In this document: one piece after another, positions 1-64,000 of the stretch | Position numbering within the stretch: the first letter of the stretch is position 1 | How the letters are laid out: each line of letters opens with the position of its first letter | Origin: Bacteroidota bacterium | Lineage (GTDB): Bacteria > Bacteroidota > Bacteroidia > UKL13-3 | Length of the DNA: 64,000 nucleotides | NCBI GenBank assembly: GCA_027487835.1 | Contig: JAIYCU010000044.1 | Coordinates: 186,001-250,000, forward strand | Reading direction: 5' to 3' | The notes under the pieces: generated by a model | Databases searched by the model: none | Told to the model about the DNA's origin: nothing | What the model saw: the letters and a program-made list of their open reading frames with translations, nothing else | Translations under genes and position numbers: made by a program

Positions 1-2176
1 GGTCATGATTACCAGCCTTAGTGTCTTTAATATATTCTCCTAAGGACGCCTCTTTAATAATTGCTCTACCTTCTATTGTGTGGTGAGTTTGTGTATGCGC
101 TAACTCATAGCTTCCTTCTGCTTTGTCAATTTTTACATCAACTTGCATATGCATTTGAGAAGTAGAATAGTTAGCTGCTGTATAGGCATTTACCCCAACG
201 TTTAAACCAGTTTTTCCACCTGCTGTTCTTCCATATCCCACAGCTACTGCTACAACATTATTAGGTTGTCCGGGTTGAACCAAAACCGGAACTGATTCAA
301 TTTTCCCTGATTTAAAGGTTATATTAATTTTATCGCCATCCTTTATTTTTAATTCCTTTGCTGTTGCATGGCTAATGGCGGCATAGTTATCCCAACATAC
401 TTTCGAGATAGGGTCTGGCATTTCTTGGAGCCAAGGATTATGGGCACCTTCCCCAGCACCTACACCTACCTTAGTATAAAGTTTAAGTTCTAACTTTTTA
501 GTGTTAGTAGTATACAACTCATAAGCTGAGGCTTCAACTCCATTTGTAGCTGCTGCATTGAAGCTAGCACTAACTGGGCTTACGGATGCTTGATAAAATC
601 CATCATGAATGGCTTTTGTCCAGTTATCTCCGTTTAATGTGCTTGCCCAATTGCTAACCATGTAATCGTAAAAGTTTGTAGTTAAGCCTGCCCAAAGTAA
701 GAAACTTTCTTGCATTTGGCGGGTTTCAAAAACTGTGCTAATACTTGGTTGTGTAAAGGTAAAATAACCAGCTTTAGGTTCATTGTCATTCCAGCTTTCC
801 AAATAATGAGAATCTGGTGTATTGTACATGCAAAGGTTGGCAGTTTCATCTAGGTTGCTACCTGAAGAAATACTTACTTTCGCTTTCTTAATGCCTTCCA
901 TTAATTTAGCACTTTCGCTATAACTGTAAACAGGGTTTACATTATAGAAAATTACACCATCAGCAGCACCACTAGATAAGTCATTTACAAAACTTGCAAA
1001 TTGTGCGTCATCGCTGTAATGTTGGTTGCTATAGTTAGCTAAATCGACAGTATTACCAATATTACCTAATAAACTATTGATTGCATTTACAACCACTTGG
1101 GCTCCAATTGAATTTGAACCTGAAACTACGATTGATTGCCCTTTATTTGCCCATAATTCTTTTGCAGTGTTCTCAATACCATTTACCGGTAATTCAACAG
1201 CAGGCAAACTACCCAAGGAAGGTGCACCTGCTAAAACTGCAATTTTATTGTAAAGGCTAATCAAATAAGCTGTTTCAGCCGATGGTTTAATTGGGTAACG
1301 CACATCTGCATTAGAACCTGTAACTGAAAGGTAAGATTCAATTTGAATGTGACGGCTCATTGTTTTGTCTTCAGCGCTGCGGTTTTTAGCCCATTGCTTA
1401 GTGTACTCAACTGGACTAATCCAAGTACCTAAAAAGTCGGCACCAAAACTTACAATCACTTTAGCTAAATCAAATCTGTATCCTGGAATAACTTCCATTC
1501 CAAATGATTCTTTATTTGCTTTGGCAATGGCTCCATAAGAGAATGGCTCGTATGAGATATGCTTAATCTGAGGATATTTAGCGATAAGGGCTGCAATTGC
1601 TTTTTTTGTACTCGGACTATTTACAGTCCCGGTTATCAAGGCTACATTCTTCGAACTTGCTAAAGCAGTTGGGATTTCCTTGTCAATTGCTTGCCAAGTT
1701 GCATCAGCGCCTTTGATGCGTGGTTTACGTAAACGCTCATTATCATATAGACCTAAAAGACTTGCATGTCCAGTTCCACATACACCACCTTTAAATACAG
1801 GTGAATCAGCATTGCCTTCTATTTTAATAGGTCTACCTTCTCTTGTTTTAACAAGTATACTGCAATTTGCAGCACAAGCATTACAAGTACTTGCATACCA
1901 ATTAGGGATGCCAGGCGTAATATTTTCCGGTTTTACTATATAGGGTATTGCATTCTTTACAGGCGTTTTATTGCAAGCTGCAAGTGCTACAGCAGAAATA
2001 CCAAAACCGAAGTATTTTAAAAAATCTCTTCTGTTCGAGGTTAAATCTCCATCTTCTTCGGTGAATACCTCTTCAAGTGGAATACCCTCTGCAAACTCAT
2101 GTTTTTTGCCCGCCAAGAACTTAGGGTCATTATTTAACTCCTCTAGTCCTCTCCAGTATTGATTCTTATTTTCCAT
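1..2176 (-). CDS. actB: Alternative complex III subunit ActB (N-terminal part, truncated by window edge)
   Basis: The reading frame opens at an ATG on the minus strand (2176) and stays open to base 1, about 725 codons, so the C-terminal part lies outside. The first residues (MENKNQYWRGLEEL) match the extended Tat leader of Bacteroidota MoCo/4Fe-4S proteins. They are followed by twin arginines (SNRRDFLKYFGFG) and a lipobox-like LAAC. A CNACAANC cysteine cluster near residue 95 and a later VCGTGH suggest an iron-sulfur ligand set of the molybdopterin-oxidoreductase fold. In alternative complex III, ActB is the periplasm-facing Fe-S subunit that passes quinol electrons to cytochrome c; known ActB proteins are reported to lack the molybdenum cofactor. 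It lies 24 nt downstream of actA, probably in one operon. Confidence 0.9.
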   Translation of the reverse strand, partial: MENKNQYWRGLEELNNDPKFLAGKKHEFAEGIPLEEVFTEEDGDLTSNRRDFLKYFGFGISAVALAACNKTPVKNAIPYIVKPENITPGIPNWYASTCNACAANCSILVKTREGRPIKIEGNADSPVFKGGVCGTGHASLLGLYDNERLRKPRIKGADATWQAIDKEIPTALASSKNVALITGTVNSPSTKKAIAALIAKYPQIKHISYEPFSYGAIAKANKESFGMEVIPGYRFDLAKVIVSFGADFLGTWISPVEYTKQWAKNRSAEDKTMSRHIQIESYLSVTGSNADVRYPIKPSAETAYLISLYNKIAVLAGAPSLGSLPAVELPVNGIENTAKELWANKGQSIVVSGSNSIGAQVVVNAINSLLGNIGNTVDLANYSNQHYSDDAQFASFVNDLSSGAADGVIFYNVNPVYSYSESAKLMEGIKKAKVSISSGSNLDETANLCMYNTPDSHYLESWNDNEPKAGYFTFTQPSISTVFETRQMQESFLLWAGLTTNFYDYMVSNWASTLNGDNWTKAIHDGFYQASVSPVSASFNAAATNGVEASAYELYTTNTKKLELKLYTKVGVGAGEGAHNPWLQEMPDPISKVCWDNYAAISHATAKELKIKDGDKINITFKSGKIESVPVLVQPGQPNNVVAVAVGYGRTAGGKTGLNVGVNAYTAANYSTSQMHMQVDVKIDKAEGSYELAHTQTHHTIEGRAIIKEASLGEYIKDTKAGNHD

Positions 2177-2200
2177 TGATAAGTTAGTTCTGATTTGTTA

Positions 2201-3490
2201 TTAATAATGACATTTTCCGCATTCTAATCCACCGTTTTGAGCGACAGTGATGGATGCTTGACCTTCAGTTTTAAGATTTGCATGGAGTTTTTCATAGTAA
2301 TCGTTGTTGGCAACGTCTACGTTAGCTTCTCTATGGCAATTAATGCACCATCCCATTTGTAGGCTTCTTTGTTGAGAAACTACTTTCATGGTTTCAATTG
2401 GTCCATGGCAAGCCTGGCATTCAACCTTGCCAATTTTTACATGTTGTGCATGGTTAAAATAAGCGTGGTCAGGTAAATTATGGATTCTTACCCATTTTAT
2501 TGGGGTCTTAGGCTTGCTTGGGTCATACATGCGTTTTTCGGCATCCCAACCAACTGCATTATAGATTTTTTGAATTTCTGGAGATACCTTTCCATCTTCT
2601 TTTTTAGCTTGTACATGCATATGGCAATTCATGCAAGTGCTTGCAGATGGAATTGACGCCTGTTTTCCTTTGTCTGCTCCACTATGGCAATATAAACAGT
2701 TTATTTTATAAGTGCCAGCATGTAATTCATGAGAGTAATTTATAGGTTGTACAGGTGCATAACCTTTTTGAACGCCAATTTCTTTATTACCATAATCAAA
2801 GCCTAATAGACCAAAAACGACCATGAATAATAAAGAAACCAATATGGTACCAACTACAGGATGTTTTTTAAATAACTTGTATCTAAACGAAAGCCTATTG
2901 TTTTTCCAACTTACATTTTCTGCCTTTTCAGCAGCGGCCGCTGCTGGTTCTTTTTGTTCATATAAGCTTTCAACCACCTTTTGTATTCTGTATAATACAA
3001 AAACAATGATGGCAAGCACCAATGACATTACAAGTAAAGCATAGTAAGTACCAGAAGTGTAAAAGCCACCTCCGTTTGAACTGTTTGTGTCTGCACTAAC
3101 TTTTGCGGTAGGTGAGGTAGCGGCTACTGCCGGGGCAGCTGGTGCTTCACTTTCTTTTTTGATGTAATCAACAATAGAACTTATTTGAGCATCTGTAAGA
3201 TTTTCAAAGGCTGTCATTGGAGATTCATTATTCTCTTTGTAAACTTGAACAGCAACAGGATCACCTGAGGCTATTAGTTTCTGAGAATTTTTAATCCACT
3301 TAAGTAACCAAGCAGATTCTCTTCGTTTGTGGACGTCTTTGAGGGCTGGTCCCACAACTTTTTCATTGATTGCGTGGCATGCTGTACAGTTTGCTTTGTA
3401 GAGCTGCTCACCTTCTGCCGCATCGGCAAACGCTAACTGATAACTCAGTAAGATTGAAACAGCTAACGTTAGTAGTTTTGAAAGCTTCAT
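2201..3490 (-). CDS. actA: Alternative complex III multiheme cytochrome c ActA (hexaheme, fused monoheme domain)
   Basis: The 429-residue protein has a signal peptide (about 1-22) and a first heme site CTACH at residues 35-39 in a small cytochrome c domain. An Ala/Pro-rich linker follows, then two membrane segments (about 148-170 and 213-235). Five more CxxCH sites lie at about 265 (CLYCH), 286 (CMNCH), 358 (CQACH), 382 (CINCH) and 424-428 (CGKCH, ending one residue before the stop). The last five match the pentaheme ActA of alternative complex III. The N-terminal monoheme domain looks like a fused extra cytochrome domain. The gene directly precedes actB. Its role is electron transfer from the Fe-S subunit to terminal acceptors at the outer face of the inner membrane. 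Confidence 0.9.
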   Translation of the reverse strand: MKLSKLLTLAVSILLSYQLAFADAAEGEQLYKANCTACHAINEKVVGPALKDVHKRRESAWLLKWIKNSQKLIASGDPVAVQVYKENNESPMTAFENLTDAQISSIVDYIKKESEAPAAPAVAATSPTAKVSADTNSSNGGGFYTSGTYYALLVMSLVLAIIVFVLYRIQKVVESLYEQKEPAAAAAEKAENVSWKNNRLSFRYKLFKKHPVVGTILVSLLFMVVFGLLGFDYGNKEIGVQKGYAPVQPINYSHELHAGTYKINCLYCHSGADKGKQASIPSASTCMNCHMHVQAKKEDGKVSPEIQKIYNAVGWDAEKRMYDPSKPKTPIKWVRIHNLPDHAYFNHAQHVKIGKVECQACHGPIETMKVVSQQRSLQMGWCINCHREANVDVANNDYYEKLHANLKTEGQASITVAQNGGLECGKCHY

Positions 3491-3693
3491 TGAATTGAAA
3501 TGGTTTTCGGTTGTTAAAGCCTAATTTTAAGGGGTTATTAACATGGTTCATAAGTTGGTATTTTCTAATGATTAAAAAAGATAGCACACTTTTTACAAAC
3601 CGAGCGCGAATATATAAACTAATCTTTAACCCCGCGTAATTGGTGGAAAATTTTACTATTTAGAATTTGTCTAAAAAAATGACATACTTTATA

Positions 3694-5664
3694 TTATTGC
3701 AATAACATTTTTTGCAAATCATTTGAGTTAGGCAAGGTTACGTCATTGTCTAAACTTTCAAAAATTGAATTCTTGCTTTTAAATTCTGATACAATTTTTT
3801 TCATTTTTCCAACTATCAACATATTATCCTGTGAAGAATAGCTGATGATAAGATCATCAATACTATTTTTTGTGTCCTCAAAATGGTATTCCCTTACTTT
3901 TCCAATCATTATTTTATCATGATGGGTTGGTAAAGAGTTCTCTTGGTCGTTTAACAATTCTTCAAATATTTTTTCACCAGGTCTCAATCCAGTATAAATG
4001 ATTTGAATGTCTTTCCCTAGGGTCAGACCACTTAATTTAACCATCTTTTTTGCTAAGTCTACAATTTTGGTACTTTTACCCATATCAAAGATGAAAATCT
4101 CCCCACCTTTTCCCATGTTTCCCGCTTCCAGTACTAATTGACATGCTTCAGGAATGGTCATAAAGTAACGGGTAATGTCTGGGTGCGTAACCGTAATTGG
4201 TCCGCCTTCTTCGATTTGTTTTCTAAACCTAGGAATAACAGAGCCACTAGAACCTAATACATTTCCAAACCTTGTAGTTATGAATCTAGTTTGTCCTGTA
4301 TTATTTCTTATTAAATGATTATTAAGGCTTTGCACATAGATTTCTGCAATTCTTTTGCTAGCACCCATTACATTGGTTGGATTAACTGCCTTGTCTGTGC
4401 TAACCATCACAAATTTACTCGCCTTAAATTCAACAGCAAGATCTGCGACGGTTTTTGTGCCATTGATATTTGTCCAAACGGCTTCCCCTGGGTTTTCCTC
4501 CATAAGCGGCACATGTTTATAAGCTGCTGCATGATAAATTATTTCAGGATGAAACGCTTCAAAAACCCTATTCATTCTCGGTTTATTGGTAATATCTGCC
4601 ACCACTATGTCTACAAAAGTATTTAAAGCGCCTGGGTGATTTTCTGAAATTTCCGAATCAAGTTCGTATAATTTAAATTCATCTTTATCAACACAAACAA
4701 GTTTTTTGGGCTTAAATTTTAGAAGTTGCCTTACCATTTCGGAGCCAATTGAACCACCTGCTCCTGTTACCATAACTACTTTATTGTTAACCTGATTTCC
4801 TATGGCATCTTTGTTTAGTTTGATAACATCCCTTTCAATCAAATCCTCAATTTTAACCTGTTTAATTTGCTTAAAGCTAAGTTCTCCATTTATCCATTTT
4901 TCAACAGGTGGTACGGTTCTTACAATTACGTTTAGGTTTAAGCACCGTTCAATAATATCTTGTTTTTTACTAATGGGTAGGTCTTGGTCGGCTATTACCA
5001 ATTGCTTTATTTCCAATTTCCGAATAACCGATTCTAGGTCGTGACTGCCATTATAAATGGTAACCCCATCTAATATTTTTTCAAATGAGGTAGATCCATT
5101 ATGGAAAAAAGCAACCACTTTAATAGCATTGTCACTTTCTAATTCTAACTTTCGTTTAGCTATAATACCAGAAGAGCCTGCACCGTAAATTGCATATGGC
5201 TCCTTGGATGCCTTTGAATTGGTGCTGATTCTAATATACATCAAACGAACAAATAACCTAAAACTACCCAATAAGAAAGTCGACAAAATAAAGTCAACAA
5301 TCAAGAGTGTTAAAGGGAAAATATGTGTCTTATTATTGGGAAAATAAAGGTATACACCGTCAATCACAAACAAAAAAAGAAGTGAGGTGCCCATGGCATA
5401 AAATATTCTTACACCGTCTTGAATGCTAGTATGTCTAATTACAAACGCATGCAATCTATAATAGCTAATTGAAACTGATTTTATTAAAACAAGAATTGGA
5501 ATAGCAGAAAGGGCGTTGTATAAATTTGTGGTATTGAAGTCAAGGGTATACCTAGAAACAATCGCCAATATATAGGCTAAGGCACACAATCCAATGTCAA
5601 AAATCAAAATGAACCAACGGGGTACTTGACTTGATTTTGAAAAAATTACTCTAATTAGCTTCAT
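3694..5664 (-). CDS. Membrane-anchored nucleoside-diphosphate-sugar 4,6-dehydratase (CapD/WbpM/PglF family)
   Basis: The 656-residue length is that of the long, membrane-bound form. Four hydrophobic segments fill residues 15-130. A first Rossmann-like CoA-binding domain has GAGSSGI near 157. A catalytic SDR domain follows, with the NAD motif TGAGGSIGSE near 297 and the family's altered active site STDKAVNP...MGASK near 421-436, where Met replaces the usual Tyr. Family members convert UDP-GlcNAc to a UDP-4-keto-6-deoxyhexose, the entry to QuiNAc-, bacillosamine- and FucNAc-type sugars. It is a single gene on the minus strand, apart from the main plus-strand cluster, with its own promoter-like box at 5718-5725. 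The exact stereochemistry (5-inverting or retaining) cannot be read. Confidence 0.9.
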   Translation of the reverse strand: MKLIRVIFSKSSQVPRWFILIFDIGLCALAYILAIVSRYTLDFNTTNLYNALSAIPILVLIKSVSISYYRLHAFVIRHTSIQDGVRIFYAMGTSLLFLFVIDGVYLYFPNNKTHIFPLTLLIVDFILSTFLLGSFRLFVRLMYIRISTNSKASKEPYAIYGAGSSGIIAKRKLELESDNAIKVVAFFHNGSTSFEKILDGVTIYNGSHDLESVIRKLEIKQLVIADQDLPISKKQDIIERCLNLNVIVRTVPPVEKWINGELSFKQIKQVKIEDLIERDVIKLNKDAIGNQVNNKVVMVTGAGGSIGSEMVRQLLKFKPKKLVCVDKDEFKLYELDSEISENHPGALNTFVDIVVADITNKPRMNRVFEAFHPEIIYHAAAYKHVPLMEENPGEAVWTNINGTKTVADLAVEFKASKFVMVSTDKAVNPTNVMGASKRIAEIYVQSLNNHLIRNNTGQTRFITTRFGNVLGSSGSVIPRFRKQIEEGGPITVTHPDITRYFMTIPEACQLVLEAGNMGKGGEIFIFDMGKSTKIVDLAKKMVKLSGLTLGKDIQIIYTGLRPGEKIFEELLNDQENSLPTHHDKIMIGKVREYHFEDTKNSIDDLIISYSSQDNMLIVGKMKKIVSEFKSKNSIFESLDNDVTLPNSNDLQKMLLQ

Positions 5665-5717
5665 AGGTTTGAGTTTTAATTAGTGAGGTTAAAAAAAGAT
5701 TAATAACCAACTTGGTG

Positions 5718-5725
5718 CAAAGTTA
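5718..5725 (-). promoter_or_regulatory. Bacteroidota-type -7 box upstream of the 4,6-dehydratase gene
   Basis: On the minus strand the sequence reads TAACTTTG followed by C, a full match to the TAnnTTTG(C) -7 consensus. It lies 53 nt upstream of the ATG at 5664 and inside the 96-nt gap after the membrane-protein gene. I see no clear TTG at the -33 position, so this is a candidate only. Confidence 0.45.
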
Positions 5726-5760
5726 TAGGCAATTTTATATATTTTCTTATAATTATTATT

Positions 5761-7506
5761 TCATTTTTTCACTTGAATTAATCGATAGCCTTCCTTTGGA
5801 GAATTTCCAAGTGCTTGAATTTCATATCCAAATTGAAATAAAAATGCACTATGACTTGGGCTTTGACAGGGCAAAGGCTGGTTCCAGCAATAACTGGTAA
5901 AGCGCGTGGTATCTGAATAATGGCTATAAGGCAAAAAAATGTTTTTAGGTTCAAATCCATTAAAAGTGGTAATCTGTTTATTTCTAGATTGAGTCTTGAA
6001 TATGTGAAATGGAATAAAACTAAGCATCATAAAAAAAACTAAGGTAAAATATGGAACAAGAAATTTCTGTTTTAACAATTGCTTGTTCCAGTAATTCCCT
6101 AAACATAAAGAAGCAAGGCCTATGGCAGTTGGCAACATCAGTCTATATTGGCGCAAAATAAACCATTCCAGAGCTAGCAAGAGTAAGGTCAAGCCGATAA
6201 AAAACAATTGAGTGCCACCCAGTGCAACTCTAGCTAAAGGTTTACGAATGGCCTCTAAAAGCAACAAAATGAAGCCAATTAACCAAATTAAACTCATGAA
6301 TTTGTTTATAATTCCCTTGTAACCTGAGCGTTGTGCCCAACTTAAATACTGGTTCCAAATGGAGTGATTTTCAATATTTTTCTTTACCACATTAGGGCTA
6401 AAATCATCTTTCACACCCCAATTAACAATCCCATTTCTATAGGCTTGATTCCAATCTAATGGAACCTGCCAGGTTGGTTTAGGCAATGCATTACCTAATA
6501 ATGGAATAGATTGATTTGCCATGGGATACAATAAATGCCCAGATAAGCTATAGTTTTTATATAAACCTGGAACTAATAATGCTACAGGCAAAAGTATAAT
6601 AGTGGCCAATCGGGTGGCTTTTTTAGAGAGACTGTTTAATCCCTTATCTTTAAAGAAGGCACTCCAAATGTTCTTATATGCAATTATGCCAACAATAACT
6701 GGCAACAAAGCAGGTGGTTTTAACATAAACCCAAAACAGGCTAAAATGAATACTACCCAATTTTGTTCTGTTTTGCTTATAGCAATGTAAATAATTAATC
6801 CTGTGTAGAATATAATGGGTAAATCAGGTGAAGGAGCGCTTAAAAATAGGAAACCAATAGGGATAAATAAAATAGAATAGATAAAAATATAAGGATTAGC
6901 TTGGTGGTAACTTTCCCAAGTTAAAAACCCAATCGCTATGATTATTAAAAAGCCATTTATGCCAAGGTATTGGATTCCTTGGTTTGGGTAGAAAACATTG
7001 AAAATGGTTTCACCTGAAAATAAAGACAATAAGCTGTGCCAACTGCTGTATAAACCGTAAGCTGGGTGCAGATTGGCAAGGCCATTCACCAATCCATAAC
7101 TTTGTATCCATTTTAAAGTTTGTAAATAATACATGCCCATATCATTAATTTTAGTAAGTTGGGCACTATGGTAAGCTATCAAAAGGCTTGAACCGAATAA
7201 AGCAAAAAGTAGAAATTTGGGAAGACCAATAAATTTTTGGGTGCTGTTTTTTATTTCTGTTTGAACCAAGTTGCCATAGCGCCATTTAATGACTACTGCT
7301 CCAAGTGCCAGCACTAGAAAAGAAAAAAAATCAATTTTACCACCAAGTAAAATGCATTGACTCAAAAGTGCCAAAAGGGCTATTCCTATTAATATAACGA
7401 AAAATGGATTTTCTGGAAGTTTCTTTTTAGTTAGCACAAAAGGAAGCAATCCATAGGCATGAGCAATCCAGCCTAAAATTAAGCCGAAAAACAGGTTTAG
7501 AATCAT
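5761..7506 (-). CDS. Large polytopic membrane protein (LIC_10190-like, possible GT-C fold)
   Basis: The 581-residue protein has about a dozen hydrophobic segments. A conserved-looking early loop holds an acidic residue (KINDMGMYYLQTLKW near 130), then GLANLHPAYGLYSSWHSL. This resembles Bacteroidota membrane proteins of the LIC_10190 type, and the early acidic loop recalls GT-C enzymes that use polyprenyl-linked sugars. Its ATG overlaps the stop of the exosortase F-associated gene by 4 nt, so the two are translationally coupled. It could be a glycosyltransferase or polymerase acting with the exosortase. Function is inferred from context and topology, not from catalytic residues. Confidence 0.55.
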   Translation of the reverse strand: MILNLFFGLILGWIAHAYGLLPFVLTKKKLPENPFFVILIGIALLALLSQCILLGGKIDFFSFLVLALGAVVIKWRYGNLVQTEIKNSTQKFIGLPKFLLFALFGSSLLIAYHSAQLTKINDMGMYYLQTLKWIQSYGLVNGLANLHPAYGLYSSWHSLLSLFSGETIFNVFYPNQGIQYLGINGFLIIIAIGFLTWESYHQANPYIFIYSILFIPIGFLFLSAPSPDLPIIFYTGLIIYIAISKTEQNWVVFILACFGFMLKPPALLPVIVGIIAYKNIWSAFFKDKGLNSLSKKATRLATIILLPVALLVPGLYKNYSLSGHLLYPMANQSIPLLGNALPKPTWQVPLDWNQAYRNGIVNWGVKDDFSPNVVKKNIENHSIWNQYLSWAQRSGYKGIINKFMSLIWLIGFILLLLEAIRKPLARVALGGTQLFFIGLTLLLLALEWFILRQYRLMLPTAIGLASLCLGNYWNKQLLKQKFLVPYFTLVFFMMLSFIPFHIFKTQSRNKQITTFNGFEPKNIFLPYSHYSDTTRFTSYCWNQPLPCQSPSHSAFLFQFGYEIQALGNSPKEGYRLIQVKK

Positions 7507-7895
7507 GAAAATTTAGATTTTGACATAGAGATTTTAAAGGCAAAACTACCGATTACTAACAATGGTGAAAACAAGATTGGGTTTACGAATTTGCTAATCT
7601 CAGCAGGGATAATTCGAAAGTATGAGCAAAAAAACAAAAATGTCAAAGTCAAAAGAAGACATAAAATTAGGATTAGGTTTTTTCTTTGCCAGTATGATTT
7701 TGGGATTAAAATGGCTAATCCAATCAAATTTAGACATAATCGGATTAACTTATTGAAAACCAATCCAATGATGGAGGTGTTTGGGTTGGTCCATTCAAAA
7801 TAGTTTTCAAAGGAAAAGTCAAATGGGTTGAGTGACTGAATGGCAAAGTTTAGCAGAATTAATCCAAACAGGAGGGCAATTTGTTTACTTTTCAT
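7503..7895 (-). CDS. Exosortase F system-associated membrane protein
   Basis: The 130-residue protein has four hydrophobic segments, an N-terminal NFAIQSLNPFDFSF region and a C-terminal KFVNPILFSPLLVIG region. These are the hallmarks I associate with the small partner of exosortase F in Flavobacteriia. It overlaps xrtF by 11 nt and the downstream membrane-protein gene by 4 nt. The role is unknown; it is assumed to help XrtF process or retain substrates in the inner membrane. Confidence 0.75.
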   Translation of the reverse strand: MKSKQIALLFGLILLNFAIQSLNPFDFSFENYFEWTNPNTSIIGLVFNKLIRLCLNLIGLAILIPKSYWQRKNLILILCLLLTLTFLFFCSYFRIIPAEISKFVNPILFSPLLVIGSFAFKISMSKSKFS

Positions 7896-8406
7896 TCACC
7901 TCAGTATTTACTTCTGCACTTTTATTTTTCTGAAATTTCACCCAAAAAACCATTATAAGAAAAGCAAAACCATAAAGCACCGCAGGAAAAACATATTCAT
8001 GAAAAAGGGGAAATTGTGCATTATAGTTCGATTTGATGTAAACCAACAGCCAGAGCCGTAACATATTTCCAAGTTGAAGCACAGCAAAACTACTTGGAAT
8101 AAACCAGAGGAATGCATTTGCATTGCCTCCAAAGGCTAGGCAAAATGAAAGGAGGGTGATAAAAATGGACATGCCATTGCAGCCCTCGGCAATATTTACC
8201 ATAGGCTTTTGTTTTAAAAACACGATAAACCCAGAGGCATCAGGTTTTAGTGTGGTCTTTATTGAATGAAAAGTGATATCTAATAAATATGCTGCCAATT
8301 CTGTAAAGGGGTCAGGCTTGAAAAGTTCTGTTGAAAGCCAATAGGCGATATTACCAAGCAGGTAAGCAACAATAAATTTGAGCAAAAATTTTAAAGAGGG
8401 ATGCAT
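7885..8406 (-). CDS. xrtF: Exosortase F (transpeptidase-like membrane protease)
   Basis: The 173-residue polytopic protein carries the three exosortase active-site blocks. The Cys is in AEGCNGMSIF near residue 77, the Arg is in NMLRLWLL near 116, and the His is in FHEYVFPAVLYG near 137. Exosortases cut C-terminal sorting signals of exported proteins and are often encoded with exopolysaccharide genes. The gene starts the minus-strand operon xrtF, associated protein, polytopic protein, and is divergent from an acyltransferase gene. No protein with an obvious sorting signal is encoded in this window, so the substrates must lie elsewhere. Confidence 0.85.
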   Translation of the reverse strand: MHPSLKFLLKFIVAYLLGNIAYWLSTELFKPDPFTELAAYLLDITFHSIKTTLKPDASGFIVFLKQKPMVNIAEGCNGMSIFITLLSFCLAFGGNANAFLWFIPSSFAVLQLGNMLRLWLLVYIKSNYNAQFPLFHEYVFPAVLYGFAFLIMVFWVKFQKNKSAEVNTEVNEK

Positions 8407-8445
8407 GTGTCAAATTTGGTTATATCGCATTAAAGTGGCATGAAA

Positions 8446-8475
8446 TTGTTTAAACTTAATTAATTAGTATTATTG
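8446..8475 (+). promoter_or_regulatory. Promoter candidate for the acyltransferase gene
   Basis: TTG at 8446-8448 is followed after 19 nt by TATTATTG at 8468-8475, a one-mismatch TAnnTTTG box. The spacing fits the Bacteroidota -33/-7 pattern. The ATG at 8492 lies 16 nt further on, so the leader would be very short. The 85-nt divergent region must also hold the xrtF promoter, which I cannot place. Confidence 0.35.
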
Positions 8476-8491
8476 CAAATATCTAAATAAA

Positions 8492-9595
8492 ATGAATTTT
8501 ACAAAGGATGAATTAAGCAATCTTGAATGGTGGAGAGGTTTTTTATCATTTCTTGTCTTTAGTGCACACATAGCGCAAATTATTTGGTTTCCTATTTATG
8601 GCAATAATGGTTTACTCGCCATTTTAATGTCAGGATTAGCCAATCTTTCTGTCGTTTTTTTCTTTGTTATTTCAGGCGTTTTAATATTTTTTAGTGCACA
8701 AAAATTATCGATAAACCATATTTTTGACTGGAAAAAATTCCTAATCAATAGAATGACAAGAATTTTTCCTAGCTATTATTTGGCCTTAATTATTTGTCTT
8801 GTTCTTATGATTTTTCTTACTGTTTTAAATGGGAATTCTTTTCAAATAGATAATGGCAGACTTGAAAATTTGGCTAGAAATGACTTTAGTGCAGGCACAT
8901 TAGATTTTGTTAAATCCCTATTTTTAATTAATTCGGATATTTTAAACCTGAATGGGCCCTTGTGGAGTTTATTTATTGAATGGTGGTTGTACATTAGTGC
9001 TATGTTTTTGTTTCTATTTTTTTCTAATGGTGGAAGTAGACAGTTTAAATTTTTATATTTTTTGCTATTTATTTTTTCATTGTATTTAAGTTCTGTGGGT
9101 TTAGGAAAAAGGGTAGTTCCTTATATAATAATTTGGTATTTTGGAGGAATTTATACCATTTATTTGCACAATAAGAATAGGTTATTCAATGTTTTAGTAT
9201 TTCTTTCACTAATTTTCATAGCTGTATTGATAAAGTTTTTTGGTATAGAGGTTCTAAACGTTAGGTCGGGTAATGGCTTAGGGTATTCTTGTTTTCAAAT
9301 ATTAATTTCAGTATTTTTTGTTTTAATCGGATTTAAGTTCTCAGGCAAATACTTTTTTAAAAAAATAGCGCCATTTTCTTATACACTTTATATTATACAT
9401 TTTCCTATAACTATGTTTTGCTTTGCTATTTTTATTAAATATTTCACGCTCAATAATTTATCTGCAATAGTTTTGACAATTTTTGTGCTTTTTCTTAACC
9501 TATTAATTTCCAAAAATATTGCAGTAATTTTTGAAGATAAATTTAGATTTAGAGTTTTATTTGAAAAACTTAGAGGTTTAAGGAGTTTTCGCTAA
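8492..9595 (+). CDS. Acyltransferase 3 (OafA/YrhL family) membrane protein
   Basis: The 367-residue protein has about ten membrane segments. RGFLSFLVFSAHIAQ near residue 15 contains the conserved Arg and catalytic His of acyltransferase 3. FFFVISGVLIFF, NRMTRIFPSYY and GPLWSLFIEWWLYI are typical following motifs. Such proteins O-acylate (usually O-acetylate) cell-surface polysaccharides across the inner membrane. It is transcribed to the right, away from xrtF, and stands 286 nt before the main operon, so it may be its own unit. Confidence 0.85.
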   Translation: MNFTKDELSNLEWWRGFLSFLVFSAHIAQIIWFPIYGNNGLLAILMSGLANLSVVFFFVISGVLIFFSAQKLSINHIFDWKKFLINRMTRIFPSYYLALIICLVLMIFLTVLNGNSFQIDNGRLENLARNDFSAGTLDFVKSLFLINSDILNLNGPLWSLFIEWWLYISAMFLFLFFSNGGSRQFKFLYFLLFIFSLYLSSVGLGKRVVPYIIIWYFGGIYTIYLHNKNRLFNVLVFLSLIFIAVLIKFFGIEVLNVRSGNGLGYSCFQILISVFFVLIGFKFSGKYFFKKIAPFSYTLYIIHFPITMFCFAIFIKYFTLNNLSAIVLTIFVLFLNLLISKNIAVIFEDKFRFRVLFEKLRGLRSFR

Positions 9596-9699
9596 CACAT
9601 TGGTTTGAGTAGAAATTGAATAAGGAATTTAATTGCAAATTAAAATTTATAAAGATTTGTTAATCTAGTTTTTCCTAACCTTCAAGATATATAAGGGGA

Positions 9700-9718
9700 T
9701 TACATTTTTAATGTAATG
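9700..9718. repeat. Perfect 19-nt inverted repeat upstream of the upxY promoter
   Basis: ATTACATT and AATGTAAT are exact reverse complements separated by TTT. The repeat ends 4 nt before the -33-like TTG of the candidate upxY promoter. This position and symmetry suit a binding site for a dimeric regulator. No regulator gene lies nearby, so the role is inferred. Confidence 0.5.
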
Positions 9719-9722
9719 GAAA

Positions 9723-9757
9723 TTGGAGCGGTGATTTTTTTTGATTATTAAGTTTGC
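9723..9757 (+). promoter_or_regulatory. Candidate main promoter of the polysaccharide operon
   Basis: TTG at 9723-9725 is followed after 23 nt by TAAGTTTGC at 9749-9757, an exact TAnnTTTGC box. Transcription would start near 9763 and give a leader of about 120 nt before upxY. That suits a gene family known in Bacteroides to act on the 5' leader of its own operon. A second, weaker candidate (TTTG at 9839-9842, TTAATTTG at 9864-9871) sits so close to the ATG that it would give an almost leaderless mRNA. Confidence 0.45.
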
Positions 9758-9881
9758 AGTTTGTTTTGAATTTTCTCATTTATCCAATTACCAAAAATCC
9801 TTGAAATGCCAACCAAATAAAAATTTACCCAAACATAATTTGCATAAAAGTGCATAAATCATCTTAATTTGCGAAACTTTT

Positions 9882-10439
9882 ATGATGAAAATACTCCCCA
9901 CTTCAGAAAAAAAATGGTATCTTGTTTATACAAATCCGCGTGCAGAGAAGAAAGTGGCAAAATCCTATGAGCAATTGGGGTTTGAGTATTTTTTACCTTT
10001 GCAAAGAACCATCAAACAGTGGAGCGATAGAAAGAAATGGGTTGAGGAGCCCTTGTTTAAAAGTTATGTTTTCATCAAAATAGACCTAGAGAAATCAATC
10101 TATCATGTTTTATCAGTGGCAGGAGCCTCAAGATTTGTTCAATTTAATGGTAGGGCCGCAGAGGTTGATGAGCGAGAAATTAACATTGTCAAAAAACTTT
10201 TAGGTAACCTGTCTGATTTAACCATCTTAAACTCTTCTACGGATTATTTGGAGCACGAAGAGGGAGATGCCATCGAAATAGTTGCAGGTCCTTTGATGGG
10301 ATGCGAAGGTAAATTTCTAAATAAAAAGGGCAGTCAAAGCGTTTTAATTGAATTAAAGACTATGCAACAAGTGGTTTGCGTATCTATGCCTTTAGCTTAT
10401 ATTCGCCCCAAGAACAATCCTAAAAATAAAATAGCATAA
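9882..10439 (+). CDS. upxY: UpxY-family NusG-like transcription antiterminator
   Basis: The 185-residue protein has a NusG N-terminal domain (KKWYLVYTNPRAEKKVAK, then PLFKSYVFIKI, residues about 10-70). A C-terminal KOW-like segment follows (EGDAIEIVAGPLMGCEGKF, about 126-145). In Bacteroides, UpxY proteins head capsule operons and let RNA polymerase read through the long operon by acting at the leader. The position as first gene, directly before wza and wzc, matches that role. Two adjacent ATGs could start it. Confidence 0.88.
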   Translation: MMKILPTSEKKWYLVYTNPRAEKKVAKSYEQLGFEYFLPLQRTIKQWSDRKKWVEEPLFKSYVFIKIDLEKSIYHVLSVAGASRFVQFNGRAAEVDEREINIVKKLLGNLSDLTILNSSTDYLEHEEGDAIEIVAGPLMGCEGKFLNKKGSQSVLIELKTMQQVVCVSMPLAYIRPKNNPKNKIA

Positions 10440-10440
10440 A

Positions 10441-11271
10441 ATGAAGTATAATTTTTTAAAAATGTTTAGGCTTGTTACCATACCAATGCTTTTCGGCTTG
10501 ATGTTCTTAACATCTTGTGTATCCAATAAGAGATTCGTTTATATTCAAGATAAAGGAAATGTTAAGATGGATTCCTCACAACATATTATAATAGAACCCT
10601 ATAATTATAAAATTCAGAATGGAGATATTTTGTATATTAGTTTAATGTCTGAGGATGATCGTATAAATAAATTATTTGTCCCAAGTGCTCAAACAGCTCA
10701 AGGCGGTGGAGTTGGGGGAGGAATGGGGTCTCCTTTTTATTTTACAGGTTTTACAGTGGATCCAGAAGGAAAGGTTGAGTTGCCTTATGTAGGAAAAATA
10801 TCGGTTGCTGGCTTAGATTTGAATGGTGCTCGGGCAATGCTATCTTCAGAGTTAGCGAAATATTTTAAAGTTTTTTTCTTACAAGTAAAAATGGCTGAAT
10901 TTAGGTTTAGTATCATGGGGGCAGTTAATTCACCAGGCCAATTCTTTTTTCAACAAAATAAAGTTAGTATTTTAGATGCCATATTGAAAGCAGGTGATTT
11001 AAAAGATAACGCTATCCGTCACGAAATACAATTATTTAGACAATACCCAGAAGGGGTGAAAATGATTACAATTGATTTAACCGATCGCAGAATTATGAAC
11101 TCTCCTTATTGGTATATTCAACCCAATGATTTAGTGTATGTGATACCACTTAAATCAAGGGCAATTGGAGACTTTTCTAGTTTTCAGGCCTCAATGGGGT
11201 CAATTGGACCAATTATTAACAGTCTCTTTTTTGTTGTAAATGCATACATTTTATTTAGAGCCATCAGATAA
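10441..11271 (+). CDS. wza: Polysaccharide export outer-membrane lipoprotein (Wza-like)
   Basis: The 276-residue protein has a lipoprotein signal ending in LMFLTSC with the lipidated Cys at residue 26. A Poly_export domain (YKIQNGDILYISLMS, residues about 57-150) precedes an SLBB-like stretch (FSIMGAVNSPGQFFF, about 155-170). A hydrophobic C-terminal helix follows. It forms the outer-membrane channel for polysaccharide, working with the adjacent Wzc. It starts 1 nt after upxY and its stop shares one base with the start of wzc, so the three are translationally linked. Confidence 0.9.
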   Translation: MKYNFLKMFRLVTIPMLFGLMFLTSCVSNKRFVYIQDKGNVKMDSSQHIIIEPYNYKIQNGDILYISLMSEDDRINKLFVPSAQTAQGGGVGGGMGSPFYFTGFTVDPEGKVELPYVGKISVAGLDLNGARAMLSSELAKYFKVFFLQVKMAEFRFSIMGAVNSPGQFFFQQNKVSILDAILKAGDLKDNAIRHEIQLFRQYPEGVKMITIDLTDRRIMNSPYWYIQPNDLVYVIPLKSRAIGDFSSFQASMGSIGPIINSLFFVVNAYILFRAIR

Positions 11272-13784
11272 TGAAAAACCATAACAAAAATGACGATAAG
11301 GAGGATTTTGTTCCAAAGAATAAGGTCACAGAAATTCCTTTAGATTTCAAAGTAGTAATAGGAAAGGTCCTTTCCTTTTTGCCTATTTTCATTTTGTCCA
11401 TAGGATTTTCTATGCTGATTGCCTGGACGGTGACTAGGTATTCAGAAAGCAGGTTTTCAGTATCGGGTAGCATTTTGCTTAAAGAAAAAGCAAGGGGTAG
11501 CACGGCAGGATTAGAAAATTTCATAGAAGGAATGGAGTTGCTTTCTGTAAATAGAAACATTGAAAATGAGATTGCTATTTTGCGTTCAAAGAAAATGGTA
11601 TTAGAAACAATCAAAAAGCTTGATTTTGGTATTTCAGTTAAACAAAAGGGTTCAATTTTAGACCAAGATTTGTTTCGAAACACACCCTTTATCATAGAAA
11701 TTGATAGCAACCATGTTCAGCTAATGGGCACAGATATTAAATGCAAGTTTATTGATGATAAATCTGTTGAAGTATGGGTGGAAGAACCTGGATATCCATA
11801 TATTATTAAGACTGGCGAGTATTTAAATGGGGAACAAATTTTAGAGAAAAAAGTATTTGATTTGGATAAGGGAGTTTTTACAGAAAATTTAGGGTTTAAA
11901 ATTAATGTTTGGAATAAAACAGCCATAAAGCCATCAACTGAGTTTCATATTAAGTTTTTAAACAACGAAATGCAACTGGGTCTTTTTTATGGGCAATATT
12001 CAGTTTTTCCTTTAAATAAGCAATCTTCCATTTTGAGTATAAGTATGGAAACACCAAACCCAGCCAAGGCCCAAGTATTCATCAATGAGCTATTCGATAC
12101 TTATTTAGAAACGGATCTTAATGAAAAATCTGCAGTAACAAAAAGGACTATTTCATTTATTGACGAACAGTTAAGTATTGTTGCAGATACCTTAGGAATT
12201 GTAGAGAATGAGTTAAGCAATTTTAGAAACTTAAATAAAATAGTGTCGATTGAATCTAAAGCAGGAGAATTAGTTAGGGTAATGGTGCAATTGGAAAGCG
12301 ACAAAGTTAAATTGCAACTGCAGAATCGTTACCTTGATTACCTAGAATCCTACATTAAAGATTCAAAACCACTAGACGAATTGGTATTACCCGGAGTTGC
12401 TGGAATTGAAGATAATTCAATTAAAAATATTACAGATAAGATGATAGAACTTTATGTAAAGAAAAAGACATTAGATGCCAGCTATCACCCTAAAAACCCT
12501 ATTTTTATAGAAACAAATCAAGCTCTATTAGGACTTACAGAAGCAGTTTTAGAATCAATAAAAGGATTTCGTAGCAGTTTGAAAATTAACAATAAATTTA
12601 TTGATGATCAGATGTTGAAAATTAATGATCAAATAAGTTTATTACCAGAAACTGAACAAAAAATGATAAGAATGAATAGGAAATTCTTACTTAGTGATAA
12701 ATTATATACATACTTATTAGAAAAAAGAGCAGAAGCTGGTATTGCTGGAGCGGGCGTAGAACCTGATAGCAAAGTTGTGGAGGAAGCAGCCATACGAGAT
12801 CAAACTTTCCCAAAGCCTACGAATAATTATATACTTGCTTTTAGTATTGGATTAGTTTTACCGCTTATTTTTATATTAACTTTTGAATTTTTCAATCAGG
12901 ATATTAAGAATCACAGCCACCTGCAAGAGTTTACTCGAATTCCTTTAGTTGGAACGATTAATCATAATGACAAAAACACAGCGCTTGTAATTGCCAATCA
13001 TCCTAAGTCCCAAATTTCTGAATCATTTAGAACGCTCAGAAGCAATATTGCATATATTGGAGAGAAAAAGGGAAAGCGTACGATTATGGTTACCTCAACA
13101 ATTTCTGGGGAAGGAAAAACCTTTGTAAGTATGAATTTAGCTTCTGTATTGGCAATAGGTGGATATAAAACTATTTTAGTTGGAGTTGATTTAAGAAAGC
13201 CTAAGATTTTTCAGGATTTTAAACTTGATAACAGTTTTGGTTTAAGTAATTACTTAATCGGGAAAGCATCAATCGAACAAATAATTCAGCCAACAGGTTT
13301 AGAAAATTTAAGTGTAATTACAGCAGGTCCAACTCCTCCCAACCCATCCGAGTTAATTATGTCAGATAGCTTTTATGATGCAATAAATAACTTGAAAGAA
13401 AAGTTTGATTTTGTTATTTTAGATACGCCTCCTATCGGCTTGGTAGCTGATGGATTAGATATCATGAAACATGTAGATGTGGTTCTTTACGTGGCAAGAC
13501 AAAATGTTTCCAAGAAAACTTTCTTTGGAATGATCAATGAAATCTATTCAAATGAATCCAATAAAAATATTGGTTTAGTTTTCAATGACGTAAACTTTGC
13601 AACAGTTTATGGATACGGCTATGGTGCTTATGGCTATGGTTATGGTTACTCAAGTGGCTACGGCAGTGGTTATGGTTATGGCTATGGTTATGGTTATGGC
13701 TATGGTTATGGTTATGGTTATGGTTATGGCGAAAGTGAAGATTCAGCAGAAAAACCTCTTTGGAAGCGCATACTTGGATTTTAA
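11271..13784 (+). CDS. wzc: Wzc-like chain-length regulator and BY-kinase with Tyr-Gly tail
   Basis: The 837-residue inner-membrane protein has a Wzz-type N-terminal helix (about 28-50), a long periplasmic coiled region and a second helix near 518-535. The cytoplasmic BY-kinase domain has Walker A TISGEGKTF near 608, Walker A' ILVGVDLRKPK near 634 (Gly replaces the first Asp of the usual DxD) and Walker B FVILDTPPIG near 713. The C-terminus (about 780-820) is almost pure Tyr-Gly with 18 tyrosines by my count, then an acidic/basic end. BY-kinases autophosphorylate such tyrosine clusters, and the phosphorylation state controls polymer length and export. It acts with Wza. Confidence 0.92.
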   Translation: MKNHNKNDDKEDFVPKNKVTEIPLDFKVVIGKVLSFLPIFILSIGFSMLIAWTVTRYSESRFSVSGSILLKEKARGSTAGLENFIEGMELLSVNRNIENEIAILRSKKMVLETIKKLDFGISVKQKGSILDQDLFRNTPFIIEIDSNHVQLMGTDIKCKFIDDKSVEVWVEEPGYPYIIKTGEYLNGEQILEKKVFDLDKGVFTENLGFKINVWNKTAIKPSTEFHIKFLNNEMQLGLFYGQYSVFPLNKQSSILSISMETPNPAKAQVFINELFDTYLETDLNEKSAVTKRTISFIDEQLSIVADTLGIVENELSNFRNLNKIVSIESKAGELVRVMVQLESDKVKLQLQNRYLDYLESYIKDSKPLDELVLPGVAGIEDNSIKNITDKMIELYVKKKTLDASYHPKNPIFIETNQALLGLTEAVLESIKGFRSSLKINNKFIDDQMLKINDQISLLPETEQKMIRMNRKFLLSDKLYTYLLEKRAEAGIAGAGVEPDSKVVEEAAIRDQTFPKPTNNYILAFSIGLVLPLIFILTFEFFNQDIKNHSHLQEFTRIPLVGTINHNDKNTALVIANHPKSQISESFRTLRSNIAYIGEKKGKRTIMVTSTISGEGKTFVSMNLASVLAIGGYKTILVGVDLRKPKIFQDFKLDNSFGLSNYLIGKASIEQIIQPTGLENLSVITAGPTPPNPSELIMSDSFYDAINNLKEKFDFVILDTPPIGLVADGLDIMKHVDVVLYVARQNVSKKTFFGMINEIYSNESNKNIGLVFNDVNFATVYGYGYGAYGYGYGYSSGYGSGYGYGYGYGYGYGYGYGYGYGESEDSAEKPLWKRILGF
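13608..13730 (+). repeat. Tandem 6-nt repeat encoding the Wzc Tyr-Gly tail
   Basis: The coding repeat unit is TATGGY. Positions 13671-13730 hold ten uninterrupted units and 13608-13670 hold a degenerate version broken by Ala, Ser-Ser-Gly and Ser-Gly. Because the unit is 6 nt, slippage would add or remove Tyr-Gly pairs without a frameshift. Confidence 0.85.
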
Positions 13785-14123
13785 TTCAGGATTCCATTGA
13801 AGTTTAATTTATTTTTGATACAGTTTTTATGGTTATGTAGGTCGCAAATTGTGACTCACGATGCGAAGCTGTGTAGGTTAATTATGTTTCTATAACAATA
13901 ATTAGAAAATTTCAGGTTTTTTGACAAACAACCTGGATAGTTAGAGACTAGATTTTTTTAATTGGGATTATAATGATTTTAGGAAAAGTAAAAGTTTATT
14001 TTTAAACTTTTTAGTAGTGGATATTTGAAAAGAAATCTTAAGACTTAAATTAAATAATTATTTAATTGCATAACAATGGTAATATGAAATTTTTAAGATT
14101 AAATTAAATGTAATAAATTGTAA
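13785..14123. other. 339-nt gap between wzc and tviB with small inverted repeats
   Basis: No coding sequence is visible. CAGGTT (13913-13918) and AACCTG (13930-13935) form a 6-bp stem with an 11-nt loop. An A/T-only perfect 20-nt palindrome sits at 14048-14067. A one-mismatch -7 box, GATATTTG, is at 14020-14027 without a clear -33 partner. The gap may contain a partial terminator and a secondary promoter for the sugar-synthesis genes, but none of these signals is strong. Confidence 0.4.
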
Positions 14124-15410
14124 ATGAAAAATACTAAAATTGCAGTCATTGGGCTGGGTTATGTTGGCCTTCCATTAGCAGTGGCTTTTGCGGAAAAATA
14201 TTTTGTTGTAGGTTTAGACATTAACCAAAACAGAATTGACCAACTCAATTCAGGAAAAGATTTTACCTTAGAGATTGAAGATAATTTGCTCAATAAGGTT
14301 TTAATTAAAGATCTAAATTCCCCTAAGCATGGTTTATTCTGCACCTCAAATTTAAGTGAAATTGGAGATTGTAATGTCTTCATTATTACTGTACCAACCC
14401 CTACAGATAAGCATAATAGGCCAGTTTTAACACCCTTAATTAAAGCAAGTGAAACTGTTGGAAAAATTTTGAAGAAAGGTGATATCGTTGTTTATGAAAG
14501 TACAGTTTATCCAGGCGTGACCGAAGATGAATGTGTACCAGTTTTGGAAAAAACCTCTGGACTTGTTTTTAATAAAGATTTTTTTGCTGGGTATTCTCCT
14601 GAAAGGATTAATCCTGGCGACAAAGAACATACAGTTACTAAAATATTAAAGGTTACCAGTGGATCAACTCCTGAAATAGCGGAGGTTGTCGATCAATTGT
14701 ATAAAAGTATAATTGTAGCAGGAACTCATAAGGCAAGTTGTATAAAAGTTGCAGAAGCAGCTAAAGTTATTGAAAATTCACAACGCGATATAAATATTGC
14801 ATTTGTGAATGAGCTATCCAAAATTTTTTATAAGCTTAATATAGATACAAATGAGGTTTTAGAAGCTGCTGGAACCAAATGGAATTTTCTAAAGTTCAAA
14901 CCAGGACTTGTTGGAGGTCATTGTATCGGTGTTGACCCATATTACCTTGCTCAAAAGGCCCAAGAAGTAGGTTATCATCCCGAAATTATTCTCTCTGGAA
15001 GGCGATTAAATGATGGCATGGGTGCTTATGTGGCAGAAGAAGTTGTGAAATTGATGGTCAAAAAGAACGTTCAAGTAAAAAACGCAAAATGTTTGGTATT
15101 AGGTTTTACTTTTAAAGAAAACTGTCCAGATGTTCGCAATACAAAAGTGATAGACATTATTAAAGAACTTAAAAGTTTTAATATAATGCCAGTTGTATTT
15201 GACCCATGGGCTGATCCAGCTGAAGTTGAACATGAATATGGGCTCAAAGTAGTAAATTCATTACCAGACGGTAAATACGAATCTATTATTTTGGCCGTAG
15301 CACATAATGAATTCAAAGAAATAGCTGTTGAAGAACTTTTAGTAGACAATGGGGTAATCTTTGATGTGAAGGGTTTTCTTCCGCGAACAATTGTGGATGC
15401 TAGGTTATAG
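14124..15410 (+). CDS. tviB: Nucleotide-sugar dehydrogenase (TviB/WbpO type, UDP-HexNAc to UDP-HexNAcA)
   Basis: The 428-residue protein has an N-terminal Rossmann motif ([16 protein letters not shown], residues 8-23), the central region with TPTDKHNRP, catalytic Cys267 in [12 protein letters not shown], and a C-terminal UDP-binding domain with [13 protein letters not shown]. The sequence pattern fits the UDP-N-acetylhexosamine 6-dehydrogenases of the Vi-antigen type. It would oxidise UDP-GlcNAc or UDP-GalNAc to the uronic acid using two NAD+. The next gene, 3 nt on, is a TviC/WbpP-like 4-epimerase, which together would give UDP-GalNAcA. Confidence 0.88.
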
Positions 15411-15413
15411 TTT

Positions 15414-16364
15414 ATGAAAATACTAATTACAGGAGGTGCAGGTTTTATCGGTTCAAACTTAGTACGCCATTTTTTACAGCTTGAAGGAATAACCAAGGTT
15501 AGAGTCTTGGATAACCTTGCCACTGGTAAAATGTTAAATATTGAACCCTTTATCATAAATCCTAAATTTGAATTTTTTGAAGGTGATATTAGAGACCCAG
15601 AAACTTGTGAGAAGGCCTGCGAAGGGATTAATTTAATTTCTCATCAAGCAGCACTTGGTTCAGTGCCTCGCAGCATAAAAGAGCCTTTAAATTCTCACCA
15701 AGTAAATGTAAATGGCTTTCTAAATATTTTGGAAGCTGCCAAGCATAATGGCATAAAAAGAATTGTATATGCATCCTCTTCTTCCGTATATGGCGATTTA
15801 AATGAATCCCCTAAAGTAGAAAGTAGACTTGGGAAAATTTTGTCGCCATATGCTGCAACCAAAATGACCAATGAATTATATGCTGAGGCTTATTCAAAAA
15901 ATTATGGTATAACCCTTATTGGACTTCGGTATTTCAATGTTTTTGGTCCGAATCAAGATCCATTTGGACCTTATGCAGCTGTAATTCCATTGTTTATAAA
16001 AGCAGCATTGAAAGGCCAACCTCCGATAATAAATGGAGATGGAACCATTACCAGAGACTTTACACCAGTAACAAATGTTGTACAAATAAATGAAAAGGCT
16101 TTGTTCACAAATTTAGAAGTTGGAAAGCATTATGTTTTTAATGTTGCGTGCGGACAAACCACCGACTTAAACACAATTTGGAACACGATACAATCTATTC
16201 TCGGAGTTAATATTCCTGCCCAATATGGACCCAATAGGCCAGGTGATATTTTAAGCAGTTTAGCGGACATTGATGCTGCCACTTCTATCCTAAATTACAA
16301 GCCTACTTCAAACTTAAAAGAGTATTTATCTGATACAATATCATACTACAAAAATTTAGTTTAG
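15414..16364 (+). CDS. tviC: UDP-N-acetylhexosamine(uronate) 4-epimerase (TviC/WbpP type SDR)
   Basis: The 316-residue extended SDR has NAD motif GGAGFIGSNLVRHF (residues 7-20), active-site region YASSSSVYGDL near 119-129 and the catalytic Tyr146-x3-Lys150 pair in SPYAATK. It is shorter by some 20 residues than typical WbpP. Pairing with a TviB-like dehydrogenase points to the GlcNAcA/GalNAcA branch. An alternative is another hexose 4-epimerase, which the sequence alone does not exclude. Confidence 0.8.
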   Translation: MKILITGGAGFIGSNLVRHFLQLEGITKVRVLDNLATGKMLNIEPFIINPKFEFFEGDIRDPETCEKACEGINLISHQAALGSVPRSIKEPLNSHQVNVNGFLNILEAAKHNGIKRIVYASSSSVYGDLNESPKVESRLGKILSPYAATKMTNELYAEAYSKNYGITLIGLRYFNVFGPNQDPFGPYAAVIPLFIKAALKGQPPIINGDGTITRDFTPVTNVVQINEKALFTNLEVGKHYVFNVACGQTTDLNTIWNTIQSILGVNIPAQYGPNRPGDILSSLADIDAATSILNYKPTSNLKEYLSDTISYYKNLV

Positions 16365-16369
16365 GTATA

Positions 16370-17650
16370 ATGGAATTGAACTCTATTACATTTAAAGACT
16401 ACAAACCAGCGGCTTCCCGTACTGATAAATATGCCTCTTTTTTTGTTTTTTTAATTTGGCCCCTTTTAGGACTATTTCTTTCAATTCGTCATTATAAATT
16501 TAAAAACTCGAAAAATATTATATGGTTTTTTAGCATTTTTATAGGGTTAAGTTTTTCATTTTCTGATGGAAGTGATTCTAATAGGTACCGCAATAATTTG
16601 ATAAATTTGCATGCAAAGCAACATTATTCATTTGCCGAATTTTTAGACTATACCCTCGGAGAAGAATCTAATTCAATAGATTTTGTGCAGCCTCTTATCA
16701 ATTTTTTGGTTTCAAGATTTACAGCCAATGAGTTTATACTTTTTGGAGTTTATGGTTTGGTGTTTGGCTACTTTTACTCGAGGAATGTTTATTACCTAAT
16801 AAACAAAGTAAAAGAAAAGGTTAAAATTGAGGCACTTGGTTTTCTTGTCTTGTTTGCTATCTTAGTTCCGCCATGGAGTATAAATGGTTTTAGGTATTGG
16901 ACAGCAACACATATTTTTTTTTATGGTCTAATTCAGTATTTCGAAGGTAATAAAAAGGGATTACTTGCAATTATAAGTTCAGTTTTTGTTCATTATACCT
17001 ATATGTTAGGTCTTTTTTTATTTGCTTTCTATTTTGTAGTTGGTAATAGACTTAATTTATATTTTTTAATTTATATTTTGAGTTTGTTTCTCTCTTTTGT
17101 TGATATTACAGTGGTAAAGTCATTTACTGAAAAATACTCTTCTGAAAAAGTACAGAATAGAACCAGCACTTACCTCAGTGAGGAATATTCTGAGTCATAT
17201 TTTGAGCAAGAAGGGAGTGTGAATTGGTACATGAAGTACCGATATGATTTTATTAAAATATTGGTCGCTGGAAGTTATTTTTGGATTTTTTTTGCTAGGC
17301 AAAAACTCATAAGGCAAAATTTAATGATGCTTAAACTTTTTTGCATTGGATTAATATTCATGTCATTTGCGAACATAAATCAGAGCATACCAGGGATGGT
17401 AAGATTTTTTTACATTGGTTTTATGTCTGTAACAGTTATGTTATTTCTTTTCTTTCAATTGTTAAAATTTAAACGAAGACCAGATTGGTATAAATTTGCT
17501 TCAGTTCTCTTCGTATTTTTATTTTGTATAGTTGAATTGAGAATAGGTTTTGATAGTTTAACCCTTGCAACATTGGTTGGAAATCCATTTACTGTTGGAT
17601 GGTTTGATAAGTCTATAACTTTATTTCAATTTATTTTTGGTGGAAGATAA
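16370..17650 (+). CDS. EpsG-family membrane protein, likely repeat-unit polymerase (Wzy role)
   Basis: The 426-residue protein has about ten membrane segments. SDGSDSNRYRNN near residue 64 and PPWSINGFRYWTATHIFFYG near 165 are the signature type of EpsG proteins (acidic/Arg first loop, then NxxRxxxA-like). EpsG proteins are thought to polymerise exopolysaccharide repeat units. It is the only polymerase-like protein I recognise in the main cluster. It lies between the uronic-acid genes and the cupin genes, with 5 nt upstream and a 1-nt overlap downstream. Confidence 0.75.
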   Translation: MELNSITFKDYKPAASRTDKYASFFVFLIWPLLGLFLSIRHYKFKNSKNIIWFFSIFIGLSFSFSDGSDSNRYRNNLINLHAKQHYSFAEFLDYTLGEESNSIDFVQPLINFLVSRFTANEFILFGVYGLVFGYFYSRNVYYLINKVKEKVKIEALGFLVLFAILVPPWSINGFRYWTATHIFFYGLIQYFEGNKKGLLAIISSVFVHYTYMLGLFLFAFYFVVGNRLNLYFLIYILSLFLSFVDITVVKSFTEKYSSEKVQNRTSTYLSEEYSESYFEQEGSVNWYMKYRYDFIKILVAGSYFWIFFARQKLIRQNLMMLKLFCIGLIFMSFANINQSIPGMVRFFYIGFMSVTVMLFLFFQLLKFKRRPDWYKFASVLFVFLFCIVELRIGFDSLTLATLVGNPFTVGWFDKSITLFQFIFGGR

Positions 17651-18054
17651 TGACAGAAGTTAAAAGATTAGAATTTCCTAAAATATTAGATCCTCGCGGT
17701 AACCTCACCTTTATTGAATATCCGCTACATTTACCATTTGATATTAAACGGGTTTTCTACACTTACGATGTGCCAGGTGGTGTGCAAAGAGGAGGGCATG
17801 CATATAAAACTCAATCCGAGGTAATTATTGCCCTAAGTGGTAGTTTTGATGTGGTAGTTACACTAGATTCAGGAGAAGAAGAGCGATTATCTTTAAATCG
17901 TTCTTACTTTGGATTGTTATTGCCGCCATTAACTTGGCGTCATCTTGAGAACTTTTCTACCAACGCACTAGGTTTACATTTGTCTAGTGTTGCCTATGAT
18001 AGTAATGATTATGTTTATGATTTTGAATCTTTAATACAATTGAAGAATGCATAA
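17650..18054 (+). CDS. FdtA/QdtA-family cupin, copy 1 (second motif His replaced by Tyr)
   Basis: The 134-residue cupin has the family layout: LDPRGNLTFIEY, IKRVFYTYDVPGGVQRGGHAYK (residues about 31-52), ALSGSFDVVV and LLLPPLTWRHLENFS. The family converts dTDP-4-keto-6-deoxyglucose to the 3-keto isomer. The usual HxH pair reads HAY here, while the next gene keeps HGH. Copy 1 may therefore differ in stereochemistry, act in a heterodimer or have lost catalysis. Its end overlaps copy 2 by 8 nt. Confidence 0.82.
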   Translation: MTEVKRLEFPKILDPRGNLTFIEYPLHLPFDIKRVFYTYDVPGGVQRGGHAYKTQSEVIIALSGSFDVVVTLDSGEEERLSLNRSYFGLLLPPLTWRHLENFSTNALGLHLSSVAYDSNDYVYDFESLIQLKNA

Positions 18055-18466
18055 ATCAAGCGTATTTGATTGTACCCTTTTACAGTTTTCTATTAACCAT
18101 AGAGAGGTAGGAAATATTACTGCAATTAATGAGAATTGTGAGGTTCCATTTGCCATTAAAAGAGTCTATTATTTATATGATGTGCCCGGGGGAGAGTCAA
18201 GGGGCGGGCATGGACATAAAGCCTTACAACAGTTAATTGTTGCTGCTAGTGGGAGTTTTGATGTAGTTGTTAATGATGGAAGAGTTAAACGCACCTTTAG
18301 CCTTTCAAGACCCAATGTTGGATTATTAATGCCTCCCGGTTTGTGGCGCGAGCTAGATAACTTCTCAAGTGGTTCCATTTGTTTAGTTTTAGCATCCTTA
18401 CCCTATGATGAACAAGATTATTTAAGAGATTACCAAACCTATTTAGATTGGAAATTCAAAGCTTAA
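18047..18466 (+). CDS. dTDP-4-keto-6-deoxyhexose 3,4-ketoisomerase (FdtA/QdtA family), copy 2
   Basis: The 139-residue cupin is a clear paralog of the gene before it, with IKRVYYLYDVPGGESRGGH, GHKALQQLIVAASGSFDVVV and LLMPPGLWRELDNFS. It keeps both histidines (HGH near residues 56-58), as in characterised FdtA/QdtA. It probably makes the 3-keto intermediate for Fuc3NAc or Qui3NAc. The aminotransferase at 20006 and the acetyltransferase at 19509 complete the pathway. It overlaps the downstream FemAB-like gene by 19 nt. Confidence 0.85.
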   Translation: MHKSSVFDCTLLQFSINHREVGNITAINENCEVPFAIKRVYYLYDVPGGESRGGHGHKALQQLIVAASGSFDVVVNDGRVKRTFSLSRPNVGLLMPPGLWRELDNFSSGSICLVLASLPYDEQDYLRDYQTYLDWKFKA

Positions 18467-19389
18467 CATACGAAAAATATCAGGATACCTTTCCTGCTTT
18501 TTATCACGTTTTTAATTCTGCTGCATTTGCTAAGCACAATGAAGCTAAATGTGAAGAGGTTCTGTTTCTTGGTTTTTTTAAAGACAATAAACCCCGTTTA
18601 GGTTTAACTGCAGGCATTAGAAATGGTTGCTTAAATAGTCCTTTTTCAGCCCCATTTGGTGGCTTTACTTTTTTAAAGGAAGACGTGAAGATTGGCTATT
18701 TAGATGAGGCATTGATTGCCTTAGAGAAGTTTGCAAAGGAAAAGGGCTTAACTAATATTAAAATGGTTTTGCCACCAGATTGTTACCATCGCAGTTTTAT
18801 TTCAAAGCAAATAAATGCTTTACAACGATCCGCCTATTTAACTCCTTACATTGATTTGAACTACCAGTTTTTTACAAAGGATTTCACCGAAAATTACTTG
18901 AATGAAATTTGGTATAATGCAAAAAAAAATTACAACCGAGCAATAAAAAGCACACTAAGATTTCAAAAGCAGGAAACAATTGAGGGTAAAAGGCATGTGT
19001 ATAATATTGTTGCAAGAAACAGAGCAAGTAGAGGTTTTCCTTTACGAATGACTTGGGAACAAGTTTGGTCAACCGCTGAAATTGTTCAAGCAGATTTTTT
19101 CCTTGTTACAAATATTAATGAAGAAGCAATTGCCTCGGCCATTGTGTTTCATGTAGCTTCCAAAATTGTTCAAGTCATTTATTGGGGTGATTTGCCAGAG
19201 TTTGCAGAACTAAAGACCATGAATTTTTTGTCCTATTCAGTTTTTGCATATTATAAAAATGAGGGAGTGGAGCTTATAGATATTGGCCCTTCCACAGAAA
19301 GTGGAATTCCCAATTTCGGTCTTTGCGAATTCAAAGAAAGTATAGGTTGTGAAATTTCTACAAAATTAAGTTTCTTAAAGGCCATTTAA
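18448..19389 (+). CDS. FemAB/GNAT-fold acyl- or aminoacyltransferase-like protein
   Basis: The 313-residue protein starts at TTG inside the end of the cupin gene. Features of the FemAB-like group are a central NEIWYNAKKNYNRAIKS basic segment (near 160), an ASAIVFHVASKIVQVIYWG strand pair, and the ending DIGPSTESGIPNFGLCEFK. These enzymes move acyl or aminoacyl groups to amino sugars or peptides. Its place inside the 3-amino-sugar block suggests it N-acylates a nucleotide sugar or lipid-linked sugar. The donor is unknown. Confidence 0.65.
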   Translation: MEIQSLTYEKYQDTFPAFYHVFNSAAFAKHNEAKCEEVLFLGFFKDNKPRLGLTAGIRNGCLNSPFSAPFGGFTFLKEDVKIGYLDEALIALEKFAKEKGLTNIKMVLPPDCYHRSFISKQINALQRSAYLTPYIDLNYQFFTKDFTENYLNEIWYNAKKNYNRAIKSTLRFQKQETIEGKRHVYNIVARNRASRGFPLRMTWEQVWSTAEIVQADFFLVTNINEEAIASAIVFHVASKIVQVIYWGDLPEFAELKTMNFLSYSVFAYYKNEGVELIDIGPSTESGIPNFGLCEFKESIGCEISTKLSFLKAI

Positions 19390-19508
19390 GTTAAAATGTT
19401 GGTTACCTATTTTTTCTTTTTTCTGGCTTAGCTGCTATTTTTATTGAATAGTAAACTTACCTAAAAGACATTTTAGAGTCAAATCAAAATTGTAAATAAT
19501 AAGTTAAT

Positions 19509-20009
19509 ATGGAGAATGTTGGCAATATATTAGGAGACAATGTTAAAATAAACGAAAGCGCTAGTGTAAACCATACCAGTGTTGGTTCAAATACTAAAAT
19601 TGCGAAGCGTTGTTCTATTTTTGGTCATCCTGATTTTCCATTAAAAATTGGAGAAGGAAGTTACTTTGGAATGAATAGCATTTGTGAAGGTTTTAATGCA
19701 CCAGTTTCAATTGGAAGTTTTGTGAGTTGCGCCCAGAATGTAAACATTATGTCTGGGTCAGGGCCAAATGCTTCAGAAAGAATGCAGCGGATATTTCCAA
19801 TCAAAACAGGAGAAGTTAATATTGGAAATCACACTTGGATTGGTGCAAGCGCAATAATTTTACCTGGAGTTACTTTGGGGGATTTTTGCTTTGTTCATGC
19901 AAATTCTGTTGTTAATACTTCATTCCCTGATTTTTCAATTATTGGCGGTGTTCCTGCAAAATTAATTAGAACATTTACTGATTTAGAAAAAGAAATATTA
20001 TCAAAATGA
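19509..20009 (+). CDS. Left-handed beta-helix acetyltransferase (FdtC/WbbJ-like)
   Basis: The 166-residue protein is built of hexapeptide repeats ([23 protein letters not shown]). A typical end follows ([19 protein letters not shown] ... [13 protein letters not shown]). Size and position next to a sugar 3-aminotransferase and a 3,4-ketoisomerase make it the probable N-acetyltransferase for a dTDP-3-amino-3,6-dideoxyhexose. It overlaps the aminotransferase by 4 nt. A role as O-acetyltransferase remains possible. The 119-nt gap before it has no clear promoter. Confidence 0.75.
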
Positions 20010-21112
20010 TTAAGTTTTTAGATTTAGAAAAAATAAATGCCTTGCATCAAAACGCTTTAAAAGTTGCCGCCGAAAGGGTAATAAACTCTGGCTGGTACTT
20101 AATGGGTAAGGAGTTAAGTGCTTTTGAAGAAAAATTATGCACCCTTACTGATGCAAAACACAGCATAGGTGTTGCGAATGGTTTAGATGCTTTGCGTCTT
20201 ATTTTAAGGGCCTATATCGAAATGGGTTTTATGCAAGCAGGAGATGAAGTCATTGTTCCAGCAAACACTTATATCGCAAGTGTTTTGGCTATTACAGATA
20301 ATCATTTGGTGCCAGTTTTGGTCGAACCAAACCTCGATACTTTTAATTTAGATATAGACCTTATAGAAAAGCATATTACTGAAAAAACCAAAGCTATCTT
20401 ATTGGTTCATTTATATGGTAGAGTGTGTTGGTCTGAACAATTGGTTACCCTAAAGGACAAGTATAAGCTTAAAATTATTGAAGACAATGCCCAGGCCATT
20501 GGCGCGCAATGGAAGGGAATCGCCACTGGTAACTTAGGTGATGCAGCTGGATTTAGCTTTTATCCTGGTAAAAACTTAGGTGCACTAGGAGATGGAGGCG
20601 CAGTAACCACTAATGATGATAACCTTGCAAGTTTGGTAAGAAGTATTGGTAATTATGGAAGTAAAGTTAAATATCAAAACGAATTTAAAGGACTAAATTC
20701 AAGATTAGATGAAATTCAGGCTGCGTTTTTAGGAGTTAAAATTGATTACATTAATCAAGAAAATAATAGAAGGAAAGAGATTGCCAATTTGTATCAAAGC
20801 AATATTTCAAATCCATTGGTTCAGCTTCCAATTATTCCAAGTGATCAAAGAGAGCATGTTTGGCATTTATATGTTATCAAAACCAAACAAAGAGAAAGAC
20901 TTCAAGCCTATTTGACTGAAAAGGGAATTCAAACCTTAATACATTATCCTATCCCACCACATAAACAATTGGCTTATAAAGAATATAATCATCTTAGCTT
21001 TCCTTTAACCGAGGCTATTCATGAAGAGGTTTTAAGCCTTCCAATTAGTCCTGTTTTAACCGATGCTGAAGTTGAGCTGGTTATAAATGTTTTGAATAAT
21101 TTTGGAGTTTAA
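20006..21112 (+). CDS. Sugar aminotransferase, DegT/DnrJ/EryC1 family (FdtB/QdtB-like)
   Basis: The 368-residue PLP enzyme has [15 protein letters not shown] with the cofactor-binding Asp/Gln and the Schiff-base Lys189 in [16 protein letters not shown], which is the FdtB/QdtB/DesV-type signature. It would add an amino group from glutamate to C3 of dTDP-3-keto-6-deoxyhexose. With the upstream cupin and acetyltransferase it makes a dTDP-Fuc3NAc/Qui3NAc-type donor. The preceding steps (RmlA, RmlB) are not encoded in this window. Confidence 0.87.
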
Positions 21113-21115
21113 ATC

Positions 21116-21982
21116 ATGAGCATCTCGAAGTTCTTGGAAAAAAAGGATTGGGATATTGTGGTAGATGCAAATGCCTCTTTTTTTTCACTTAAATTTAAGG
21201 AATTAACGCATTATAAAGATTTACTTTATCTGTTAGTTAGAAGAGACTTTGTTTTTATCTATAAACAAACGATTCTTGGTCCAATATGGTTGTTTTTGCA
21301 ACCTTTATTAACTACTTTAGTTTTTTTGTTTATTTTTGGTCGTGTGGCTGGAATGAGCACAGGTGATGTTCCTAAACCACTGTTTTATCTGACAGGAATA
21401 ATCGCATGGTCGTTTTTTTCAGAAAGTTTAACCAAAACAGCAAATGTTTTTACCATCAATGCACCAATTTTTGGAAAAGTATATTTTCCAAGGATAATTG
21501 TTCCTATTAGTAATATCATTGGTAGTTTTATACGATTGGTAATTCAACTAGTCTTGTTATTCTTGGTTATGATATATTTTAACCAAACAGCAGGTTTTAA
21601 ATTTGAATTTAGTATTGGACTGTTTTTTCTTCCCTTTTTATTTTTATTGTTAGGTATATTTGGATTAGGAATTGGATTATTGTTTTCAGCATTAACTACA
21701 AAATACAGAGACTTGTCTCATTTGTTGTTGTTTGGTGTTCAATTGTTAATGTTTGCTTCTCCAGTAATTTTCCCCTTAAGTGCCACACCTAAACCTTTAA
21801 TAAAAATAATGAGCTATAATCCTTTATCTGCTATTTTTGAATCTATTCGATTTTATTTATTAGGCACAGGAGAAGTTGTTGGTTTAAATTTACTTTATGC
21901 CATCGTTTTTTGTATAGTCAGCTTAGTTTTAGGCATACTTGTTTTTAACAAGGCTGAAAAAAGTTTTATTGATACGATATAA
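21116..21982 (+). CDS. wzm: ABC-2 polysaccharide export permease (Wzm)
   Basis: The 288-residue protein has six membrane segments. YKDLLYLLVRRDFVFIYKQTILGPIW near residue 36 is the typical cytoplasmic entry motif of Wzm/TagG/KpsM permeases. It forms the inner-membrane channel for a finished undecaprenyl-linked glycan. It starts 3 nt after the aminotransferase and precedes wzt by 32 nt. Confidence 0.9.
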   Translation: MSISKFLEKKDWDIVVDANASFFSLKFKELTHYKDLLYLLVRRDFVFIYKQTILGPIWLFLQPLLTTLVFLFIFGRVAGMSTGDVPKPLFYLTGIIAWSFFSESLTKTANVFTINAPIFGKVYFPRIIVPISNIIGSFIRLVIQLVLLFLVMIYFNQTAGFKFEFSIGLFFLPFLFLLLGIFGLGIGLLFSALTTKYRDLSHLLLFGVQLLMFASPVIFPLSATPKPLIKIMSYNPLSAIFESIRFYLLGTGEVVGLNLLYAIVFCIVSLVLGILVFNKAEKSFIDTI

Positions 21983-22014
21983 TAGGTATTTTATAATAAT
22001 TTAACAGAAATCAA

Positions 22015-23310
22015 TTGGATTCAATATTAGAAGTAAATAATATTTCCAAACTCTACAGATTGGGTGAAATTGGGACAGGAACCTTAGGTAATGATTTAAA
22101 AAGATGGTTTCAAAAAACAATTTTACAGCAACAAGATCCCTATTTAAAGATAGGTAAAGAGAATAATAGGAATATAATGGAAGAGGGTGATGTATTTTAC
22201 AGCCTAAATGACATTTCATTTTCCATCAGGCAGGGAGAATCTCTTGGAATAATTGGACGAAATGGCGCAGGTAAAAGTACCCTTTTAAAAATCCTATCTA
22301 GAATAACTAGTCCAACAACTGGAAGTTTGAAAATTAAGGGTAGGGTAACAAGTTTGTTGGAAGTTGGAACCGGGTTTCATCCAGATTTAACAGGAAGAGA
22401 AAACATTTTTTTAAATGGTGCTATTCTTGGAATGAGGAAAAAAGAGATAGCTAGAAAATTGGATAGTATTATTGATTTCAGTGGAATCGGTAGTTTTATT
22501 GATACACCAGTTAGGCGGTATAGCAGCGGAATGTATGTTCGTTTAGCATTTTCGGTTGCGGCGCATCTGGAAAGTGAAATTTTGATTTTAGATGAAGTTT
22601 TATCAGTTGGAGATTTTGAATTTCAGAAAAAATGTACTGATAAAATGAATGAGTTGAAAAACGCAGAAGGTAAAACCATAATTTTAGTTAGTCATAATAT
22701 AGATGCGATACGCACATTTTGTAAGAAATCTTTATTCCTTGAAAATGGGCGTTTGAAAATGTTTGATGAGACCAATTTAGTTGCCGATGCATACATGCGC
22801 GTGCATCATGAGGGGTTTGAATATAAAACCAATTTAGTTGAAATTAAATTTCAATCAAAAAGCTTTGATATAATCAATTTTGGAATAAGAAATGGGGAGT
22901 GTCCTCCTTTTGATAAGCCAATCTCTAGAGATAAAAGTATTCGTTTTGAATTTAATTACATCAAAAAAACTGTAGCTGAAAATAATTTTGTAGTATTCAA
23001 ATATAAGGACATTGAAGGCAATTACATTTGCACAATGGATTCCTACAACCAATTGCTAATTGATAAGCAGGGAGAAGGACGCGTGGTTATGAAAACGCAT
23101 CCATTTTTCTTTAATACAGGTAAATATAGAGTGGACTTGTTTATTCATGGGATTTTTGAGGATGGAGTAAGGCCAATCTTTGAACAAAGAGATATTCTAA
23201 ACTTTGAAGTGGTTGCCTCAACCATGTTGTTTTCTGAGAATTTAGGGGTTGATGAAGGTTATTTGCACCCTGTAACAAATTGGAGAATCGAAGAAAATAA
23301 CCAAGTTTAA
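22015..23310 (+). CDS. wzt: ABC-2 polysaccharide export ATPase with C-terminal domain (Wzt)
   Basis: The 431-residue protein starts at TTG. Its ABC domain has Walker A GRNGAGKST near 84, signature RRYSSGMYVRLAF and Walker B ILILDEVLSVGD. It carries the insert found in Wzt/TagH enzymes between residues 25 and 70. Residues from about 255 form an extra beta-rich domain like the carbohydrate-binding Wzt C-domain, which in other species recognises a modified non-reducing end. That suggests the exported glycan carries a terminal cap. Confidence 0.9.
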   Translation: MDSILEVNNISKLYRLGEIGTGTLGNDLKRWFQKTILQQQDPYLKIGKENNRNIMEEGDVFYSLNDISFSIRQGESLGIIGRNGAGKSTLLKILSRITSPTTGSLKIKGRVTSLLEVGTGFHPDLTGRENIFLNGAILGMRKKEIARKLDSIIDFSGIGSFIDTPVRRYSSGMYVRLAFSVAAHLESEILILDEVLSVGDFEFQKKCTDKMNELKNAEGKTIILVSHNIDAIRTFCKKSLFLENGRLKMFDETNLVADAYMRVHHEGFEYKTNLVEIKFQSKSFDIINFGIRNGECPPFDKPISRDKSIRFEFNYIKKTVAENNFVVFKYKDIEGNYICTMDSYNQLLIDKQGEGRVVMKTHPFFFNTGKYRVDLFIHGIFEDGVRPIFEQRDILNFEVVASTMLFSENLGVDEGYLHPVTNWRIEENNQV

Positions 23311-23360
23311 AGCAAGTTTATTTATTCAGTAGCTTACATTTTTTTTGAATAAAAAGGATT

Positions 23361-24779
23361 ATGAATACCATTTTCAAAGTTGAGAATTTAATAATAGGTG
23401 CTGGTCCAACCGGTTTAGGTTCGGCACATAGGTTTTATGAGTTAAATGTTTCAGACTGGCTTTTAATTGAAGGTGAACAATTTGCTGGAGGTTTAGCAAG
23501 CTCCTTTAAAGATAAAATGGGTTTCTTTTGGGACATCGGAGGCCATGTTCAATTTTCACATTATGAATATTTTGATGCAGCCATGGTTAAATTCCTCGGT
23601 GCAGATGGATGGCTTAAACACCAGAGAGAGTCATGGGTTTGGATGAGAAATAGGTTTATTCCATACCCCCTTCAAAATAATATTCACCGTTTACCGAAAG
23701 ATGATTTATTGGAGTGTTTGAATGGGATGGTTGAAATTACAGGTAAACAACTTGATTACAATAATTTTCAAGAATGGATTGAGGCCTATTTTGGTGTTGG
23801 CCTAGCCAAAGTTTTTATGGTACCCTATAACTTTAAGGTATGGGCATATTCTCCCTTAAAAATGAATGCCAAATGGGTAGGTGAGCGTGTCTCAGTGGTA
23901 AACTTAAAAAACGTTCTTAAGAATTTGGTAAACAATTCAGATGAAATATCTTGGGGACCAAACAGTACCTTTCAATTCCCAAAAGAGGGCGGAACTGGTG
24001 CCATTTGGAAAGCCTGTGCTGCATTACTTCCACAAGAAAAAATTCATTATGGTTCAAAAATCATTAAAATAGATTCAGAAAATAAAATAGTTTATACCGA
24101 TAACAATAACAAATACCACTATACCAATCTTATATCTACAATTCCACTCACAGAATTGGTAAGGCTTTCAGATCAGAAACAATTTGATGAAATTGTGGAA
24201 AGTGGTTTGCTTTATTCTAGTTCAAATATTATTGGATTGGGAATCAAGGGAAAGCCAAGTGATTTGCTCAAATCTAAATGTTGGATGTATTTTCCGGAAG
24301 ATAATTGTCCATTTTATAGAGTGACTGTTTTTAGTAATTATTCGCCAAATAATGTTCCAAATTCAGATGAATTTTGGTCGTTAATGTGTGAAGTTTCTGA
24401 GTCAAGAGATAAGCCAGTAAACCATAGTACGCTTGTAGAAGAAGTGATTCAAGGTTGCTTAAATACTAAATTGCTCGATAATAAGGATGATATTGTTTCT
24501 GTTTGGGATTATCATGCAAAGTATGGATACCCTACACCAGGAATGAATAGAGATAGAACCCTGGAAGAAATTATTCCATTCTTTGAAGCAGCTGATATAT
24601 TTTCTAGAGGGAGATTTGGAATGTGGAAATATGAAGTAAGTAATCAAGACCATTCATTTATGCAAGGTGTTGAAATTGCTGAAAGATTGGTAAATGGAAA
24701 TGAAGAAATAACAGCGTTTGACCCAAATTATGCAAATTCAAAAAAGCATGCATGGCCATTTGAAAAATGGAATAAGTAG
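23361..24779 (+). CDS. FAD/NAD-binding oxidoreductase, UDP-galactopyranose mutase-like
   Basis: The 472-residue protein has dinucleotide motif IIGAGPTGLGSAHRF (residues 11-25), LIEGEQFAGGLASS and a WDIGGHVQF segment. This resembles the amine oxidase/UGM-like flavoproteins common in LPS and capsule clusters. A true mutase role is not proven, since the length is above the roughly 370-390 residues of classic Glf. It may act on a nucleotide- or lipid-linked sugar. It is followed 10 nt later by a GT2 gene. Confidence 0.65.
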   Translation: MNTIFKVENLIIGAGPTGLGSAHRFYELNVSDWLLIEGEQFAGGLASSFKDKMGFFWDIGGHVQFSHYEYFDAAMVKFLGADGWLKHQRESWVWMRNRFIPYPLQNNIHRLPKDDLLECLNGMVEITGKQLDYNNFQEWIEAYFGVGLAKVFMVPYNFKVWAYSPLKMNAKWVGERVSVVNLKNVLKNLVNNSDEISWGPNSTFQFPKEGGTGAIWKACAALLPQEKIHYGSKIIKIDSENKIVYTDNNNKYHYTNLISTIPLTELVRLSDQKQFDEIVESGLLYSSSNIIGLGIKGKPSDLLKSKCWMYFPEDNCPFYRVTVFSNYSPNNVPNSDEFWSLMCEVSESRDKPVNHSTLVEEVIQGCLNTKLLDNKDDIVSVWDYHAKYGYPTPGMNRDRTLEEIIPFFEAADIFSRGRFGMWKYEVSNQDHSFMQGVEIAERLVNGNEEITAFDPNYANSKKHAWPFEKWNK

Positions 24780-24789
24780 TTTTCAAAAT

Positions 24790-25746
24790 ATGTTATTCAA
24801 AAAAGATAAAATTATTACGGCTCCTATAATTGAAAAAGTACCTGAAGGAGTAAAAAGGCCTAAATGGTCTGTAATGATTCCTACATATAATTGCGCAGAT
24901 TTTTTGAGAAAAACACTTGAGTCGGTTTTGAACCAAGATTTTGGAGAAGAATTAATGCAAATTGAGGTTGTAGATGATTGTTCAACTCTAGATAATCCCG
25001 AAGCAGTTGTAAATGAAATTGGAAAAGGTAGAGTCGGATTTTATAGAAAACCAAAAAACGCAGGCGCCATTGCAAATTTCAATACATGTATTGAAAGAAG
25101 TAAAGGTGAATTAGTGCATATTCTTCATGGTGATGATTGGGTTTTACCAGGCTATTATAACACTATCGAACAATACGCAGCCAATTTTCCGCATACTTCT
25201 TTATTCTCAACTCGCGTATTTTATACAGATGAAGCTGGAGTGGTTTTCAAAGAACTTCCCCGTGTTTTAGAATTTGAAAAAGAACCTTCGAAAAATATTA
25301 GCCAATTTTTAGAGTTGAACCCATTGTTGTTTCCAGGCGTTACAGTAAGAAGGGCTGCATATGAAAACTTAGGTGGTTTTAGATTAGAATTGGTACATAC
25401 AGCCGATTGGGAAATGTGGATTAGAGTTATCAATGAAAATGGAGGGCTCATATTACCTGAGATTTTAGCATGTTATAGAATGTTTGAAGGTAATGATACT
25501 TCCAAACTTGCAAAATCAGCAGAGAATTTGAATGATTATTTGAGATTAAGCAAATATTTTTCTCGGTATAATTCTTTTGAGCCTCAAAAATTCTTAGGAA
25601 TGGTTGATGAATTAGCGAAAAAACAATTGTCTTTATTCAATCGAATAGGTGATAAGGATGCTGTTAAAAAAAATTGGCAATTCATATTTAAGAATAGCGG
25701 TTTGAAAGAAAAGATTTCAATGATGCTTGGTGCTAAGCCATTTTAA
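24790..25746 (+). CDS. Glycosyltransferase family 2
   Basis: I place the start at the ATG at 24790 (protein MLFKKDKII...), because the longer frame from 24718 would overlap the flavoprotein by 62 nt. The GT-A motifs are WSVMIPTYNCADFL, VVDDCS and the DxD-like HGDDWVLPGYY. A later TADWEMWIRV (the acceptor/base region) is typical. The enzyme is cytoplasmic or membrane-peripheral and adds one sugar to the growing lipid-linked unit. Donor and acceptor cannot be told. Confidence 0.85.
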   Translation: MLFKKDKIITAPIIEKVPEGVKRPKWSVMIPTYNCADFLRKTLESVLNQDFGEELMQIEVVDDCSTLDNPEAVVNEIGKGRVGFYRKPKNAGAIANFNTCIERSKGELVHILHGDDWVLPGYYNTIEQYAANFPHTSLFSTRVFYTDEAGVVFKELPRVLEFEKEPSKNISQFLELNPLLFPGVTVRRAAYENLGGFRLELVHTADWEMWIRVINENGGLILPEILACYRMFEGNDTSKLAKSAENLNDYLRLSKYFSRYNSFEPQKFLGMVDELAKKQLSLFNRIGDKDAVKKNWQFIFKNSGLKEKISMMLGAKPF

Positions 25747-25815
25747 ATGTTTAGCGCAATAATTTATTTTGTTTCGGTTTGAACCAAATTTTTATGGAAT
25801 TGTATCAACTAAAGA

Positions 25816-26973
25816 ATGCAAAAAGGTAGAATAGCATTTATTGCAGCAATGGAAGGTGAGCCTTGGGGTGGAAGCGAGATTTTGTGGTCTAACACCGCCT
25901 TGAAATTTGCTAAGACAGGTCATTCTGTTTATGTATCAGTAAAAAAGTGGTATTACATTCCTAATCCAATAAAAGACTTAATCTCCAGTTCTGCTCAAGT
26001 TTCATTTAGAGACAATGAACCTAATCGATTTGAAATCATTTTACATGGAGCTTTAGGTAAGGATCCACTTGAAACAAAGTTTCGTAAGCAATGGAAAAAT
26101 ATAGCTTCGTTTCGACCAGATTTGATTATTATTTCAAGTGGTTCTGTAACTTGTGGAATTGCTTGGATGAAAAAATGTATTGAGTCAAATATCCCTTTTA
26201 TAACCATAGCACAATCAAACTTTGAGCAGTGGTGGTTTAAAGACCAACTCCAAATAGAACTCCAATCACTTTTTAATGGGGCTATTAAAAATTACTTTGT
26301 TTCAAAAGCAAACTTGAACTTATTTGAAGAACAATTAGGAATAAGACTAAAAAATGCAGAAGTTATATGGAATCCTGTAAAAATTAAGAATATAGATGAC
26401 TTGAAATGGCCATTGGATCATTCAGTTTATAAACTAGCTTGCGTTGCAAGACTTAATCCTGGCGCTAAAGGTCAAGACTTATTAATTAAGTTAATGAGTT
26501 TACCCAAATGGAAAGAAAGAAATATTCAAATTTGTTTTTATGGTGAGGGTGTTTTTGAAAATTCCCTACGCAATTTGGTTAAGATGTATGGTGTTGAAGA
26601 GAAAATAGTTTTTTCAGGATTCACCAATGATATTGAAGGTATTTGGAGCGAATGTCATGCCTTTGTTTTACCTTCAAGGTATGAAGGGCTTCCACTGGCC
26701 TTAATTGAGGCGATGCTTTGTAAAAGAATGCCAATCGTTACAAATGTAGCTGGCAATCCCGAAGTTGTAAAAGATGGCATAAATGGATATTTGGCCCAAA
26801 GTCCAACTGTTGAAGCATTGGATGAAGCTTTAGAAAGGGCTTGGATCAACAAAAATAATTGGGAAACAATTGGTTTAGAGGCTCAACATACAATTAGGAA
26901 ATTGATAAAAAAGGACCCAATTCTAGAATTTTACAACTTAATTGAGTTTCATTTAAATCAATCAATCAGTTAA
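25816..26973 (+). CDS. Glycosyltransferase family 4 (GT-B)
   Basis: The 385-residue protein has N-terminal EPWGGSEILWS (acceptor-side loop), ACVARLNPGAKGQDLL near 214, and the donor-site ExnE stretch FVLPSRYEGLPLALIEAML near 290. It probably retains the anomeric configuration, as GT4 enzymes do. It sits between a GT2 gene and an acyltransferase gene, in the co-directional run. Confidence 0.87.
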   Translation: MQKGRIAFIAAMEGEPWGGSEILWSNTALKFAKTGHSVYVSVKKWYYIPNPIKDLISSSAQVSFRDNEPNRFEIILHGALGKDPLETKFRKQWKNIASFRPDLIIISSGSVTCGIAWMKKCIESNIPFITIAQSNFEQWWFKDQLQIELQSLFNGAIKNYFVSKANLNLFEEQLGIRLKNAEVIWNPVKIKNIDDLKWPLDHSVYKLACVARLNPGAKGQDLLIKLMSLPKWKERNIQICFYGEGVFENSLRNLVKMYGVEEKIVFSGFTNDIEGIWSECHAFVLPSRYEGLPLALIEAMLCKRMPIVTNVAGNPEVVKDGINGYLAQSPTVEALDEALERAWINKNNWETIGLEAQHTIRKLIKKDPILEFYNLIEFHLNQSIS

Positions 26974-26984
26974 TTTTTTTAGTT

Positions 26985-28082
26985 TTGAATTATATCAAAC
27001 AACTTGATACATTAAGGATTTTTGCTGTTGTAGGTGTTATTTTATCTCATTGGGTAGTAGGTCCAAAATTGGTTGATCCCAACAGTATATTAGCAAGATT
27101 TCCTTTGGGCTCAATGGTTGATTTTTTCTTTGTATTAAGCGGCTTTCTTATTACCTCAATTTTGTTAAGCAATAAAGAATCTATTGAAAAGTCTGGGAAA
27201 ACTAATAAAGACATTTTAATGGCATTCTATTTTAAAAGAGCCATAAGAATTTTACCTATTTATTATCTATATATCATTATTTCAGTTTATTTTTTTCCTT
27301 TTTCAATACCCAATTTCGATAACTCAAAATGGTATTATATCACACATACAATAAATTTTTATTACTATATTATCAACGCTTGGGAAGGCATTAATGGACA
27401 CTTTTGGTCATTATCTGTTGAAGAGCAATTTTATTTAGTTTGGCCTTTCGTTATTTTATTTACGCCACGAAAGTATTTACTACAAATAATAATTTCATTC
27501 ATTTTAATTGGTTCCATCTCCCAATTCTATTTTAATGATTCAAGCCGTTTTTTTAACAAATTGCCAATCACTTGTTTGGATTGCTTTGGATTAGGTGGCC
27601 TGCTTGCTTATTTTAAAAAGTATAATGATAAAGATAGCCCGCTTGTTCAGAAAATTCTTAGTTTGGCTGCTATTTTTTCATTCGTAATTTTATTTGTTAG
27701 CATTAGCTACTCATTACCTTTTATCATCCCTAGAAGAACACTTGCTGGAATTGTTTCAATGAGCTTAGTTTTTTTTGTGGTTCAAAATCAATATAGCAAT
27801 AATTTTATTTACAAAAAAGTTTTAGGCAATCCAATATTAACCTACTTAGGCAAAATTTCCTATGGAATTTATATTTATCACATTATCATTCCATACACTA
27901 ATGCAGCAAAGTATTTAAACAAAATTTGGATGTTGATTACTCCAGCAACATTAAATCAAGTTACAAACGCTAATCCTGCAAAATGGACCTTGTTTTTAAA
28001 TGGATTAGTTTTACTAACTATCTCAATAATTTCTTACCATCTAATAGAAAAACAAATTCTTAAACTCAAAAGTAAAGTTTAA
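26985..28082 (+). CDS. Acyltransferase 3 (OafA-like) membrane protein
   Basis: The 365-residue protein begins at TTG (26985). Motifs are QLDTLRIFAVVGVILSHWV (Arg and catalytic His), FFFVLSGFLITS, KRAIRILPIYYLY and GHFWSLSVEEQFYLVWPF, all typical. It has about ten membrane segments. It probably O-acetylates a sugar in this glycan. It is the second such enzyme in the window (the other is at 8492). Confidence 0.9.
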   Translation: MNYIKQLDTLRIFAVVGVILSHWVVGPKLVDPNSILARFPLGSMVDFFFVLSGFLITSILLSNKESIEKSGKTNKDILMAFYFKRAIRILPIYYLYIIISVYFFPFSIPNFDNSKWYYITHTINFYYYIINAWEGINGHFWSLSVEEQFYLVWPFVILFTPRKYLLQIIISFILIGSISQFYFNDSSRFFNKLPITCLDCFGLGGLLAYFKKYNDKDSPLVQKILSLAAIFSFVILFVSISYSLPFIIPRRTLAGIVSMSLVFFVVQNQYSNNFIYKKVLGNPILTYLGKISYGIYIYHIIIPYTNAAKYLNKIWMLITPATLNQVTNANPAKWTLFLNGLVLLTISIISYHLIEKQILKLKSKV

Positions 28083-28091
28083 GCATGTTTC

Positions 28092-29018
28092 ATGAATTCA
28101 TCTAACTTAATTTTTACAGTCATAATGTGCTCTCATAATCCCAAGGTGGATTATATAAATAGAGCGATAGATGCCTTGCACAAACAAACCTTGAATTTAA
28201 ACTCTTGGGAGCTTTTGTTAATTGATAACAACTCTTCTTATCCGATTATTAATTGTGTCAATCTAAGTTGGCATCCAAATGCAAAAGTTATAGTAGAGGC
28301 AGAAGTTGGGCTTACCAGAGCAAGGGTGAGTGGTATAAACCTTGCAAAGGGACAGTGGTTGATTTTTGTGGATGATGACAATGTATTAAGTTATGATTTT
28401 TTAGAGGCGGCAAATAATATTATCAGTGAAAACCCTAGATTAGGTGCTTTCGGTGGAACTGCCAATGGGGAATTTGAAGTACCGCCTGATGCTTCAGTTT
28501 TACATTATCTTGAAATTATTGCTGTTAGAAAAATTAATTCAAGTGCAATTGGGAATTTTTATGAATGGCGAAACACTCCTGCTGGTGCTGGTTTGGTTAT
28601 TAGAAAGCAAGTAGCAAATCACTATGTGTCACAACTCAACCAAAGTAATTCTAGGTTAAATCTTGACAGAAAGGGCGAAAGCTTAATGTCAGCTGGTGAT
28701 ATCGATATGGCATATACTTCTATAGATTTAGGTTATTTGAATGGGCTTTTTCCTCAATTGGTTTTGACCCACATTATTCCTAAAAATAGAGTGTCAAAGG
28801 AATATCTAATAAAACTGCAAAAGTTTAATGTCTTGTCAAATTTTTTACTTGAATATTTTAGGTTCAAAAAATGGCCTCATACACTTCCTCGTAGGGAATA
28901 TGCTAGAAGGCAACTCATGAATTTATATCATAAAAATAGGTTTGAATATGATATGGAAAAAGCAAGACGTTACGGTTTTTATGAAGCCATAAAAGTGCTT
29001 CAATCATTAGAAAAATAA
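28092..29018 (+). CDS. Glycosyltransferase family 2
   Basis: The 308-residue protein has FTVIMCSHNP, LLIDNNSS, GLTRARVSGI, and the metal-binding WLIFVDDDNVLSYDF. GAGLVIRK then precedes a GDIDMAYTSIDLG acceptor region. The layout is like the GT2 encoded at 33417 (both have FxDDDN/CDDDN). It is a peripheral GT-A enzyme of unknown donor. Confidence 0.87.
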   Translation: MNSSNLIFTVIMCSHNPKVDYINRAIDALHKQTLNLNSWELLLIDNNSSYPIINCVNLSWHPNAKVIVEAEVGLTRARVSGINLAKGQWLIFVDDDNVLSYDFLEAANNIISENPRLGAFGGTANGEFEVPPDASVLHYLEIIAVRKINSSAIGNFYEWRNTPAGAGLVIRKQVANHYVSQLNQSNSRLNLDRKGESLMSAGDIDMAYTSIDLGYLNGLFPQLVLTHIIPKNRVSKEYLIKLQKFNVLSNFLLEYFRFKKWPHTLPRREYARRQLMNLYHKNRFEYDMEKARRYGFYEAIKVLQSLEK

Positions 29019-29038
29019 TAGAATTTCCTATTAGCAAA

Positions 29039-30184
29039 ATGAAAGTATTAATTGTTAGAGAGAAATGGAATCATATGAGCAATGTAAGTGGGTTTGATCC
29101 TCTTTTCAATGCATTTGCTGCTATAGAAGGTGTTTCAATTAGTTCTATTTATATTAATGAGACAGATGTTACAGAATCAAAATCAAATAAGATTTTAAAA
29201 TTTTTAAAACGAATTGTTAATTCAATTTCAATTAGATTGATAAAGTTATTGCGTTTAAGAAAATTATCCAATGAAAACCTTCAAAACAATAATTTTAGTA
29301 TTAGCACCGCTACCCATTTAGTGCACGAATTAACTTTTAATCGCGTGTTAAAAGCATATGCAAAGGACTCCTACGATTTCATTATATTTTCGGTTGCAGA
29401 TAGTCAATTTGGTAAAGGCCTTTATAATTCCACTAAAGAATTTAAAAAGAAGTCAATTTTGTTTTTTCATCAGCCTCCATCTTGGCTTAAACTCAACTGG
29501 CGTGACTTTGATGTTTTAAATAATTTTGCTGCAATCGTTACCCTGAGTGAATCAAATAAAAAGTTTTTTCAAACTCAAACTGTAATTCCAGTTTTATTGA
29601 TTAAGCATGGAGTTGATTTGTCATTCTTCAATTTAAAAAATAATCAAAATAAAAGTACGACGAAGCAAATTTTATTTGTAGGAAGTTGGCTAAGAGATTT
29701 TGAAATGCTACTTAAGGTGACTCAGTTGTTAAACCTAGAAAACTTCAACTTTGTATTGAATTGTGTTATCCCAAGAAAAGATAGGCATAACATGGATTTA
29801 ATTAGATTAGGTGCTTTTTCTAATGTTAATTTTTATGCAGATTTATCTGCAGAAGAATTACGCACAGCCTACCAAACCAATGATTTATTTTTTCTACCCC
29901 TCATAGATTCTACCGCAAACAATGGAATGAATGAAGCTTTAGCTTGCGGACTTCCTGTGGTGGCAACTAATATAGGAGGCGTTCCAGATTATCTTTTAGA
30001 ACCCATTCGATTTTTGGCTGAACCCAATAATGCTAAAGACCATGTTATGAAAATAAAATTGGCATTTGATTGGATGCAAAATTGTTCCAATTATCAGTCT
30101 AAAACAAGACACTTGGCTGAGAAATATTTAAACTGGAATCCAATTGCTTTAGAATTAAAAGAAAAAATAGATGCCCTCGCCTAA
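29039..30184 (+). CDS. Glycosyltransferase family 4-like (GT-B)
   Basis: The 381-residue protein has KQILFVGSWLRDFEMLLK near 212 and a donor-binding DLFFLPLIDSTANNGMNEAL near 288, ending ACGLPVVATNIGGVP. This is a GT4-like C-terminal half, with Met-Asn-Glu in place of the common ExxxxxE start. The N-terminal half is divergent. Spacing to neighbours is 20-29 nt. Confidence 0.82.
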   Translation: MKVLIVREKWNHMSNVSGFDPLFNAFAAIEGVSISSIYINETDVTESKSNKILKFLKRIVNSISIRLIKLLRLRKLSNENLQNNNFSISTATHLVHELTFNRVLKAYAKDSYDFIIFSVADSQFGKGLYNSTKEFKKKSILFFHQPPSWLKLNWRDFDVLNNFAAIVTLSESNKKFFQTQTVIPVLLIKHGVDLSFFNLKNNQNKSTTKQILFVGSWLRDFEMLLKVTQLLNLENFNFVLNCVIPRKDRHNMDLIRLGAFSNVNFYADLSAEELRTAYQTNDLFFLPLIDSTANNGMNEALACGLPVVATNIGGVPDYLLEPIRFLAEPNNAKDHVMKIKLAFDWMQNCSNYQSKTRHLAEKYLNWNPIALELKEKIDALA

Positions 30185-30213
30185 TCTATTTAAACTAAGG
30201 TGTTTTTTTCAGA

Positions 30214-31395
30214 ATGTCTAGGCCAAAAGTTATTATTTCTGTTGACAGCTTGCATGATGGTGGGGCAGAAATGTTTGCGATAAGGCTGGCAAACCAACTT
30301 GCCAACATTTGCGATGTCTATTTTATGGAGTTTGAAGCCGGAGCTTCTCAAGAGAAAAAGTTGCTTGAGAAATTAAAGCCATCAATTCCTTTTTTTTCTC
30401 CTGATAAACATTGGTTAATGGTCAGCATGCTTTTTTTACAAAAGCAATTTGGGTTAAGTAAAATACTTTCTGCATTATCTTTTCGGTTGAAGTTAATTTT
30501 GATTGACCGATATTTAAGGAAGCATGAAATACTTGTTATAAATAGCCATGCAATTAAACAGAATTATACATTTGGACTTTTAAAAGCTAAATTAACCTCT
30601 CTCAAATTTGTGTTAACTCTACATGGACACTATGAGCTATTAAAATCCGAAAATCTAACACTGTTTAAGGCAAGTGTTACACAGGTTGTTAATTTTGTTG
30701 ATGAACTTATTTATTTGAGCGACGAACAACTGAACAATTTTAAACTAGCTGGATTCGACACTCAAAAGGCTACTAGAATTTTGAATGGATTTGAAATTGA
30801 AAAGCGCGTTTCAATGCCTAGTGATTTTAATAAAAATTTCAATACTCCATTGTCTTTAATGATTCATTCAAGGGCAATTCCTGAAAAGGGATGGAAAGAG
30901 GCAATAGAAGCCTTTTTCATCCTTAAAAAAAAAGGGTATAACATTATGTTAACTTTGGTAGGAACTGGTGAACAATATGGGGCTTTGAAAGAGCAGTTTT
31001 CTCATCCAGACCTGCTATTTGTAGGGTTTTCAAATGATGTGTTTGAGCATATTCGAACTGCGGATATTGGACTACTGCCTTCTTATTTTTATGGTGAAAG
31101 TCTACCTAACTCAATCGTAGAATACTTATCTTTTGGCATACCAGTGGTTGCATCAAATATAGGAGCAATTGCTCAAATGTTGAAAGTAAATGATGACCTC
31201 GCTGGAGATTTAATTGAAACATCCAAGGGCATACCTGTAAAAAGTGAAGTGCTCAGTGCTATAATTGAGAAGTATATTATCGACAAAAATTATTTGTCTT
31301 TTAAACGCAAATTGGCTTTTGAGGCTTTCAGAAAGTTTGAAATGACACATTGTATAGAAGCTTATAAATCATTGCTATTTAACGCAAATGCTTGA
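30214..31395 (+). CDS. Glycosyltransferase family 4 (GT-B)
   Basis: The 393-residue protein has SLHDGGAEMFAIRLANQL (acceptor-side Gly-rich loop), LSLMIHSRAIPEKGWKEAI, and the donor region IGLLPSYFYGESLPNSIVEY then PVVASNIGAI. It overlaps the WbsX-like gene by 8 nt, which suggests translational coupling. Confidence 0.88.
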   Translation: MSRPKVIISVDSLHDGGAEMFAIRLANQLANICDVYFMEFEAGASQEKKLLEKLKPSIPFFSPDKHWLMVSMLFLQKQFGLSKILSALSFRLKLILIDRYLRKHEILVINSHAIKQNYTFGLLKAKLTSLKFVLTLHGHYELLKSENLTLFKASVTQVVNFVDELIYLSDEQLNNFKLAGFDTQKATRILNGFEIEKRVSMPSDFNKNFNTPLSLMIHSRAIPEKGWKEAIEAFFILKKKGYNIMLTLVGTGEQYGALKEQFSHPDLLFVGFSNDVFEHIRTADIGLLPSYFYGESLPNSIVEYLSFGIPVVASNIGAIAQMLKVNDDLAGDLIETSKGIPVKSEVLSAIIEKYIIDKNYLSFKRKLAFEAFRKFEMTHCIEAYKSLLFNANA

Positions 31396-32488
31396 AAAAT
31401 TGAACTATAAAAATCTTAGGGCCATTGCATTTCATTTGCCGCAATTTCATCCTATTCCAGAGAATAATGAATTTTGGGGAAAAGGGTTTACCGAATGGAC
31501 AAATGTAACTTTAGCATCGCCTAGGTTTTCAAACCACTACCAGCCGCACCTACCAGCCGACCTAGGTTTCTATGATTTAAGGCTTGAAGAGGCTCGTTTG
31601 GCTCAAGAAGAGTATGCTAAGAATTATGGATTATCAGGATTTTGTTACTATCATTATTGGTTTCAAGGAAAGAAAATTTTAAATGAACCCCTCGACAGGA
31701 AACTTGCCAATCAGAAAGAAGATTTGCCTTTTATGATTTGCTGGGCCAATGAAAATTGGACGCGCAATTGGGATGGGCAAAATAATCAAGTTCTCCTTGA
31801 ACAAAAATATAGTGAAGCCGATGATATTCTTCATTTTGAGGAATTCCTCCGCTTTTTTAAAGACGATAGGTACATAAGGGTAATGGGTAAACCTGTATTA
31901 ATGATTTATAGAACCTCTTTATTTCCTGATATCAAGAAAACAGCCATGTTGTGGCATGAGCTAGCTGAAAAAAATGGTTTGCCTGGGTTATATTTAATTG
32001 CTGTTAAAGGAATCAATCAATTAAATTCAACCCCTGAGGCAATAGGTTTTGATGCAATTGTAGATTTTCAGCCAGATTTTTCGGAAACTTACTCTCAGAG
32101 ATTGCCAAATTTGTTAGAGAAAATTGCCGGTAAGCTTGGTTTGAACAAAAATAAACTCGCAGAAAATAGGGTTTATGATTACAATGAATTAGTAGAGAAA
32201 TGTTGTAATGCATTATGGCCTGAATTTAAATTTTATCCATGTGTAACCCCTTCATGGGATAATTCGGCAAGAAGAAAATCGGGTGCAATTATTTTTGAAA
32301 ATGCCACCCCAGAAAAATACGGTAAATGGTTAACAGCCATTATAAATAGGTTCAAACCGTATTCAAAAGAGGAAAACTTTATTTTCATCAATGCATGGAA
32401 TGAATGGGCTGAAGGGAATCATCTAGAACCTTGTAGAAAATGGGGTAGGAAGTACTTAGAGCAAACTGCTTTAACTTTAAATCGATGA
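31388..32488 (+). CDS. wbsX: WbsX-type glycan enzyme (GH99-like domain)
   Basis: The 366-residue protein matches the WbsX pattern: AFHLPQFHPIPENNEFW, GKGFTEWTNVTLASPRF, HYQPHLPADLGFYDLR, a central ICWANENWTRNWDG and a late INAWNEWAEGNHLEP. WbsX proteins sit in O-antigen and capsule loci and are annotated as glycosyltransferases, but the fold resembles GH99 glycoside hydrolases. The role could be trimming or transfer. It overlaps both neighbours by 4-8 nt. Confidence 0.88.
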   Translation: MLEKLNYKNLRAIAFHLPQFHPIPENNEFWGKGFTEWTNVTLASPRFSNHYQPHLPADLGFYDLRLEEARLAQEEYAKNYGLSGFCYYHYWFQGKKILNEPLDRKLANQKEDLPFMICWANENWTRNWDGQNNQVLLEQKYSEADDILHFEEFLRFFKDDRYIRVMGKPVLMIYRTSLFPDIKKTAMLWHELAEKNGLPGLYLIAVKGINQLNSTPEAIGFDAIVDFQPDFSETYSQRLPNLLEKIAGKLGLNKNKLAENRVYDYNELVEKCCNALWPEFKFYPCVTPSWDNSARRKSGAIIFENATPEKYGKWLTAIINRFKPYSKEENFIFINAWNEWAEGNHLEPCRKWGRKYLEQTALTLNR

Positions 32489-33414
32489 ACTTAGTTAGTG
32501 TCATTATCCCAAATTACAATCACGGGCAATTTTTGAACCAAAGAATTGACTCAGTTTTGGGTCAAACTTATATAAACTTTGAAGTTATTATTTTAGATGA
32601 TGCCTCTGATGATAATAGCATTGATATTATAAATTCTTATTCAGGACATCCTAAGATTAGCCACGTTATGCTTAATAGCAATAATAGTGGCTCAGTCTTT
32701 TCACAATGGTTTAAAGGAATTGATTTAGCTAAAGGAGATTATATTTGGATTGCAGAAAGTGACGATTATTGTGAACCAGATTTTTTGCAAAATATCATGC
32801 AAGTATTTGTTAGTGATATAGACCTAGGACTAGTATATACTGGCTCAAATGCTGTTGATTCATCTGGTAAAACATTATGGACTTCCCCTCCCACAAAATC
32901 TGTAGTCAGAATGAATGGATTGACATTTGTTCAGGAAAAAATGATTCAGGAGAATTCCATTTATAATGCTAGCATGGCCGTATTTAATAAAAAGTACATT
33001 ACTCACGAGGTTGAAGTTATAAAATCGTTTAAATTCTGCGGCGATTGGCTATTCTGGATTTTAATTGCTCAGAATGGCAAAGTTGGGTACATTGGAAGTA
33101 TGCTTAATTACTTCAGAAATCATGATAAGGATGTGTCTGGCAAATCTTATCATTCTGGAATTTATTTTAAAGAATACAAGCTATTGTTAGAGGAATTGTT
33201 GGATAGGAAAATCATATCACTAAATAAAATGCACCATTCCTTATTTCTTAAGTTGCCTTTGGTTAAAGAACAAATATCAACCATTGCGCTTAGAAATGAG
33301 ATTATAAGTGAATATAAACTCGAACTTAATTTTTGGGAATGTTTGCTTTGGAAACTCGAAATAGTGATATGGAATAGAATTAGGCATAGAATAAATAAAT
33401 ACTTAGATCTTTAA
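32485..33414 (+). CDS. Glycosyltransferase family 2
   Basis: The 309-residue protein has VSVIIPNYNHGQFLNQRID, VIILDDASDDNS, and the DxD-like DYIWIAESDDYCEPDF. A long Lys/Trp-rich C-terminus follows. Its start overlaps the WbsX stop (ATGA, 4 nt). It is a GT-A enzyme of unknown specificity. Confidence 0.87.
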   Translation: MNLVSVIIPNYNHGQFLNQRIDSVLGQTYINFEVIILDDASDDNSIDIINSYSGHPKISHVMLNSNNSGSVFSQWFKGIDLAKGDYIWIAESDDYCEPDFLQNIMQVFVSDIDLGLVYTGSNAVDSSGKTLWTSPPTKSVVRMNGLTFVQEKMIQENSIYNASMAVFNKKYITHEVEVIKSFKFCGDWLFWILIAQNGKVGYIGSMLNYFRNHDKDVSGKSYHSGIYFKEYKLLLEELLDRKIISLNKMHHSLFLKLPLVKEQISTIALRNEIISEYKLELNFWECLLWKLEIVIWNRIRHRINKYLDL

Positions 33415-33416
33415 GT

Positions 33417-34394
33417 TTGACCCAAGGCTTTTCAATTGTAATTTGTTGTTTTAATAGTAGGTTTCGGCTTGAACCAACCTTAATGCATTTAGCCCGTTTA
33501 AAGCGGAAAGGAATGCAAGTTGAACTCATTTTGGTGGATAACCAATCTACAGATGATACTGCTCAATTTGCCCAAAAAATTTGGACAGAGTTAATGCATC
33601 CATTCCCAATGATCCTTGTTTCAGAACCAAAACAAGGTTTAAGTTTTGCAAGATATTCAGGCGTTGAGAGTGCAAACTTTGATTTAATTGTTTTTTGTGA
33701 TGACGACAATTGGTTGGATGAGGATTATTTGGTTGAGGCCAAATCCATTATGGATAGTCAAGCAATTATAGCAGCTTTAGGCGGATATGGAGCAGCAGCA
33801 CCAGAGGTTGAGTTGCCAGAATGGTTTGAATCGTATAAGGGGGGGTATGCCATTAGCGACGATAGTTTTAAAAGCGGTATTTTGCCCGAAGGTGTCTATT
33901 TAACGGGAGCAGGAATGGTGTTTAGAAAAGCCATATTTTTACACTCATTTGAAAACTTGCCTAGTCTTCTTTCAGACAGGATGGGCAACAAACTTAACTC
34001 AGGCGGGGATACGGAAATTTGTTTACGTTTTTTATTGATGGGCTATCAACTTTATTACAATCGAAATTTGAAGTATAACCATTTTATACCTAAAGAAAGG
34101 CTAACTGAGAATTATAGAGATCGTTTATTTGCTGGTTTTGAAGACAACAAAGATATAATTGAGTTTTATCAAAAGTTGGTAAGATTCAATAAAATAGGGT
34201 CACTAGCAAAATGTAAAATTATTCTGACTGTTCTATTAAAGTTGCCTTTTACTTCGCTTAAAATAATAAAACGTTGGGACTTGAAACGCGATTTAGTTTC
34301 AATTTATGTTTTAACTGGAATGGACTTTATACGGTTATCTAAAGATTGGAAGTTAATCAGGAAGCTTAATGAGTATAAACGAATTGAAACTTAA
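33417..34394 (+). CDS. Glycosyltransferase family 2
   Basis: The 325-residue protein starts at TTG 2 nt after the previous stop. It has FSIVICCFNSRFRLEPTL, LILVDNQSTDDT, LIVFCDDDNWLDEDY and GAGMVFRK, then GGDTEICLRFLLMGYQLYYN. It is the last gene before a 647-nt non-coding gap, so a transcript may end or be attenuated after it. Confidence 0.87.
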   Translation: MTQGFSIVICCFNSRFRLEPTLMHLARLKRKGMQVELILVDNQSTDDTAQFAQKIWTELMHPFPMILVSEPKQGLSFARYSGVESANFDLIVFCDDDNWLDEDYLVEAKSIMDSQAIIAALGGYGAAAPEVELPEWFESYKGGYAISDDSFKSGILPEGVYLTGAGMVFRKAIFLHSFENLPSLLSDRMGNKLNSGGDTEICLRFLLMGYQLYYNRNLKYNHFIPKERLTENYRDRLFAGFEDNKDIIEFYQKLVRFNKIGSLAKCKIILTVLLKLPFTSLKIIKRWDLKRDLVSIYVLTGMDFIRLSKDWKLIRKLNEYKRIET

Positions 34395-34547
34395 TAATAA
34401 AAAATAATTAAAATATTTATTAAAGATTATAAGTTCACATTTATATTATAGAAAGGTTTGTAAAAAGAAATGTCTGAGAAGTCAATGATAATTCTATAAA
34501 ATTATCATAAAAATTATTTAATTAGATTCTAGACATTGAGACTTTTT

Positions 34548-34593
34548 TTTTATTTGGTCTTTATTCACTTAATTAATAACTGACCAAATAAAA
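34548..34593. repeat. Inverted repeat with 12-bp perfect arms
   Basis: TTTTATTTGGTC (34548-34559) pairs exactly with GACCAAATAAAA (34582-34593). Inside, TTATT (34561-34565) pairs with AATAA (34575-34579), extending the stem past a small internal mismatch. The T-rich side is upstream and the A-rich side downstream, which is opposite to an intrinsic terminator, so a protein-binding or RNA-leader role is more likely. Confidence 0.7.
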
Positions 34594-34627
34594 TGGAATT
34601 GCTAATAAAGTTTATAGCCAATGGAAT

Positions 34628-34663
34628 TAGCTTCCTTACTTGGCCTAATGGAAAAGGAAGCTA
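34628..34663. repeat. Inverted repeat with 10-bp perfect arms
   Basis: TAGCTTCCTT (34628-34637) and AAGGAAGCTA (34654-34663) are exact reverse complements around a 16-nt loop. There is no U-tract after it. It lies 34 nt after the preceding repeat. Confidence 0.7.
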
Positions 34664-34837
34664 CTGTTAATTTCCGATTTATTATTAATAACCATTCAGC
34701 AACAAATTAAATCCATAAATTGGGCTAGCTCAAACATGGTAAGTTTAGTAAAATTGTAACTTTTTAATTACATCCATTTGATTTCGTTTATAGAAAATTC
34801 AGAGAAAGATTGGAAAAAAGAGCTTAAATGAACTGAG

Positions 34838-34878
34838 TAAAACCTGCACTCTGGTTAATTGTCGGTGCTCAGGTTTTA
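34838..34878. repeat. Inverted repeat with 12 paired positions and a 2-nt bulge
   Basis: TAAAACCTG (34838-34846) pairs with CAGGTTTTA (34870-34878). The stem continues with CAC (34847-34849) against GTG (34865-34867) past a bulged CT. The 15-nt loop lies at 34850-34864. Both DNA and RNA could form it. Confidence 0.65.
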
Positions 34879-35041
34879 GATAAAGTAAAGAAAACCGGTA
34901 AAGTCAATGCACTCAAAATCTTTTTATCATATTTTCGAATTGTTTCGGACAATAATGATAGAAATTATTTGATTGGAGATTGGCGAAAGTTTAATTATTA
35001 TATTAATATTGTTGTTTATTAAATAAATAAAACTGGTAGAT

Positions 35042-36034
35042 GTGAAGAAATTAAAAATATGTTTTGTTGATTTTTGGGCTAATTTTAATGCTGAGAACAA
35101 TTTTTTTTATAATTTATTAAAGGAAAATTTTGATGTTGAGTTGAGCGAGGACCCTGATTATTGTTTTTTTTCTGTCTATGGATATAAAAATTTAAAATTC
35201 TCAAACTGCATAAAAATTCAATTCATTGGCGAAAATCAAGTGCCGGATTTTAATTTATGTGATTATGCAATGGGATTTCAAAATTTAGCTTTTGAAGACA
35301 GGTATCTTAGGTTTCCTTTGTTTTTTATTTATGGAGGTTATGATAATTTAAGAAACAAGCGAATTTTTGACACTGATAAGTACCTGAATAGAAACTTTTG
35401 CAATTTTATTTACTCAAATCATATGTATGCTAACCCTATAAGAGAAGTTTTTTTTAAGGAACTTTCAAAATATAAGAAGGTTGATTCAGGAGGTAAATTT
35501 ATGAATAACCTAGGGTATGCTGTGGCAGATAAGGTAGAATTTATTAGAAATTATAAATTTACCATTGCATTTGAAAGCTCAAAACTAAATGGTTATACAA
35601 CGGAGAAAATTTTTGAACCAATGGTAGTAAATAGCATTCCTATTTACTATGGAAATCCTAATGTAAATCACGATTTCAATGAAGAGTCTTTTATATGGTT
35701 AAAAAAAGAGAGTGACATAGATGAAGTTGTTTCTAAAGTTATAGAATTAGATAAAAATGATGACAAATACATTGAAATGTTAATGCGCCCGTGTTTAACT
35801 CCCGAACAAATGAGAATTGATTGGAAGGGGAATTTGTTATCGTTTTTGGAAGGTATTTTTGAAAAAGATTTTAATGAAGCAAAAAGGTTGCCCTTATTTG
35901 GATATAATTCATTTTTTCAAGGTGAGTTAGCAAAAATTTCAGAATTAAAGGAAAAGCAACGAAAAGTTAATATGTTAAAGTTAAAATTGGGAAGTATTTA
36001 TGAATCAATTTTCAGCTCGTTTATAAAGAATTAA
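35042..36034 (+). CDS. Glycosyltransferase family 10 (alpha-1,3/4-fucosyltransferase-like)
   Basis: The 330-residue protein starts at GTG. Its C-terminal half is typical GT10: YKFTIAFESSKLNGYTTEKI, then FEPMVVNSIPIYYGNPNVNHDF, which binds the nucleotide donor. A basic/hydrophobic C-terminal tail may hold it to the membrane. Family members use GDP-fucose, yet no Gmd/Fcl or Fkp gene is in this window. It follows the long non-coding gap and shares one base with the next GT2 gene. Confidence 0.88.
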   Translation: MKKLKICFVDFWANFNAENNFFYNLLKENFDVELSEDPDYCFFSVYGYKNLKFSNCIKIQFIGENQVPDFNLCDYAMGFQNLAFEDRYLRFPLFFIYGGYDNLRNKRIFDTDKYLNRNFCNFIYSNHMYANPIREVFFKELSKYKKVDSGGKFMNNLGYAVADKVEFIRNYKFTIAFESSKLNGYTTEKIFEPMVVNSIPIYYGNPNVNHDFNEESFIWLKKESDIDEVVSKVIELDKNDDKYIEMLMRPCLTPEQMRIDWKGNLLSFLEGIFEKDFNEAKRLPLFGYNSFFQGELAKISELKEKQRKVNMLKLKLGSIYESIFSSFIKN

Positions 36035-36975
36035 TGCTAGTAAGTGTAGCAGTTACAACCTATAATTCCGAGAAATATGTGCTCGAAACGCTGGAAAGTG
36101 TTTTTGATCAAGCATATTTTGATTTAGAACTGATTATTTCAGATGATTGTTCACAAGACGATACATTAGATATTGTAATTAATTGGACAAAATTGGAAAG
36201 GGTAAAGTTACGTTTCAAAAGCATTCAAATAATTAGGGTTGATGTTAATACTGGTGTATCGGCCAATTGTAATAGAATTTTAAATGCAAGTACTTCCAAT
36301 TATATTAAAATGATTGCTGGGGACGACATTTTATTTAAAAATTGTATTGTAGATAATGTAAAATTTATACATGACAACCCAGAAGCTAATTTTGTATTCA
36401 GTAGAGTGGAGGTATATCGGGATGTTTTTTTGAAAGAAAACTATTTAAAGACATCTCCTTCTAATTTCCCCTCAGAATTTATGGGTACTAATGTAAGTGC
36501 AAAAGGCCAATTTCAAATGCTTTTGAAGTCAGATAGAATCAGTTTTACGCCTTCCTATTTTTTTAAGAAGGATGCTTTACTGAAAGTAGGAGGTTACGAT
36601 GAAGAGAATCGATTGATTGAAGATTATCCAATGTGGTTGAAGCTTACGCATGCAGGCGAAAAATTATATTTTTTTGACAAAATCACTGTTGGTTATAGAG
36701 CTCATTCAAAATCTTTAAGCAATTCAAATATTTCAACTTTGTTTCAAGTATCATTTAAAAGAAATTTTAAAGTTAAGGAGCAATATGTTTTTAAACATAT
36801 TGCTAGTTTTGACGTTTGTGCTGAGTATTACAGTTACTATATCCAAAATATATTTGATTTTTTCGGATTAAATAAAAAAAATAGGGTGAATTCTCTCTTA
36901 TATAAATTTTTTAATTTTTACCTAAACCCTTTTTACGTGCTTCGAAAACTCCTATTATTATATTCAAAAAATTGA
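36034..36975 (+). CDS. Glycosyltransferase family 2
   Basis: The 313-residue protein has VSVAVTTYNSEKYVLETLE, LIISDDCSQDDT, and the DxD-like YIKMIAGDDILFKN. A later RLIEDYPMWLKLTHAGEKL forms the acceptor region. It shares one base with the GT10 gene and overlaps the ABC exporter gene by 4 nt. Confidence 0.87.
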   Translation: MLVSVAVTTYNSEKYVLETLESVFDQAYFDLELIISDDCSQDDTLDIVINWTKLERVKLRFKSIQIIRVDVNTGVSANCNRILNASTSNYIKMIAGDDILFKNCIVDNVKFIHDNPEANFVFSRVEVYRDVFLKENYLKTSPSNFPSEFMGTNVSAKGQFQMLLKSDRISFTPSYFFKKDALLKVGGYDEENRLIEDYPMWLKLTHAGEKLYFFDKITVGYRAHSKSLSNSNISTLFQVSFKRNFKVKEQYVFKHIASFDVCAEYYSYYIQNIFDFFGLNKKNRVNSLLYKFFNFYLNPFYVLRKLLLLYSKN

Positions 36976-38747
36976 AAAACCTTAAATTTTATTGGAAATC
37001 ATACAAGTTTTTTTATGAATTTGTAGGTGTTAAAATGCAGATACTTCTAATTAGCAGTCTAATGGTAGGCTTTTTGGATGGACTAGGTTTAGCGCTTTTC
37101 TTGCCTATCTTAAAAATGTCAGATGAAAGCAATTCAAAAGGTCAGAGCAATGATAATTTTTTCAATGAAGCTTTTAGCTTTTTTCATATTTCCCCGACTA
37201 TAAATTCAATTTTAATAGTCATGCTTTTGTTTTTCATTTTAAAAGGCCTTGCTTCACTATTTAACGAATATATTAAAGTTGCTATTGAGCAAAAATTTAT
37301 TCGAAAATTGAGAAACAGCCTTTTAAACCTTTTGAATAATATTACTTTCGAGTATTTTGTAAAATCTGACATTGGTCGAATTCAAAATACGATGACAGGA
37401 GAAGTTGGAAGGGTTGTTTCGGCTTTTACTTCTTTTACTTCCGTATTGCAACAAATGTTATTGGTTATTGTATATTGTGTTTTTGCTTTTCAAACTAATG
37501 CAGTATTTGCATTATTCGTAACAATTGGAGGAATTCTTAGTTCATTTGCCTTTAGTTCTTTGTATACAATTACAATGAACAATTCGGCATTTTTAACCAA
37601 GCGAAGTAATAGTTTTCAAAGCTTAGTTATCCAACATGTTTCAAATCACAAGTATTTAAAAGCAACAGGTTCAATTGATAAGTATAGTGATAAATTGCGC
37701 AAAACCATATTGGCAATAGAAGAAAGTAATACAAAAATTGGGGTCTTAAAAGCAATACTTACAGCCACAAGAGAGCCTGTTCTCGTGGCAATAATTGTAG
37801 TAACCATCATTATCCAGGTTAAGTATTTTGAGGCATCAATTGGTTCAATATTGGTTAGCTTATTGTTTTTTTATAGGTCCTTATCTTTTATGTTTACTGC
37901 CCAGACTAGTTTAAATCAGTTTATGTCAGTATCTGGTTCGTTAGAAAATATGTCAAACTTTCAAAATGAGTTGATTGCAAATTTAGAAAGTGAAAATGGC
38001 GGGTTAGCATTACCTTTTAGTAAAAGTATAGAATTTAATAAGGTGAGTTTATTCTATGGGCAAAAGCAAGTTTTAAAGCAAATTGATTTGGTTATTAAAA
38101 ATAAGACAACAGTTGCAATTGTAGGACCTAGTGGCAGTGGAAAGACTTCGCTGATAAATATTTTGGTAGGTTTGGTTAAACCCAATAGTGGAAATCTAAT
38201 CGTAGATGGAAATGACATTACAACCATCGATAAATTGGTTTATCAAAAAGGAATAGGATATATTACCCAAGAATCTGTTATTTTTGAGGATACAATTTTT
38301 AACAACATAACTTTTTGGGATGACTATTCGGCTGAAAACATTCTTAAGTTCAGAGAGGCGATAAGTTTGGCTAACATTGCTGAACTTATTGATAGTTTGC
38401 CAGATAATGAACATTCGTTATTAGGTATTAATGGTGTTAACTTGAGCGGAGGACAAAGGCAAAGGATATCTATAGCTAGGGAGCTATACAAAAATTCATG
38501 CATTTTGGTATTAGATGAAGCAACATCAGCGCTAGATTCAGAATCTGAGGAAATGATTAGAACAAATATTAATAACTTAAAAGGCAAATATACAATGGTA
38601 ATGGTTGCCCATAGGTTATCAACAGTTAGAAGTGCCGATTTAATAGTTTTACTAAGTGATGGTGAAATTATTGCGCAAGGAACTTTTAATGATATGATAA
38701 AGAATATTCCAGAATTTAAAAAAATGGTAGAATTGCAGTCATTATAG
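36972..38747 (+). CDS. MsbA/PglK-like ABC exporter (lipid-linked oligosaccharide flippase candidate)
   Basis: The 591-residue half-transporter starts at TTG. It has about six membrane helices (residues 20-320) fused to an ATPase with Walker A GPSGSGKTS near 384, signature NLSGGQRQR near 490 and Walker B ILVLDEATSALD. Its place among sugar transferases suggests it flips a lipid-linked oligosaccharide, as PglK does. It would be a third export route beside Wzm/Wzt and Wzx. It is followed 3 nt later by a sulfotransferase-like gene. Confidence 0.85.
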   Translation: MKNLKFYWKSYKFFYEFVGVKMQILLISSLMVGFLDGLGLALFLPILKMSDESNSKGQSNDNFFNEAFSFFHISPTINSILIVMLLFFILKGLASLFNEYIKVAIEQKFIRKLRNSLLNLLNNITFEYFVKSDIGRIQNTMTGEVGRVVSAFTSFTSVLQQMLLVIVYCVFAFQTNAVFALFVTIGGILSSFAFSSLYTITMNNSAFLTKRSNSFQSLVIQHVSNHKYLKATGSIDKYSDKLRKTILAIEESNTKIGVLKAILTATREPVLVAIIVVTIIIQVKYFEASIGSILVSLLFFYRSLSFMFTAQTSLNQFMSVSGSLENMSNFQNELIANLESENGGLALPFSKSIEFNKVSLFYGQKQVLKQIDLVIKNKTTVAIVGPSGSGKTSLINILVGLVKPNSGNLIVDGNDITTIDKLVYQKGIGYITQESVIFEDTIFNNITFWDDYSAENILKFREAISLANIAELIDSLPDNEHSLLGINGVNLSGGQRQRISIARELYKNSCILVLDEATSALDSESEEMIRTNINNLKGKYTMVMVAHRLSTVRSADLIVLLSDGEIIAQGTFNDMIKNIPEFKKMVELQSL

Positions 38748-38750
38748 TTT

Positions 38751-39770
38751 ATGGTTAAGCTGAAGTCAAATATTATAATAATTGGATTAGGGAATAGTGG
38801 CTCAAGTGCTATTCAAGATTTATTGTTAGAATATGATAATATTGGGAAATTTAGGTATGAGGAAATTGATTGGTCTACAGGTGAGTTAAATCATTTTAGG
38901 TTACCCGGAATGATTGGAGATAGACTTAGTGAACTCTCAGATTTGGAAAATCCTAATAACCTAGAATTATGGTTAAAGGAAAATAAAAGGCCTATCGTAC
39001 CATCCTCTTTGTATTTCAGATTTTTTATACCTGATGCGATTTACAATTTGTATAAAGAAAATAAGTTTACTAGAAAATTTGCTAAGATTAAAATTTCTGA
39101 ATGGAGGGAACAGCAAAAATATTATGATTCTTTGGTTTCAATTAACTACGAATTGTCTAAAACCAAGGATTATGATGAAAGAATGAAAATTGCAAAAGGG
39201 TGGTTGGAGGAGTTACGTAATATTTTTGGGAAGGATAAGCCATTTATGCAACATAAACCAATTTTCCATGAAAGACACTTGAATATTTGGCCAACTTTAT
39301 TTGATCCGTTTAAAGTTATCATGATATTTAGAGAACCTCGTGATCAGTTAGCCACAGTTCTTAAGTCAAGCGTTATGTTTAGACACACCGATTGGAAATA
39401 CCATGCACTTTTTGGAATGGATAAAGGAAATAGACGCTTATTTCATGCCCTAATTGAAACAACTTATATGAGGGCTTTATGCATTGATGAAATGGAAAAA
39501 AGATTTGGACCTTCTAAGTTTTTAAAATTGGATTTTGAAGGTTTAATTTCCAACTATGACCAATACAAGGCTATCATTGAAAATTTTTTAGAAATAGGGC
39601 CCTTGCATCATGTAAAACCTAAGGCCTATTTTGATCCGAAAGTCTCTATAAATTCGATTAAAGAAAACACATCGCTTTTGGATTCTTCTGATGAAGAATA
39701 TATCCTACCACTTGAAAAATGGTATCAACAAAAATTAAAAGAGGTAAAAGAATCGCTTAATATCTATTAA
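38751..39770 (+). CDS. P-loop sulfotransferase-like protein
   Basis: The 339-residue protein begins with IIIIGLGNSGSSAIQDLL (residues 8-25), which resembles the 5'-phosphosulfate-binding loop. VIMIFREPRDQLATVLKSS near 190-208 resembles the 3'-phosphate-binding region of PAPS-dependent sulfotransferases. No other domain is seen. If correct, it sulfates a sugar of this glycan. No PAPS synthesis gene is in the window. The family assignment rests on these two motifs only. Confidence 0.6.
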   Translation: MVKLKSNIIIIGLGNSGSSAIQDLLLEYDNIGKFRYEEIDWSTGELNHFRLPGMIGDRLSELSDLENPNNLELWLKENKRPIVPSSLYFRFFIPDAIYNLYKENKFTRKFAKIKISEWREQQKYYDSLVSINYELSKTKDYDERMKIAKGWLEELRNIFGKDKPFMQHKPIFHERHLNIWPTLFDPFKVIMIFREPRDQLATVLKSSVMFRHTDWKYHALFGMDKGNRRLFHALIETTYMRALCIDEMEKRFGPSKFLKLDFEGLISNYDQYKAIIENFLEIGPLHHVKPKAYFDPKVSINSIKENTSLLDSSDEEYILPLEKWYQQKLKEVKESLNIY

Positions 39771-39775
39771 ATCGT

Positions 39776-40774
39776 ATGAAAAGAACTAAAATAATTGCCG
39801 AAATTGGAAATACACATGAAGGTTCTGTTGGGTTAGCTAAACAGTTTATTTTGGAGGCTGCAAATTGTGGTGTTGATGCTGTTAAATTCCAAACCCACAT
39901 TTTTGAGGAAGAAAGTCTTCCATCTGCTCCAAATCCACCCTATTTTAAAGACGAATCGAGAAAAGCATATTTTGAAAGAACAGCTTTCACAATTGATCAA
40001 TATCAACAGCTAAAAAGTTTTGCCGAAGTAGATTGTGGAGTTGAGTTCTTATCTTCACCTTTTTCTATAAAGGCAGCCCAAATGTTAATTGATTTAGGGT
40101 TAAACACACTAAAAATACCTTCAGGAGAAATTAGTAATATTCCTTTATTAGAATTTATAGCTGAAAATACCAATGCAAGTATTATTTTGTCCAGTGGAAT
40201 GAGCAGTTGGCTAGAACTTGATAGGGCAGTTGAAGTCTTTAAAGGGAAAAATGAAACCATTGTTTTGCAGTGTACCTCGCAGTATCCATGTCCACCTGAA
40301 AATGCTGGATTAAATTTAATGCAAGAAATGGGAAAACGCTATAATTGCAAGTATGGATTTTCTGACCATACATTGGGTATAGGGGTTCCTCTGGCTGCAG
40401 TAATGTTGGGTGCAAGTGTTGTGGAAAAGCATTTTACATTGTCAAAAAAAATGTATGGAAGTGATGCCAAGAATTCTGTTGAACCACATGAGTTTTTAGA
40501 ATTAGTTAAGGCTATCCGTGATGCAGAAATTTCAAGCCAAGTTATAATTGAGAAAGATGATATTTTAAAAGGATTAGGCAATATGAAACTTGTTTTTGAA
40601 AAATCAATTGTTACTACAAGAAATCTTACTAAGGGTGAAAAAATTGAGATGGGAGATTTGGCCTTTAAAAAACCAGGGAATGGAATTCCTGCTGCCAATT
40701 ATAAAGAATTGATTGGTAAGGTTTTGAAGCAAGATGTAAATGAAAATGAACAAATTTTGTTTGATTACTTTTAA
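39776..40774 (+). CDS. neuB: N-acetylneuraminate/nonulosonate synthase (NeuB family)
   Basis: The 332-residue protein has the NeuB barrel (IIAEIGNTHEGSVGLAKQFI, AVKFQTH, EFLSSPFS, KIPSGEISNIPLLEF, CTSQYPCPPENAGL, GFSDHTLGIGVPLAA). A C-terminal antifreeze-like SAF domain begins near 270 (TTRNLTKGEKIEMGDLAFKK). It condenses ManNAc (or a 2,4-diacetamido analogue) with phosphoenolpyruvate. NeuC and NeuA follow, so the three give a CMP-activated nonulosonic acid. Neu5Ac and legionaminic acid cannot be told apart from the sequence. Confidence 0.9.
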   Translation: MKRTKIIAEIGNTHEGSVGLAKQFILEAANCGVDAVKFQTHIFEEESLPSAPNPPYFKDESRKAYFERTAFTIDQYQQLKSFAEVDCGVEFLSSPFSIKAAQMLIDLGLNTLKIPSGEISNIPLLEFIAENTNASIILSSGMSSWLELDRAVEVFKGKNETIVLQCTSQYPCPPENAGLNLMQEMGKRYNCKYGFSDHTLGIGVPLAAVMLGASVVEKHFTLSKKMYGSDAKNSVEPHEFLELVKAIRDAEISSQVIIEKDDILKGLGNMKLVFEKSIVTTRNLTKGEKIEMGDLAFKKPGNGIPAANYKELIGKVLKQDVNENEQILFDYF

Positions 40775-40822
40775 TTTATTTTAATTTGCATAGTATCTTA
40801 TATAATAGTGAAAGAATTAAAG

Positions 40823-41986
40823 ATGAAAAAAATTTGTGTTTTTGTTGGTAGTAGAGCGAATTACAGTAGCATAAAGTCAGTAATGACTTCTATTAAGAAC
40901 CACCCAGCTTTGCAATTACAAGTTATAGTTGGTGCTTCTGCAGTATTGGATAGGTTTGGTAAAGTTGAAGATATAATTAAAGCAGATGGATTCTCAATTG
41001 ATTTTAGTTTTTACAATAACGTAGAAGGTGAAATTCCTGTAACAATGGCTAAATCAACAGGTTTGGGTTTGATTGAAGCGGCTTTAATTTTTGGAAATCT
41101 AAATCCTGACTATTTGGTAGTGGTAGGAGATCGATTTGAAATGATGGCTGTAACAATTGCAGCTGCTTATATGAATATCCGGGTAGCTCATACAATGGGA
41201 GGTGAAGTTACAGGTACTATTGATGAAAGTATTAGGCACGCCATTACAAAATTTGCTCATGTTCACTTTGCAGCGAGTGAAGATGCCAAAAATCGAATTA
41301 TTAAATTAGGCGAGAATCCTAAACATGTTTTTAATGTTGGGTGCCCAAGAATGGATTTAGTTTTGAATGAAATTAAAGTTGATTCAAACACAGTTTTAAA
41401 TAATTTATTTGATAATTTCGGCGGTGTTGGTTTAAAAGAGTTTGATTTAAATGAGCCTTTTTTACTTGTTTCCCAACATCCTGTTACAACAGAATTTGGT
41501 GAAAATAAAAATCAAATTAATGAAACACTAGCAGCTTTAAATGAACTAAAAATAAATACCATTATGCTTTGGCCAAATATTGATGCTGGAAGTGATGATA
41601 TTTCAAAAGGAATTAGGTCTTTTAGAGAGAAGTTTAAACCTACTTGGCTGCATTTGTTTAAAAACCTACCTACGCCTGTCTATATTCATTTAATGAAAAA
41701 CTGTCTTTGTTTGATAGGAAATAGCAGCTCTGGTGTTAGGGAGGGGGCCACTATAGGAACACCTGTAGTAAATATTGGATCAAGACAAAATAAAAGAGAA
41801 ATGGGTGATAATGTAATTAATGTAGATTACAATAGGACAGAAATTGTTGATGCAATAAAAAAGCAAATTAGTAATGGCAAATATATAAGTAATGGAATAT
41901 ATGGAGATGGAACAGCAGGAAAAAGTATAGCTTCAATATTAGCTGAAATTGAAGATCCACCTATACAAAAGACTATCTGTTATTAA
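40823..41986 (+). CDS. neuC: Hydrolysing UDP-GlcNAc 2-epimerase (NeuC/LegG family)
   Basis: The start is taken at the ATG at 40823; an in-frame GTG at 40808 would add five residues. The protein has GSRANYSSIKSV, VVVGDRFEMMAV (nucleotide site) and VAHTMGGEVTGTIDESIRHAITK, which are family signatures. LIGNSSSGVREGATIGTP is the UDP-binding end. NeuC enzymes release ManNAc from UDP-GlcNAc for NeuB. The LegG variant does the same for the legionaminic acid precursor. Confidence 0.88.
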   Translation: MKKICVFVGSRANYSSIKSVMTSIKNHPALQLQVIVGASAVLDRFGKVEDIIKADGFSIDFSFYNNVEGEIPVTMAKSTGLGLIEAALIFGNLNPDYLVVVGDRFEMMAVTIAAAYMNIRVAHTMGGEVTGTIDESIRHAITKFAHVHFAASEDAKNRIIKLGENPKHVFNVGCPRMDLVLNEIKVDSNTVLNNLFDNFGGVGLKEFDLNEPFLLVSQHPVTTEFGENKNQINETLAALNELKINTIMLWPNIDAGSDDISKGIRSFREKFKPTWLHLFKNLPTPVYIHLMKNCLCLIGNSSSGVREGATIGTPVVNIGSRQNKREMGDNVINVDYNRTEIVDAIKKQISNGKYISNGIYGDGTAGKSIASILAEIEDPPIQKTICY

Positions 41987-42007
41987 TTTTACCAAAGTAT
42001 TTGTGTA

Positions 42008-42700
42008 ATGAATATTGTTGCAATTATCCCTGCTAGAGGCGGAAGCAAAGGAATAGTAGGAAAAAATAAAAAGTTATTAATTGGTAAACCCCTTATTCAA
42101 TACACTCTAGATGCTGCCTTGGCTTCTTCCCAATTTAAGTTGATAATAGTTTCAACGGATGACCAAGATATTGCAGACTTATGTTTATCACAAAATGTGC
42201 AAGTACAATTTAGGCCAGAACATCTTTGTGGCGATTTAGTTCCAACATTGCCGGTTTTACAACATGTGATTTCAAATTCAAACATTGATATCGATGCTGT
42301 TATGACCTTGCAACCTACTTCCCCGCTTAGAACCTCACAACACATCATAGAGGCTATAGAGTTGTTTAAACAAAATCATGAAGCTGATTCTTTGGTAAGT
42401 GTAGTGAAGGTTCCCCATAATTTTAACCCGGAATCTTTGATGAAAATCGAGGGTAACTACCTAGTCAATTATTTGGAGGTTAATCCTATACTTCGACGCC
42501 AAGATAAGAAAACTTATTTTGCTAGAAATGGTGCAGCAATTTATATTACCAAACGACAGCAATTGGAAAAATCTATTTTTGGAGGAAAAATTATTGGTTA
42601 TGAAATGGCTGCCATAGATAGCTTAGATATTGATAACATAGAAGATTGGGAAATGGCAGAGTTGATTTTAAGTAAACGTTTTATAAGCCCTAATAAATAG
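42008..42700 (+). CDS. neuA: CMP-nonulosonic acid (N-acylneuraminate) cytidylyltransferase
   Basis: The 230-residue protein opens with VAIIPARGGSKGIVGKNKKL (CTP-binding P-loop type motif), then VSTDDQDIADLC and MTLQPTSPLRTSQHI. These are all NeuA signatures. The size is that of the single-domain enzyme. It completes neuB-neuC-neuA, spaced by about 20-50 nt. No family 38/42/52/80 sialyltransferase is recognisable in the window, so which transferase uses the product is open. Confidence 0.9.
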   Translation: MNIVAIIPARGGSKGIVGKNKKLLIGKPLIQYTLDAALASSQFKLIIVSTDDQDIADLCLSQNVQVQFRPEHLCGDLVPTLPVLQHVISNSNIDIDAVMTLQPTSPLRTSQHIIEAIELFKQNHEADSLVSVVKVPHNFNPESLMKIEGNYLVNYLEVNPILRRQDKKTYFARNGAAIYITKRQQLEKSIFGGKIIGYEMAAIDSLDIDNIEDWEMAELILSKRFISPNK

Positions 42701-42777
42701 CTTGACATTACAGTTTTTTCGCCCCTAAGAAATATGTTTAAATTAGATTTTGGTTTCCTATTCAGAAGAATATTTAT

Positions 42778-43719
42778 ATGACGCTTTCTCCAACATTCTC
42801 AATTGTATCGCCTGTTTATAAAGCAGAAAAAATAATTCCAATTTTAATAGATAGAATTGAAAAAAGTATGAATTCTATTACCGATAATTATGAAATTATA
42901 TTGGTAGAGGATTGCGGGCCAGATAATTCTTGGGAGATTATAGAAACTATTGCAAAAGAAAACACTAGAGTTCTTGGCGCAAAGCTAAGTAGAAATTTTG
43001 GCCAACATCATGCCATTACATGTGGTTTAGAATTAGCTAAAGGTGATTGGATTGTTGTAATGGATTGTGATTTGCAAGATCAACCAGAGGAAATACCCAG
43101 ATTGTACCAAAAGGCTATGGAAGGTTATGACATGGTTTTGGCTCAAAGACACAATAGAAATGATAATTTTTTAAAGAAATTAAGTTCAACCGCATTTTAT
43201 TCTTTTTTTTCTTATTTAGCTGGGGTTCCTCAGGATGGTTCCATTGCAAATTTTGGCGTTTACAACAAAAAAGTTATTGATGAGGTCGTAAAAATGAAAG
43301 AACCATTACGCGCATTTTTTTTTATGGTGAAATGGGTAGGCTTTAAAAGTGTTGCTATTCCTGTTGAACACGCTGCAAGGTTCGAAGGGAAATCGTCTTA
43401 TAGTTGGAAGAAATTAATTAATTTGGCCTTAGATGTTATTGTTTCTTATTCAGACAGGCCATTAAAATTGGCAGTAAAAACTGGAATTATTGTTTCATTA
43501 TTGTCTATAGTTTTTGCACTTTTTCAATTAGTTAATTATTTTTTAGGACATATTACAGTTATTGGATATACTAGTCTTATTTTTTCCATTTGGTTTTTAT
43601 CTGGGATGATCATCTTCTTTTTAGGAATTATTGGTTTATATTTGGGCAAAACTTTTGAAGGTGTGAAGAATAGACCAATTTTTATTATTGACAAGATAAC
43701 TAAAGATGCAATCCATTGA
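42778..43719 (+). CDS. Polyprenyl-phosphate GT2 (DPM1/GtrB/ArnC type)
   Basis: The 313-residue protein has FSIVSPVYKAEKIIPIL, ILVEDCGPDNSWEII, GQHHAITCGLELAKGDWIVV and MDCDLQDQPEEIP, then two C-terminal membrane helices (about 235-257 and 266-290). These features are those of enzymes that load a sugar onto undecaprenyl phosphate. The product may be a flipped side-branch donor. It lies just before the Fuc4NAc-type genes, so that sugar is one candidate. Confidence 0.85.
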   Translation: MTLSPTFSIVSPVYKAEKIIPILIDRIEKSMNSITDNYEIILVEDCGPDNSWEIIETIAKENTRVLGAKLSRNFGQHHAITCGLELAKGDWIVVMDCDLQDQPEEIPRLYQKAMEGYDMVLAQRHNRNDNFLKKLSSTAFYSFFSYLAGVPQDGSIANFGVYNKKVIDEVVKMKEPLRAFFFMVKWVGFKSVAIPVEHAARFEGKSSYSWKKLINLALDVIVSYSDRPLKLAVKTGIIVSLLSIVFALFQLVNYFLGHITVIGYTSLIFSIWFLSGMIIFFLGIIGLYLGKTFEGVKNRPIFIIDKITKDAIH

Positions 43720-43861
43720 AATTTAGCTTCTTTAAAAAGAAAGCAGTAAATTTCAAAATCATTTTTATTCTAAATTATTCTAAAACGAAGAATCTTTTAT
43801 TTATAAAAAAATTCTTTAGGCATATATATATGTCATTAAATAGATACTTAAATTAAAAAGT

Positions 43862-44647
43862 ATGATAAATATTCAGGCTGAAAATTTAGAAATTGGAATC
43901 AACACTTTTATTGATCCAAGTGCTTCTATTAGAGGCATTAATGGAAAGGCAAAGAAAATAAAAATTGGCGACAACTGTTTTATTGGTTCAAATGTTCAAA
44001 TTATTTGCGATGATTTTGAAATAGGTGATTACTCTAAGATCCAGCATTCTACGAATATTCATGGATATAAACCTTGCTCAATAGGTCACAATGCTTGGAT
44101 TGGCCAATATACTATAATTGATTCCATCGGAGGAACTACAATTGGCAATAATTGTGGAATTGGAGCCCATTCCCAATTATGGAGTCATATAAAATATGGT
44201 GACACATTAGAAGGGTGCAGATTTTTAATGGATAAGCCTCTTGAAATTGGTAATGATGTTTGGTTTGTTGGTCATTGTATAGTTTCACCAATTAAAGCTA
44301 AGGACAAATCAATGGCAATGGTTGGTTCGGTTGTTACAAAGGATATGGAAGAAAATCATATTTATGCCGGATCACCTGCAAAATCAATTTCAGATAAAAT
44401 AGGTTTTCAATTTGTTGAATTAAGCTTAGAAACTAAATTAGAAAAACTAAATAATTATATTATTCAGTCTAAAGTTAATACAGATATTATTAGAATTGTA
44501 AAATCTGATAGGGAGATTGATTTTGAAGATAAGAATGTTTCTTTTTTCAACGTTTCAAATCGACTTTACACCAAAAGACAATCAGATGAAGAAATAAAAT
44601 TTATGAAGTTTCTGTTACCTGAAAAAGCAAAATTTGTTCCATACTAA
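43862..44647 (+). CDS. Hexapeptide-repeat acetyltransferase (possible Fuc4N N-acetyltransferase)
   Basis: The 261-residue protein is a left-handed beta-helix of hexapeptide repeats (IGDNCFIGSNVQI, IGHNAWIGQYTII, IGNNCGIGAHSQL, GNDVWFVGHCIVSP). A C-terminal extension of about 85 residues lacks repeats. It directly precedes wecE. In the enterobacterial pathway this step is done by a GNAT (WecD), so this unrelated enzyme may replace it. O-acetylation of a glycan is an alternative. Confidence 0.7.
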   Translation: MINIQAENLEIGINTFIDPSASIRGINGKAKKIKIGDNCFIGSNVQIICDDFEIGDYSKIQHSTNIHGYKPCSIGHNAWIGQYTIIDSIGGTTIGNNCGIGAHSQLWSHIKYGDTLEGCRFLMDKPLEIGNDVWFVGHCIVSPIKAKDKSMAMVGSVVTKDMEENHIYAGSPAKSISDKIGFQFVELSLETKLEKLNNYIIQSKVNTDIIRIVKSDREIDFEDKNVSFFNVSNRLYTKRQSDEEIKFMKFLLPEKAKFVPY

Positions 44648-44656
44648 TCCTTCAAA

Positions 44657-45796
44657 ATGATACCCTTTAATAAACCCTACCTAACTGGCAAAGAAGGCCA
44701 CTATATATATCAAGCAGTATTGTCAGGAAAAATCAGTGGCGATGGCGTATTTACAAAAAAATGCCACCAATGGTTTGAAGAAACCTATGGCTTTAAAAAG
44801 GTTTTGCTTACCACGTCTTGTACAGATGCCCTTGAGATGGCTGCCCTGTTGATAGATATTCAGCCAGGAGATGAGGTAATCATGCCATCATATACCTTCG
44901 TATCCACCTCAAATGCTTTTGTATTGCGTGGTGCAAAAATTGTTTTTGCAGAAAGCCGTGCAGACCATCCAGGAATGGATGAAAATTCTATTGAAGCACT
45001 AATTACTTCTAAAACAAAAGCCATTGTACCTGTTCATTATGCAGGTGTAGCTTGCGATATGGATATAATCATGGACTTAGCCGCTAAACATAATTTGTTT
45101 GTGGTAGAAGATGCAGCCCAAGCCATTGATGCTTATTTTACAGGAAAGGATGGTGTTAAAAAACCACTTGGTTCTATTGGTCATTTGGCTGCATTTTCTT
45201 TTCATGAAACCAAAAATATAATGAGTGGCGAAGGGGGATTATTGGCTATTAATGATGAACGTTTCATCAATAGGGCTGAAATCATTAGAGAAAAAGGAAC
45301 CAATCGTTCTGCTTTTTTTAGAGGAGAAGTAGATAAGTACAATTGGGTTGACCTAGGTTCCTCTTTTTTGCCCTCAGATATTATTGCTGCATTTTTGTTT
45401 GCCCAACTCGAAAACTTAAGCGAAATTCAATCTCGACGTAAAGAAGTATGGAACAGGTATAATTTAAATCTTAAGCCCCTTGAGGAGAAAGGTAAACTTA
45501 AACTTCCTACGTTACCAAGCTTTGCTTCAAATAATGCGCATATGTTCTATATTTTATTACCAGACTTGGACACAAGAACTGGTTTAATTTCGCATTTAAA
45601 AGACAAAGGTGTTTTATCAGTATTTCATTATTTGAGTTTGCATAAAAGTGCCTTTTATGAGGAAAAACATGATGGACGTGCGCTTCTTAAAAGTGATTAT
45701 TATACTGATACTTTACTTCGATTGCCTCTCTTTTTTGAGTTATCAAATGAGCAAGTGGATATGATTTCAAATGAAATAAGCAGTTTTTTTAATTAA
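44657..45796 (+). CDS. wecE: dTDP-4-amino-4,6-dideoxygalactose transaminase (WecE/RffA)
   Basis: The 379-residue PLP enzyme closely follows WecE block by block: PFNKPYLTGKEGHYIYQA, ISGDGVFTKKC, LEMAALLIDIQPGDEVIMP, VHYAGVACDMDIIMDLAAKH, FSFHETKNIMSGEGG with Schiff-base Lys186, and IIREKGTNRSAFFRGEVDKY. It would convert dTDP-4-keto-6-deoxyglucose to dTDP-Fuc4N. The adjacent acetyltransferase and the WecF homologue at 46881 fit a Fuc4NAc route. The dTDP-glucose pathway (RmlA/RmlB) must come from elsewhere. Confidence 0.92.
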   Translation: MIPFNKPYLTGKEGHYIYQAVLSGKISGDGVFTKKCHQWFEETYGFKKVLLTTSCTDALEMAALLIDIQPGDEVIMPSYTFVSTSNAFVLRGAKIVFAESRADHPGMDENSIEALITSKTKAIVPVHYAGVACDMDIIMDLAAKHNLFVVEDAAQAIDAYFTGKDGVKKPLGSIGHLAAFSFHETKNIMSGEGGLLAINDERFINRAEIIREKGTNRSAFFRGEVDKYNWVDLGSSFLPSDIIAAFLFAQLENLSEIQSRRKEVWNRYNLNLKPLEEKGKLKLPTLPSFASNNAHMFYILLPDLDTRTGLISHLKDKGVLSVFHYLSLHKSAFYEEKHDGRALLKSDYYTDTLLRLPLFFELSNEQVDMISNEISSFFN

Positions 45797-45798
45797 AA

Positions 45799-46884
45799 TT
45801 GAGAATTCATATTCTAACAAATCAGGGCCAATGGGCAAGGGGATTCAATGATTTTTTTCCTCTTTTTAAATGGGAAAAAGCATTAAACCAAGCTGGCTTT
45901 TGGTTTGACTATTTTTATAATCAGGCTCATCCAAAACTTTTCCAATGCGATCAATTGTGGGTGGATTATCGTTATTTTTCTTCATTTTTTGATACTACCG
46001 ATCATAATAAAGAAATTAAACCTGTTATAGATTTTTTGGTTCAGGCCAAAGCGAAAATTGGAAGTTTAGTATTATTTGATACCTCTGATGGAAGTGGCAG
46101 TCAATGTTTAATTTTAACGCAATTTGTTGACTTGCATCTTAAAAAGCAATTGTACAAAGATTTGAATCAATACACCATTGATTGCGGCGACAAAGGTTTT
46201 ATGTGTTGGATTCCAAATGATGCAACCCCTAGTAATATTAAGTATTATACCACAACAAAGGGGCATTTGCATAAGTTCAAGCTTTCCTGGAATATTGGAA
46301 TGGTGGATTATCGATATTTTCCACTTTCTAAGTATTATCCAATTGGTACATCTAAATTGTTTCCTTCAAAATTCAATTTCATAAAAACCACTAACCCTAA
46401 TTCTCAAAGAGATTTACTTACTTCTTACCGCGGCAGTACCTCAAACGATACACGCTATTCCTTTCAACGTGCTGCAATAATTGAGTTTATTAAAAAGTTT
46501 GGTCCGAACCCAAAGATTAAAGCAGGTAAATACATAAAAAAAGAGGCCTATTTGAAAGAAATGAGTCTGTCTCAAATTTCCTTTAGTCCCTTTGGTTGGG
46601 GGGAGGTTTGTTATCGTGACTTTGAAATTTTTTTATCTGGAAGTGTGCTTGTTAAGCCAAATATGGAACACCTTGATACCTACCCCAATTATTATTTTCC
46701 CAATGAAACATATATACCATTGAAATGGGATATGAGTGATTTAAGCGAAGTATTTAATGATTTAGTGACTACTCCAAAATCAGATTTGCAAGCTATAGCT
46801 TCAAGGGGTCAAGAATTATTTATTGAGGCTCAAAGTAGTTCAGATAATTTTGTGAATCATTTTAAAGAGATGTTGAATACATGA
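45799..46884 (+). CDS. Glycosyltransferase-like protein (GT-B, C-terminal Glyco_trans_1_2-like)
   Basis: The 361-residue protein begins at TTG 2 nt after wecE. The C-terminal half has SQISFSPFGWGEVCYRDFEI, then FLSGSVLVKPNMEHLDTYPN, which is typical of glycosyltransferases of the exostosin-like/GT-B type that match a C-terminal glycosyl-transferase domain only. The N-terminal half is not recognisable. It lies between wecE and wecF, overlapping wecF by 4 nt. Confidence 0.65.
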   Translation: MRIHILTNQGQWARGFNDFFPLFKWEKALNQAGFWFDYFYNQAHPKLFQCDQLWVDYRYFSSFFDTTDHNKEIKPVIDFLVQAKAKIGSLVLFDTSDGSGSQCLILTQFVDLHLKKQLYKDLNQYTIDCGDKGFMCWIPNDATPSNIKYYTTTKGHLHKFKLSWNIGMVDYRYFPLSKYYPIGTSKLFPSKFNFIKTTNPNSQRDLLTSYRGSTSNDTRYSFQRAAIIEFIKKFGPNPKIKAGKYIKKEAYLKEMSLSQISFSPFGWGEVCYRDFEIFLSGSVLVKPNMEHLDTYPNYYFPNETYIPLKWDMSDLSEVFNDLVTTPKSDLQAIASRGQELFIEAQSSSDNFVNHFKEMLNT

Positions 46885-47960
46885 GCAATCCGTATATTGT
46901 TCATATAATGGTGGGTGATAAATTCACCCTACCTTTAATAGATGAATTGAATAAATTGTTCAAAACTCAACAGCATCATTTTTTAGTTTTGGGTCAAGCT
47001 AATAATTCAAAGGCACAAAATGAAAATGTTTCTTTTTTAAAATCGCCATTTAGAAGCAATGTTTTTCAGAATTTAACAACCGTAGCAAAGCAATTTTATA
47101 AGGCAGAATTGATTGTGATGCATGGATTGCCTGTCTTACATTATTTTATACTTTTTCCATTTGCCCTAAAGAAAATGGCATGGATTATTTATGGTGGAAC
47201 TGACTTATACTTGTATAGTGGGGATACCCTAAATAGTAAAACTATTTGGTTGAACCGATTAAGGAAATTCATATTGAAAAGAGTAAAAATTCACCTTACG
47301 CACATAGAAGGTGATTCTAAATTGGCAAATAATTTCTATCAATCAAAAGCAAAGTTTATCTATCATCCTGTCTATTTAAGCAATGTTATTGAATTACCAC
47401 ATAAACCAGTTGTAAATAATAAAATTAGTTCAAAAAAATTAAATGTATTACTGGGTCATTCAACTGACCCTAGTAATCATCACCTTGAAATATTTGAATG
47501 GTTAAAGGGCATGGATAATATCCAAATTTATTGTCCACTTTCGTATGGTTCTTACAATGCACACAAAGAAAAGGTGAAGCAAAATGGGCTTGAGTTATTT
47601 GGGGAGCGGTTTATTGCTATTGAGCATTTTATGCAGTTTGAAGAATATAAAGCATTTCTGGAAACTATAGACATAGCTGTTTTTAACCATAAACGACAAG
47701 AGGCTATGGGAGTTACTTTAACTTTGCTTTCTTTGGGGAAAGAAGTATATGTAAACAGCAGCACTACTTCATTCCAAAGTTTTAAAAAACGTGGCTTCCA
47801 ACTATTTGATAATACACTTTTGCAAACTGAAAAGTATAACTTAGCTACCCGAAATATTTCTGCTAATTCTAGTTTATTGAAAAATTATTATAGCAAACAA
47901 GTTTGGGAAACACAATGGAAACAAGTTTATAATATTAACTGGATTGACGAATTCGCATAA
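46881..47960 (+). CDS. wecF: dTDP-Fuc4NAc: lipid-linked acceptor transferase (WecF, GT56)
   Basis: The 359-residue protein resembles E. coli WecF along its length, for example YIVHIMVGDKFTLPLIDEL at the start, LNVLLGHSTDPSNHHLEIF, IYCPLSYGSYNAHKEKVKQN and VFNHKRQEAMGVTLTLLSLG. WecF adds Fuc4NAc to the ECA lipid III precursor. Here the acceptor is unknown, because no WecG-like ManNAcA transferase is seen. It sits 1.1 kb after wecE, with a GT-like gene between, and overlaps wzx. Confidence 0.85.
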   Translation: MSNPYIVHIMVGDKFTLPLIDELNKLFKTQQHHFLVLGQANNSKAQNENVSFLKSPFRSNVFQNLTTVAKQFYKAELIVMHGLPVLHYFILFPFALKKMAWIIYGGTDLYLYSGDTLNSKTIWLNRLRKFILKRVKIHLTHIEGDSKLANNFYQSKAKFIYHPVYLSNVIELPHKPVVNNKISSKKLNVLLGHSTDPSNHHLEIFEWLKGMDNIQIYCPLSYGSYNAHKEKVKQNGLELFGERFIAIEHFMQFEEYKAFLETIDIAVFNHKRQEAMGVTLTLLSLGKEVYVNSSTTSFQSFKKRGFQLFDNTLLQTEKYNLATRNISANSSLLKNYYSKQVWETQWKQVYNINWIDEFA

Positions 47961-49374
47961 AGAAAAAACCATTAAGGGGCTAAAATGGTCTGGTATTGGT
48001 CAAGTAATAAAACAAGTGGCTAATATTGGCATTGGCATCTGGTTAGCACGTTTACTTTCTCCAGTAGAGTTTGGATTGCTTGGAATGATAACTGTTTTTA
48101 CTGGCTTTATGCAATTGTTTAATGACTTTGGTTTTGGAGCGGCAGTAATTCAAAAAGAAAAGGTGGATAATAAAGATCTAAACAGTGTGTTTTGGTTCAA
48201 TTTATTTACTGGGATTACTTTTTTTTTGATATTGTTTTTTCTAGGAAAATGGATAGCTATTTTTTATGACAATGTGCAATTGGAAGCTATCGTACAATGG
48301 GTTGCACTTATCTTTATTTTGCAAGCACTTACCTATGTTCAGCAAACTTTGTTTAGGAAACAATTAGATTTTAAAACTATATTTTTAGTTGAACTCATGA
48401 GTTTACTTGCCGGAGGTTCAACTGGAATAATAATGGCATATAATGGATTTGGTGTATATAGTTTAATTGCTCAACTGCTGATGAATAGTTTAGTAAGTGT
48501 TATTACATTATGGTTTTTTTCAACATGGCGACCAGCATTTGAGTTTTCATTTGAACGCATTAAAGCAATGTTAGGATATAGTTTACCTTTAATGGGTTCG
48601 AGTGCTTTGGGATATATTTTGGGGAATTTGGATAAATTATTAATTGGAAAGTTTTTAGGAAACCAAAGTTTGGGATTGTATTCACGCGCTTATTCTTTGA
48701 TGGTCTTTCCAGTAAGTCAAATTAGTGGGGTTATTTCGCAGGTTATGTTTCCATCCTTGGCTCAAATTCAACATGATAAGCCGAGAATAAAGGAGATCTA
48801 TTTAAAGATGAATAGAGTAATAAGTTTTGTAACTTTCCCAATGATGGGTTTGGCTTTTCTTTTGGCTGAACCTTTTGTTTTACTAGTTTTAGGCGAGCAA
48901 TGGCGACCGATAATTCCTTTGTTTAAGATTTTTACTATTGTGGGCGCCTTACAATCGGTTGGTACTTTGATAGGAAATATATATATGGCTTTAGGAGAAA
49001 TGAAATTGTATTTCAGAGTCAATGTGTATTCTGGAATTGTTTTTATTTTAGCTTCAATTATAGGCGTTCAATTTGGAATTTATGGTGTTGCCATTGCATA
49101 TAGTTTGGCTTCTTTTGTAGTAGGTATTCCTCAGTGGATAGTAACAGGCAAGTTGATTAACGTTTCAATACTAGATTATTTTAAGGCATGGTTTATGAGT
49201 TTTATTCTTGCAATTGTTCCTTCTGGTTTGATAGGGTTATTGTTTTTCTTTTTCGGTGTCGAACTACATTTTATTGAAGCGTTATTTACTATTGCCTTGT
49301 TTTTGTTTCTATTTGTAGGGATAAATTGGATTTTTAACCGCAAGTCTTTTTTAATGATTTTAAATATACGATAA
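47944..49374 (+). CDS. wzx: Wzx-like flippase (MOP superfamily)
   Basis: The 476-residue protein begins at TTG and overlaps wecF by 17 nt. It has about twelve to fourteen membrane segments. GLKWSGIGQVIKQVANIGIG near the start and GLLGMITVFTGFMQLFNDFG are typical of polysaccharide flippases (the PST/WzxC branch). It would flip undecaprenyl-linked repeat units for Wzy-type polymerisation, working with the EpsG-like protein and Wza/Wzc. Confidence 0.88.
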   Translation: MTNSHKEKTIKGLKWSGIGQVIKQVANIGIGIWLARLLSPVEFGLLGMITVFTGFMQLFNDFGFGAAVIQKEKVDNKDLNSVFWFNLFTGITFFLILFFLGKWIAIFYDNVQLEAIVQWVALIFILQALTYVQQTLFRKQLDFKTIFLVELMSLLAGGSTGIIMAYNGFGVYSLIAQLLMNSLVSVITLWFFSTWRPAFEFSFERIKAMLGYSLPLMGSSALGYILGNLDKLLIGKFLGNQSLGLYSRAYSLMVFPVSQISGVISQVMFPSLAQIQHDKPRIKEIYLKMNRVISFVTFPMMGLAFLLAEPFVLLVLGEQWRPIIPLFKIFTIVGALQSVGTLIGNIYMALGEMKLYFRVNVYSGIVFILASIIGVQFGIYGVAIAYSLASFVVGIPQWIVTGKLINVSILDYFKAWFMSFILAIVPSGLIGLLFFFFGVELHFIEALFTIALFLFLFVGINWIFNRKSFLMILNIR

Positions 49375-50049
49375 ATGGCAGATTTAAAGCGCGAAAGGTT
49401 TATTAATTTAATGATTTCCGAAATTTTCGAAAATTACTTTTTCCCACAATGTAAAAAGTACTTAAAAGGCAAGCTAATTGATATTGGTTGCGGAGTCAAA
49501 CCTTATAAAACACAATTGTCGTCAATTGTTGAGGAACATATAGGAGTAGATCATGAAGGAACTTCACATGATAAATCTGAAATCAATTTATTTGGTACAG
49601 CTTATTCCATACCAACAGATAATAACACTTTCGACTCTGCCATATGTACGGCAGTGCTCGAGCACTTGGAGGAACCAGAACAGGCAATTAGGGAATGTTA
49701 TCGTGTTCTTAAACCTGGAGGTGTAGCAATTTATTCTGTTCCATTTATTTGGCATCAACATGAAGTTCCGAGAGATTTTTTTAGGTATTCTTCTTATGGG
49801 TTAAAATATTTATTTGAAAAGGTTGGTTTTGAAATTATTGAAATTAAACCTTTGTCGGGATTTGCTGTCACTTTTCTTCAATTACACATTTATATTATTA
49901 ATGGTAAATTCAACAAAGGCATTATTAGAAAATTAAAAGTTTTAGACGCCTATATTTGGTTATGTCATAAAATAGGTTTGTGGTTTAATAAAAGAGACAA
50001 TACTACCGATTGGTCATGGATGTTTGTAGCAACAGTAAGAAAGAATTAA
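49375..50049 (+). CDS. Class I SAM-dependent methyltransferase
   Basis: The 224-residue protein has the SAM motif LIDIGCGVKPYKTQL near 37, acidic loop IGVDHEG, and motif III LKPGGVAIYSVPF near 118. It starts directly after wzx. It may methylate a terminal sugar to stop or cap chain growth. Wzt in this locus has a C-domain that could read such a cap, but the substrate is not shown by the sequence. Confidence 0.85.
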   Translation: MADLKRERFINLMISEIFENYFFPQCKKYLKGKLIDIGCGVKPYKTQLSSIVEEHIGVDHEGTSHDKSEINLFGTAYSIPTDNNTFDSAICTAVLEHLEEPEQAIRECYRVLKPGGVAIYSVPFIWHQHEVPRDFFRYSSYGLKYLFEKVGFEIIEIKPLSGFAVTFLQLHIYIINGKFNKGIIRKLKVLDAYIWLCHKIGLWFNKRDNTTDWSWMFVATVRKN

Positions 50050-50083
50050 TAAGTTAATTGTAAAAGTAGAATTTTAACTTATT
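50048..50083 (+). terminator. Hairpin at the stop codon of the methyltransferase gene
   Basis: AATAAGTTAA (50048-50057) and TTAACTTATT (50074-50083) are exact reverse complements around a 16-nt loop, and the first arm overlaps the stop codon. A short T-rich/A-rich stretch follows rather than a clean U-tract. This is likely the end of the upstream unit, since a 532-nt gap follows. Confidence 0.4.
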
Positions 50084-50581
50084 TAAAAGTAATTTCAAAT
50101 GAAATAGAATAATTTACATTTCATTTTCAAACATATTCTGACATCCCTATCAATCTTTATTAACTGGGTTCCTTTGGACTATAAACATTTAAAATATTTA
50201 ACTAAAGCCTTGATTTTAATGAGTTATTAATTCTAAAAAGTATTTCTTTGTTTAAAATTCAATAAGGGTAAATGCTTGACTTAAATTCCAAAGAAATTTT
50301 TATAAATAATAGAAGTAATGATTGATTTGAAAATTAGCAATTTTTTTATTATTTCAGTTAGACGTGGTAACTTTATATATTTAAATATTTTAAGCACTAA
50401 ATCAATAATTGATAATAATTAAATATTAAATTAAAGCTATGAAATTTACTCTTAATGATTATCTTAATAGAAAGTTGATTTACTTTCTATGTATACAGTT
50501 TTGTATCCAAAAATTAGACAATTGAATTTTTAGGTTAACCATTTTAACGGGAATGTTTTTAGAGATTGTAAGAAATAACAT
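50050..50581. other. 532-nt AT-rich gap before asnB
   Basis: No coding sequence is supported. After the hairpin at 50048-50083 there is a second inverted repeat, AAATGAAAT (50097-50105) with ATTTCATTT (50118-50126). A near-miss -7 box lies in the region around 50245-50255 (TTTCTTTG). The gap probably separates two transcription units (Fuc4NAc block, then the asnB block), but I see no exact promoter. Confidence 0.4.
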
Positions 50582-52600
50582 ATGTGCGGAATTAGCGGAA
50601 TAATAAGTAAGGACAAAATCAATCTTGGTCAAAGGCTAGCGGATATGAATAATCTGGCTAAGCACCGTGGTCCAGATGATGAAGGTTATGTGCTTATCGA
50701 TTCAACTAACAAGAATTTTATTTGCGCAGCTGGTAATGATACACCCCAAGACTCTTGGAATACCTTAACTGGTTATCAACCATCTATCGATATTCAAAAT
50801 TCCAATCAACTTGTAAACTTAGGTTTAGGGCATCGTCGCCTTTCAATTTTAGATTTATCGCCATTTGGACATTTGCCAATGTGCGATAAATCATCCCAAT
50901 ATTGGATAACTTATAATGGGGAAGTTTATAATTATTTGGAAATAAGAAAGGAACTAATTGAATTAGGCTGTCATTTTAAAACTGAGTCCGATACCGAGGT
51001 AATACTTCAAGCGTATATTGTTTGGGGTACTGAATGTGTTGAAAAGTTTGAAGGCATGTTTGCCTTTGCCATTGCAGATTTAAATAAGAATGAAGTATTC
51101 TTGGCTAGAGATGTATTTGGCATTAAACCTTTGTACTACTGGATAAGTCCTAATGGCGATTTTTGTTTTGCAAGCGAAATCAAACAATTTACCGAATTTC
51201 CAGGTTGGAAGGCTCAAATGAATAAGCAAAGAGTATTTGAATATTTATATTACAGCCTAACGGACCATACAGAGGAAACCCTTTTCGAAAATGTATTTCA
51301 AATAAAACCAGCTAACCTGTTGGTTTTAAATTTAGGTGAAACACCTACATGGGTTCAAGGGAAACCAATTCAAACAAAAACTTATTTTCAATTTAAGCCG
51401 GATGCTCCTGAAGAAAATTTTGAAAGCGCTAAGCAAAAATTTAAAGAAAGATTTGAAGAGAGTGTCGATTTGCACTTACGTTCTGATGTGCCAGTTGGTT
51501 CAGCCCTAAGTGGGGGTCTAGATTCAAGTGCAATAGTTTGTGAAATTAATAAAATATTAAAGGCGCAGGGAAAGTCGGAATTACAAAAAACTTTTTCCGC
51601 AATAAATGATAATCCTAATTTTAGTGAAGAAAAGTGGATAGACAAGGTAACTGAGCATACAAATGTCGATGCATATTTTGTTACTCCAACTTCTGAAGAT
51701 GTATTTAAACTTACCCATAAAATCCTTTGGCACATGGATGAACCTTACCAATCGCAGAGCGCATTTTTGGGGTACCATGTTTTTGAGCTTGCGGCAAAAA
51801 ATAATGTGAAAGTTTTATTAAATGGACAAGGTGCAGATGAATATTTAAGTGGATATGGTGAAATTAGGATATTAAGATGGTATTTGTTGTTTAAAAACTT
51901 TGCTTGGTTAAAATTATACAAGGAATTTAAATTTAATTTGGGCATAAAACCTTTAGACTATTTCACTATTATTTTAAGATTTTTTACCTATTCATTTCCC
52001 AAAGGCTGGATTAATTTTTTCAATTCGAAAACTGAAATGTTTAGGCAATATTCGAGAATAATGCCGCCAAATAAATTTGTAAATAAATTCAAACATCCTT
52101 ATTTAAATTATTTATCGAAACGGAAAAATCTTTTAGATTTAATCACATATCAATTGATTTGTTCTCCACTTCCAAGGTACTTGAGGTGGGAAGACCGCAA
52201 TTCTATGGCGAATTCCGTAGAAGCGCGTGTTCCATTTTTGAATAAGAAGTTGGTAAGTTTTACGGCGGGACAGCCATTAGATTTTTTGGATGGAGTTGAT
52301 ACCTCAAAAAAGCTATTAGTAGAATCATTGAAAGAGTTGCTTCCAGAGGCAATTTATAATAGAAAGGATAAAGTAGGATTTATTTCTGCTGAAGAGTTGT
52401 GGGTAAAGGAGGACAAGGACGGAAAATTTGAGGAATTATTTAATGCAAGTATTTCTATTTTAGGTGATTTGGTAAATCCAATTGAGGCTAAAAAATACTA
52501 TTTGAAATTAAAAAGAGATGAAATTCCATTTGATTATCTATATTGGCGCCTGATTTTACTAGGGATATGGATAGAACTATTCAAAATAGAAAGGTCTTAA
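50582..52600 (+). CDS. asnB: AsnB-like glutamine-dependent amidotransferase, copy 1
   Basis: The 672-residue protein has catalytic Cys2 in MCGISGI and the class II glutaminase motifs AKHRGPDDEG, YNGEVYNY and ESDTEVI. The synthetase domain has the ATP-pyrophosphatase loop SGGLDSSA near 311. It is longer than E. coli AsnB by about 120 residues. In polysaccharide loci such proteins often amidate uronic acids. The GalNAcA-type genes at 14-16 kb would supply that substrate, so a uronamide (GalNAcAN) role is a reasonable inference; free asparagine synthesis is the alternative. Confidence 0.85.
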   Translation: MCGISGIISKDKINLGQRLADMNNLAKHRGPDDEGYVLIDSTNKNFICAAGNDTPQDSWNTLTGYQPSIDIQNSNQLVNLGLGHRRLSILDLSPFGHLPMCDKSSQYWITYNGEVYNYLEIRKELIELGCHFKTESDTEVILQAYIVWGTECVEKFEGMFAFAIADLNKNEVFLARDVFGIKPLYYWISPNGDFCFASEIKQFTEFPGWKAQMNKQRVFEYLYYSLTDHTEETLFENVFQIKPANLLVLNLGETPTWVQGKPIQTKTYFQFKPDAPEENFESAKQKFKERFEESVDLHLRSDVPVGSALSGGLDSSAIVCEINKILKAQGKSELQKTFSAINDNPNFSEEKWIDKVTEHTNVDAYFVTPTSEDVFKLTHKILWHMDEPYQSQSAFLGYHVFELAAKNNVKVLLNGQGADEYLSGYGEIRILRWYLLFKNFAWLKLYKEFKFNLGIKPLDYFTIILRFFTYSFPKGWINFFNSKTEMFRQYSRIMPPNKFVNKFKHPYLNYLSKRKNLLDLITYQLICSPLPRYLRWEDRNSMANSVEARVPFLNKKLVSFTAGQPLDFLDGVDTSKKLLVESLKELLPEAIYNRKDKVGFISAEELWVKEDKDGKFEELFNASISILGDLVNPIEAKKYYLKLKRDEIPFDYLYWRLILLGIWIELFKIERS

Positions 52601-53688
52601 TGAAACTTACATTAGTAGCCGGTGCAAGGCCTAATTTCATGAAAATTGCACCACTTATACATGCTTTGCAAGCTCATAATCAAACTAATTCTAAAAAGTT
52701 AGATTATGCCTTGGTTCATACGGGTCAGCATTTTGATGAAAAAATGAGTGAGACCTTTTTTAGAGAATTAAATATTCCGCATCCAGATGTTAATTTGGCT
52801 GGAGGTGGCGGTACGCAGGCCGAACAAACAGCAGCCATTATGGTTGCATTCGAGAAATATTTGCTAGCAAATCCGTGTGATTTGGTTTTGGTCGTTGGGG
52901 ATGTGACTTCTACCTTAGCCTGTTCTATTGTTGCTAAGAAATTACAAATACAGGTTGCTCATGTTGAGGCAGGCATAAGGTCTTTTGACTTGAGTATGCC
53001 AGAAGAAATTAACAGAATGGTAACAGATAGCATTACTGATTATTTTTTTACAACCACTTCTTGGGCGGGGCAAAACCTTCTAAATGTGGGGGTGGCAGCA
53101 AAAAAAATCTATTTTACAGGAAATGTAATGATTGATACCTTGTATAAAAATTTACCAAACTTACGCGAGCCTTACATCTGGAAGGAAGCGACTTTACAGA
53201 ATGGTAATTTTTTAATGATAACCTTGCACAGGCCCTCAAATGTAGATGACAAGGAACAATTAAAAGGGTTGATGGAAGCAATTATTGCACATTCAGGTAA
53301 TTTAAAACTTGTTTTTCCAGTGCATCCGCGCACTCGGAAAATGCTTGCACAAATTGAATTAAATACAGATCGCTTGTATTTAATTGAACCATTAGGTTAT
53401 TTAGAATTTAACTTTTTGGTAAACCACGCCAAAGGTGTTGTTACAGACTCGGGAGGAATTACAGAAGAAACCACAGTTTTGGGAATCCCTTGTATTACCT
53501 TGCGCACAACTACAGAAAGGCCAGAGACAGTTGAGGTTGGCACAAATGAACTAATCGGCAATGATCCAAAAGCTATTCAACCTTACCTAGAACGATTATT
53601 AGCAGGTAAATGGAAGAAAGGAGAGATTCCAGAAAAGTGGGATGGTAAAGCAGCAGAGAGAATAGTAGAAATTTTGGCCTCAATTTGA
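52600..53688 (+). CDS. wecB: Non-hydrolysing UDP-GlcNAc 2-epimerase (WecB)
   Basis: I place the start at the ATG at 52600 (MKLTLVAGARPNFMKIAPL), which shares a base with the asnB stop. The frame could extend to 52543, but that part overlaps asnB. The protein has VHTGQHFDEKMSETFF, VVGDVTSTLACSIVAKK, HVEAGIRSFDLSMPEEINR and TDSGGITEETTVLG, all WecB hallmarks. The product is UDP-ManNAc. No ManNAcA dehydrogenase (WecC) follows; the TviB at 14124 is the only dehydrogenase here. Confidence 0.9.
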   Translation: MKLTLVAGARPNFMKIAPLIHALQAHNQTNSKKLDYALVHTGQHFDEKMSETFFRELNIPHPDVNLAGGGGTQAEQTAAIMVAFEKYLLANPCDLVLVVGDVTSTLACSIVAKKLQIQVAHVEAGIRSFDLSMPEEINRMVTDSITDYFFTTTSWAGQNLLNVGVAAKKIYFTGNVMIDTLYKNLPNLREPYIWKEATLQNGNFLMITLHRPSNVDDKEQLKGLMEAIIAHSGNLKLVFPVHPRTRKMLAQIELNTDRLYLIEPLGYLEFNFLVNHAKGVVTDSGGITEETTVLGIPCITLRTTTERPETVEVGTNELIGNDPKAIQPYLERLLAGKWKKGEIPEKWDGKAAERIVEILASI

Positions 53689-53693
53689 AAGAA

Positions 53694-54791
53694 ATGAAAA
53701 TATTAATAGTTTCGAATGCATTTTCACCAGAGGTTTCGCCAAGGTCCTTCAGAACTACAGAGTTGGCAAAAGAATTTGCACGTCAAGGACACAAAGTCAA
53801 AGTTATAACCCATTTAGCCGATGAGCAAAAGGATATCGCTAATGAATTTGGAATTGAGTTTAAAGATTTAGGAGCCCATAAATGGAAGCCAATTGGAATT
53901 AAAGGTTCTGGTTTGATAAGGTTATGGTTGCGTTTTTGGTCTCGAATGCTTTTATGGTTTTTTGAATATCCAAATGTAGAATTAGTTATTTTATTAAAAC
54001 AGGCATTGAAAGATGAAGGTGGTTATGATTTGTTGATTTCCATTGCTGTTCCTCATCCTGTGCATTGGGGTATAGCAAGACTTAGAAGAAAAAAAGGAGA
54101 TATAGCAAAAATTTGGGTGGCAGATTGTGGCGACCCTTATATGGGGCAAGAAAATGACACTTTTAAGCCTATGTTTTATTTCAAGTTTGTTGAAAAATGG
54201 TTTTGCAAAAAGGCAGATTATTTAGCTGTACCTACAGAAGGGGCAATACAAGCCTATTACCCAGAATTTCACCAAAAAATAAAAGTAATACCCCAAGGGT
54301 TTAAATTTGAAGATATTAAGGTTTTACCTTACCATGGTGAGGCCGAAAAGATAGTTTTCGGTTACGGTGGGATGTTCATACCTGGCAGACGGGACCCTTC
54401 TGAATTTTTAAATTTTTTGTTGCAACAAACTGATTTGAATTATGAATTTCATATCTATACTGCTACACCTCAGTTTGTTCAGGAATTTGCAAATAAATCA
54501 AACGGCAAAATAAAGATTAACACGCCCATTAAGCGAGAGCAATTATTAACCACCTTATCGGCCATGGATTTTGTGGTGAATTTTGAAAATGTAGGAAACA
54601 AGCAAACCCCTAGTAAACTGATTGATTATGCTATCATTGATAAACCAATTTTATCAATAAAAACTGGTGAGTTAAATGAAAATTTAGTTAAGCAGTTTTT
54701 AAGTAAGCGATATGATAGTGCATTCCAAATTGACAACATCGAAAAATATAAAATTGAGAATGTGGTTAGCTCTTTTTTATCCCTCAAGTAG
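53694..54791 (+). CDS. Glycosyltransferase family 4-like (GT-B)
   Basis: I take the ATG at 53694 as the start; a TTG at 53685 would add three residues. The protein has KILIVSNAFSPEVSPRSFRT, an N-terminal GT-B loop, and a donor-side FGYGGMFIPGRRDP with a later FENVGNKQTPSKLIDYAII. This matches the GT4-like enzymes with weak C-terminal conservation. It is the second gene after asnB, 5 nt downstream of wecB. Confidence 0.78.
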   Translation: MKILIVSNAFSPEVSPRSFRTTELAKEFARQGHKVKVITHLADEQKDIANEFGIEFKDLGAHKWKPIGIKGSGLIRLWLRFWSRMLLWFFEYPNVELVILLKQALKDEGGYDLLISIAVPHPVHWGIARLRRKKGDIAKIWVADCGDPYMGQENDTFKPMFYFKFVEKWFCKKADYLAVPTEGAIQAYYPEFHQKIKVIPQGFKFEDIKVLPYHGEAEKIVFGYGGMFIPGRRDPSEFLNFLLQQTDLNYEFHIYTATPQFVQEFANKSNGKIKINTPIKREQLLTTLSAMDFVVNFENVGNKQTPSKLIDYAIIDKPILSIKTGELNENLVKQFLSKRYDSAFQIDNIEKYKIENVVSSFLSLK

Positions 54792-54841
54792 CGCTAGTAA
54801 TTAGGATTTTTGTAAAAGGCAAATAAATAATTATTTTTAAA

Positions 54842-55873
54842 TTGTTAATTAGTATAATTATACCCGCATTCAATGTAGAATTATACATTGAAAGGTGTTT
54901 ACTTTCTTTGGACATGCAAGACATTCCAAAAGAAGACTATGAAATAATTGTAGTCAATGATGGAAGCCCAGACAACTTAGCCGAGATAGTAAAAAAGAAC
55001 CAAGAGAAAATTCCAAACTTAATATTAATTAATCAGGCAAATCAAGGAGTATCTGGTGCGAGAAACAATGCCATTAACATAGCCAAAGGTAAATATATTC
55101 TGCCTATAGATCCTGATGATTATCTTAAGGAGAATTGTTTTAAAGGGATATTGGAAAAGGTAGAGAAATTTAATGCTGACATTGTTTTTCTTAAATATGA
55201 AAAAATTACGGATTCAGGGAAGGTTATATGGGAACCTGATTTTTCTAATTATGAAGAAACTATTCATTCAACATTAAATAGTTTTTTTGTAACAAAAGGT
55301 GAAAATAATGTATTAAGCGACCCAGATAGAAGTTGGGCAATTCTTTACAAGAGGGAGATTGTATCTAAAATGGTTGAGCCTTATCCACTAAAAGTGCCAT
55401 TTCTTGAAGATGCAATTTTTTTGGTAAAATATTTATGTTATACAAATTCAATTGCATTTATTAGTAATGAGTTTTATAAAAGAACTATTCGTGTTGGTTC
55501 TGCTACCAACTCAAATCTTATGTACTCAGAGAAATCGAGAATTGGTTTTGAAATTGGGTTCAAACATTTAATTAGTTTTAAGGAGTTAGTAGGAACTTTA
55601 ATTTTACCAGAGGATAGAAGGCTTTATTTGAACCAGGTAATCATAAAATTCATGGTATTGCATCTCCGAAATGAATTGCAAGCTGGAGATAGAAAAGCAT
55701 TTGAAAATACACTGAAAAATTACAACTTTAAATCTCAGGATCTTAACTTATATGGGGTTAGATATCCATTTAATTTGTTAGGTTCAAGCATTAAGTATTT
55801 TCCTGCTTTTTTCCCATTTGTTATGAAAAACATAGGAAGAGTTAATTTTTTAATAACAAAATTATTTAGTTAG
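54842..55873 (+). CDS. Glycosyltransferase family 2
   Basis: The 343-residue protein begins at TTG (54842). It has LISIIIPAFNVELYIERCL, IIVVNDGSPDN, GVSGARNNAINIAKGKYI and the DPDDYLKENCF metal site. The C-terminal 100 residues are basic/hydrophobic. It follows a 50-nt gap and precedes the (de)acetylase gene. Confidence 0.87.
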   Translation: MLISIIIPAFNVELYIERCLLSLDMQDIPKEDYEIIVVNDGSPDNLAEIVKKNQEKIPNLILINQANQGVSGARNNAINIAKGKYILPIDPDDYLKENCFKGILEKVEKFNADIVFLKYEKITDSGKVIWEPDFSNYEETIHSTLNSFFVTKGENNVLSDPDRSWAILYKREIVSKMVEPYPLKVPFLEDAIFLVKYLCYTNSIAFISNEFYKRTIRVGSATNSNLMYSEKSRIGFEIGFKHLISFKELVGTLILPEDRRLYLNQVIIKFMVLHLRNELQAGDRKAFENTLKNYNFKSQDLNLYGVRYPFNLLGSSIKYFPAFFPFVMKNIGRVNFLITKLFS

Positions 55874-55906
55874 CTATTAGGCTAATAATTTATAGAATAT
55901 ATAGCC

Positions 55907-57016
55907 TTGAATAAATTTATAAATACATTAAAAAGTCACCTTGGAGCTGCAAAACTAAATTCAAGCGGCAGTAGCTTAAATGGTAAATATTTAATCATCG
56001 AGTCTGATGATTGGGGAACCATTAGAACTCCTTCAAAAGATGCACTTAAGCAATTCGAAAAAGCAGGTTTAGACCTAAGTAGAAGCGTTTATAAAAATGA
56101 TGCATTGGAATCAATGTCAGACTTAGAAGATTTGTTTAATGTTCTGTTAAAATTTAAGGATATTAAGGGAAATCACCCTTGTTTTACTGCAAATACAATA
56201 GTTGCAAACCCAGATTTTGAAAGAATTGAGGAAAGTGGATTTAAAAATTATTTTTTTGAGCCTTATACGAGAACTATCGAAAGGTATCCTGAACACAAAG
56301 AAGTTCATAATTTACATTTAAAAGGAAAAGAATTAGGCGTGTTTATCCCTCAGTTTCATGGAAGAGAGCATCTTAACTACAAAAGATGGTTTAAAGTGCT
56401 TCAAGAGGGAAATGAAAGGGCATTGTTATGTTTTAAGCAAGGTGCCACTTACTCGGGGGAGGGCGATTATAGTTTTATGGAAGCTTATGATTGGGATGCC
56501 AAAACCGACATCGAAGAACATAAGCAGGTAATTGCGGATGGTTTGAAAATGTTTGATCAATTGTTTGGTTTCAAATCCAAATCCTTTATTGCTCCTTGTT
56601 ATAATTGGGATTCTGAAGTTGAATCCACCTTGGCATCAAATGGGGTTGAAGTAATTCAAGGACTTAGGAGCCAATTAGCTCCTACTGGCAAATTTGATGT
56701 TTACAATAGAATTCCACATTCATTTGGAGAGGTGAACGAAAATGGGTTGTTTTTTAATATTAGGAATGCGTTTTTGGAACCTAGCCTCATCCCCAATAAA
56801 GATTGGGTAGATTCTTGTCTAGCGCAAATTCGAATGGCATTTCTCTTTAACAAACCTGCCGTGATATCTAGTCATAGGATTAATTATATTGGTTATATTG
56901 ATCCTAAAAACAAGTTCAATGGTTTGAAGATTCTTGAATCAATACTAAGTAAAGTTTTGAGAAAGTGGCCAGATGTTCAATTTATATCAACAGATAAGAT
57001 AAAAGAAGTTCAATGA
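55907..57016 (+). CDS. Divergent NodB-like polysaccharide (de)acetylase, copy 1
   Basis: The 369-residue protein begins at TTG. It has a metal-site-like LIIESDDWGTIR near residue 28-39 and FIPQFHGREHLN near 146, whose His-x3-His spacing matches NodB-family deacetylases. IAPCYNWDSEVE near 227 and VISSHRINYIGYI near 323 follow. A close paralog lies at 62155. It may deacetylate an N-acetylated sugar of the glycan. No signal peptide is seen, so cytoplasmic action on precursors is likely. It overlaps the CapA gene by 4 nt. Confidence 0.7.
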   Translation: MNKFINTLKSHLGAAKLNSSGSSLNGKYLIIESDDWGTIRTPSKDALKQFEKAGLDLSRSVYKNDALESMSDLEDLFNVLLKFKDIKGNHPCFTANTIVANPDFERIEESGFKNYFFEPYTRTIERYPEHKEVHNLHLKGKELGVFIPQFHGREHLNYKRWFKVLQEGNERALLCFKQGATYSGEGDYSFMEAYDWDAKTDIEEHKQVIADGLKMFDQLFGFKSKSFIAPCYNWDSEVESTLASNGVEVIQGLRSQLAPTGKFDVYNRIPHSFGEVNENGLFFNIRNAFLEPSLIPNKDWVDSCLAQIRMAFLFNKPAVISSHRINYIGYIDPKNKFNGLKILESILSKVLRKWPDVQFISTDKIKEVQ

Positions 57017-58140
57017 AGGTGAAGATAGGATTTACAGGCGATTTTTGTCCGTGGCTAAGAATGGAGCAGTTTATTAAGGAGGGTAATTGGACACCCTTAA
57101 TGGAAACAGTGCAGCCATTTTTTCTTGAAAATGATTTTAATATAATTGATTTGGAAGCGCCGCTGACACGTGCCATAAATCCAATCAAAAAAACAGGCCC
57201 TCATATTAATGCATTGCCTGAATCTGCAAAAATTTTAAACTACTTAAATACGAAACTGGTTGTTACTTCAAATAACCATATGATGGATTATGGGATAGCT
57301 GGACTTGAAAGCACCTATGATGCACTTAAAAAACACGATATTAATTGGGTAGGGTCAGGGTTGAACCTACAAGATGCAATAAAACCTTATGTATTTGAAC
57401 AGAATGGTTTGAGTTTTGGGATTATTAATGCTACAGAAAATGAGTGGACAACCACCCAAGGTGCAAATCCTGGGTGTGCACCTATAGATCCTGTTTTGGT
57501 ATTTAACGCTATACAAAGTATACGTTCAAAGGTTGATTTTGTTATAATAGTGGCTCATGGAGGGCATGAACACTACGAGTTGCCTAGTCCGAGAATCAAA
57601 AAGTTATATAGGTTTTTTGTTGATGCAGGTGCCGATGCTGTAATTGCACATCACACGCATATTATTTCTGGTTTTGAACACTATAAAAATGCACCCATTT
57701 ACTACAGTCTTGGCAATTTTTGCTTTGATTGGGAAGGCTTAAGAAATGGTACTTGGAATAAAGGAATGATGGTAAGGTTAAGCTTTGAAAAGGGACTACC
57801 TGTACAAGACCAACGATTTTATATCCATCACATGGACGATTTTATTGGAACCCGAATGCTGCCTATTAACGAGCAAAAGGAATTAGAAGAGAAGGTAGAA
57901 GCTTTGAATTTGATAATTTCTGATGATGAAAAACTTGAGGCTTCCTATGAAATATTCTTAAAGCAAAAAACAAGGGTATTCAATACTTGGATAGAGCCAT
58001 ATCAAGGCAAAATACTTGCTGGTTTGCATGTTAAAGGTTTAATTCCATCTTTAATGAGCAAAAGTAAACGTAGATTATTGCTAAATTTAACACGTTGCGA
58101 ATCTCATAGAGACATATTAATTAAAGCATTAGAAGAATAA
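57013..58140 (+). CDS. capA: CapA-like metallophosphatase-fold protein
   Basis: The 375-residue protein has IGFTGDFCPW, IDLEAPLT, VTSNNHMMDYGIAGLEST, IIVAHGGHEHYELPSP and IAHHTHIISGFEHY, then YSLGNFCFDW. These are the calcineurin-like CapA/PgsA motifs. CapA proteins take part in poly-gamma-glutamate synthesis and in capsule loci of other types. It has no clear signal peptide or membrane anchor, unlike Bacillus CapA. It sits between the (de)acetylase and an AsnB gene. Confidence 0.85.
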   Translation: MKVKIGFTGDFCPWLRMEQFIKEGNWTPLMETVQPFFLENDFNIIDLEAPLTRAINPIKKTGPHINALPESAKILNYLNTKLVVTSNNHMMDYGIAGLESTYDALKKHDINWVGSGLNLQDAIKPYVFEQNGLSFGIINATENEWTTTQGANPGCAPIDPVLVFNAIQSIRSKVDFVIIVAHGGHEHYELPSPRIKKLYRFFVDAGADAVIAHHTHIISGFEHYKNAPIYYSLGNFCFDWEGLRNGTWNKGMMVRLSFEKGLPVQDQRFYIHHMDDFIGTRMLPINEQKELEEKVEALNLIISDDEKLEASYEIFLKQKTRVFNTWIEPYQGKILAGLHVKGLIPSLMSKSKRRLLLNLTRCESHRDILIKALEE

Positions 58141-58142
58141 TT

Positions 58143-60038
58143 ATGTGCGGTTTTACAGGATATTATTTGTTTGAAGGGAAAAAGGAAAGGAGCAATCGCC
58201 AAATTGCTGAAATGCTTGCCATACAAAAGCACCGTGGACCAGACGATTCTGGTATAACAGCCATTGATACCATCGGGCAAAGAGTGCAGGAACTTCATGG
58301 AAATTCACCCGTTGAATTTGATTTTGATGCAAATTTAATTTTTGGTTTCAATCGATTGAGTATTTTAGATTTGAGCCAAAATGGCCACCAACCTATGTTT
58401 GGCGCTGAAGGAAAAGTGGTATTAATGATGAATGGCGAAATCTATAATGCTTTTGATTTTAAACCCGCTTTGCAAGAAAAAGGATATCAATTTAAAAGTA
58501 CTACAGATACCGAAGTTGTGCTTAATTTATATCTGGAATATGGCATTGATGGAATGCTAGAGAAGCTAAACGGCATGTTTGCCATTGCCATTTATGATGC
58601 TAGAATTGGAAAACTTTTTATAGCTAGAGATAGATTTGGAATCAAACCTATTTATATAGCGAAACAAAACGGGATGTTGGCTTTTGGTTCAGAAATGAAA
58701 AGCTTTAAAGCAATTCCAGGATTTAAATTCGAATTGAACCAACAAGGTTTGGATGAATTTTTATTATTTAGAAATTTAATCAATGACACGCTATTTGATG
58801 GCATACAGAATCTTCAACAAGGTACATATCTTATAGTAAATCCGGATGGTTCGGTTCAAACCAAAATATATTATGATTTAAATGAGGAAGGCATTCAGAA
58901 ACTTGATGGATCAGATGCCAAGGAGAGAATTGATAAAGCGTTAGAAGCAAGTGTGAAAAGTCAGTTGATTAGCGATGTTAAACTTGGTTGTCAGTTGTCT
59001 GGAGGTGTTGATTCTTCTCTTGTTACTTGGTATGCCAATCAATTAAAAGGCGGAGCTGAGCTAGAAACTATTTCAATCATATTCGAGGAAAAGGCTTATT
59101 CCGAAGAAAAATACATAGATAGGGTTGCTTCTGATTTGAACCTAAAGGCTCACAAGTTTATTTTAAACGAGCAAACGTATTTTGAACTCTTAGATAAAGC
59201 TTCTTGGCATTTTGAGCAGCCAGTAAATCATCCCAATACCATTGGTATTTACCTACTCAGCAAATTTGCTAGAGAGCATTTAACAGTGCTTTTAAGTGGG
59301 GAAGGTGCTGATGAATTGTTGGCCGGATATGAACGTTTTGCCAATTTGACAAAAAATCCTTTGGCTACTAAGAACTTTTGGGCTAAATTAAAGCAGAACA
59401 TTCATCATCCGATAGCCTATTTAAATACTAGTTTGGGCGAGGAGGAAAGAATTATTATGGGAAATTCCTTTGGCTCTATTAGCAATGCCTTTGAAATTAA
59501 AAATGGATTCTCAGTTGATAAGGCTTTACAAAATCGACGTAAAATTTTGCATGGACTTAAAGGCAATCTTTTTGACAAGCAAAGAAAGTATGAATTACTC
59601 ACCTATCTCCCAGATTTGCTTATGCGCCAAGATAAAATGAGTATGGCTAGCAGCATAGAAAATAGAGTGCCGTTTTTGGATAACGATTTAGTTTCGTTAG
59701 GACTTTCTTTACCACAGGAAAGTTTGATACGTTCTCACAACACCAGATTGGAAGGCAAGTTTGCGCTTAAAGCAATTTGTGCAGATAAATTTGACAACTC
59801 GTTTGCATTTAGAGATAAGATGGGATTTGGAATTCCAATAAGAAGGTTTATGGGAGCTAGTGCTTTTGAAAAAAGATGGAACGATGAAATTTTCCCTGGA
59901 ATTAGCAAAAGAGGAATATTTGAATCTAAAGCAATAGCAATTAAATTTCAACAAATGAAAACAGGGGATCCTGCTGCTGCAGAACTTATTTGGTTGATGA
60001 CCTCTTTTGAAATTTGGGCAACACAATATTTAAACTAA
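58143..60038 (+). CDS. asnB: AsnB-like glutamine-dependent amidotransferase, copy 2
   Basis: The 631-residue protein keeps catalytic Cys2 (MCGFTGYY), IQKHRGPDDSG, MNGEIYNAF and TTDTEVVLNLY, and the ATP loop SGGVDSSLV near 286. It differs clearly from copy 1. The start is 2 nt after the CapA stop, and an ATP-grasp gene begins 3 nt after its end. This spacing suggests that amidotransferase, CapA and ATP-grasp act in one pathway, possibly amide or amino-acid attachment to the glycan. Confidence 0.85.
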   Translation: MCGFTGYYLFEGKKERSNRQIAEMLAIQKHRGPDDSGITAIDTIGQRVQELHGNSPVEFDFDANLIFGFNRLSILDLSQNGHQPMFGAEGKVVLMMNGEIYNAFDFKPALQEKGYQFKSTTDTEVVLNLYLEYGIDGMLEKLNGMFAIAIYDARIGKLFIARDRFGIKPIYIAKQNGMLAFGSEMKSFKAIPGFKFELNQQGLDEFLLFRNLINDTLFDGIQNLQQGTYLIVNPDGSVQTKIYYDLNEEGIQKLDGSDAKERIDKALEASVKSQLISDVKLGCQLSGGVDSSLVTWYANQLKGGAELETISIIFEEKAYSEEKYIDRVASDLNLKAHKFILNEQTYFELLDKASWHFEQPVNHPNTIGIYLLSKFAREHLTVLLSGEGADELLAGYERFANLTKNPLATKNFWAKLKQNIHHPIAYLNTSLGEEERIIMGNSFGSISNAFEIKNGFSVDKALQNRRKILHGLKGNLFDKQRKYELLTYLPDLLMRQDKMSMASSIENRVPFLDNDLVSLGLSLPQESLIRSHNTRLEGKFALKAICADKFDNSFAFRDKMGFGIPIRRFMGASAFEKRWNDEIFPGISKRGIFESKAIAIKFQQMKTGDPAAAELIWLMTSFEIWATQYLN

Positions 60039-60041
60039 AAG

Positions 60042-61046
60042 ATGATAGCAATACATCCTACAAAAGGTTCATTTAGTGATAGGTGGATAGCCTATTGTGA
60101 AAAAAATAGTATTCCATTCAAGCTCATAAATTGTTATAGTAATGATATCATAAAGGATTTGAAAGGTTGCAGTGCCTTAATGTGGCATTTTAGCCAGAAT
60201 ATTCCGACAGATATTTTACTTGCAAAATCTCTTGTTTTTACTTGCTATCAATTGGGCTTGAAGTTTTTCCCAGATTTTAATACATCTTGGCATTTTGATG
60301 ATAAGGCAGCTCAAAAGTATTTATTGGAAATGTCTGGGACACCTTTTGTGCCCACCTGGGTTTTCTATAATAAAAAAGAAGCCACTACTTGGGCAAAGAC
60401 AACTTCCTTCCCCAAAGTGTTTAAATTAAAAGGAGGGGCAGGGGCTCAAAATGTGGTTTTGGTAAAAAGTGAATCTCAATGTATACAACTAATCAATAAA
60501 GCATTCGGAAGAGGCTTTTCTAATTATGATGCTTTAGGCAGCTTAAAAGAGCGTTGGCGGAAATATAGGAAAGGTCTAGTCGGATTTTATGAAGTATTTA
60601 AAGGTGTTTTGCGTCTTTATGAAAAGCCTCCATATACAAAAGTAAAAGGAAGAGATTATGGGTATGTTTATTTTCAAGAGTTCATTCCAAATAATGATTC
60701 AGATATTCGGATTATTGTGATTGGAGAGAATGCTTTTGGCATAAAAAGAATGGTCAGGGAAAATGATTTTAGGGCATCTGGTAGCGGTTCAATTGTCTAT
60801 GATAAGTCTCAAATTGATGAGCGTTGTGTGCAATTAGCTTTCGGTTTGACCCAAAAGTTAAATGCACAATGTTTGGCATTTGATTATGTGATTGATGCCC
60901 AAAATAATCCATTATTAATTGAAATTAGTTATGGGTATGCAGTAGCAGCCTATGACCAGTGCGAGGGTTTTTGGGATAACCAGTTGAATTGGTATTCTGG
61001 TCCTTTTGACCATTGTGGATGGATGGTAGAATTAGTTGCTAAGTAA
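60042..61046 (+). CDS. ATP-grasp ligase (RimK-like)
   Basis: The 334-residue protein has an ATP-grasp layout: FPKVFKLKGGAGAQNVVLVK near 125, a YVYFQEFIPNNDSDIRIIVI centre, and the late CLAFDYVIDAQNNPLLIEIS. The usual Glu-x-Asn metal pair appears as EIS, so the Asn position is Ser. ATP-grasp enzymes join a carboxylate to an amine or thiol through an acyl phosphate. The substrate is unknown; an amino acid and a uronic acid or amino sugar is an inference from the neighbours. Confidence 0.75.
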   Translation: MIAIHPTKGSFSDRWIAYCEKNSIPFKLINCYSNDIIKDLKGCSALMWHFSQNIPTDILLAKSLVFTCYQLGLKFFPDFNTSWHFDDKAAQKYLLEMSGTPFVPTWVFYNKKEATTWAKTTSFPKVFKLKGGAGAQNVVLVKSESQCIQLINKAFGRGFSNYDALGSLKERWRKYRKGLVGFYEVFKGVLRLYEKPPYTKVKGRDYGYVYFQEFIPNNDSDIRIIVIGENAFGIKRMVRENDFRASGSGSIVYDKSQIDERCVQLAFGLTQKLNAQCLAFDYVIDAQNNPLLIEISYGYAVAAYDQCEGFWDNQLNWYSGPFDHCGWMVELVAK

Positions 61047-61052
61047 AAAAAC

Positions 61053-62132
61053 GTGACAAAAAAAATAGTTTTGGCTATTCCTTCTTTGCAAGCAGGTGGC
61101 ATGGAAAGGGTTATGACAGAGATTGCAAATTATCTCATTACTAATCCGAATTATAGTGTGACCCTAGTTTTGTATGGAATTAACAGAGAAATCTTTTATA
61201 CCCTTGACCCTCGTGTAGAGGTGATAAAGCCAAAGTTTAATTTTAATAACGATAAAAGATTGATTAGCACTTTCAAAACATTGGCTTTTCTAAGAAAAAC
61301 CTTTAATCAACTTAATCCATATCGGATTTTAAGTTTTGGAGAGTTATGGAACAATTTTGTGATGTTATCAGTGTTGGGAACTAAACATCAAGTTGTTTTA
61401 TCAGATAGGTCTCAGCCAGATAAGAGCCTAGGTTTTTTTCAAGAATGGTTAAGAAAAAGATTGTATCCTAATGCTTATGGAATTATAGCGCAAACCCAAA
61501 AGTCCCTTCAGATTTTTAAAAATAAGTACCACCATAAGAATATTCAGATTATAGGAAATCCAATTCGTGCTATTTTACCCAATCAAAGCACGCGTGAAAA
61601 TATCATATTATCAGTAGGGAGGCTTATTAAATCTAAGAATCACGATGCCTTGATACGTATCTTTGCTAACCTAAAAAATGCTGAAAAGTGGAAGTTGATA
61701 ATAGTGGGCTATGATCATTTGAAACAGCAGAATCAAGCGAAATTAGAAACACTGGCCAAAGAATTAAGGATTAGCGAAAGGGTAGAGTTTGCAGGGAAGC
61801 AAAAGGATGTGGAATCTTACTATTTAAGAAGTAAAATTTTCGCCTTTACCTCTAGCTCAGAAGGTTTTCCAAATGTTGTTGGAGAGGCCATGTCGGCTGG
61901 TTTGCCAATTATTTCCTATGATTGTGTGGCTGGGCCATCAGATTTGATTGAGGATGGATACAATGGTTACCTAATTCCATTAAATGATGAAGTTCTGTAT
62001 TTAGAACGCCTGCAGAGGCTTATCGATGATAATGAATTGTCTGAACGTTTTGCATCAAATTCACTGATTAAGATTAAGGAGTTTGAACCTAACCATATTC
62101 TCCAAAAATTTGAACAAATTATTAGTAATTAA
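61053..62132 (+). CDS. Glycosyltransferase family 4 (GT-B)
   Basis: The 359-residue protein starts at GTG. It has PSLQAGGMERVMTEIANYLI, ILSVGRLIKSKNHDALIRIF near 180 and AFTSSSEGFPNVVGEAMSAG near 265, then PIISYDCVAGPSDLI. This is the GT4 branch often annotated as GalNAc-alpha-GalNAc or similar transferases, and the specificity is not certain. It is followed after 22 nt by the second (de)acetylase gene. Confidence 0.88.
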   Translation: MTKKIVLAIPSLQAGGMERVMTEIANYLITNPNYSVTLVLYGINREIFYTLDPRVEVIKPKFNFNNDKRLISTFKTLAFLRKTFNQLNPYRILSFGELWNNFVMLSVLGTKHQVVLSDRSQPDKSLGFFQEWLRKRLYPNAYGIIAQTQKSLQIFKNKYHHKNIQIIGNPIRAILPNQSTRENIILSVGRLIKSKNHDALIRIFANLKNAEKWKLIIVGYDHLKQQNQAKLETLAKELRISERVEFAGKQKDVESYYLRSKIFAFTSSSEGFPNVVGEAMSAGLPIISYDCVAGPSDLIEDGYNGYLIPLNDEVLYLERLQRLIDDNELSERFASNSLIKIKEFEPNHILQKFEQIISN

Positions 62133-62154
62133 TTTTAATAGCTATTTATAATAT

Positions 62155-63276
62155 ATGGGCCTAAATATTAAAAGTGTAATTAGAAATTTATCCAATCTTC
62201 CTGGATGGAAAACCAATAGAAAGTTATTGGTCATAGAATCTGATGATTGGGGTAGCATTAGGATGCCCAGCCTTAATTCGCTAAAGGAATTGAAAGAAAA
62301 GGGGCTTGATTTAGAATCCGGCGATTCATTTAGGTATAATAATAACGATACGCTTGCTGGTACTAAAGATTTTGAAATGTTGTTTGAAGTGCTAAATAAG
62401 CATAAAGACAACAAAGGGAATTCTGCTGTTTTTACGGCTGTTTCGGTTGTTGCAAATCCAGATTTTGAGAAAATAAAGGCTAATGATTTTAAAGAATATT
62501 ATTTCGAAACATTTGATAAAACCTTAGAGCGATATGGATATCCAGAAGCATTTAATTGTTGGAAAGAAGGGATTGATAAAAAGTTTTTTGTTCCACAATT
62601 CCATGCTAGGGAGCATTTAAATGTTCCTTTTTGGATGAGGGCCCTTCGAAATAATGATTCACATGCAAGAATTGCATTTGATTATGGGATGTGGGGTTTT
62701 AATAATGTTCATAAGCATGGCTGTTATTTTCAGTCGGCATTTGATTTAGAGTATTTTGAGGATGTAAAGGAACAAGCAGAAACGATTTCAAGCGGACTTC
62801 AATTGTTTGAGCAGTTGTTTGGGTATAAGGCAACATTTTTTGTGCCACCTAATGGGCCTTTCAATAACAGTTTGGAGGAGGCTGCCTATAAAGGGGGGAT
62901 AAAATATATTTCAGCATCTAAGATTCAACAAGAGCCATTTGGCGAAGGCAAAACAAAAAAGAGGTTTCATTATATAGGGCAAAAGAATAGGTTCAAGCAA
63001 ACTTATTTAACACGCAATTGTATCTTTGAACCTGGTTCTAATCAAAGAACTGATTGGGTGGATGCTTGCTTATCTGATATCGAAATTGCCTTTAAATGGA
63101 ATAAACCCGCTGTAATAAGTTCACATAGGGTTAATTATATTGGTCAGCTAAATCCTAAAAATAGAGAAATTAGTTTAAAAAGTTTAGATGATTTGTTATA
63201 TAAAGTTAAAACAAAATGGCCTGAGGTGGAATTCATTACCTCCGAGGAGTTAGGAGACTTGGTAAATAAGGGCTAA
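62155..63276 (+). CDS. Divergent NodB-like polysaccharide (de)acetylase, copy 2
   Basis: The 373-residue protein is a clear paralog of the protein encoded at 55907. It shares LLVIESDDWGSIR, FVPQFHAREHLN (His-x3-His), FFVPPNGPFNNS and VISSHRVNYIGQLNPKN. Both copies flank the capA-asnB-ATP-grasp-GT4 stretch, as if each acts on a different sugar or the segment arose by duplication. It is the last gene before a 138-nt gap. Confidence 0.7.
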   Translation: MGLNIKSVIRNLSNLPGWKTNRKLLVIESDDWGSIRMPSLNSLKELKEKGLDLESGDSFRYNNNDTLAGTKDFEMLFEVLNKHKDNKGNSAVFTAVSVVANPDFEKIKANDFKEYYFETFDKTLERYGYPEAFNCWKEGIDKKFFVPQFHAREHLNVPFWMRALRNNDSHARIAFDYGMWGFNNVHKHGCYFQSAFDLEYFEDVKEQAETISSGLQLFEQLFGYKATFFVPPNGPFNNSLEEAAYKGGIKYISASKIQQEPFGEGKTKKRFHYIGQKNRFKQTYLTRNCIFEPGSNQRTDWVDACLSDIEIAFKWNKPAVISSHRVNYIGQLNPKNREISLKSLDDLLYKVKTKWPEVEFITSEELGDLVNKG

Positions 63277-63374
63277 AGGATTAATTAACTTTCAGTAGCA
63301 AGAAGATAAATGAATTAGAATGGAATAATTTCCAATTTCTCCAAATAAAAGGTTATCAAATAAGGTTCTAAACT

Positions 63375-63382
63375 TATATTTG
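63375..63382 (+). promoter_or_regulatory. Candidate -7 box upstream of the terminal epimerase gene
   Basis: TATATTTG at 63375-63382 fully matches TAnnTTTG and is followed by C. A second exact match, TAAATTTG, is at 63390-63397. The ATG is at 63415. I see no strong -33 TTG for either. The 138-nt gap is the only likely promoter region after the 50.6 kb gene block. Confidence 0.4.
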
Positions 63383-63414
63383 CCCTAAATAAATTTGAAA
63401 ATTTACTTGAAATA

Positions 63415-64000
63415 ATGCAAAAAGTAATCGTTACAGGCGGTGCTGGCTTTATTGGCTCAGCAGTAGTTCCAAAATTACAGGATTCAGGATATGATGTTTA
63501 TGTAGTTGATAATCTAAGTTTTGGAAATAGAAATTTCATAAATATAGATAGTGAAAAATTTTTTCATGTAGATATTAGAGAAGCGAATCAACTATCCGAT
63601 GCATTCAAACAAGTTTCGCCAGACATAGTTATTCATTTGGCAGCAATTCACTTTATACCATATTGCAATCAAAATCCATTTGAGTCCTCTGATATAAATA
63701 TTCGCGGAACAATAAATGTATTAGAAGCTGCCAAGCAAATCCCAAATCTTAAAAAGGTATTCTTTGCATCCACAGCTGCTGTATACCCTATTTCAGATTC
63801 TAGCGTTTCCGAAACCCATCTTTTGCTACCTTTAGATATTTATGGTTTGAGCAAATTAGCCGGGGAGCGTTTATTGCGCGAATTCTACCTTGAAACAAAA
63901 ATTGATTCAATTATATGTAGGTTTTTCAATGCTTTTGGCCCAAATGAAACAAATCCACATTTAATTCCTGAAATTGAGCGCCAACTTAAGGAGGGTATTA
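63415..64000 (+). CDS. NAD-dependent sugar epimerase/dehydratase (extended SDR), N-terminal part
   Basis: The frame is open to the window end (195 codons seen). It has the NAD motif VTGGAGFIGSAVVPKL, DIREANQLSD, IHLAAIHFIPYC, ASTAAVYPISD and the catalytic Tyr-x3-Lys in LDIYGLSKLAGE, then FFNAFGPNETN. This is an epimerase of the UDP-glucose 4-epimerase/WbpP-like group. Substrate is not determined because the C-terminal part is missing. Confidence 0.85.
   Translation, partial: MQKVIVTGGAGFIGSAVVPKLQDSGYDVYVVDNLSFGNRNFINIDSEKFFHVDIREANQLSDAFKQVSPDIVIHLAAIHFIPYCNQNPFESSDINIRGTINVLEAAKQIPNLKKVFFASTAAVYPISDSSVSETHLLLPLDIYGLSKLAGERLLREFYLETKIDSIICRFFNAFGPNETNPHLIPEIERQLKEGI

Follow-up and report, generated by a model that had tools for sequence, protein, structure and literature searches.

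Genes for PID-CTERM microproteins, the candidate substrates of a small exosortase, sit directly 3′ of T9SS type A cargo genes, and this linkage is new. The exosortase is encoded in the window (the whole stretch of 64,000 nucleotides that was analysed), in one operon with a small membrane protein and a polytopic protein of predicted GT-C fold. The operon may be an exosortase module for PID-CTERM microproteins that is coupled to glycan-lipid chemistry, a reading to which we assign a probability of about 0.5. The original prediction for this DNA was silent on the main link, that to T9SS cargo genes elsewhere in the genome, which was found by analysis of gene neighbours. The relevant features of the window are as follows.

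3694-5664, minus strand: CapD/WbpM-type membrane-bound nucleotide-sugar 4,6-dehydratase, 656 aa (PF02719, 402.9 bits)
5761-7506, minus strand: LIC_10190 family polytopic protein, 581 aa (NF047510; predicted GT-C; candidate catalytic acid D122)
7503-7895, minus strand: small exosortase-associated membrane protein, 130 aa (TIGR04127, 14.4 bits; position kept in relatives)
7885-8406, minus strand: exosortase, 173 aa (ORF with TIGR04178, TIGR04128 and NF046081 scores; C76, R117, H136)
8492-9595, plus strand: acyltransferase (Acyl_transf_3; PF01757, 74.6 bits)
9882-10439, plus strand: upxY (NF033644, 138.5 bits, cut-off 100)
9882-13784, plus strand: start of the glycan locus, with upxY, a wza-like and a wzc-like gene (NF033644, PF02563, TIGR01007)

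The predicted operon structure stands: all three ORFs were confirmed, the exosortase gene overlaps that of the small protein by 11 nt, and the latter overlaps the 581-aa gene by 4 nt. The distance to upxY, given before as 1.5 kb, is 1.48 kb when measured from start to start, with the acyltransferase gene in between. On the minus strand the 581-aa gene is followed, after 96 nt, by the dehydratase gene, probably the fourth of the run; counting the window locus, 7 of 17 loci have a dehydratase gene immediately behind the large gene in the same orientation. The acyltransferase, on the other hand, falls outside the conserved set, because the close relatives L079 and L080 lack it at this spot and have exosortase and upxY as immediate, divergent neighbours. 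From this comparison it looks like a case of insertion or loss. The Wzc-like kinase (11271-13784) ends in an extended glycine-tyrosine repeat (GYGYG), apparently an unusual version of the tyrosine-rich tail.

The operon is more than a chance arrangement: relatives carry the same gene set, with large proteins that share 24-88% identity with the 581-aa protein. In our comparison set of 60 genomes, the source genome included, a relative of the 581-aa protein is encoded in 24, and the exosortase signature is matched in 45, a count that includes G037, whose sole match is a long exosortase of another type. The large protein gene adjoins the exosortase in 17 of the 24 genomes (turned round in G013), and the small protein is kept between the two in relatives. 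The two genes are 13 kb apart in G005 and on different contigs in G001, G006 and G014, while G031, G037 and G056 have remote relatives of the large protein only. A collection of named genomes contained 46 loci of the large protein, all but one titled as Bacteroidota or members of it, and an exosortase lies within 6 kb in 20 of the closest 25. A conserved neighbour like the 581-residue protein, for which the original prediction had proposed a search, is therefore present. In a tree of 33 exosortases, 16 of the 17 with a large neighbour fall into one clade of 21 (support 100/97), the exception being that of G027. In three loci of other genera (L067, L069 and L070) the exosortase belongs to a different gene set, with the order fmt, PID-CTERM, exosortase, and then membrane proteins of 144-149 aa and 574-578 aa. 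The L067 exosortase just passes the XrtX cut-off, and the two membrane proteins of this locus have no NCBIfam match.

The 173-aa protein is a member of the exosortase/archaeosortase superfamily by its signature (TIGR04178, 47.2 bits, cut-off 23), and it also matches PF09721 (29 bits, cut-off 25.7). Residues C76, N114, R117, L121, H136 and Y145 are invariant in all 33 aligned homologues, so the Cys, Arg and His blocks noticed earlier are real. The name xrtF, in contrast, is insecure. The protein scores 84.0 bits against XrtF (TIGR04128; 84.2 in the genome search), under the cut-off of 90, which is passed by one relative, L087 (103.2 bits); against XrtX (NF046081) it scores 80.7 bits, with a cut-off of 170. 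It is thus intermediate between XrtF and XrtX, under both curated cut-offs. Nor does the 130-aa protein merit the label of an xrtF-associated protein, given its 14.4 bits for TIGR04127 against a cut-off of 35.

The third gene had been described as little known, but its product belongs to a family that already has a name, the "LIC_10190 family membrane protein" (NF047510, 173.5 bits, cut-off 100), the function of which is uncharacterised. A sequence search of the PDB with the 581-aa protein gave nothing relevant. Its AlphaFold2 model, made from 21 sequences (pLDDT 84, pTM 0.89), was compared with known structures by VIA-align, and the first 36 rows (Z 10.4 to 5.2) consist entirely of GT-C enzymes and of complexes that include one, among them ArnT, ALG12, EmbB, Pmt4, AftA, Stt3 and PglB. 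The best match is ArnT (PDB 5f15, Z 10.4, 341 residues aligned), which shares the predicted fold but is only 8% identical and leaves the first 93 residues, comprising several helices, unmatched. Foldseek alone was weak (best E 0.065 to ALG3, then EmbA-EmbB). Because Z values under about 13 can be common by chance for helical models, the assignment rests on the uniform identity of the matches and not on Z. D122 lies directly past the helix 97-114 of the model and is invariant in 21 of 21 sequences. GT-C enzymes such as ArnT, with its aspartate, carry a catalytic acid in the first external loop, and D122 is a candidate for its equivalent here. By the fold of its model, the 581-aa protein is predicted to be a GT-C lipid-sugar glycosyltransferase. 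The earlier idea that it might load or attach glycan would fit this predicted fold.

Genes for amino-sugar synthesis may be relevant here. WlbA-, WlbB- and WlbC-like genes (WbpB, WbpD, WbpE) precede the exosortase in the same orientation at 5 of 17 loci (G015, G018, G022, G027 and G034; some with an extra ORF between). For the G027 set, the assignment is supported by PDB relatives, namely WbpE for the aminotransferase, the LPS acetyltransferase 3mqg, and the oxidoreductase 3q2k, with WbpB weaker. The G015 set scores under the NCBIfam equivalog cut-offs, and we therefore hold the Wlb/Wbp assignment at the family level. In the source genome, the trio (G000:C20:260502-263301) lies past the end of the window, some 66 kb away from the exosortase on one and the same contig. 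WlbA-like genes are common (31 of 37 genomes), so that a link is indicated solely by their place next to the exosortase.

An alternative that we think rather unlikely is that the exosortase processes PID-CTERM microproteins while the GT-C protein serves the neighbouring polysaccharide pathway, the two sharing a transcript only. The operon does lie beside glycan genes in many relatives. Moreover, the 21 more distant loci in the named collection (Flavobacteriaceae, Hymenobacter and others) encode divergent LIC_10190 homologues, none of them (0/21) with an exosortase within 6 kb, which indicates that the family has other jobs; the neighbours of these homologues (DUF2400, ABC ATPases, HAD hydrolase) offered no functional clue. 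However, the order of exosortase, small protein and GT-C protein is kept despite otherwise different neighbours, and the genes overlap in the window. Both points speak against this alternative.

Candidate substrates of the exosortase are present in the source genome, as a genome-wide scan of the kind originally proposed has revealed. With neighbour and substrates both present, neither of the two outcomes named beforehand as fatal to the original prediction came about, and that prediction is partly supported. Two proteins score over the 26-bit cut-off of PID-CTERM (NF046080): one of 62 aa (L132:7008-7196, 36.2 bits) and one of 67 aa (L133:7661-7864, 33.8 bits). Hydropathy was also used to look for tripartite C-terminal signals in the window and in 41 loci, but this approach was discarded, as it returned polytopic proteins and spurious short ORFs. 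In NCBIfam, PID-CTERM is paired with XrtX. Our data support a pairing with exosortases, because the next gene 3′ of the PID gene is an exosortase in 12 of 67 cases. In the 71 alignable proteins out of 74, the motif is P-[ILV]-D-G-G, followed by a helix, Y-G and K-K. The PID ends a crude median of 14 residues after the presumed signal-peptide cut, the cut site being called by a simple scripted pattern and not by a trained predictor.

PID-CTERM was found in 38 of the 60 genomes. Among 59 relatives, 33 were counted as carrying both the small exosortase and PID-CTERM, 10 the exosortase only, 4 PID-CTERM only and 12 neither (p 4e-4). One of the PID-only genomes, G032, has exosortase pieces at two contig ends; with this genome moved, the counts are 34, 10, 3 and 12 (p 1.3e-4), where both p values ignore the relatedness of the genomes. 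The ten exosortase-only genomes have no PID-CTERM match, and the remaining three PID-only genomes yielded no exosortase with a sensitive profile (G012, 99% complete; G023, 96%; G016, 68%). Presence of LIC_10190 and presence of PID-CTERM are not significantly associated (p 0.13). Some PID-CTERM genes occur in unusual settings. In L152 (G008, contig C19), three of them are clustered with a 93-aa ORF in which just a T9SS-like end is left, and the whole looks like a duplicated cassette. Other copies are found at contig ends (G027 C15 and C23, G074 C7 and C18, G078 C137 and C209), as if near-identical cassettes were breaking the assemblies. L135 and L159 encode longer PID-CTERM proteins (190 and 168 aa), which have an additional mature region; their genes are likewise 3′ of those for very large proteins with a T9SS-like end.

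The linkage to T9SS cargo is evident from the gene neighbours. In the source genome, the two microprotein genes lie 26 and 95 nt 3′ of genes with a T9SS type A signal, on the same strand. This signal has 121 matches there, about 4% of genes (assuming 1.1 kb per gene), most of them without a PID partner, and PorU is present with 1295 bits (cut-off 420). In the 60 genomes, 75 places with PID genes were found and 74 examined; 65 have a same-strand 5′ neighbour, of which 62 are distinct. TIGR04183 matches 48 of these 62 neighbours, as opposed to 3 of 67 neighbours on the 3′ side (Fisher p 5e-19; 68 picked, one of which ran off its contig), the two sets being built slightly differently, since the 5′ set is same-strand only and the 3′ set takes either strand. 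The result was reproduced in held-out genomes. An order-level search of new genomes gave 37 further PID places, of which 20 were taken; 15 of the 19 with a 5′ neighbour have a TIGR04183 match there, and three of the four misses are fmt. Judged by eye from the C-termini, linked cases are found in seven families of the class. Type B T9SS cargo is often tied to PorP/SprF-like shuttle genes (PMC12618676), and the pairing of PID and type A genes may be seen as resembling that arrangement.

A local profile of the T9SS domain gave a count of 55 of 65, which we dropped in favour of the TIGR04183 count, because the training set of the profile was a mixture of neighbours and Fmt proteins were among its matches. 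The partners that it selected share a module nonetheless: 50 of the 55 form one BLAST component with a common module of about 365 residues, and 42 of the other 54 align in this 365-residue module with the 922-aa partner from the source genome. No Pfam family was found in the four members scanned. The module is predicted to be all-beta, and its model had no PDB match above Z 4.3, a result too weak to count as evidence of a new fold. As a PID marker the module is imperfect, since a PID gene accompanies only two of its four copies in the source genome. Of 20 module genes lacking a curated PID match, 4 have a PID-like ORF by a custom profile.

The tight 3′ linkage to large secreted proteins might also be expected if PID-CTERM proteins were never cut, and, as two-helix membrane proteins, served the T9SS protein encoded upstream as chaperones, inhibitors or immunity-like partners, with the exosortase directed at a different target. 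The three genomes with PID-CTERM in which no exosortase was found point the same way. We consider this quite improbable, however, in view of the signal-peptide-like cut site, the constant P-[ILV]-D-G-G with helix and basic tail, the exosortase as next gene in 12 of 67 cases, and the co-occurrence of exosortase and PID-CTERM given above, a statistic blind to relatedness. The source genome does have a second exosortase, XrtN (TIGR04476, 290 bits), but it is very unlikely that XrtN processes the microproteins while the window exosortase serves another substrate, since the XrtN gene overlaps that of its own VIT-domain partner (TIGR04477, 782 bits; both genes at L077:8714-12545, contig C22) and in relatives the PID genes adjoin the small exosortase.

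The gene set and its conservation, the catalytic residues, the GT-C-like predicted fold, the PID-CTERM proteins, their linkage to T9SS genes and the place of the sugar genes are computed results. From these we infer the cleavage, the transfer, the acceptor, the sugar donor and the role of the product, which under the preferred reading would be as follows. Microproteins of about 60-70 aa would be exported by Sec, and signal peptidase would remove the N-terminus; each microprotein consists of a signal peptide, some 14 residues that are often acidic and end in P-I/L/V-D, the GG, a membrane-spanning helix and a basic tail. The Cys-Arg-His exosortase would then cut near PID-GG and transfer the C-terminus of the peptide to an acceptor, a lipid or a sugar. 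This acceptor would be built or extended by the LIC_10190 GT-C protein, using a polyprenyl-phosphate-linked sugar and supplying the sugar chemistry on the periplasmic side; the acceptor sugar would plausibly be an amino sugar made by the region's nucleotide-sugar genes. The product might serve the T9SS type A surface protein encoded just upstream, for example as a surface partner or docking site. A bolder version, about which we are doubtful, joins exosortase and T9SS sorting into one pathway. In it, the exosortase, the GT-C protein and the Wbp-type amino-sugar genes would together make a peptidyl glycolipid, with an amino sugar on the C-terminus of the peptide of some 14 residues, and this glycolipid would be the dedicated anchor or receptor, at the surface, of the T9SS type A protein encoded next to each microprotein.

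What is attached by Bacteroidota exosortases, and to what, is the question on which this lineage bears. It brings together a GT-C enzyme in the exosortase operon, Wbp/Wlb-type genes before the exosortase in some members, and candidate substrates encoded one gene after T9SS type A cargo. In a literature search that covered subscription papers thinly, the linkage of exosortase, PID-CTERM and T9SS cargo was undescribed, and there was no mention of PID-CTERM, nor of XrtX or LIC_10190 in the sense used here. The substrates of XrtF in Flavobacterium johnsoniae were left to future work by the study concerned (PMC10936215), and a 2020 study of T9SS stated that the use of the Wbp/Vim sugar pathway in CTERM systems needs further work (PMC7468200). 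Both questions become testable on defined proteins of 60-70 aa.

Several known systems resemble the one described here. In Porphyromonas, T9SS type A cargo is anchored through a Wbp/Vim linking sugar, as the 2020 study has it (PMC7468200). Similarly, the source genome has PorU and its 121 type A signal matches, and Wbp/Wlb-type genes adjoin the exosortase in five relatives and share its contig in the source genome; use of the same sugar, or an exosortase that feeds this anchoring route, would be hypothetical for the source genome. The XrtF system of F. johnsoniae (Fjoh_1448/1449; TIGR04128, TIGR04127) is of the same superfamily and likewise pairs an exosortase with a small protein, and deletion of xrtF or its neighbour cuts biofilm and (sand) colonisation; the window proteins, however, score under both cut-offs, and the accessible text of that report names no third gene or substrate (PMC10936215). 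The XrtX/PID-CTERM system (NF046081, NF046080, NF046082) likewise has a small exosortase and a small associated membrane protein, with PID-CTERM microproteins in the genome. It differs in that the window exosortase stays far under the XrtX cut-off (80.7 against 170 bits), that a GT-C protein is part of the window operon, and that the candidate substrates of the window genome are dispersed beside T9SS genes and not by the exosortase. Finally, in the PEP-CTERM/EpsH systems an exosortase is found near exopolysaccharide genes and acts with a tripartite C-terminal signal, whereas the system of the window has another signal motif, microprotein substrates and a linkage to T9SS cargo.

Follow-up and report, generated by a model that had tools for sequence, protein, structure and literature searches.

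A recurring deacetylase, CapA, AsnB and ATP-grasp gene cassette predicted to decorate surface glycans in Bacteroidota

Introduction

What do ten neighboring genes encoding two AsnB-type amidotransferases, a WecB-like epimerase, three glycosyltransferases, two candidate deacetylases, a CapA protein and an ATP-grasp ligase do in a Bacteroidota bacterium? The initial annotation of the window, the 64,000-nt stretch of DNA analyzed here, proposed that the set deacetylates sugars and joins amino acids or amides to a glycan. Comparable steps have been described in Porphyromonas gingivalis, in which VimE carries out deacetylation, VimA amino-acid transfer and the AsnB-like WbpS uronamide formation (PMC7468200). 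Searches of open-licence papers on ATP-grasp enzymes with O-antigen or capsule deacetylases, and on Flavobacterium or Acinetobacter capsules, gave no account of the present gene set. We propose that this cassette very probably removes acetyl groups from sugars and attaches amino acids or other amide-linked groups to a surface glycan, all inside the cell.

Results

All ten genes are present, as initially annotated, on the plus strand at verified coordinates and without internal stops. The first half consists of asnB1 (50582..52600), wecB (52600..53688), which encodes a member of the non-hydrolysing UDP-GlcNAc 2-epimerase family (WecB or WbpI-like; TIGR00236 321 bits, above the cut-off; PF02350), and two glycosyltransferase genes, GT4a (53694..54791; GT4-type, PF13439) and GT2 (54842..55873; PF00535). 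These are followed by DAC1 (55907..57016), capA (57013..58140), asnB2 (58143..60038), the ATP-grasp gene GRASP (60042..61046), GT4b (61053..62132; GT4-type, PF00534) and DAC2 (62155..63276). The asnB1/wecB junction is a TGATG overlap with the wecB ATG at 52600, wecB and GT4a either overlap or are 5 nt apart (the start codon is uncertain), and gaps of 50 and 33 nt separate GT4a from GT2 and GT2 from DAC1. The tight spacing described for the second half holds from DAC1 through GT4b (a 4-nt DAC1/capA overlap, then gaps of 2, 3 and 6 nt) and ends at the 22-nt GT4b-DAC2 gap. A promoter and terminator scan returned nothing in excess of shuffled sequences, so it is the spacing that points to an operon. 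Asn_synthase and DAC are each represented by just two genes in the genome (3.38 Mb), and all four lie in this 12.7-kb stretch, suggesting that their grouping is more than chance. Comparison with a same-genus copy gave dN/dS values of 0.04-0.21 for the nine computable genes (synonymous sites of DAC1 were saturated), and the cassette genes are under purifying selection.

The boundaries first drawn around the system do not enclose it, given that cluster genes for precursors, transport and an initiating transferase run from ~8 kb to past the window end; the ten genes sit inside a ~75-kb surface-polysaccharide cluster. A Wzx-type flippase gene (47944..49374, plus strand; PF13440 325 bits) lies just upstream of the cassette. 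Farther away on the plus strand are genes for a TviB-like UDP-HexNAc C6 dehydrogenase (14124..15410; NF011729 TviB 557 bits against a cut-off of 592, TIGR03026 above cut-off), a predicted source of hexuronic acid within the same cluster, and for a TviC-like UDP-HexNAcA C4 epimerase (15414..16364; NF011728 258 bits, below the cut-off of 760; PF01370). Adjacent genes at C20:260502-263301 gave weak or non-specific matches to a MocA-family dehydrogenase, a hexapeptide acetyltransferase and a DegT aminotransferase. No hydrophobic signal or membrane segment was found in DAC, CapA, AsnB or GRASP, and their chemistry should thus be cytoplasmic and precede Wzx export.

The gene order DAC-(DAC)-CapA-AsnB-ATP-grasp-GT4 recurs in relatives throughout Bacteroidota sensu lato and sporadically outside it, so the co-occurrence that was proposed as a check on the idea does extend beyond this genome, and the set is a conserved, recurring cassette found mostly in Bacteroidota. 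Among 395 genomes of the phylum, DAC was present in 23 and GRASP in 23, with 17 shared (hypergeometric p 3e-20, kinship ignored). The 80 GRASP loci in named genomes included DAC in 59, CapA in 41, AsnB in 40 and GT4b in 60; capA, asnB and GRASP were consecutive in 25, GT4b, the usual downstream neighbor of GRASP, was the next gene within 1.5 kb in 47, and GT4a homologues lay beside the cassette in 34. One could read these loci as independently useful polysaccharide genes that travel together as capsule clusters recombine in blocks, with no joint chemistry. The clusters are indeed mosaic, slot content varies between close GRASP relatives, and lone genes exist (GRASP without DAC in 9 assessable loci, DAC without GRASP in 6 genomes). 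However, the same order and tight spacing are seen in distant phyla, all of the genes are under purifying selection, and in most loci the slot 5' of GRASP is restricted to AsnB, CapA, a DUF362 protein or a second ATP-grasp, which makes such passive co-travel improbable.

DAC1 and its paralogue DAC2 (40% identical) form one family that every Pfam and NCBIfam model misses; PF01522 matched neither protein, the 34 family members gave only 5 matches to it, none with an E value better than 0.007, and a PDB sequence search with a DAC profile returned only low-complexity helical false matches. The AlphaFold2 model of DAC1 (pLDDT 95) found its best solved-fold matches among polysaccharide deacetylases (3rxz, Z 19.5 over 241 residues), with the NDST1 N-deacetylase at Z 18.5 and ArnD at Z 16.7. 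GH57 enzymes, which belong to that fold superfamily too, reached Z 16-17, so the fold by itself does not prove deacetylation. The residues D34, D35, H151 and H155, which make up a DD...HxxxH metal motif, are invariant in 56 homologues; their position in the fold was judged from strand ends, without superposed coordinates. On the model and motif, DAC is a probable divergent relative of the CE4 (NodB-fold) deacetylases outside PF01522, predicted to work as they do. The "paired (de)acetylases" of the initial annotation are two paralogues with a deacetylase fold and intact metal motif and not a deacetylase/acetylase pair.

GRASP scored weakly against RimK models (PF08443 42 bits; TIGR00768 51 bits, below the cut-off of 143). 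Its AlphaFold2 model (pLDDT 91) matched LysX (Z 24.2) and RimK (Z 24.0) most closely, with LysX, RimK and ArgX all at Z 23-24 and D-Ala ligases below 20. The ATP-binding lysines K88 and K128 are invariant, as are D281 and E294 of the D...ExN metal ligands of ATP-grasp enzymes, but S296 (at least 90%) takes the place of the Asn. GRASP also has invariant motifs of its own, WHFDDK and NDFRASGSG. It thus resembles RimK, LysX and ArgX in fold and in most ATP- and metal-binding residues and differs from them in overall sequence (14-19% identity) and in the Asn-to-Ser change; the model suggests a RimK/LysX-like but distinct ATP-grasp family, predicted to be an amide ligase. The replacement of the third metal ligand, Asn in ATP-grasp enzymes, by Ser counts against the best explanation given below. 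No peptide or LysW carrier for GRASP was found.

The relatives of GRASP bear on which partner it activates. RimK, LysX and ArgX activate an acceptor carboxylate and add an amino acid through its amine, which counts against a ligase that places an acid on a sugar amine. With the opposite polarity, GRASP would activate the carboxylate of a hexuronic acid, to which an amino acid or amino alcohol would be coupled through its amine, DAC would make a separate free amine to give a zwitterionic or cationic glycan, and AsnB would form primary uronamides. Apart from the fold, this arrangement is favored by the TviB/TviC-like genes in the window, by the ATP-grasp amidation of the GlcA C6 carboxylate known from Cj1438 of Campylobacter jejuni (PMC11800379) and by the distribution of UDP-sugar (UDP-HexNAc) dehydrogenases: one is encoded within 10 kb of GRASP at 9/9 assessable loci lacking DAC, consistent with a uronic-acid acceptor at any rate in those loci, and 28 of 29 carrier genomes have at least one homologue, often tens of kilobases away on the same contig. 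It leaves unexplained, however, the strong pairing of DAC with GRASP and the near-absence of local dehydrogenase genes at DAC-containing loci (1/51), and in several DAC-containing genomes with long contigs the dehydrogenase lies outside the cluster. We consider the opposite polarity possible but rather unlikely. The idea that DAC-containing loci lack uronic acids because no dehydrogenase is nearby lost its ground in a whole-genome search, which placed dehydrogenases elsewhere in nearly all of these genomes.

AsnB1 (672 amino acids; TIGR01536 412 bits, cut-off 267; PF00733, PF13537) and AsnB2 (631 amino acids; TIGR01536 426 bits) both belong to the class-II glutamine amidotransferase/asparagine-synthase family, and both keep Cys2 and the PP-loop SGGxDSS, which are invariant in the alignment. 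As the genome's only Asn_synthase genes, with AsnA absent, AsnRS present and both proteins passing TIGR01536, they might be housekeeping asparagine synthetases that sit here by happenstance. We regard this as very unlikely: GatB is present, so tRNA-dependent asparagine formation is possible; an Asn_synthase gene is missing altogether from 3 of 13 high-quality genomes of the same genus; and AsnB2 homologues adjoin GRASP in unrelated phyla, lying directly 5' of it in 34/80 loci. The AsnBs may have a double role, in housekeeping and on the glycan.

CapA belongs to the PGA_cap family (PF09587, 188 bits), with a single-metal calcineurin-like site, and the classical sense of its name would imply a capsule of the poly-gamma-glutamate type. 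Capsule CapA/PgsA proteins carry a membrane anchor. The window CapA has none, GRASP is RimK/LysX-like, and a CapB/CapC-type ligase or carrier was not found among the proteins searched in the region, so that we give this reading almost no weight. The proposed tie between CapA and amide-linked polymers is conjectural; the nearest characterized relative is no amide synthase but MslH, a lasso-peptide epimerase (PMC10406935). The two share a PGA_cap-type calcineurin fold and all eight catalytic and calcium-binding positions (D10, E48, N88, H89, D92, H182, H185 and H216 of CapA; D11, E44, N87, H88, D91, H259, H261 and H295 of MslH), although this residue set is partly common to all PGA_cap proteins and H185 is kept in 8 of 9 sequences. 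They differ in that overall identity is low and CapA sits among glycan genes, and any epimerase activity of CapA is putative.

Some relatives of the cassette have a DUF362 protein in place of CapA/AsnB, which in Chlorobi lies beside nickel-pincer cofactor genes. DUF362 is placed in the LarA clan (PMC11770544), and this statement, together with the neighboring LarB/LarC/LarE-like genes, is the ground for linking it to LarA; a DUF362 profile search of the PDB gave no match. Two of the families that occupy the 5' slot of GRASP, the MslH-like CapA and the LarA-clan DUF362, are related to alpha-carbon epimerases, a hint that the enzyme in the middle slot may determine the stereochemistry of an attached acid. 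We considered a plug-in system in which DAC frees a sugar amine, GRASP acylates it with a small acid, and stereochemistry comes from an exchangeable middle-slot enzyme: CapA would serve as an amino-acid epimerase of the calcium type, DUF362 as a LarA-like, nickel-pincer epimerase of 2-hydroxy acids. This version is speculative and, in our judgment, unlikely; if true, it would be the first glycan role of either epimerase type and would explain many amino- and hydroxy-acid antigens from one ligase.

Discussion

We favor, at a probability of roughly one half, the reading that the cassette is a conserved cytoplasmic glycan-decoration unit in a Wzx/Wzy-type surface-polysaccharide cluster, in which DAC deacetylates, GRASP joins an acid to the freed amine and AsnB amidates. 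The DAC proteins, as metal-dependent CE4-type enzymes, would strip the N-acetyl group from a HexNAc of a nucleotide sugar or lipid-linked repeat unit. GRASP would activate a carboxylate with ATP for amide formation, the most likely outcome being an amino acid, or a small acid of similar kind, attached to the freed sugar amine, and AsnB2 (and AsnB1) would convert a carboxylate to an amide with glutamine, on a uronic acid or on the attached acid of the decorated unit. This substituent may also be the target of CapA, perhaps through MslH-like epimerization at the alpha carbon, and GT4a, GT2 and GT4b would assemble the repeat unit that Wzx then flips. The genes present, their recurrence, the modelled folds, the preserved catalytic motifs and the absence of signal peptides are observations; each substrate, the sequence of the reactions and the polarity of the bond that GRASP makes (acid onto sugar amine or amine onto uronic-acid carboxyl) are inferences. 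Support comes from the co-occurrence of DAC and GRASP across genomes, the deacetylase fold with its DD and HxxxH motifs, the RimK/LysX/ArgX amide-ligase fold, the lack of signal or membrane segments, the kinship of CapA and DUF362 with alpha-carbon epimerases and the published Wbp/Vim precedent. Of the initial proposal, that the set deacetylates and then forms amides, the context, the DAC fold and motif, the ATP-grasp and AsnB genes that are always or often adjacent, and this precedent speak in its favor, while the substituent and the joined carboxyl and amine remain predictions.

The closest known parallel is the Wbp/Vim linking-sugar pathway of P. gingivalis and Tannerella forsythia (PMC7468200), in which a CE4-type deacetylase, an enzyme that attaches an amino acid and an AsnB-like amidotransferase likewise work on a single sugar inside the cytoplasm. 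Some 11 kb downstream of DAC2, beyond the window, the cluster also contains candidate genes for the Wbp route to UDP-GlcNAc3NAcA, WbpB/WbpD/WbpE-like by weak or non-specific matches. Here, however, an ATP-grasp ligase replaces VimA, which is FemAB/acetyltransferase-like (no VimA-type FemAB/GNAT-like amino-acid transferase was matched among the ten cassette proteins), CapA is added, and VimE is recognized as CE4 while the DAC family has diverged beyond the reach of Pfam. Cj1438, an amidoligase of the C. jejuni HS:2 capsule (PMC11800379 and references therein), similarly uses an ATP-grasp domain, in the company of glycosyltransferases, to form an amide on a sugar of the capsule, but that domain is of the TupA-like type and is part of a fusion with a GT2, in contrast to the stand-alone, RimK/LysX-like GRASP with its DAC, CapA and AsnB neighbors. 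AsnB-type uronamide synthases (WbpS/PGN_1234; the Tannerella asnB-wecC-wecB genes, PMC6120980) also pair an AsnB with wecB within a glycan cluster of Bacteroidota, whereas the fixed partner of AsnB2 is GRASP/CapA, not wecB. The view that this is not a standard capsule pathway is thus borne out for the combination, while each step has a known analogue.

In summary, the cassette is a widespread, unannotated glycan-modification set whose DAC and GRASP families are missed by curated libraries, and the common, unexplained "CapA" and "AsnB" proteins of Bacteroidota polysaccharide clusters gain a role that can be tested. Should the chemistry prove correct, it would allow amide-linked substituents, with their effects on charge, phage receptors and immune recognition, to be predicted from the sequences of hundreds of genomes.

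RESULTS

The ten genes that the initial annotation placed at 50582-63276 (asnB1, wecB, GT4a, GT2, DAC1, CapA, asnB2, GRASP, GT4b and DAC2) are real, and all ten are found in unchanged order in a genome of the same genus (L012). The dN/dS values between the two genomes were 0.04-0.21 for nine of the ten, which are thus under purifying selection; DAC1 was left out given that its synonymous sites were saturated. Searches against Pfam and NCBIfam gave a clear family only for asnB1, asnB2, wecB, CapA, and the glycosyltransferases. GRASP (60042-61046), a RimK/LysX-like ATP-grasp protein, matched RimK models only weakly, and the divergent CE4/NodB-fold candidate deacetylases DAC1 and DAC2, which are 40% identical, matched no family in either library. 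DAC genes and Asn_synthase genes number exactly two each in the genome, all four within the cassette; of its two CapA genes, one lies there. AsnA is absent from this genome, in which AsnRS and GatB are both present; 3/13 good same-genus genomes lack Asn_synthase altogether.

The cassette sits within a large polysaccharide cluster. On its upstream side, Poly_export and Wzc-like genes (10.4-13.8 kb) precede genes for a TviB-like UDP-HexNAc dehydrogenase with a TviC-like epimerase (14.1-16.4 kb) and for an EpsG-like membrane protein (16.4 kb). These are followed by two ABC-transporter systems (21116-23310 and 36972-38747) and by nonulosonic (sialic) acid genes encoding NeuB, an epimerase of the NeuC type, and a cytidylyltransferase (39.8-42.7 kb). 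Nearer the cassette are a Fuc3N/Fuc4N-type aminotransferase (44.7 kb) and, at 46.9-50.0 kb, GT56, a Wzx flippase, and a methyltransferase. The cluster also contains a GT10 fucosyltransferase of the FucT type and a gene that weakly matches sulfotransferases (35042-36034 and 38751-39770). Because ABC-type transporters share the cluster with Wzx, there may be more than one export route. Past the window, the cluster continues (L019, contig C20:249500-269400) with glycosyltransferases and a block (L019:6487-10932) in which a Bac_transf initiating transferase precedes KAS III-like, SDR, PglD-like, and DegT genes; this gene content would fit a hydroxyacyl-bearing amino sugar, and such a block also lies near many other GRASP loci. 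A MocA dehydrogenase, hexapeptide acetyltransferase, and DegT aminotransferase trio (C20:260502-263301; L019:11003-13802) resembles WbpB/WbpD/WbpE, and its MocA gene has relatives in 10/29 cassette-carrying genomes.

The DAC1 model (pLDDT 95, built with 55 homologues) matched polysaccharide deacetylases (3rxz, Z 19.5), the human NDST1 N-deacetylase domain (Z 18.5), and ArnD (Z 16.7) best among solved folds, and GH57 enzymes of the same superfamily likewise matched. Two invariant DAC motifs, D34-D35 closing the first strand and H151-x3-H155 following a later one, are consistent with the base and metal ligands of CE4 enzymes. The GRASP model (pLDDT 91) matched LysX, RimK, and ArgX at Z 23-24, whereas D-Ala ligases scored clearly lower (below 20). 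Both AsnB proteins retain Cys2 and SGGxDSS. The nearest PDB relative of CapA is the peptide epimerase MslH, which has a calcineurin fold. The eight catalytic and calcium-binding positions of MslH are all retained in CapA; across the alignment, seven are retained in 9/9 sequences and H185 in 8/9. A hydropathy scan of DAC, CapA, AsnB, and GRASP detected neither a signal nor a membrane segment in any of them, from which we infer that they act before Wzx export.

GRASP homologues are patchily distributed, as is typical for surface-antigen genes, and occur in 9/196 relatives and 23/395 phylum genomes. DAC was likewise found in 23/395, and 17 genomes carry both (P = 3e-20, which overstates the evidence since the genomes are related). 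In GTDB contigs, the scan recovered at least 535 relatives of GRASP, and we surveyed the best 80, a sample biased toward close relatives, with flanks of up to 10 kb. The gene set proposed by the initial annotation does occur outside this genome, with DAC at 59, CapA at 41, AsnB at 40, and GT4b at 60 of these 80 loci. The recurring order is GT4a-Wzy-like-DAC-(DAC)-CapA-AsnB-GRASP-GT4b, with GT2 in the Wzy-like position in the window; it occurs in Flavobacterium, Chryseosolibacter, Imperialibacter, Rhodonellum, Marinilabiliaceae, and Chlorobi, and abbreviated forms of it in Balneolota, Ignavibacteriota, Acidobacteriota, and a few Pseudomonadota. GRASP genes are duplicated in tandem at L052:8701-10942 and L057:8053-10203, one L057 copy having an in-frame TGA. 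Balneolota-type loci (L048:8679-9806, L052, L053, L054, and L055) have one or several ATPgrasp_ST (PF14397) proteins adjoining GRASP, and thus two kinds of ATP-grasp ligase per cluster, with LRR and fibronectin-like secreted proteins nearby.

DISCUSSION

The joint travel of deacetylases and amide-forming enzymes is the core support for the earlier proposal that sugars are deacetylated and then joined to amino acids or amides. The closest published parallel is the Wbp/Vim pathway, in which VimE removes an acetyl group, VimA adds Ser or Gly, and the AsnB-like WbpS makes a uronamide (PMC7468200). By analogy, GRASP would take the place of VimA.

The gene directly 5' of GRASP is AsnB in 34/80 loci, CapA in 13/80, and DUF362, replacing either, in 12/80; within one Chlorobi GRASP clade, this slot holds CapA plus AsnB, AsnB alone, or DUF362. 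In two Chlorobi contigs (L049/L122 and L058), DUF362 is followed by LarC-like (called by PF01969) and LarE- and LarB-like (called by eye) genes, between DAC and GRASP (L049:5572-9869; L058 about 10924-15140, reverse strand). LarC, LarE, and LarB make the nickel-pincer cofactor. This arrangement suggests a LarA-like epimerase in these two glycan clusters. DUF362 and LarA belong to one Pfam clan (PMC11770544). The varying slot content, together with the Lar-like genes beside DUF362, suggests that the group joined by GRASP may owe its form or stereochemistry to the slot.

GRASP may join an acid onto a sugar amine, as argued by its association with DAC and by the relationship of slot proteins to enzymes working at the alpha-carbon of acids. 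Alternatively, it may join an amine onto a uronic acid, given its RimK/LysX-type fold, the precedent of Cj1438 (PMC11800379), and a UDP-sugar dehydrogenase in 9/9 loci that lack DAC and have 9 kb of upstream sequence versus 1/51 with DAC. Dehydrogenases are present in 28/29 cassette-carrying genomes, lying tens of kilobases off on the same contig in some genomes and on a separate contig in others. The two modes may be real subspecializations, given that 8/9 GRASPs from DAC-less loci belong to a single well-supported group in the GRASP tree (100/98) and the window GRASP falls within the DAC-containing part (93/93).

In summary, two of the cassette families are missing from the curated libraries searched (Pfam and NCBIfam), and every proposed chemical step has a known analogue, but we found the combination nowhere described in the literature searched.
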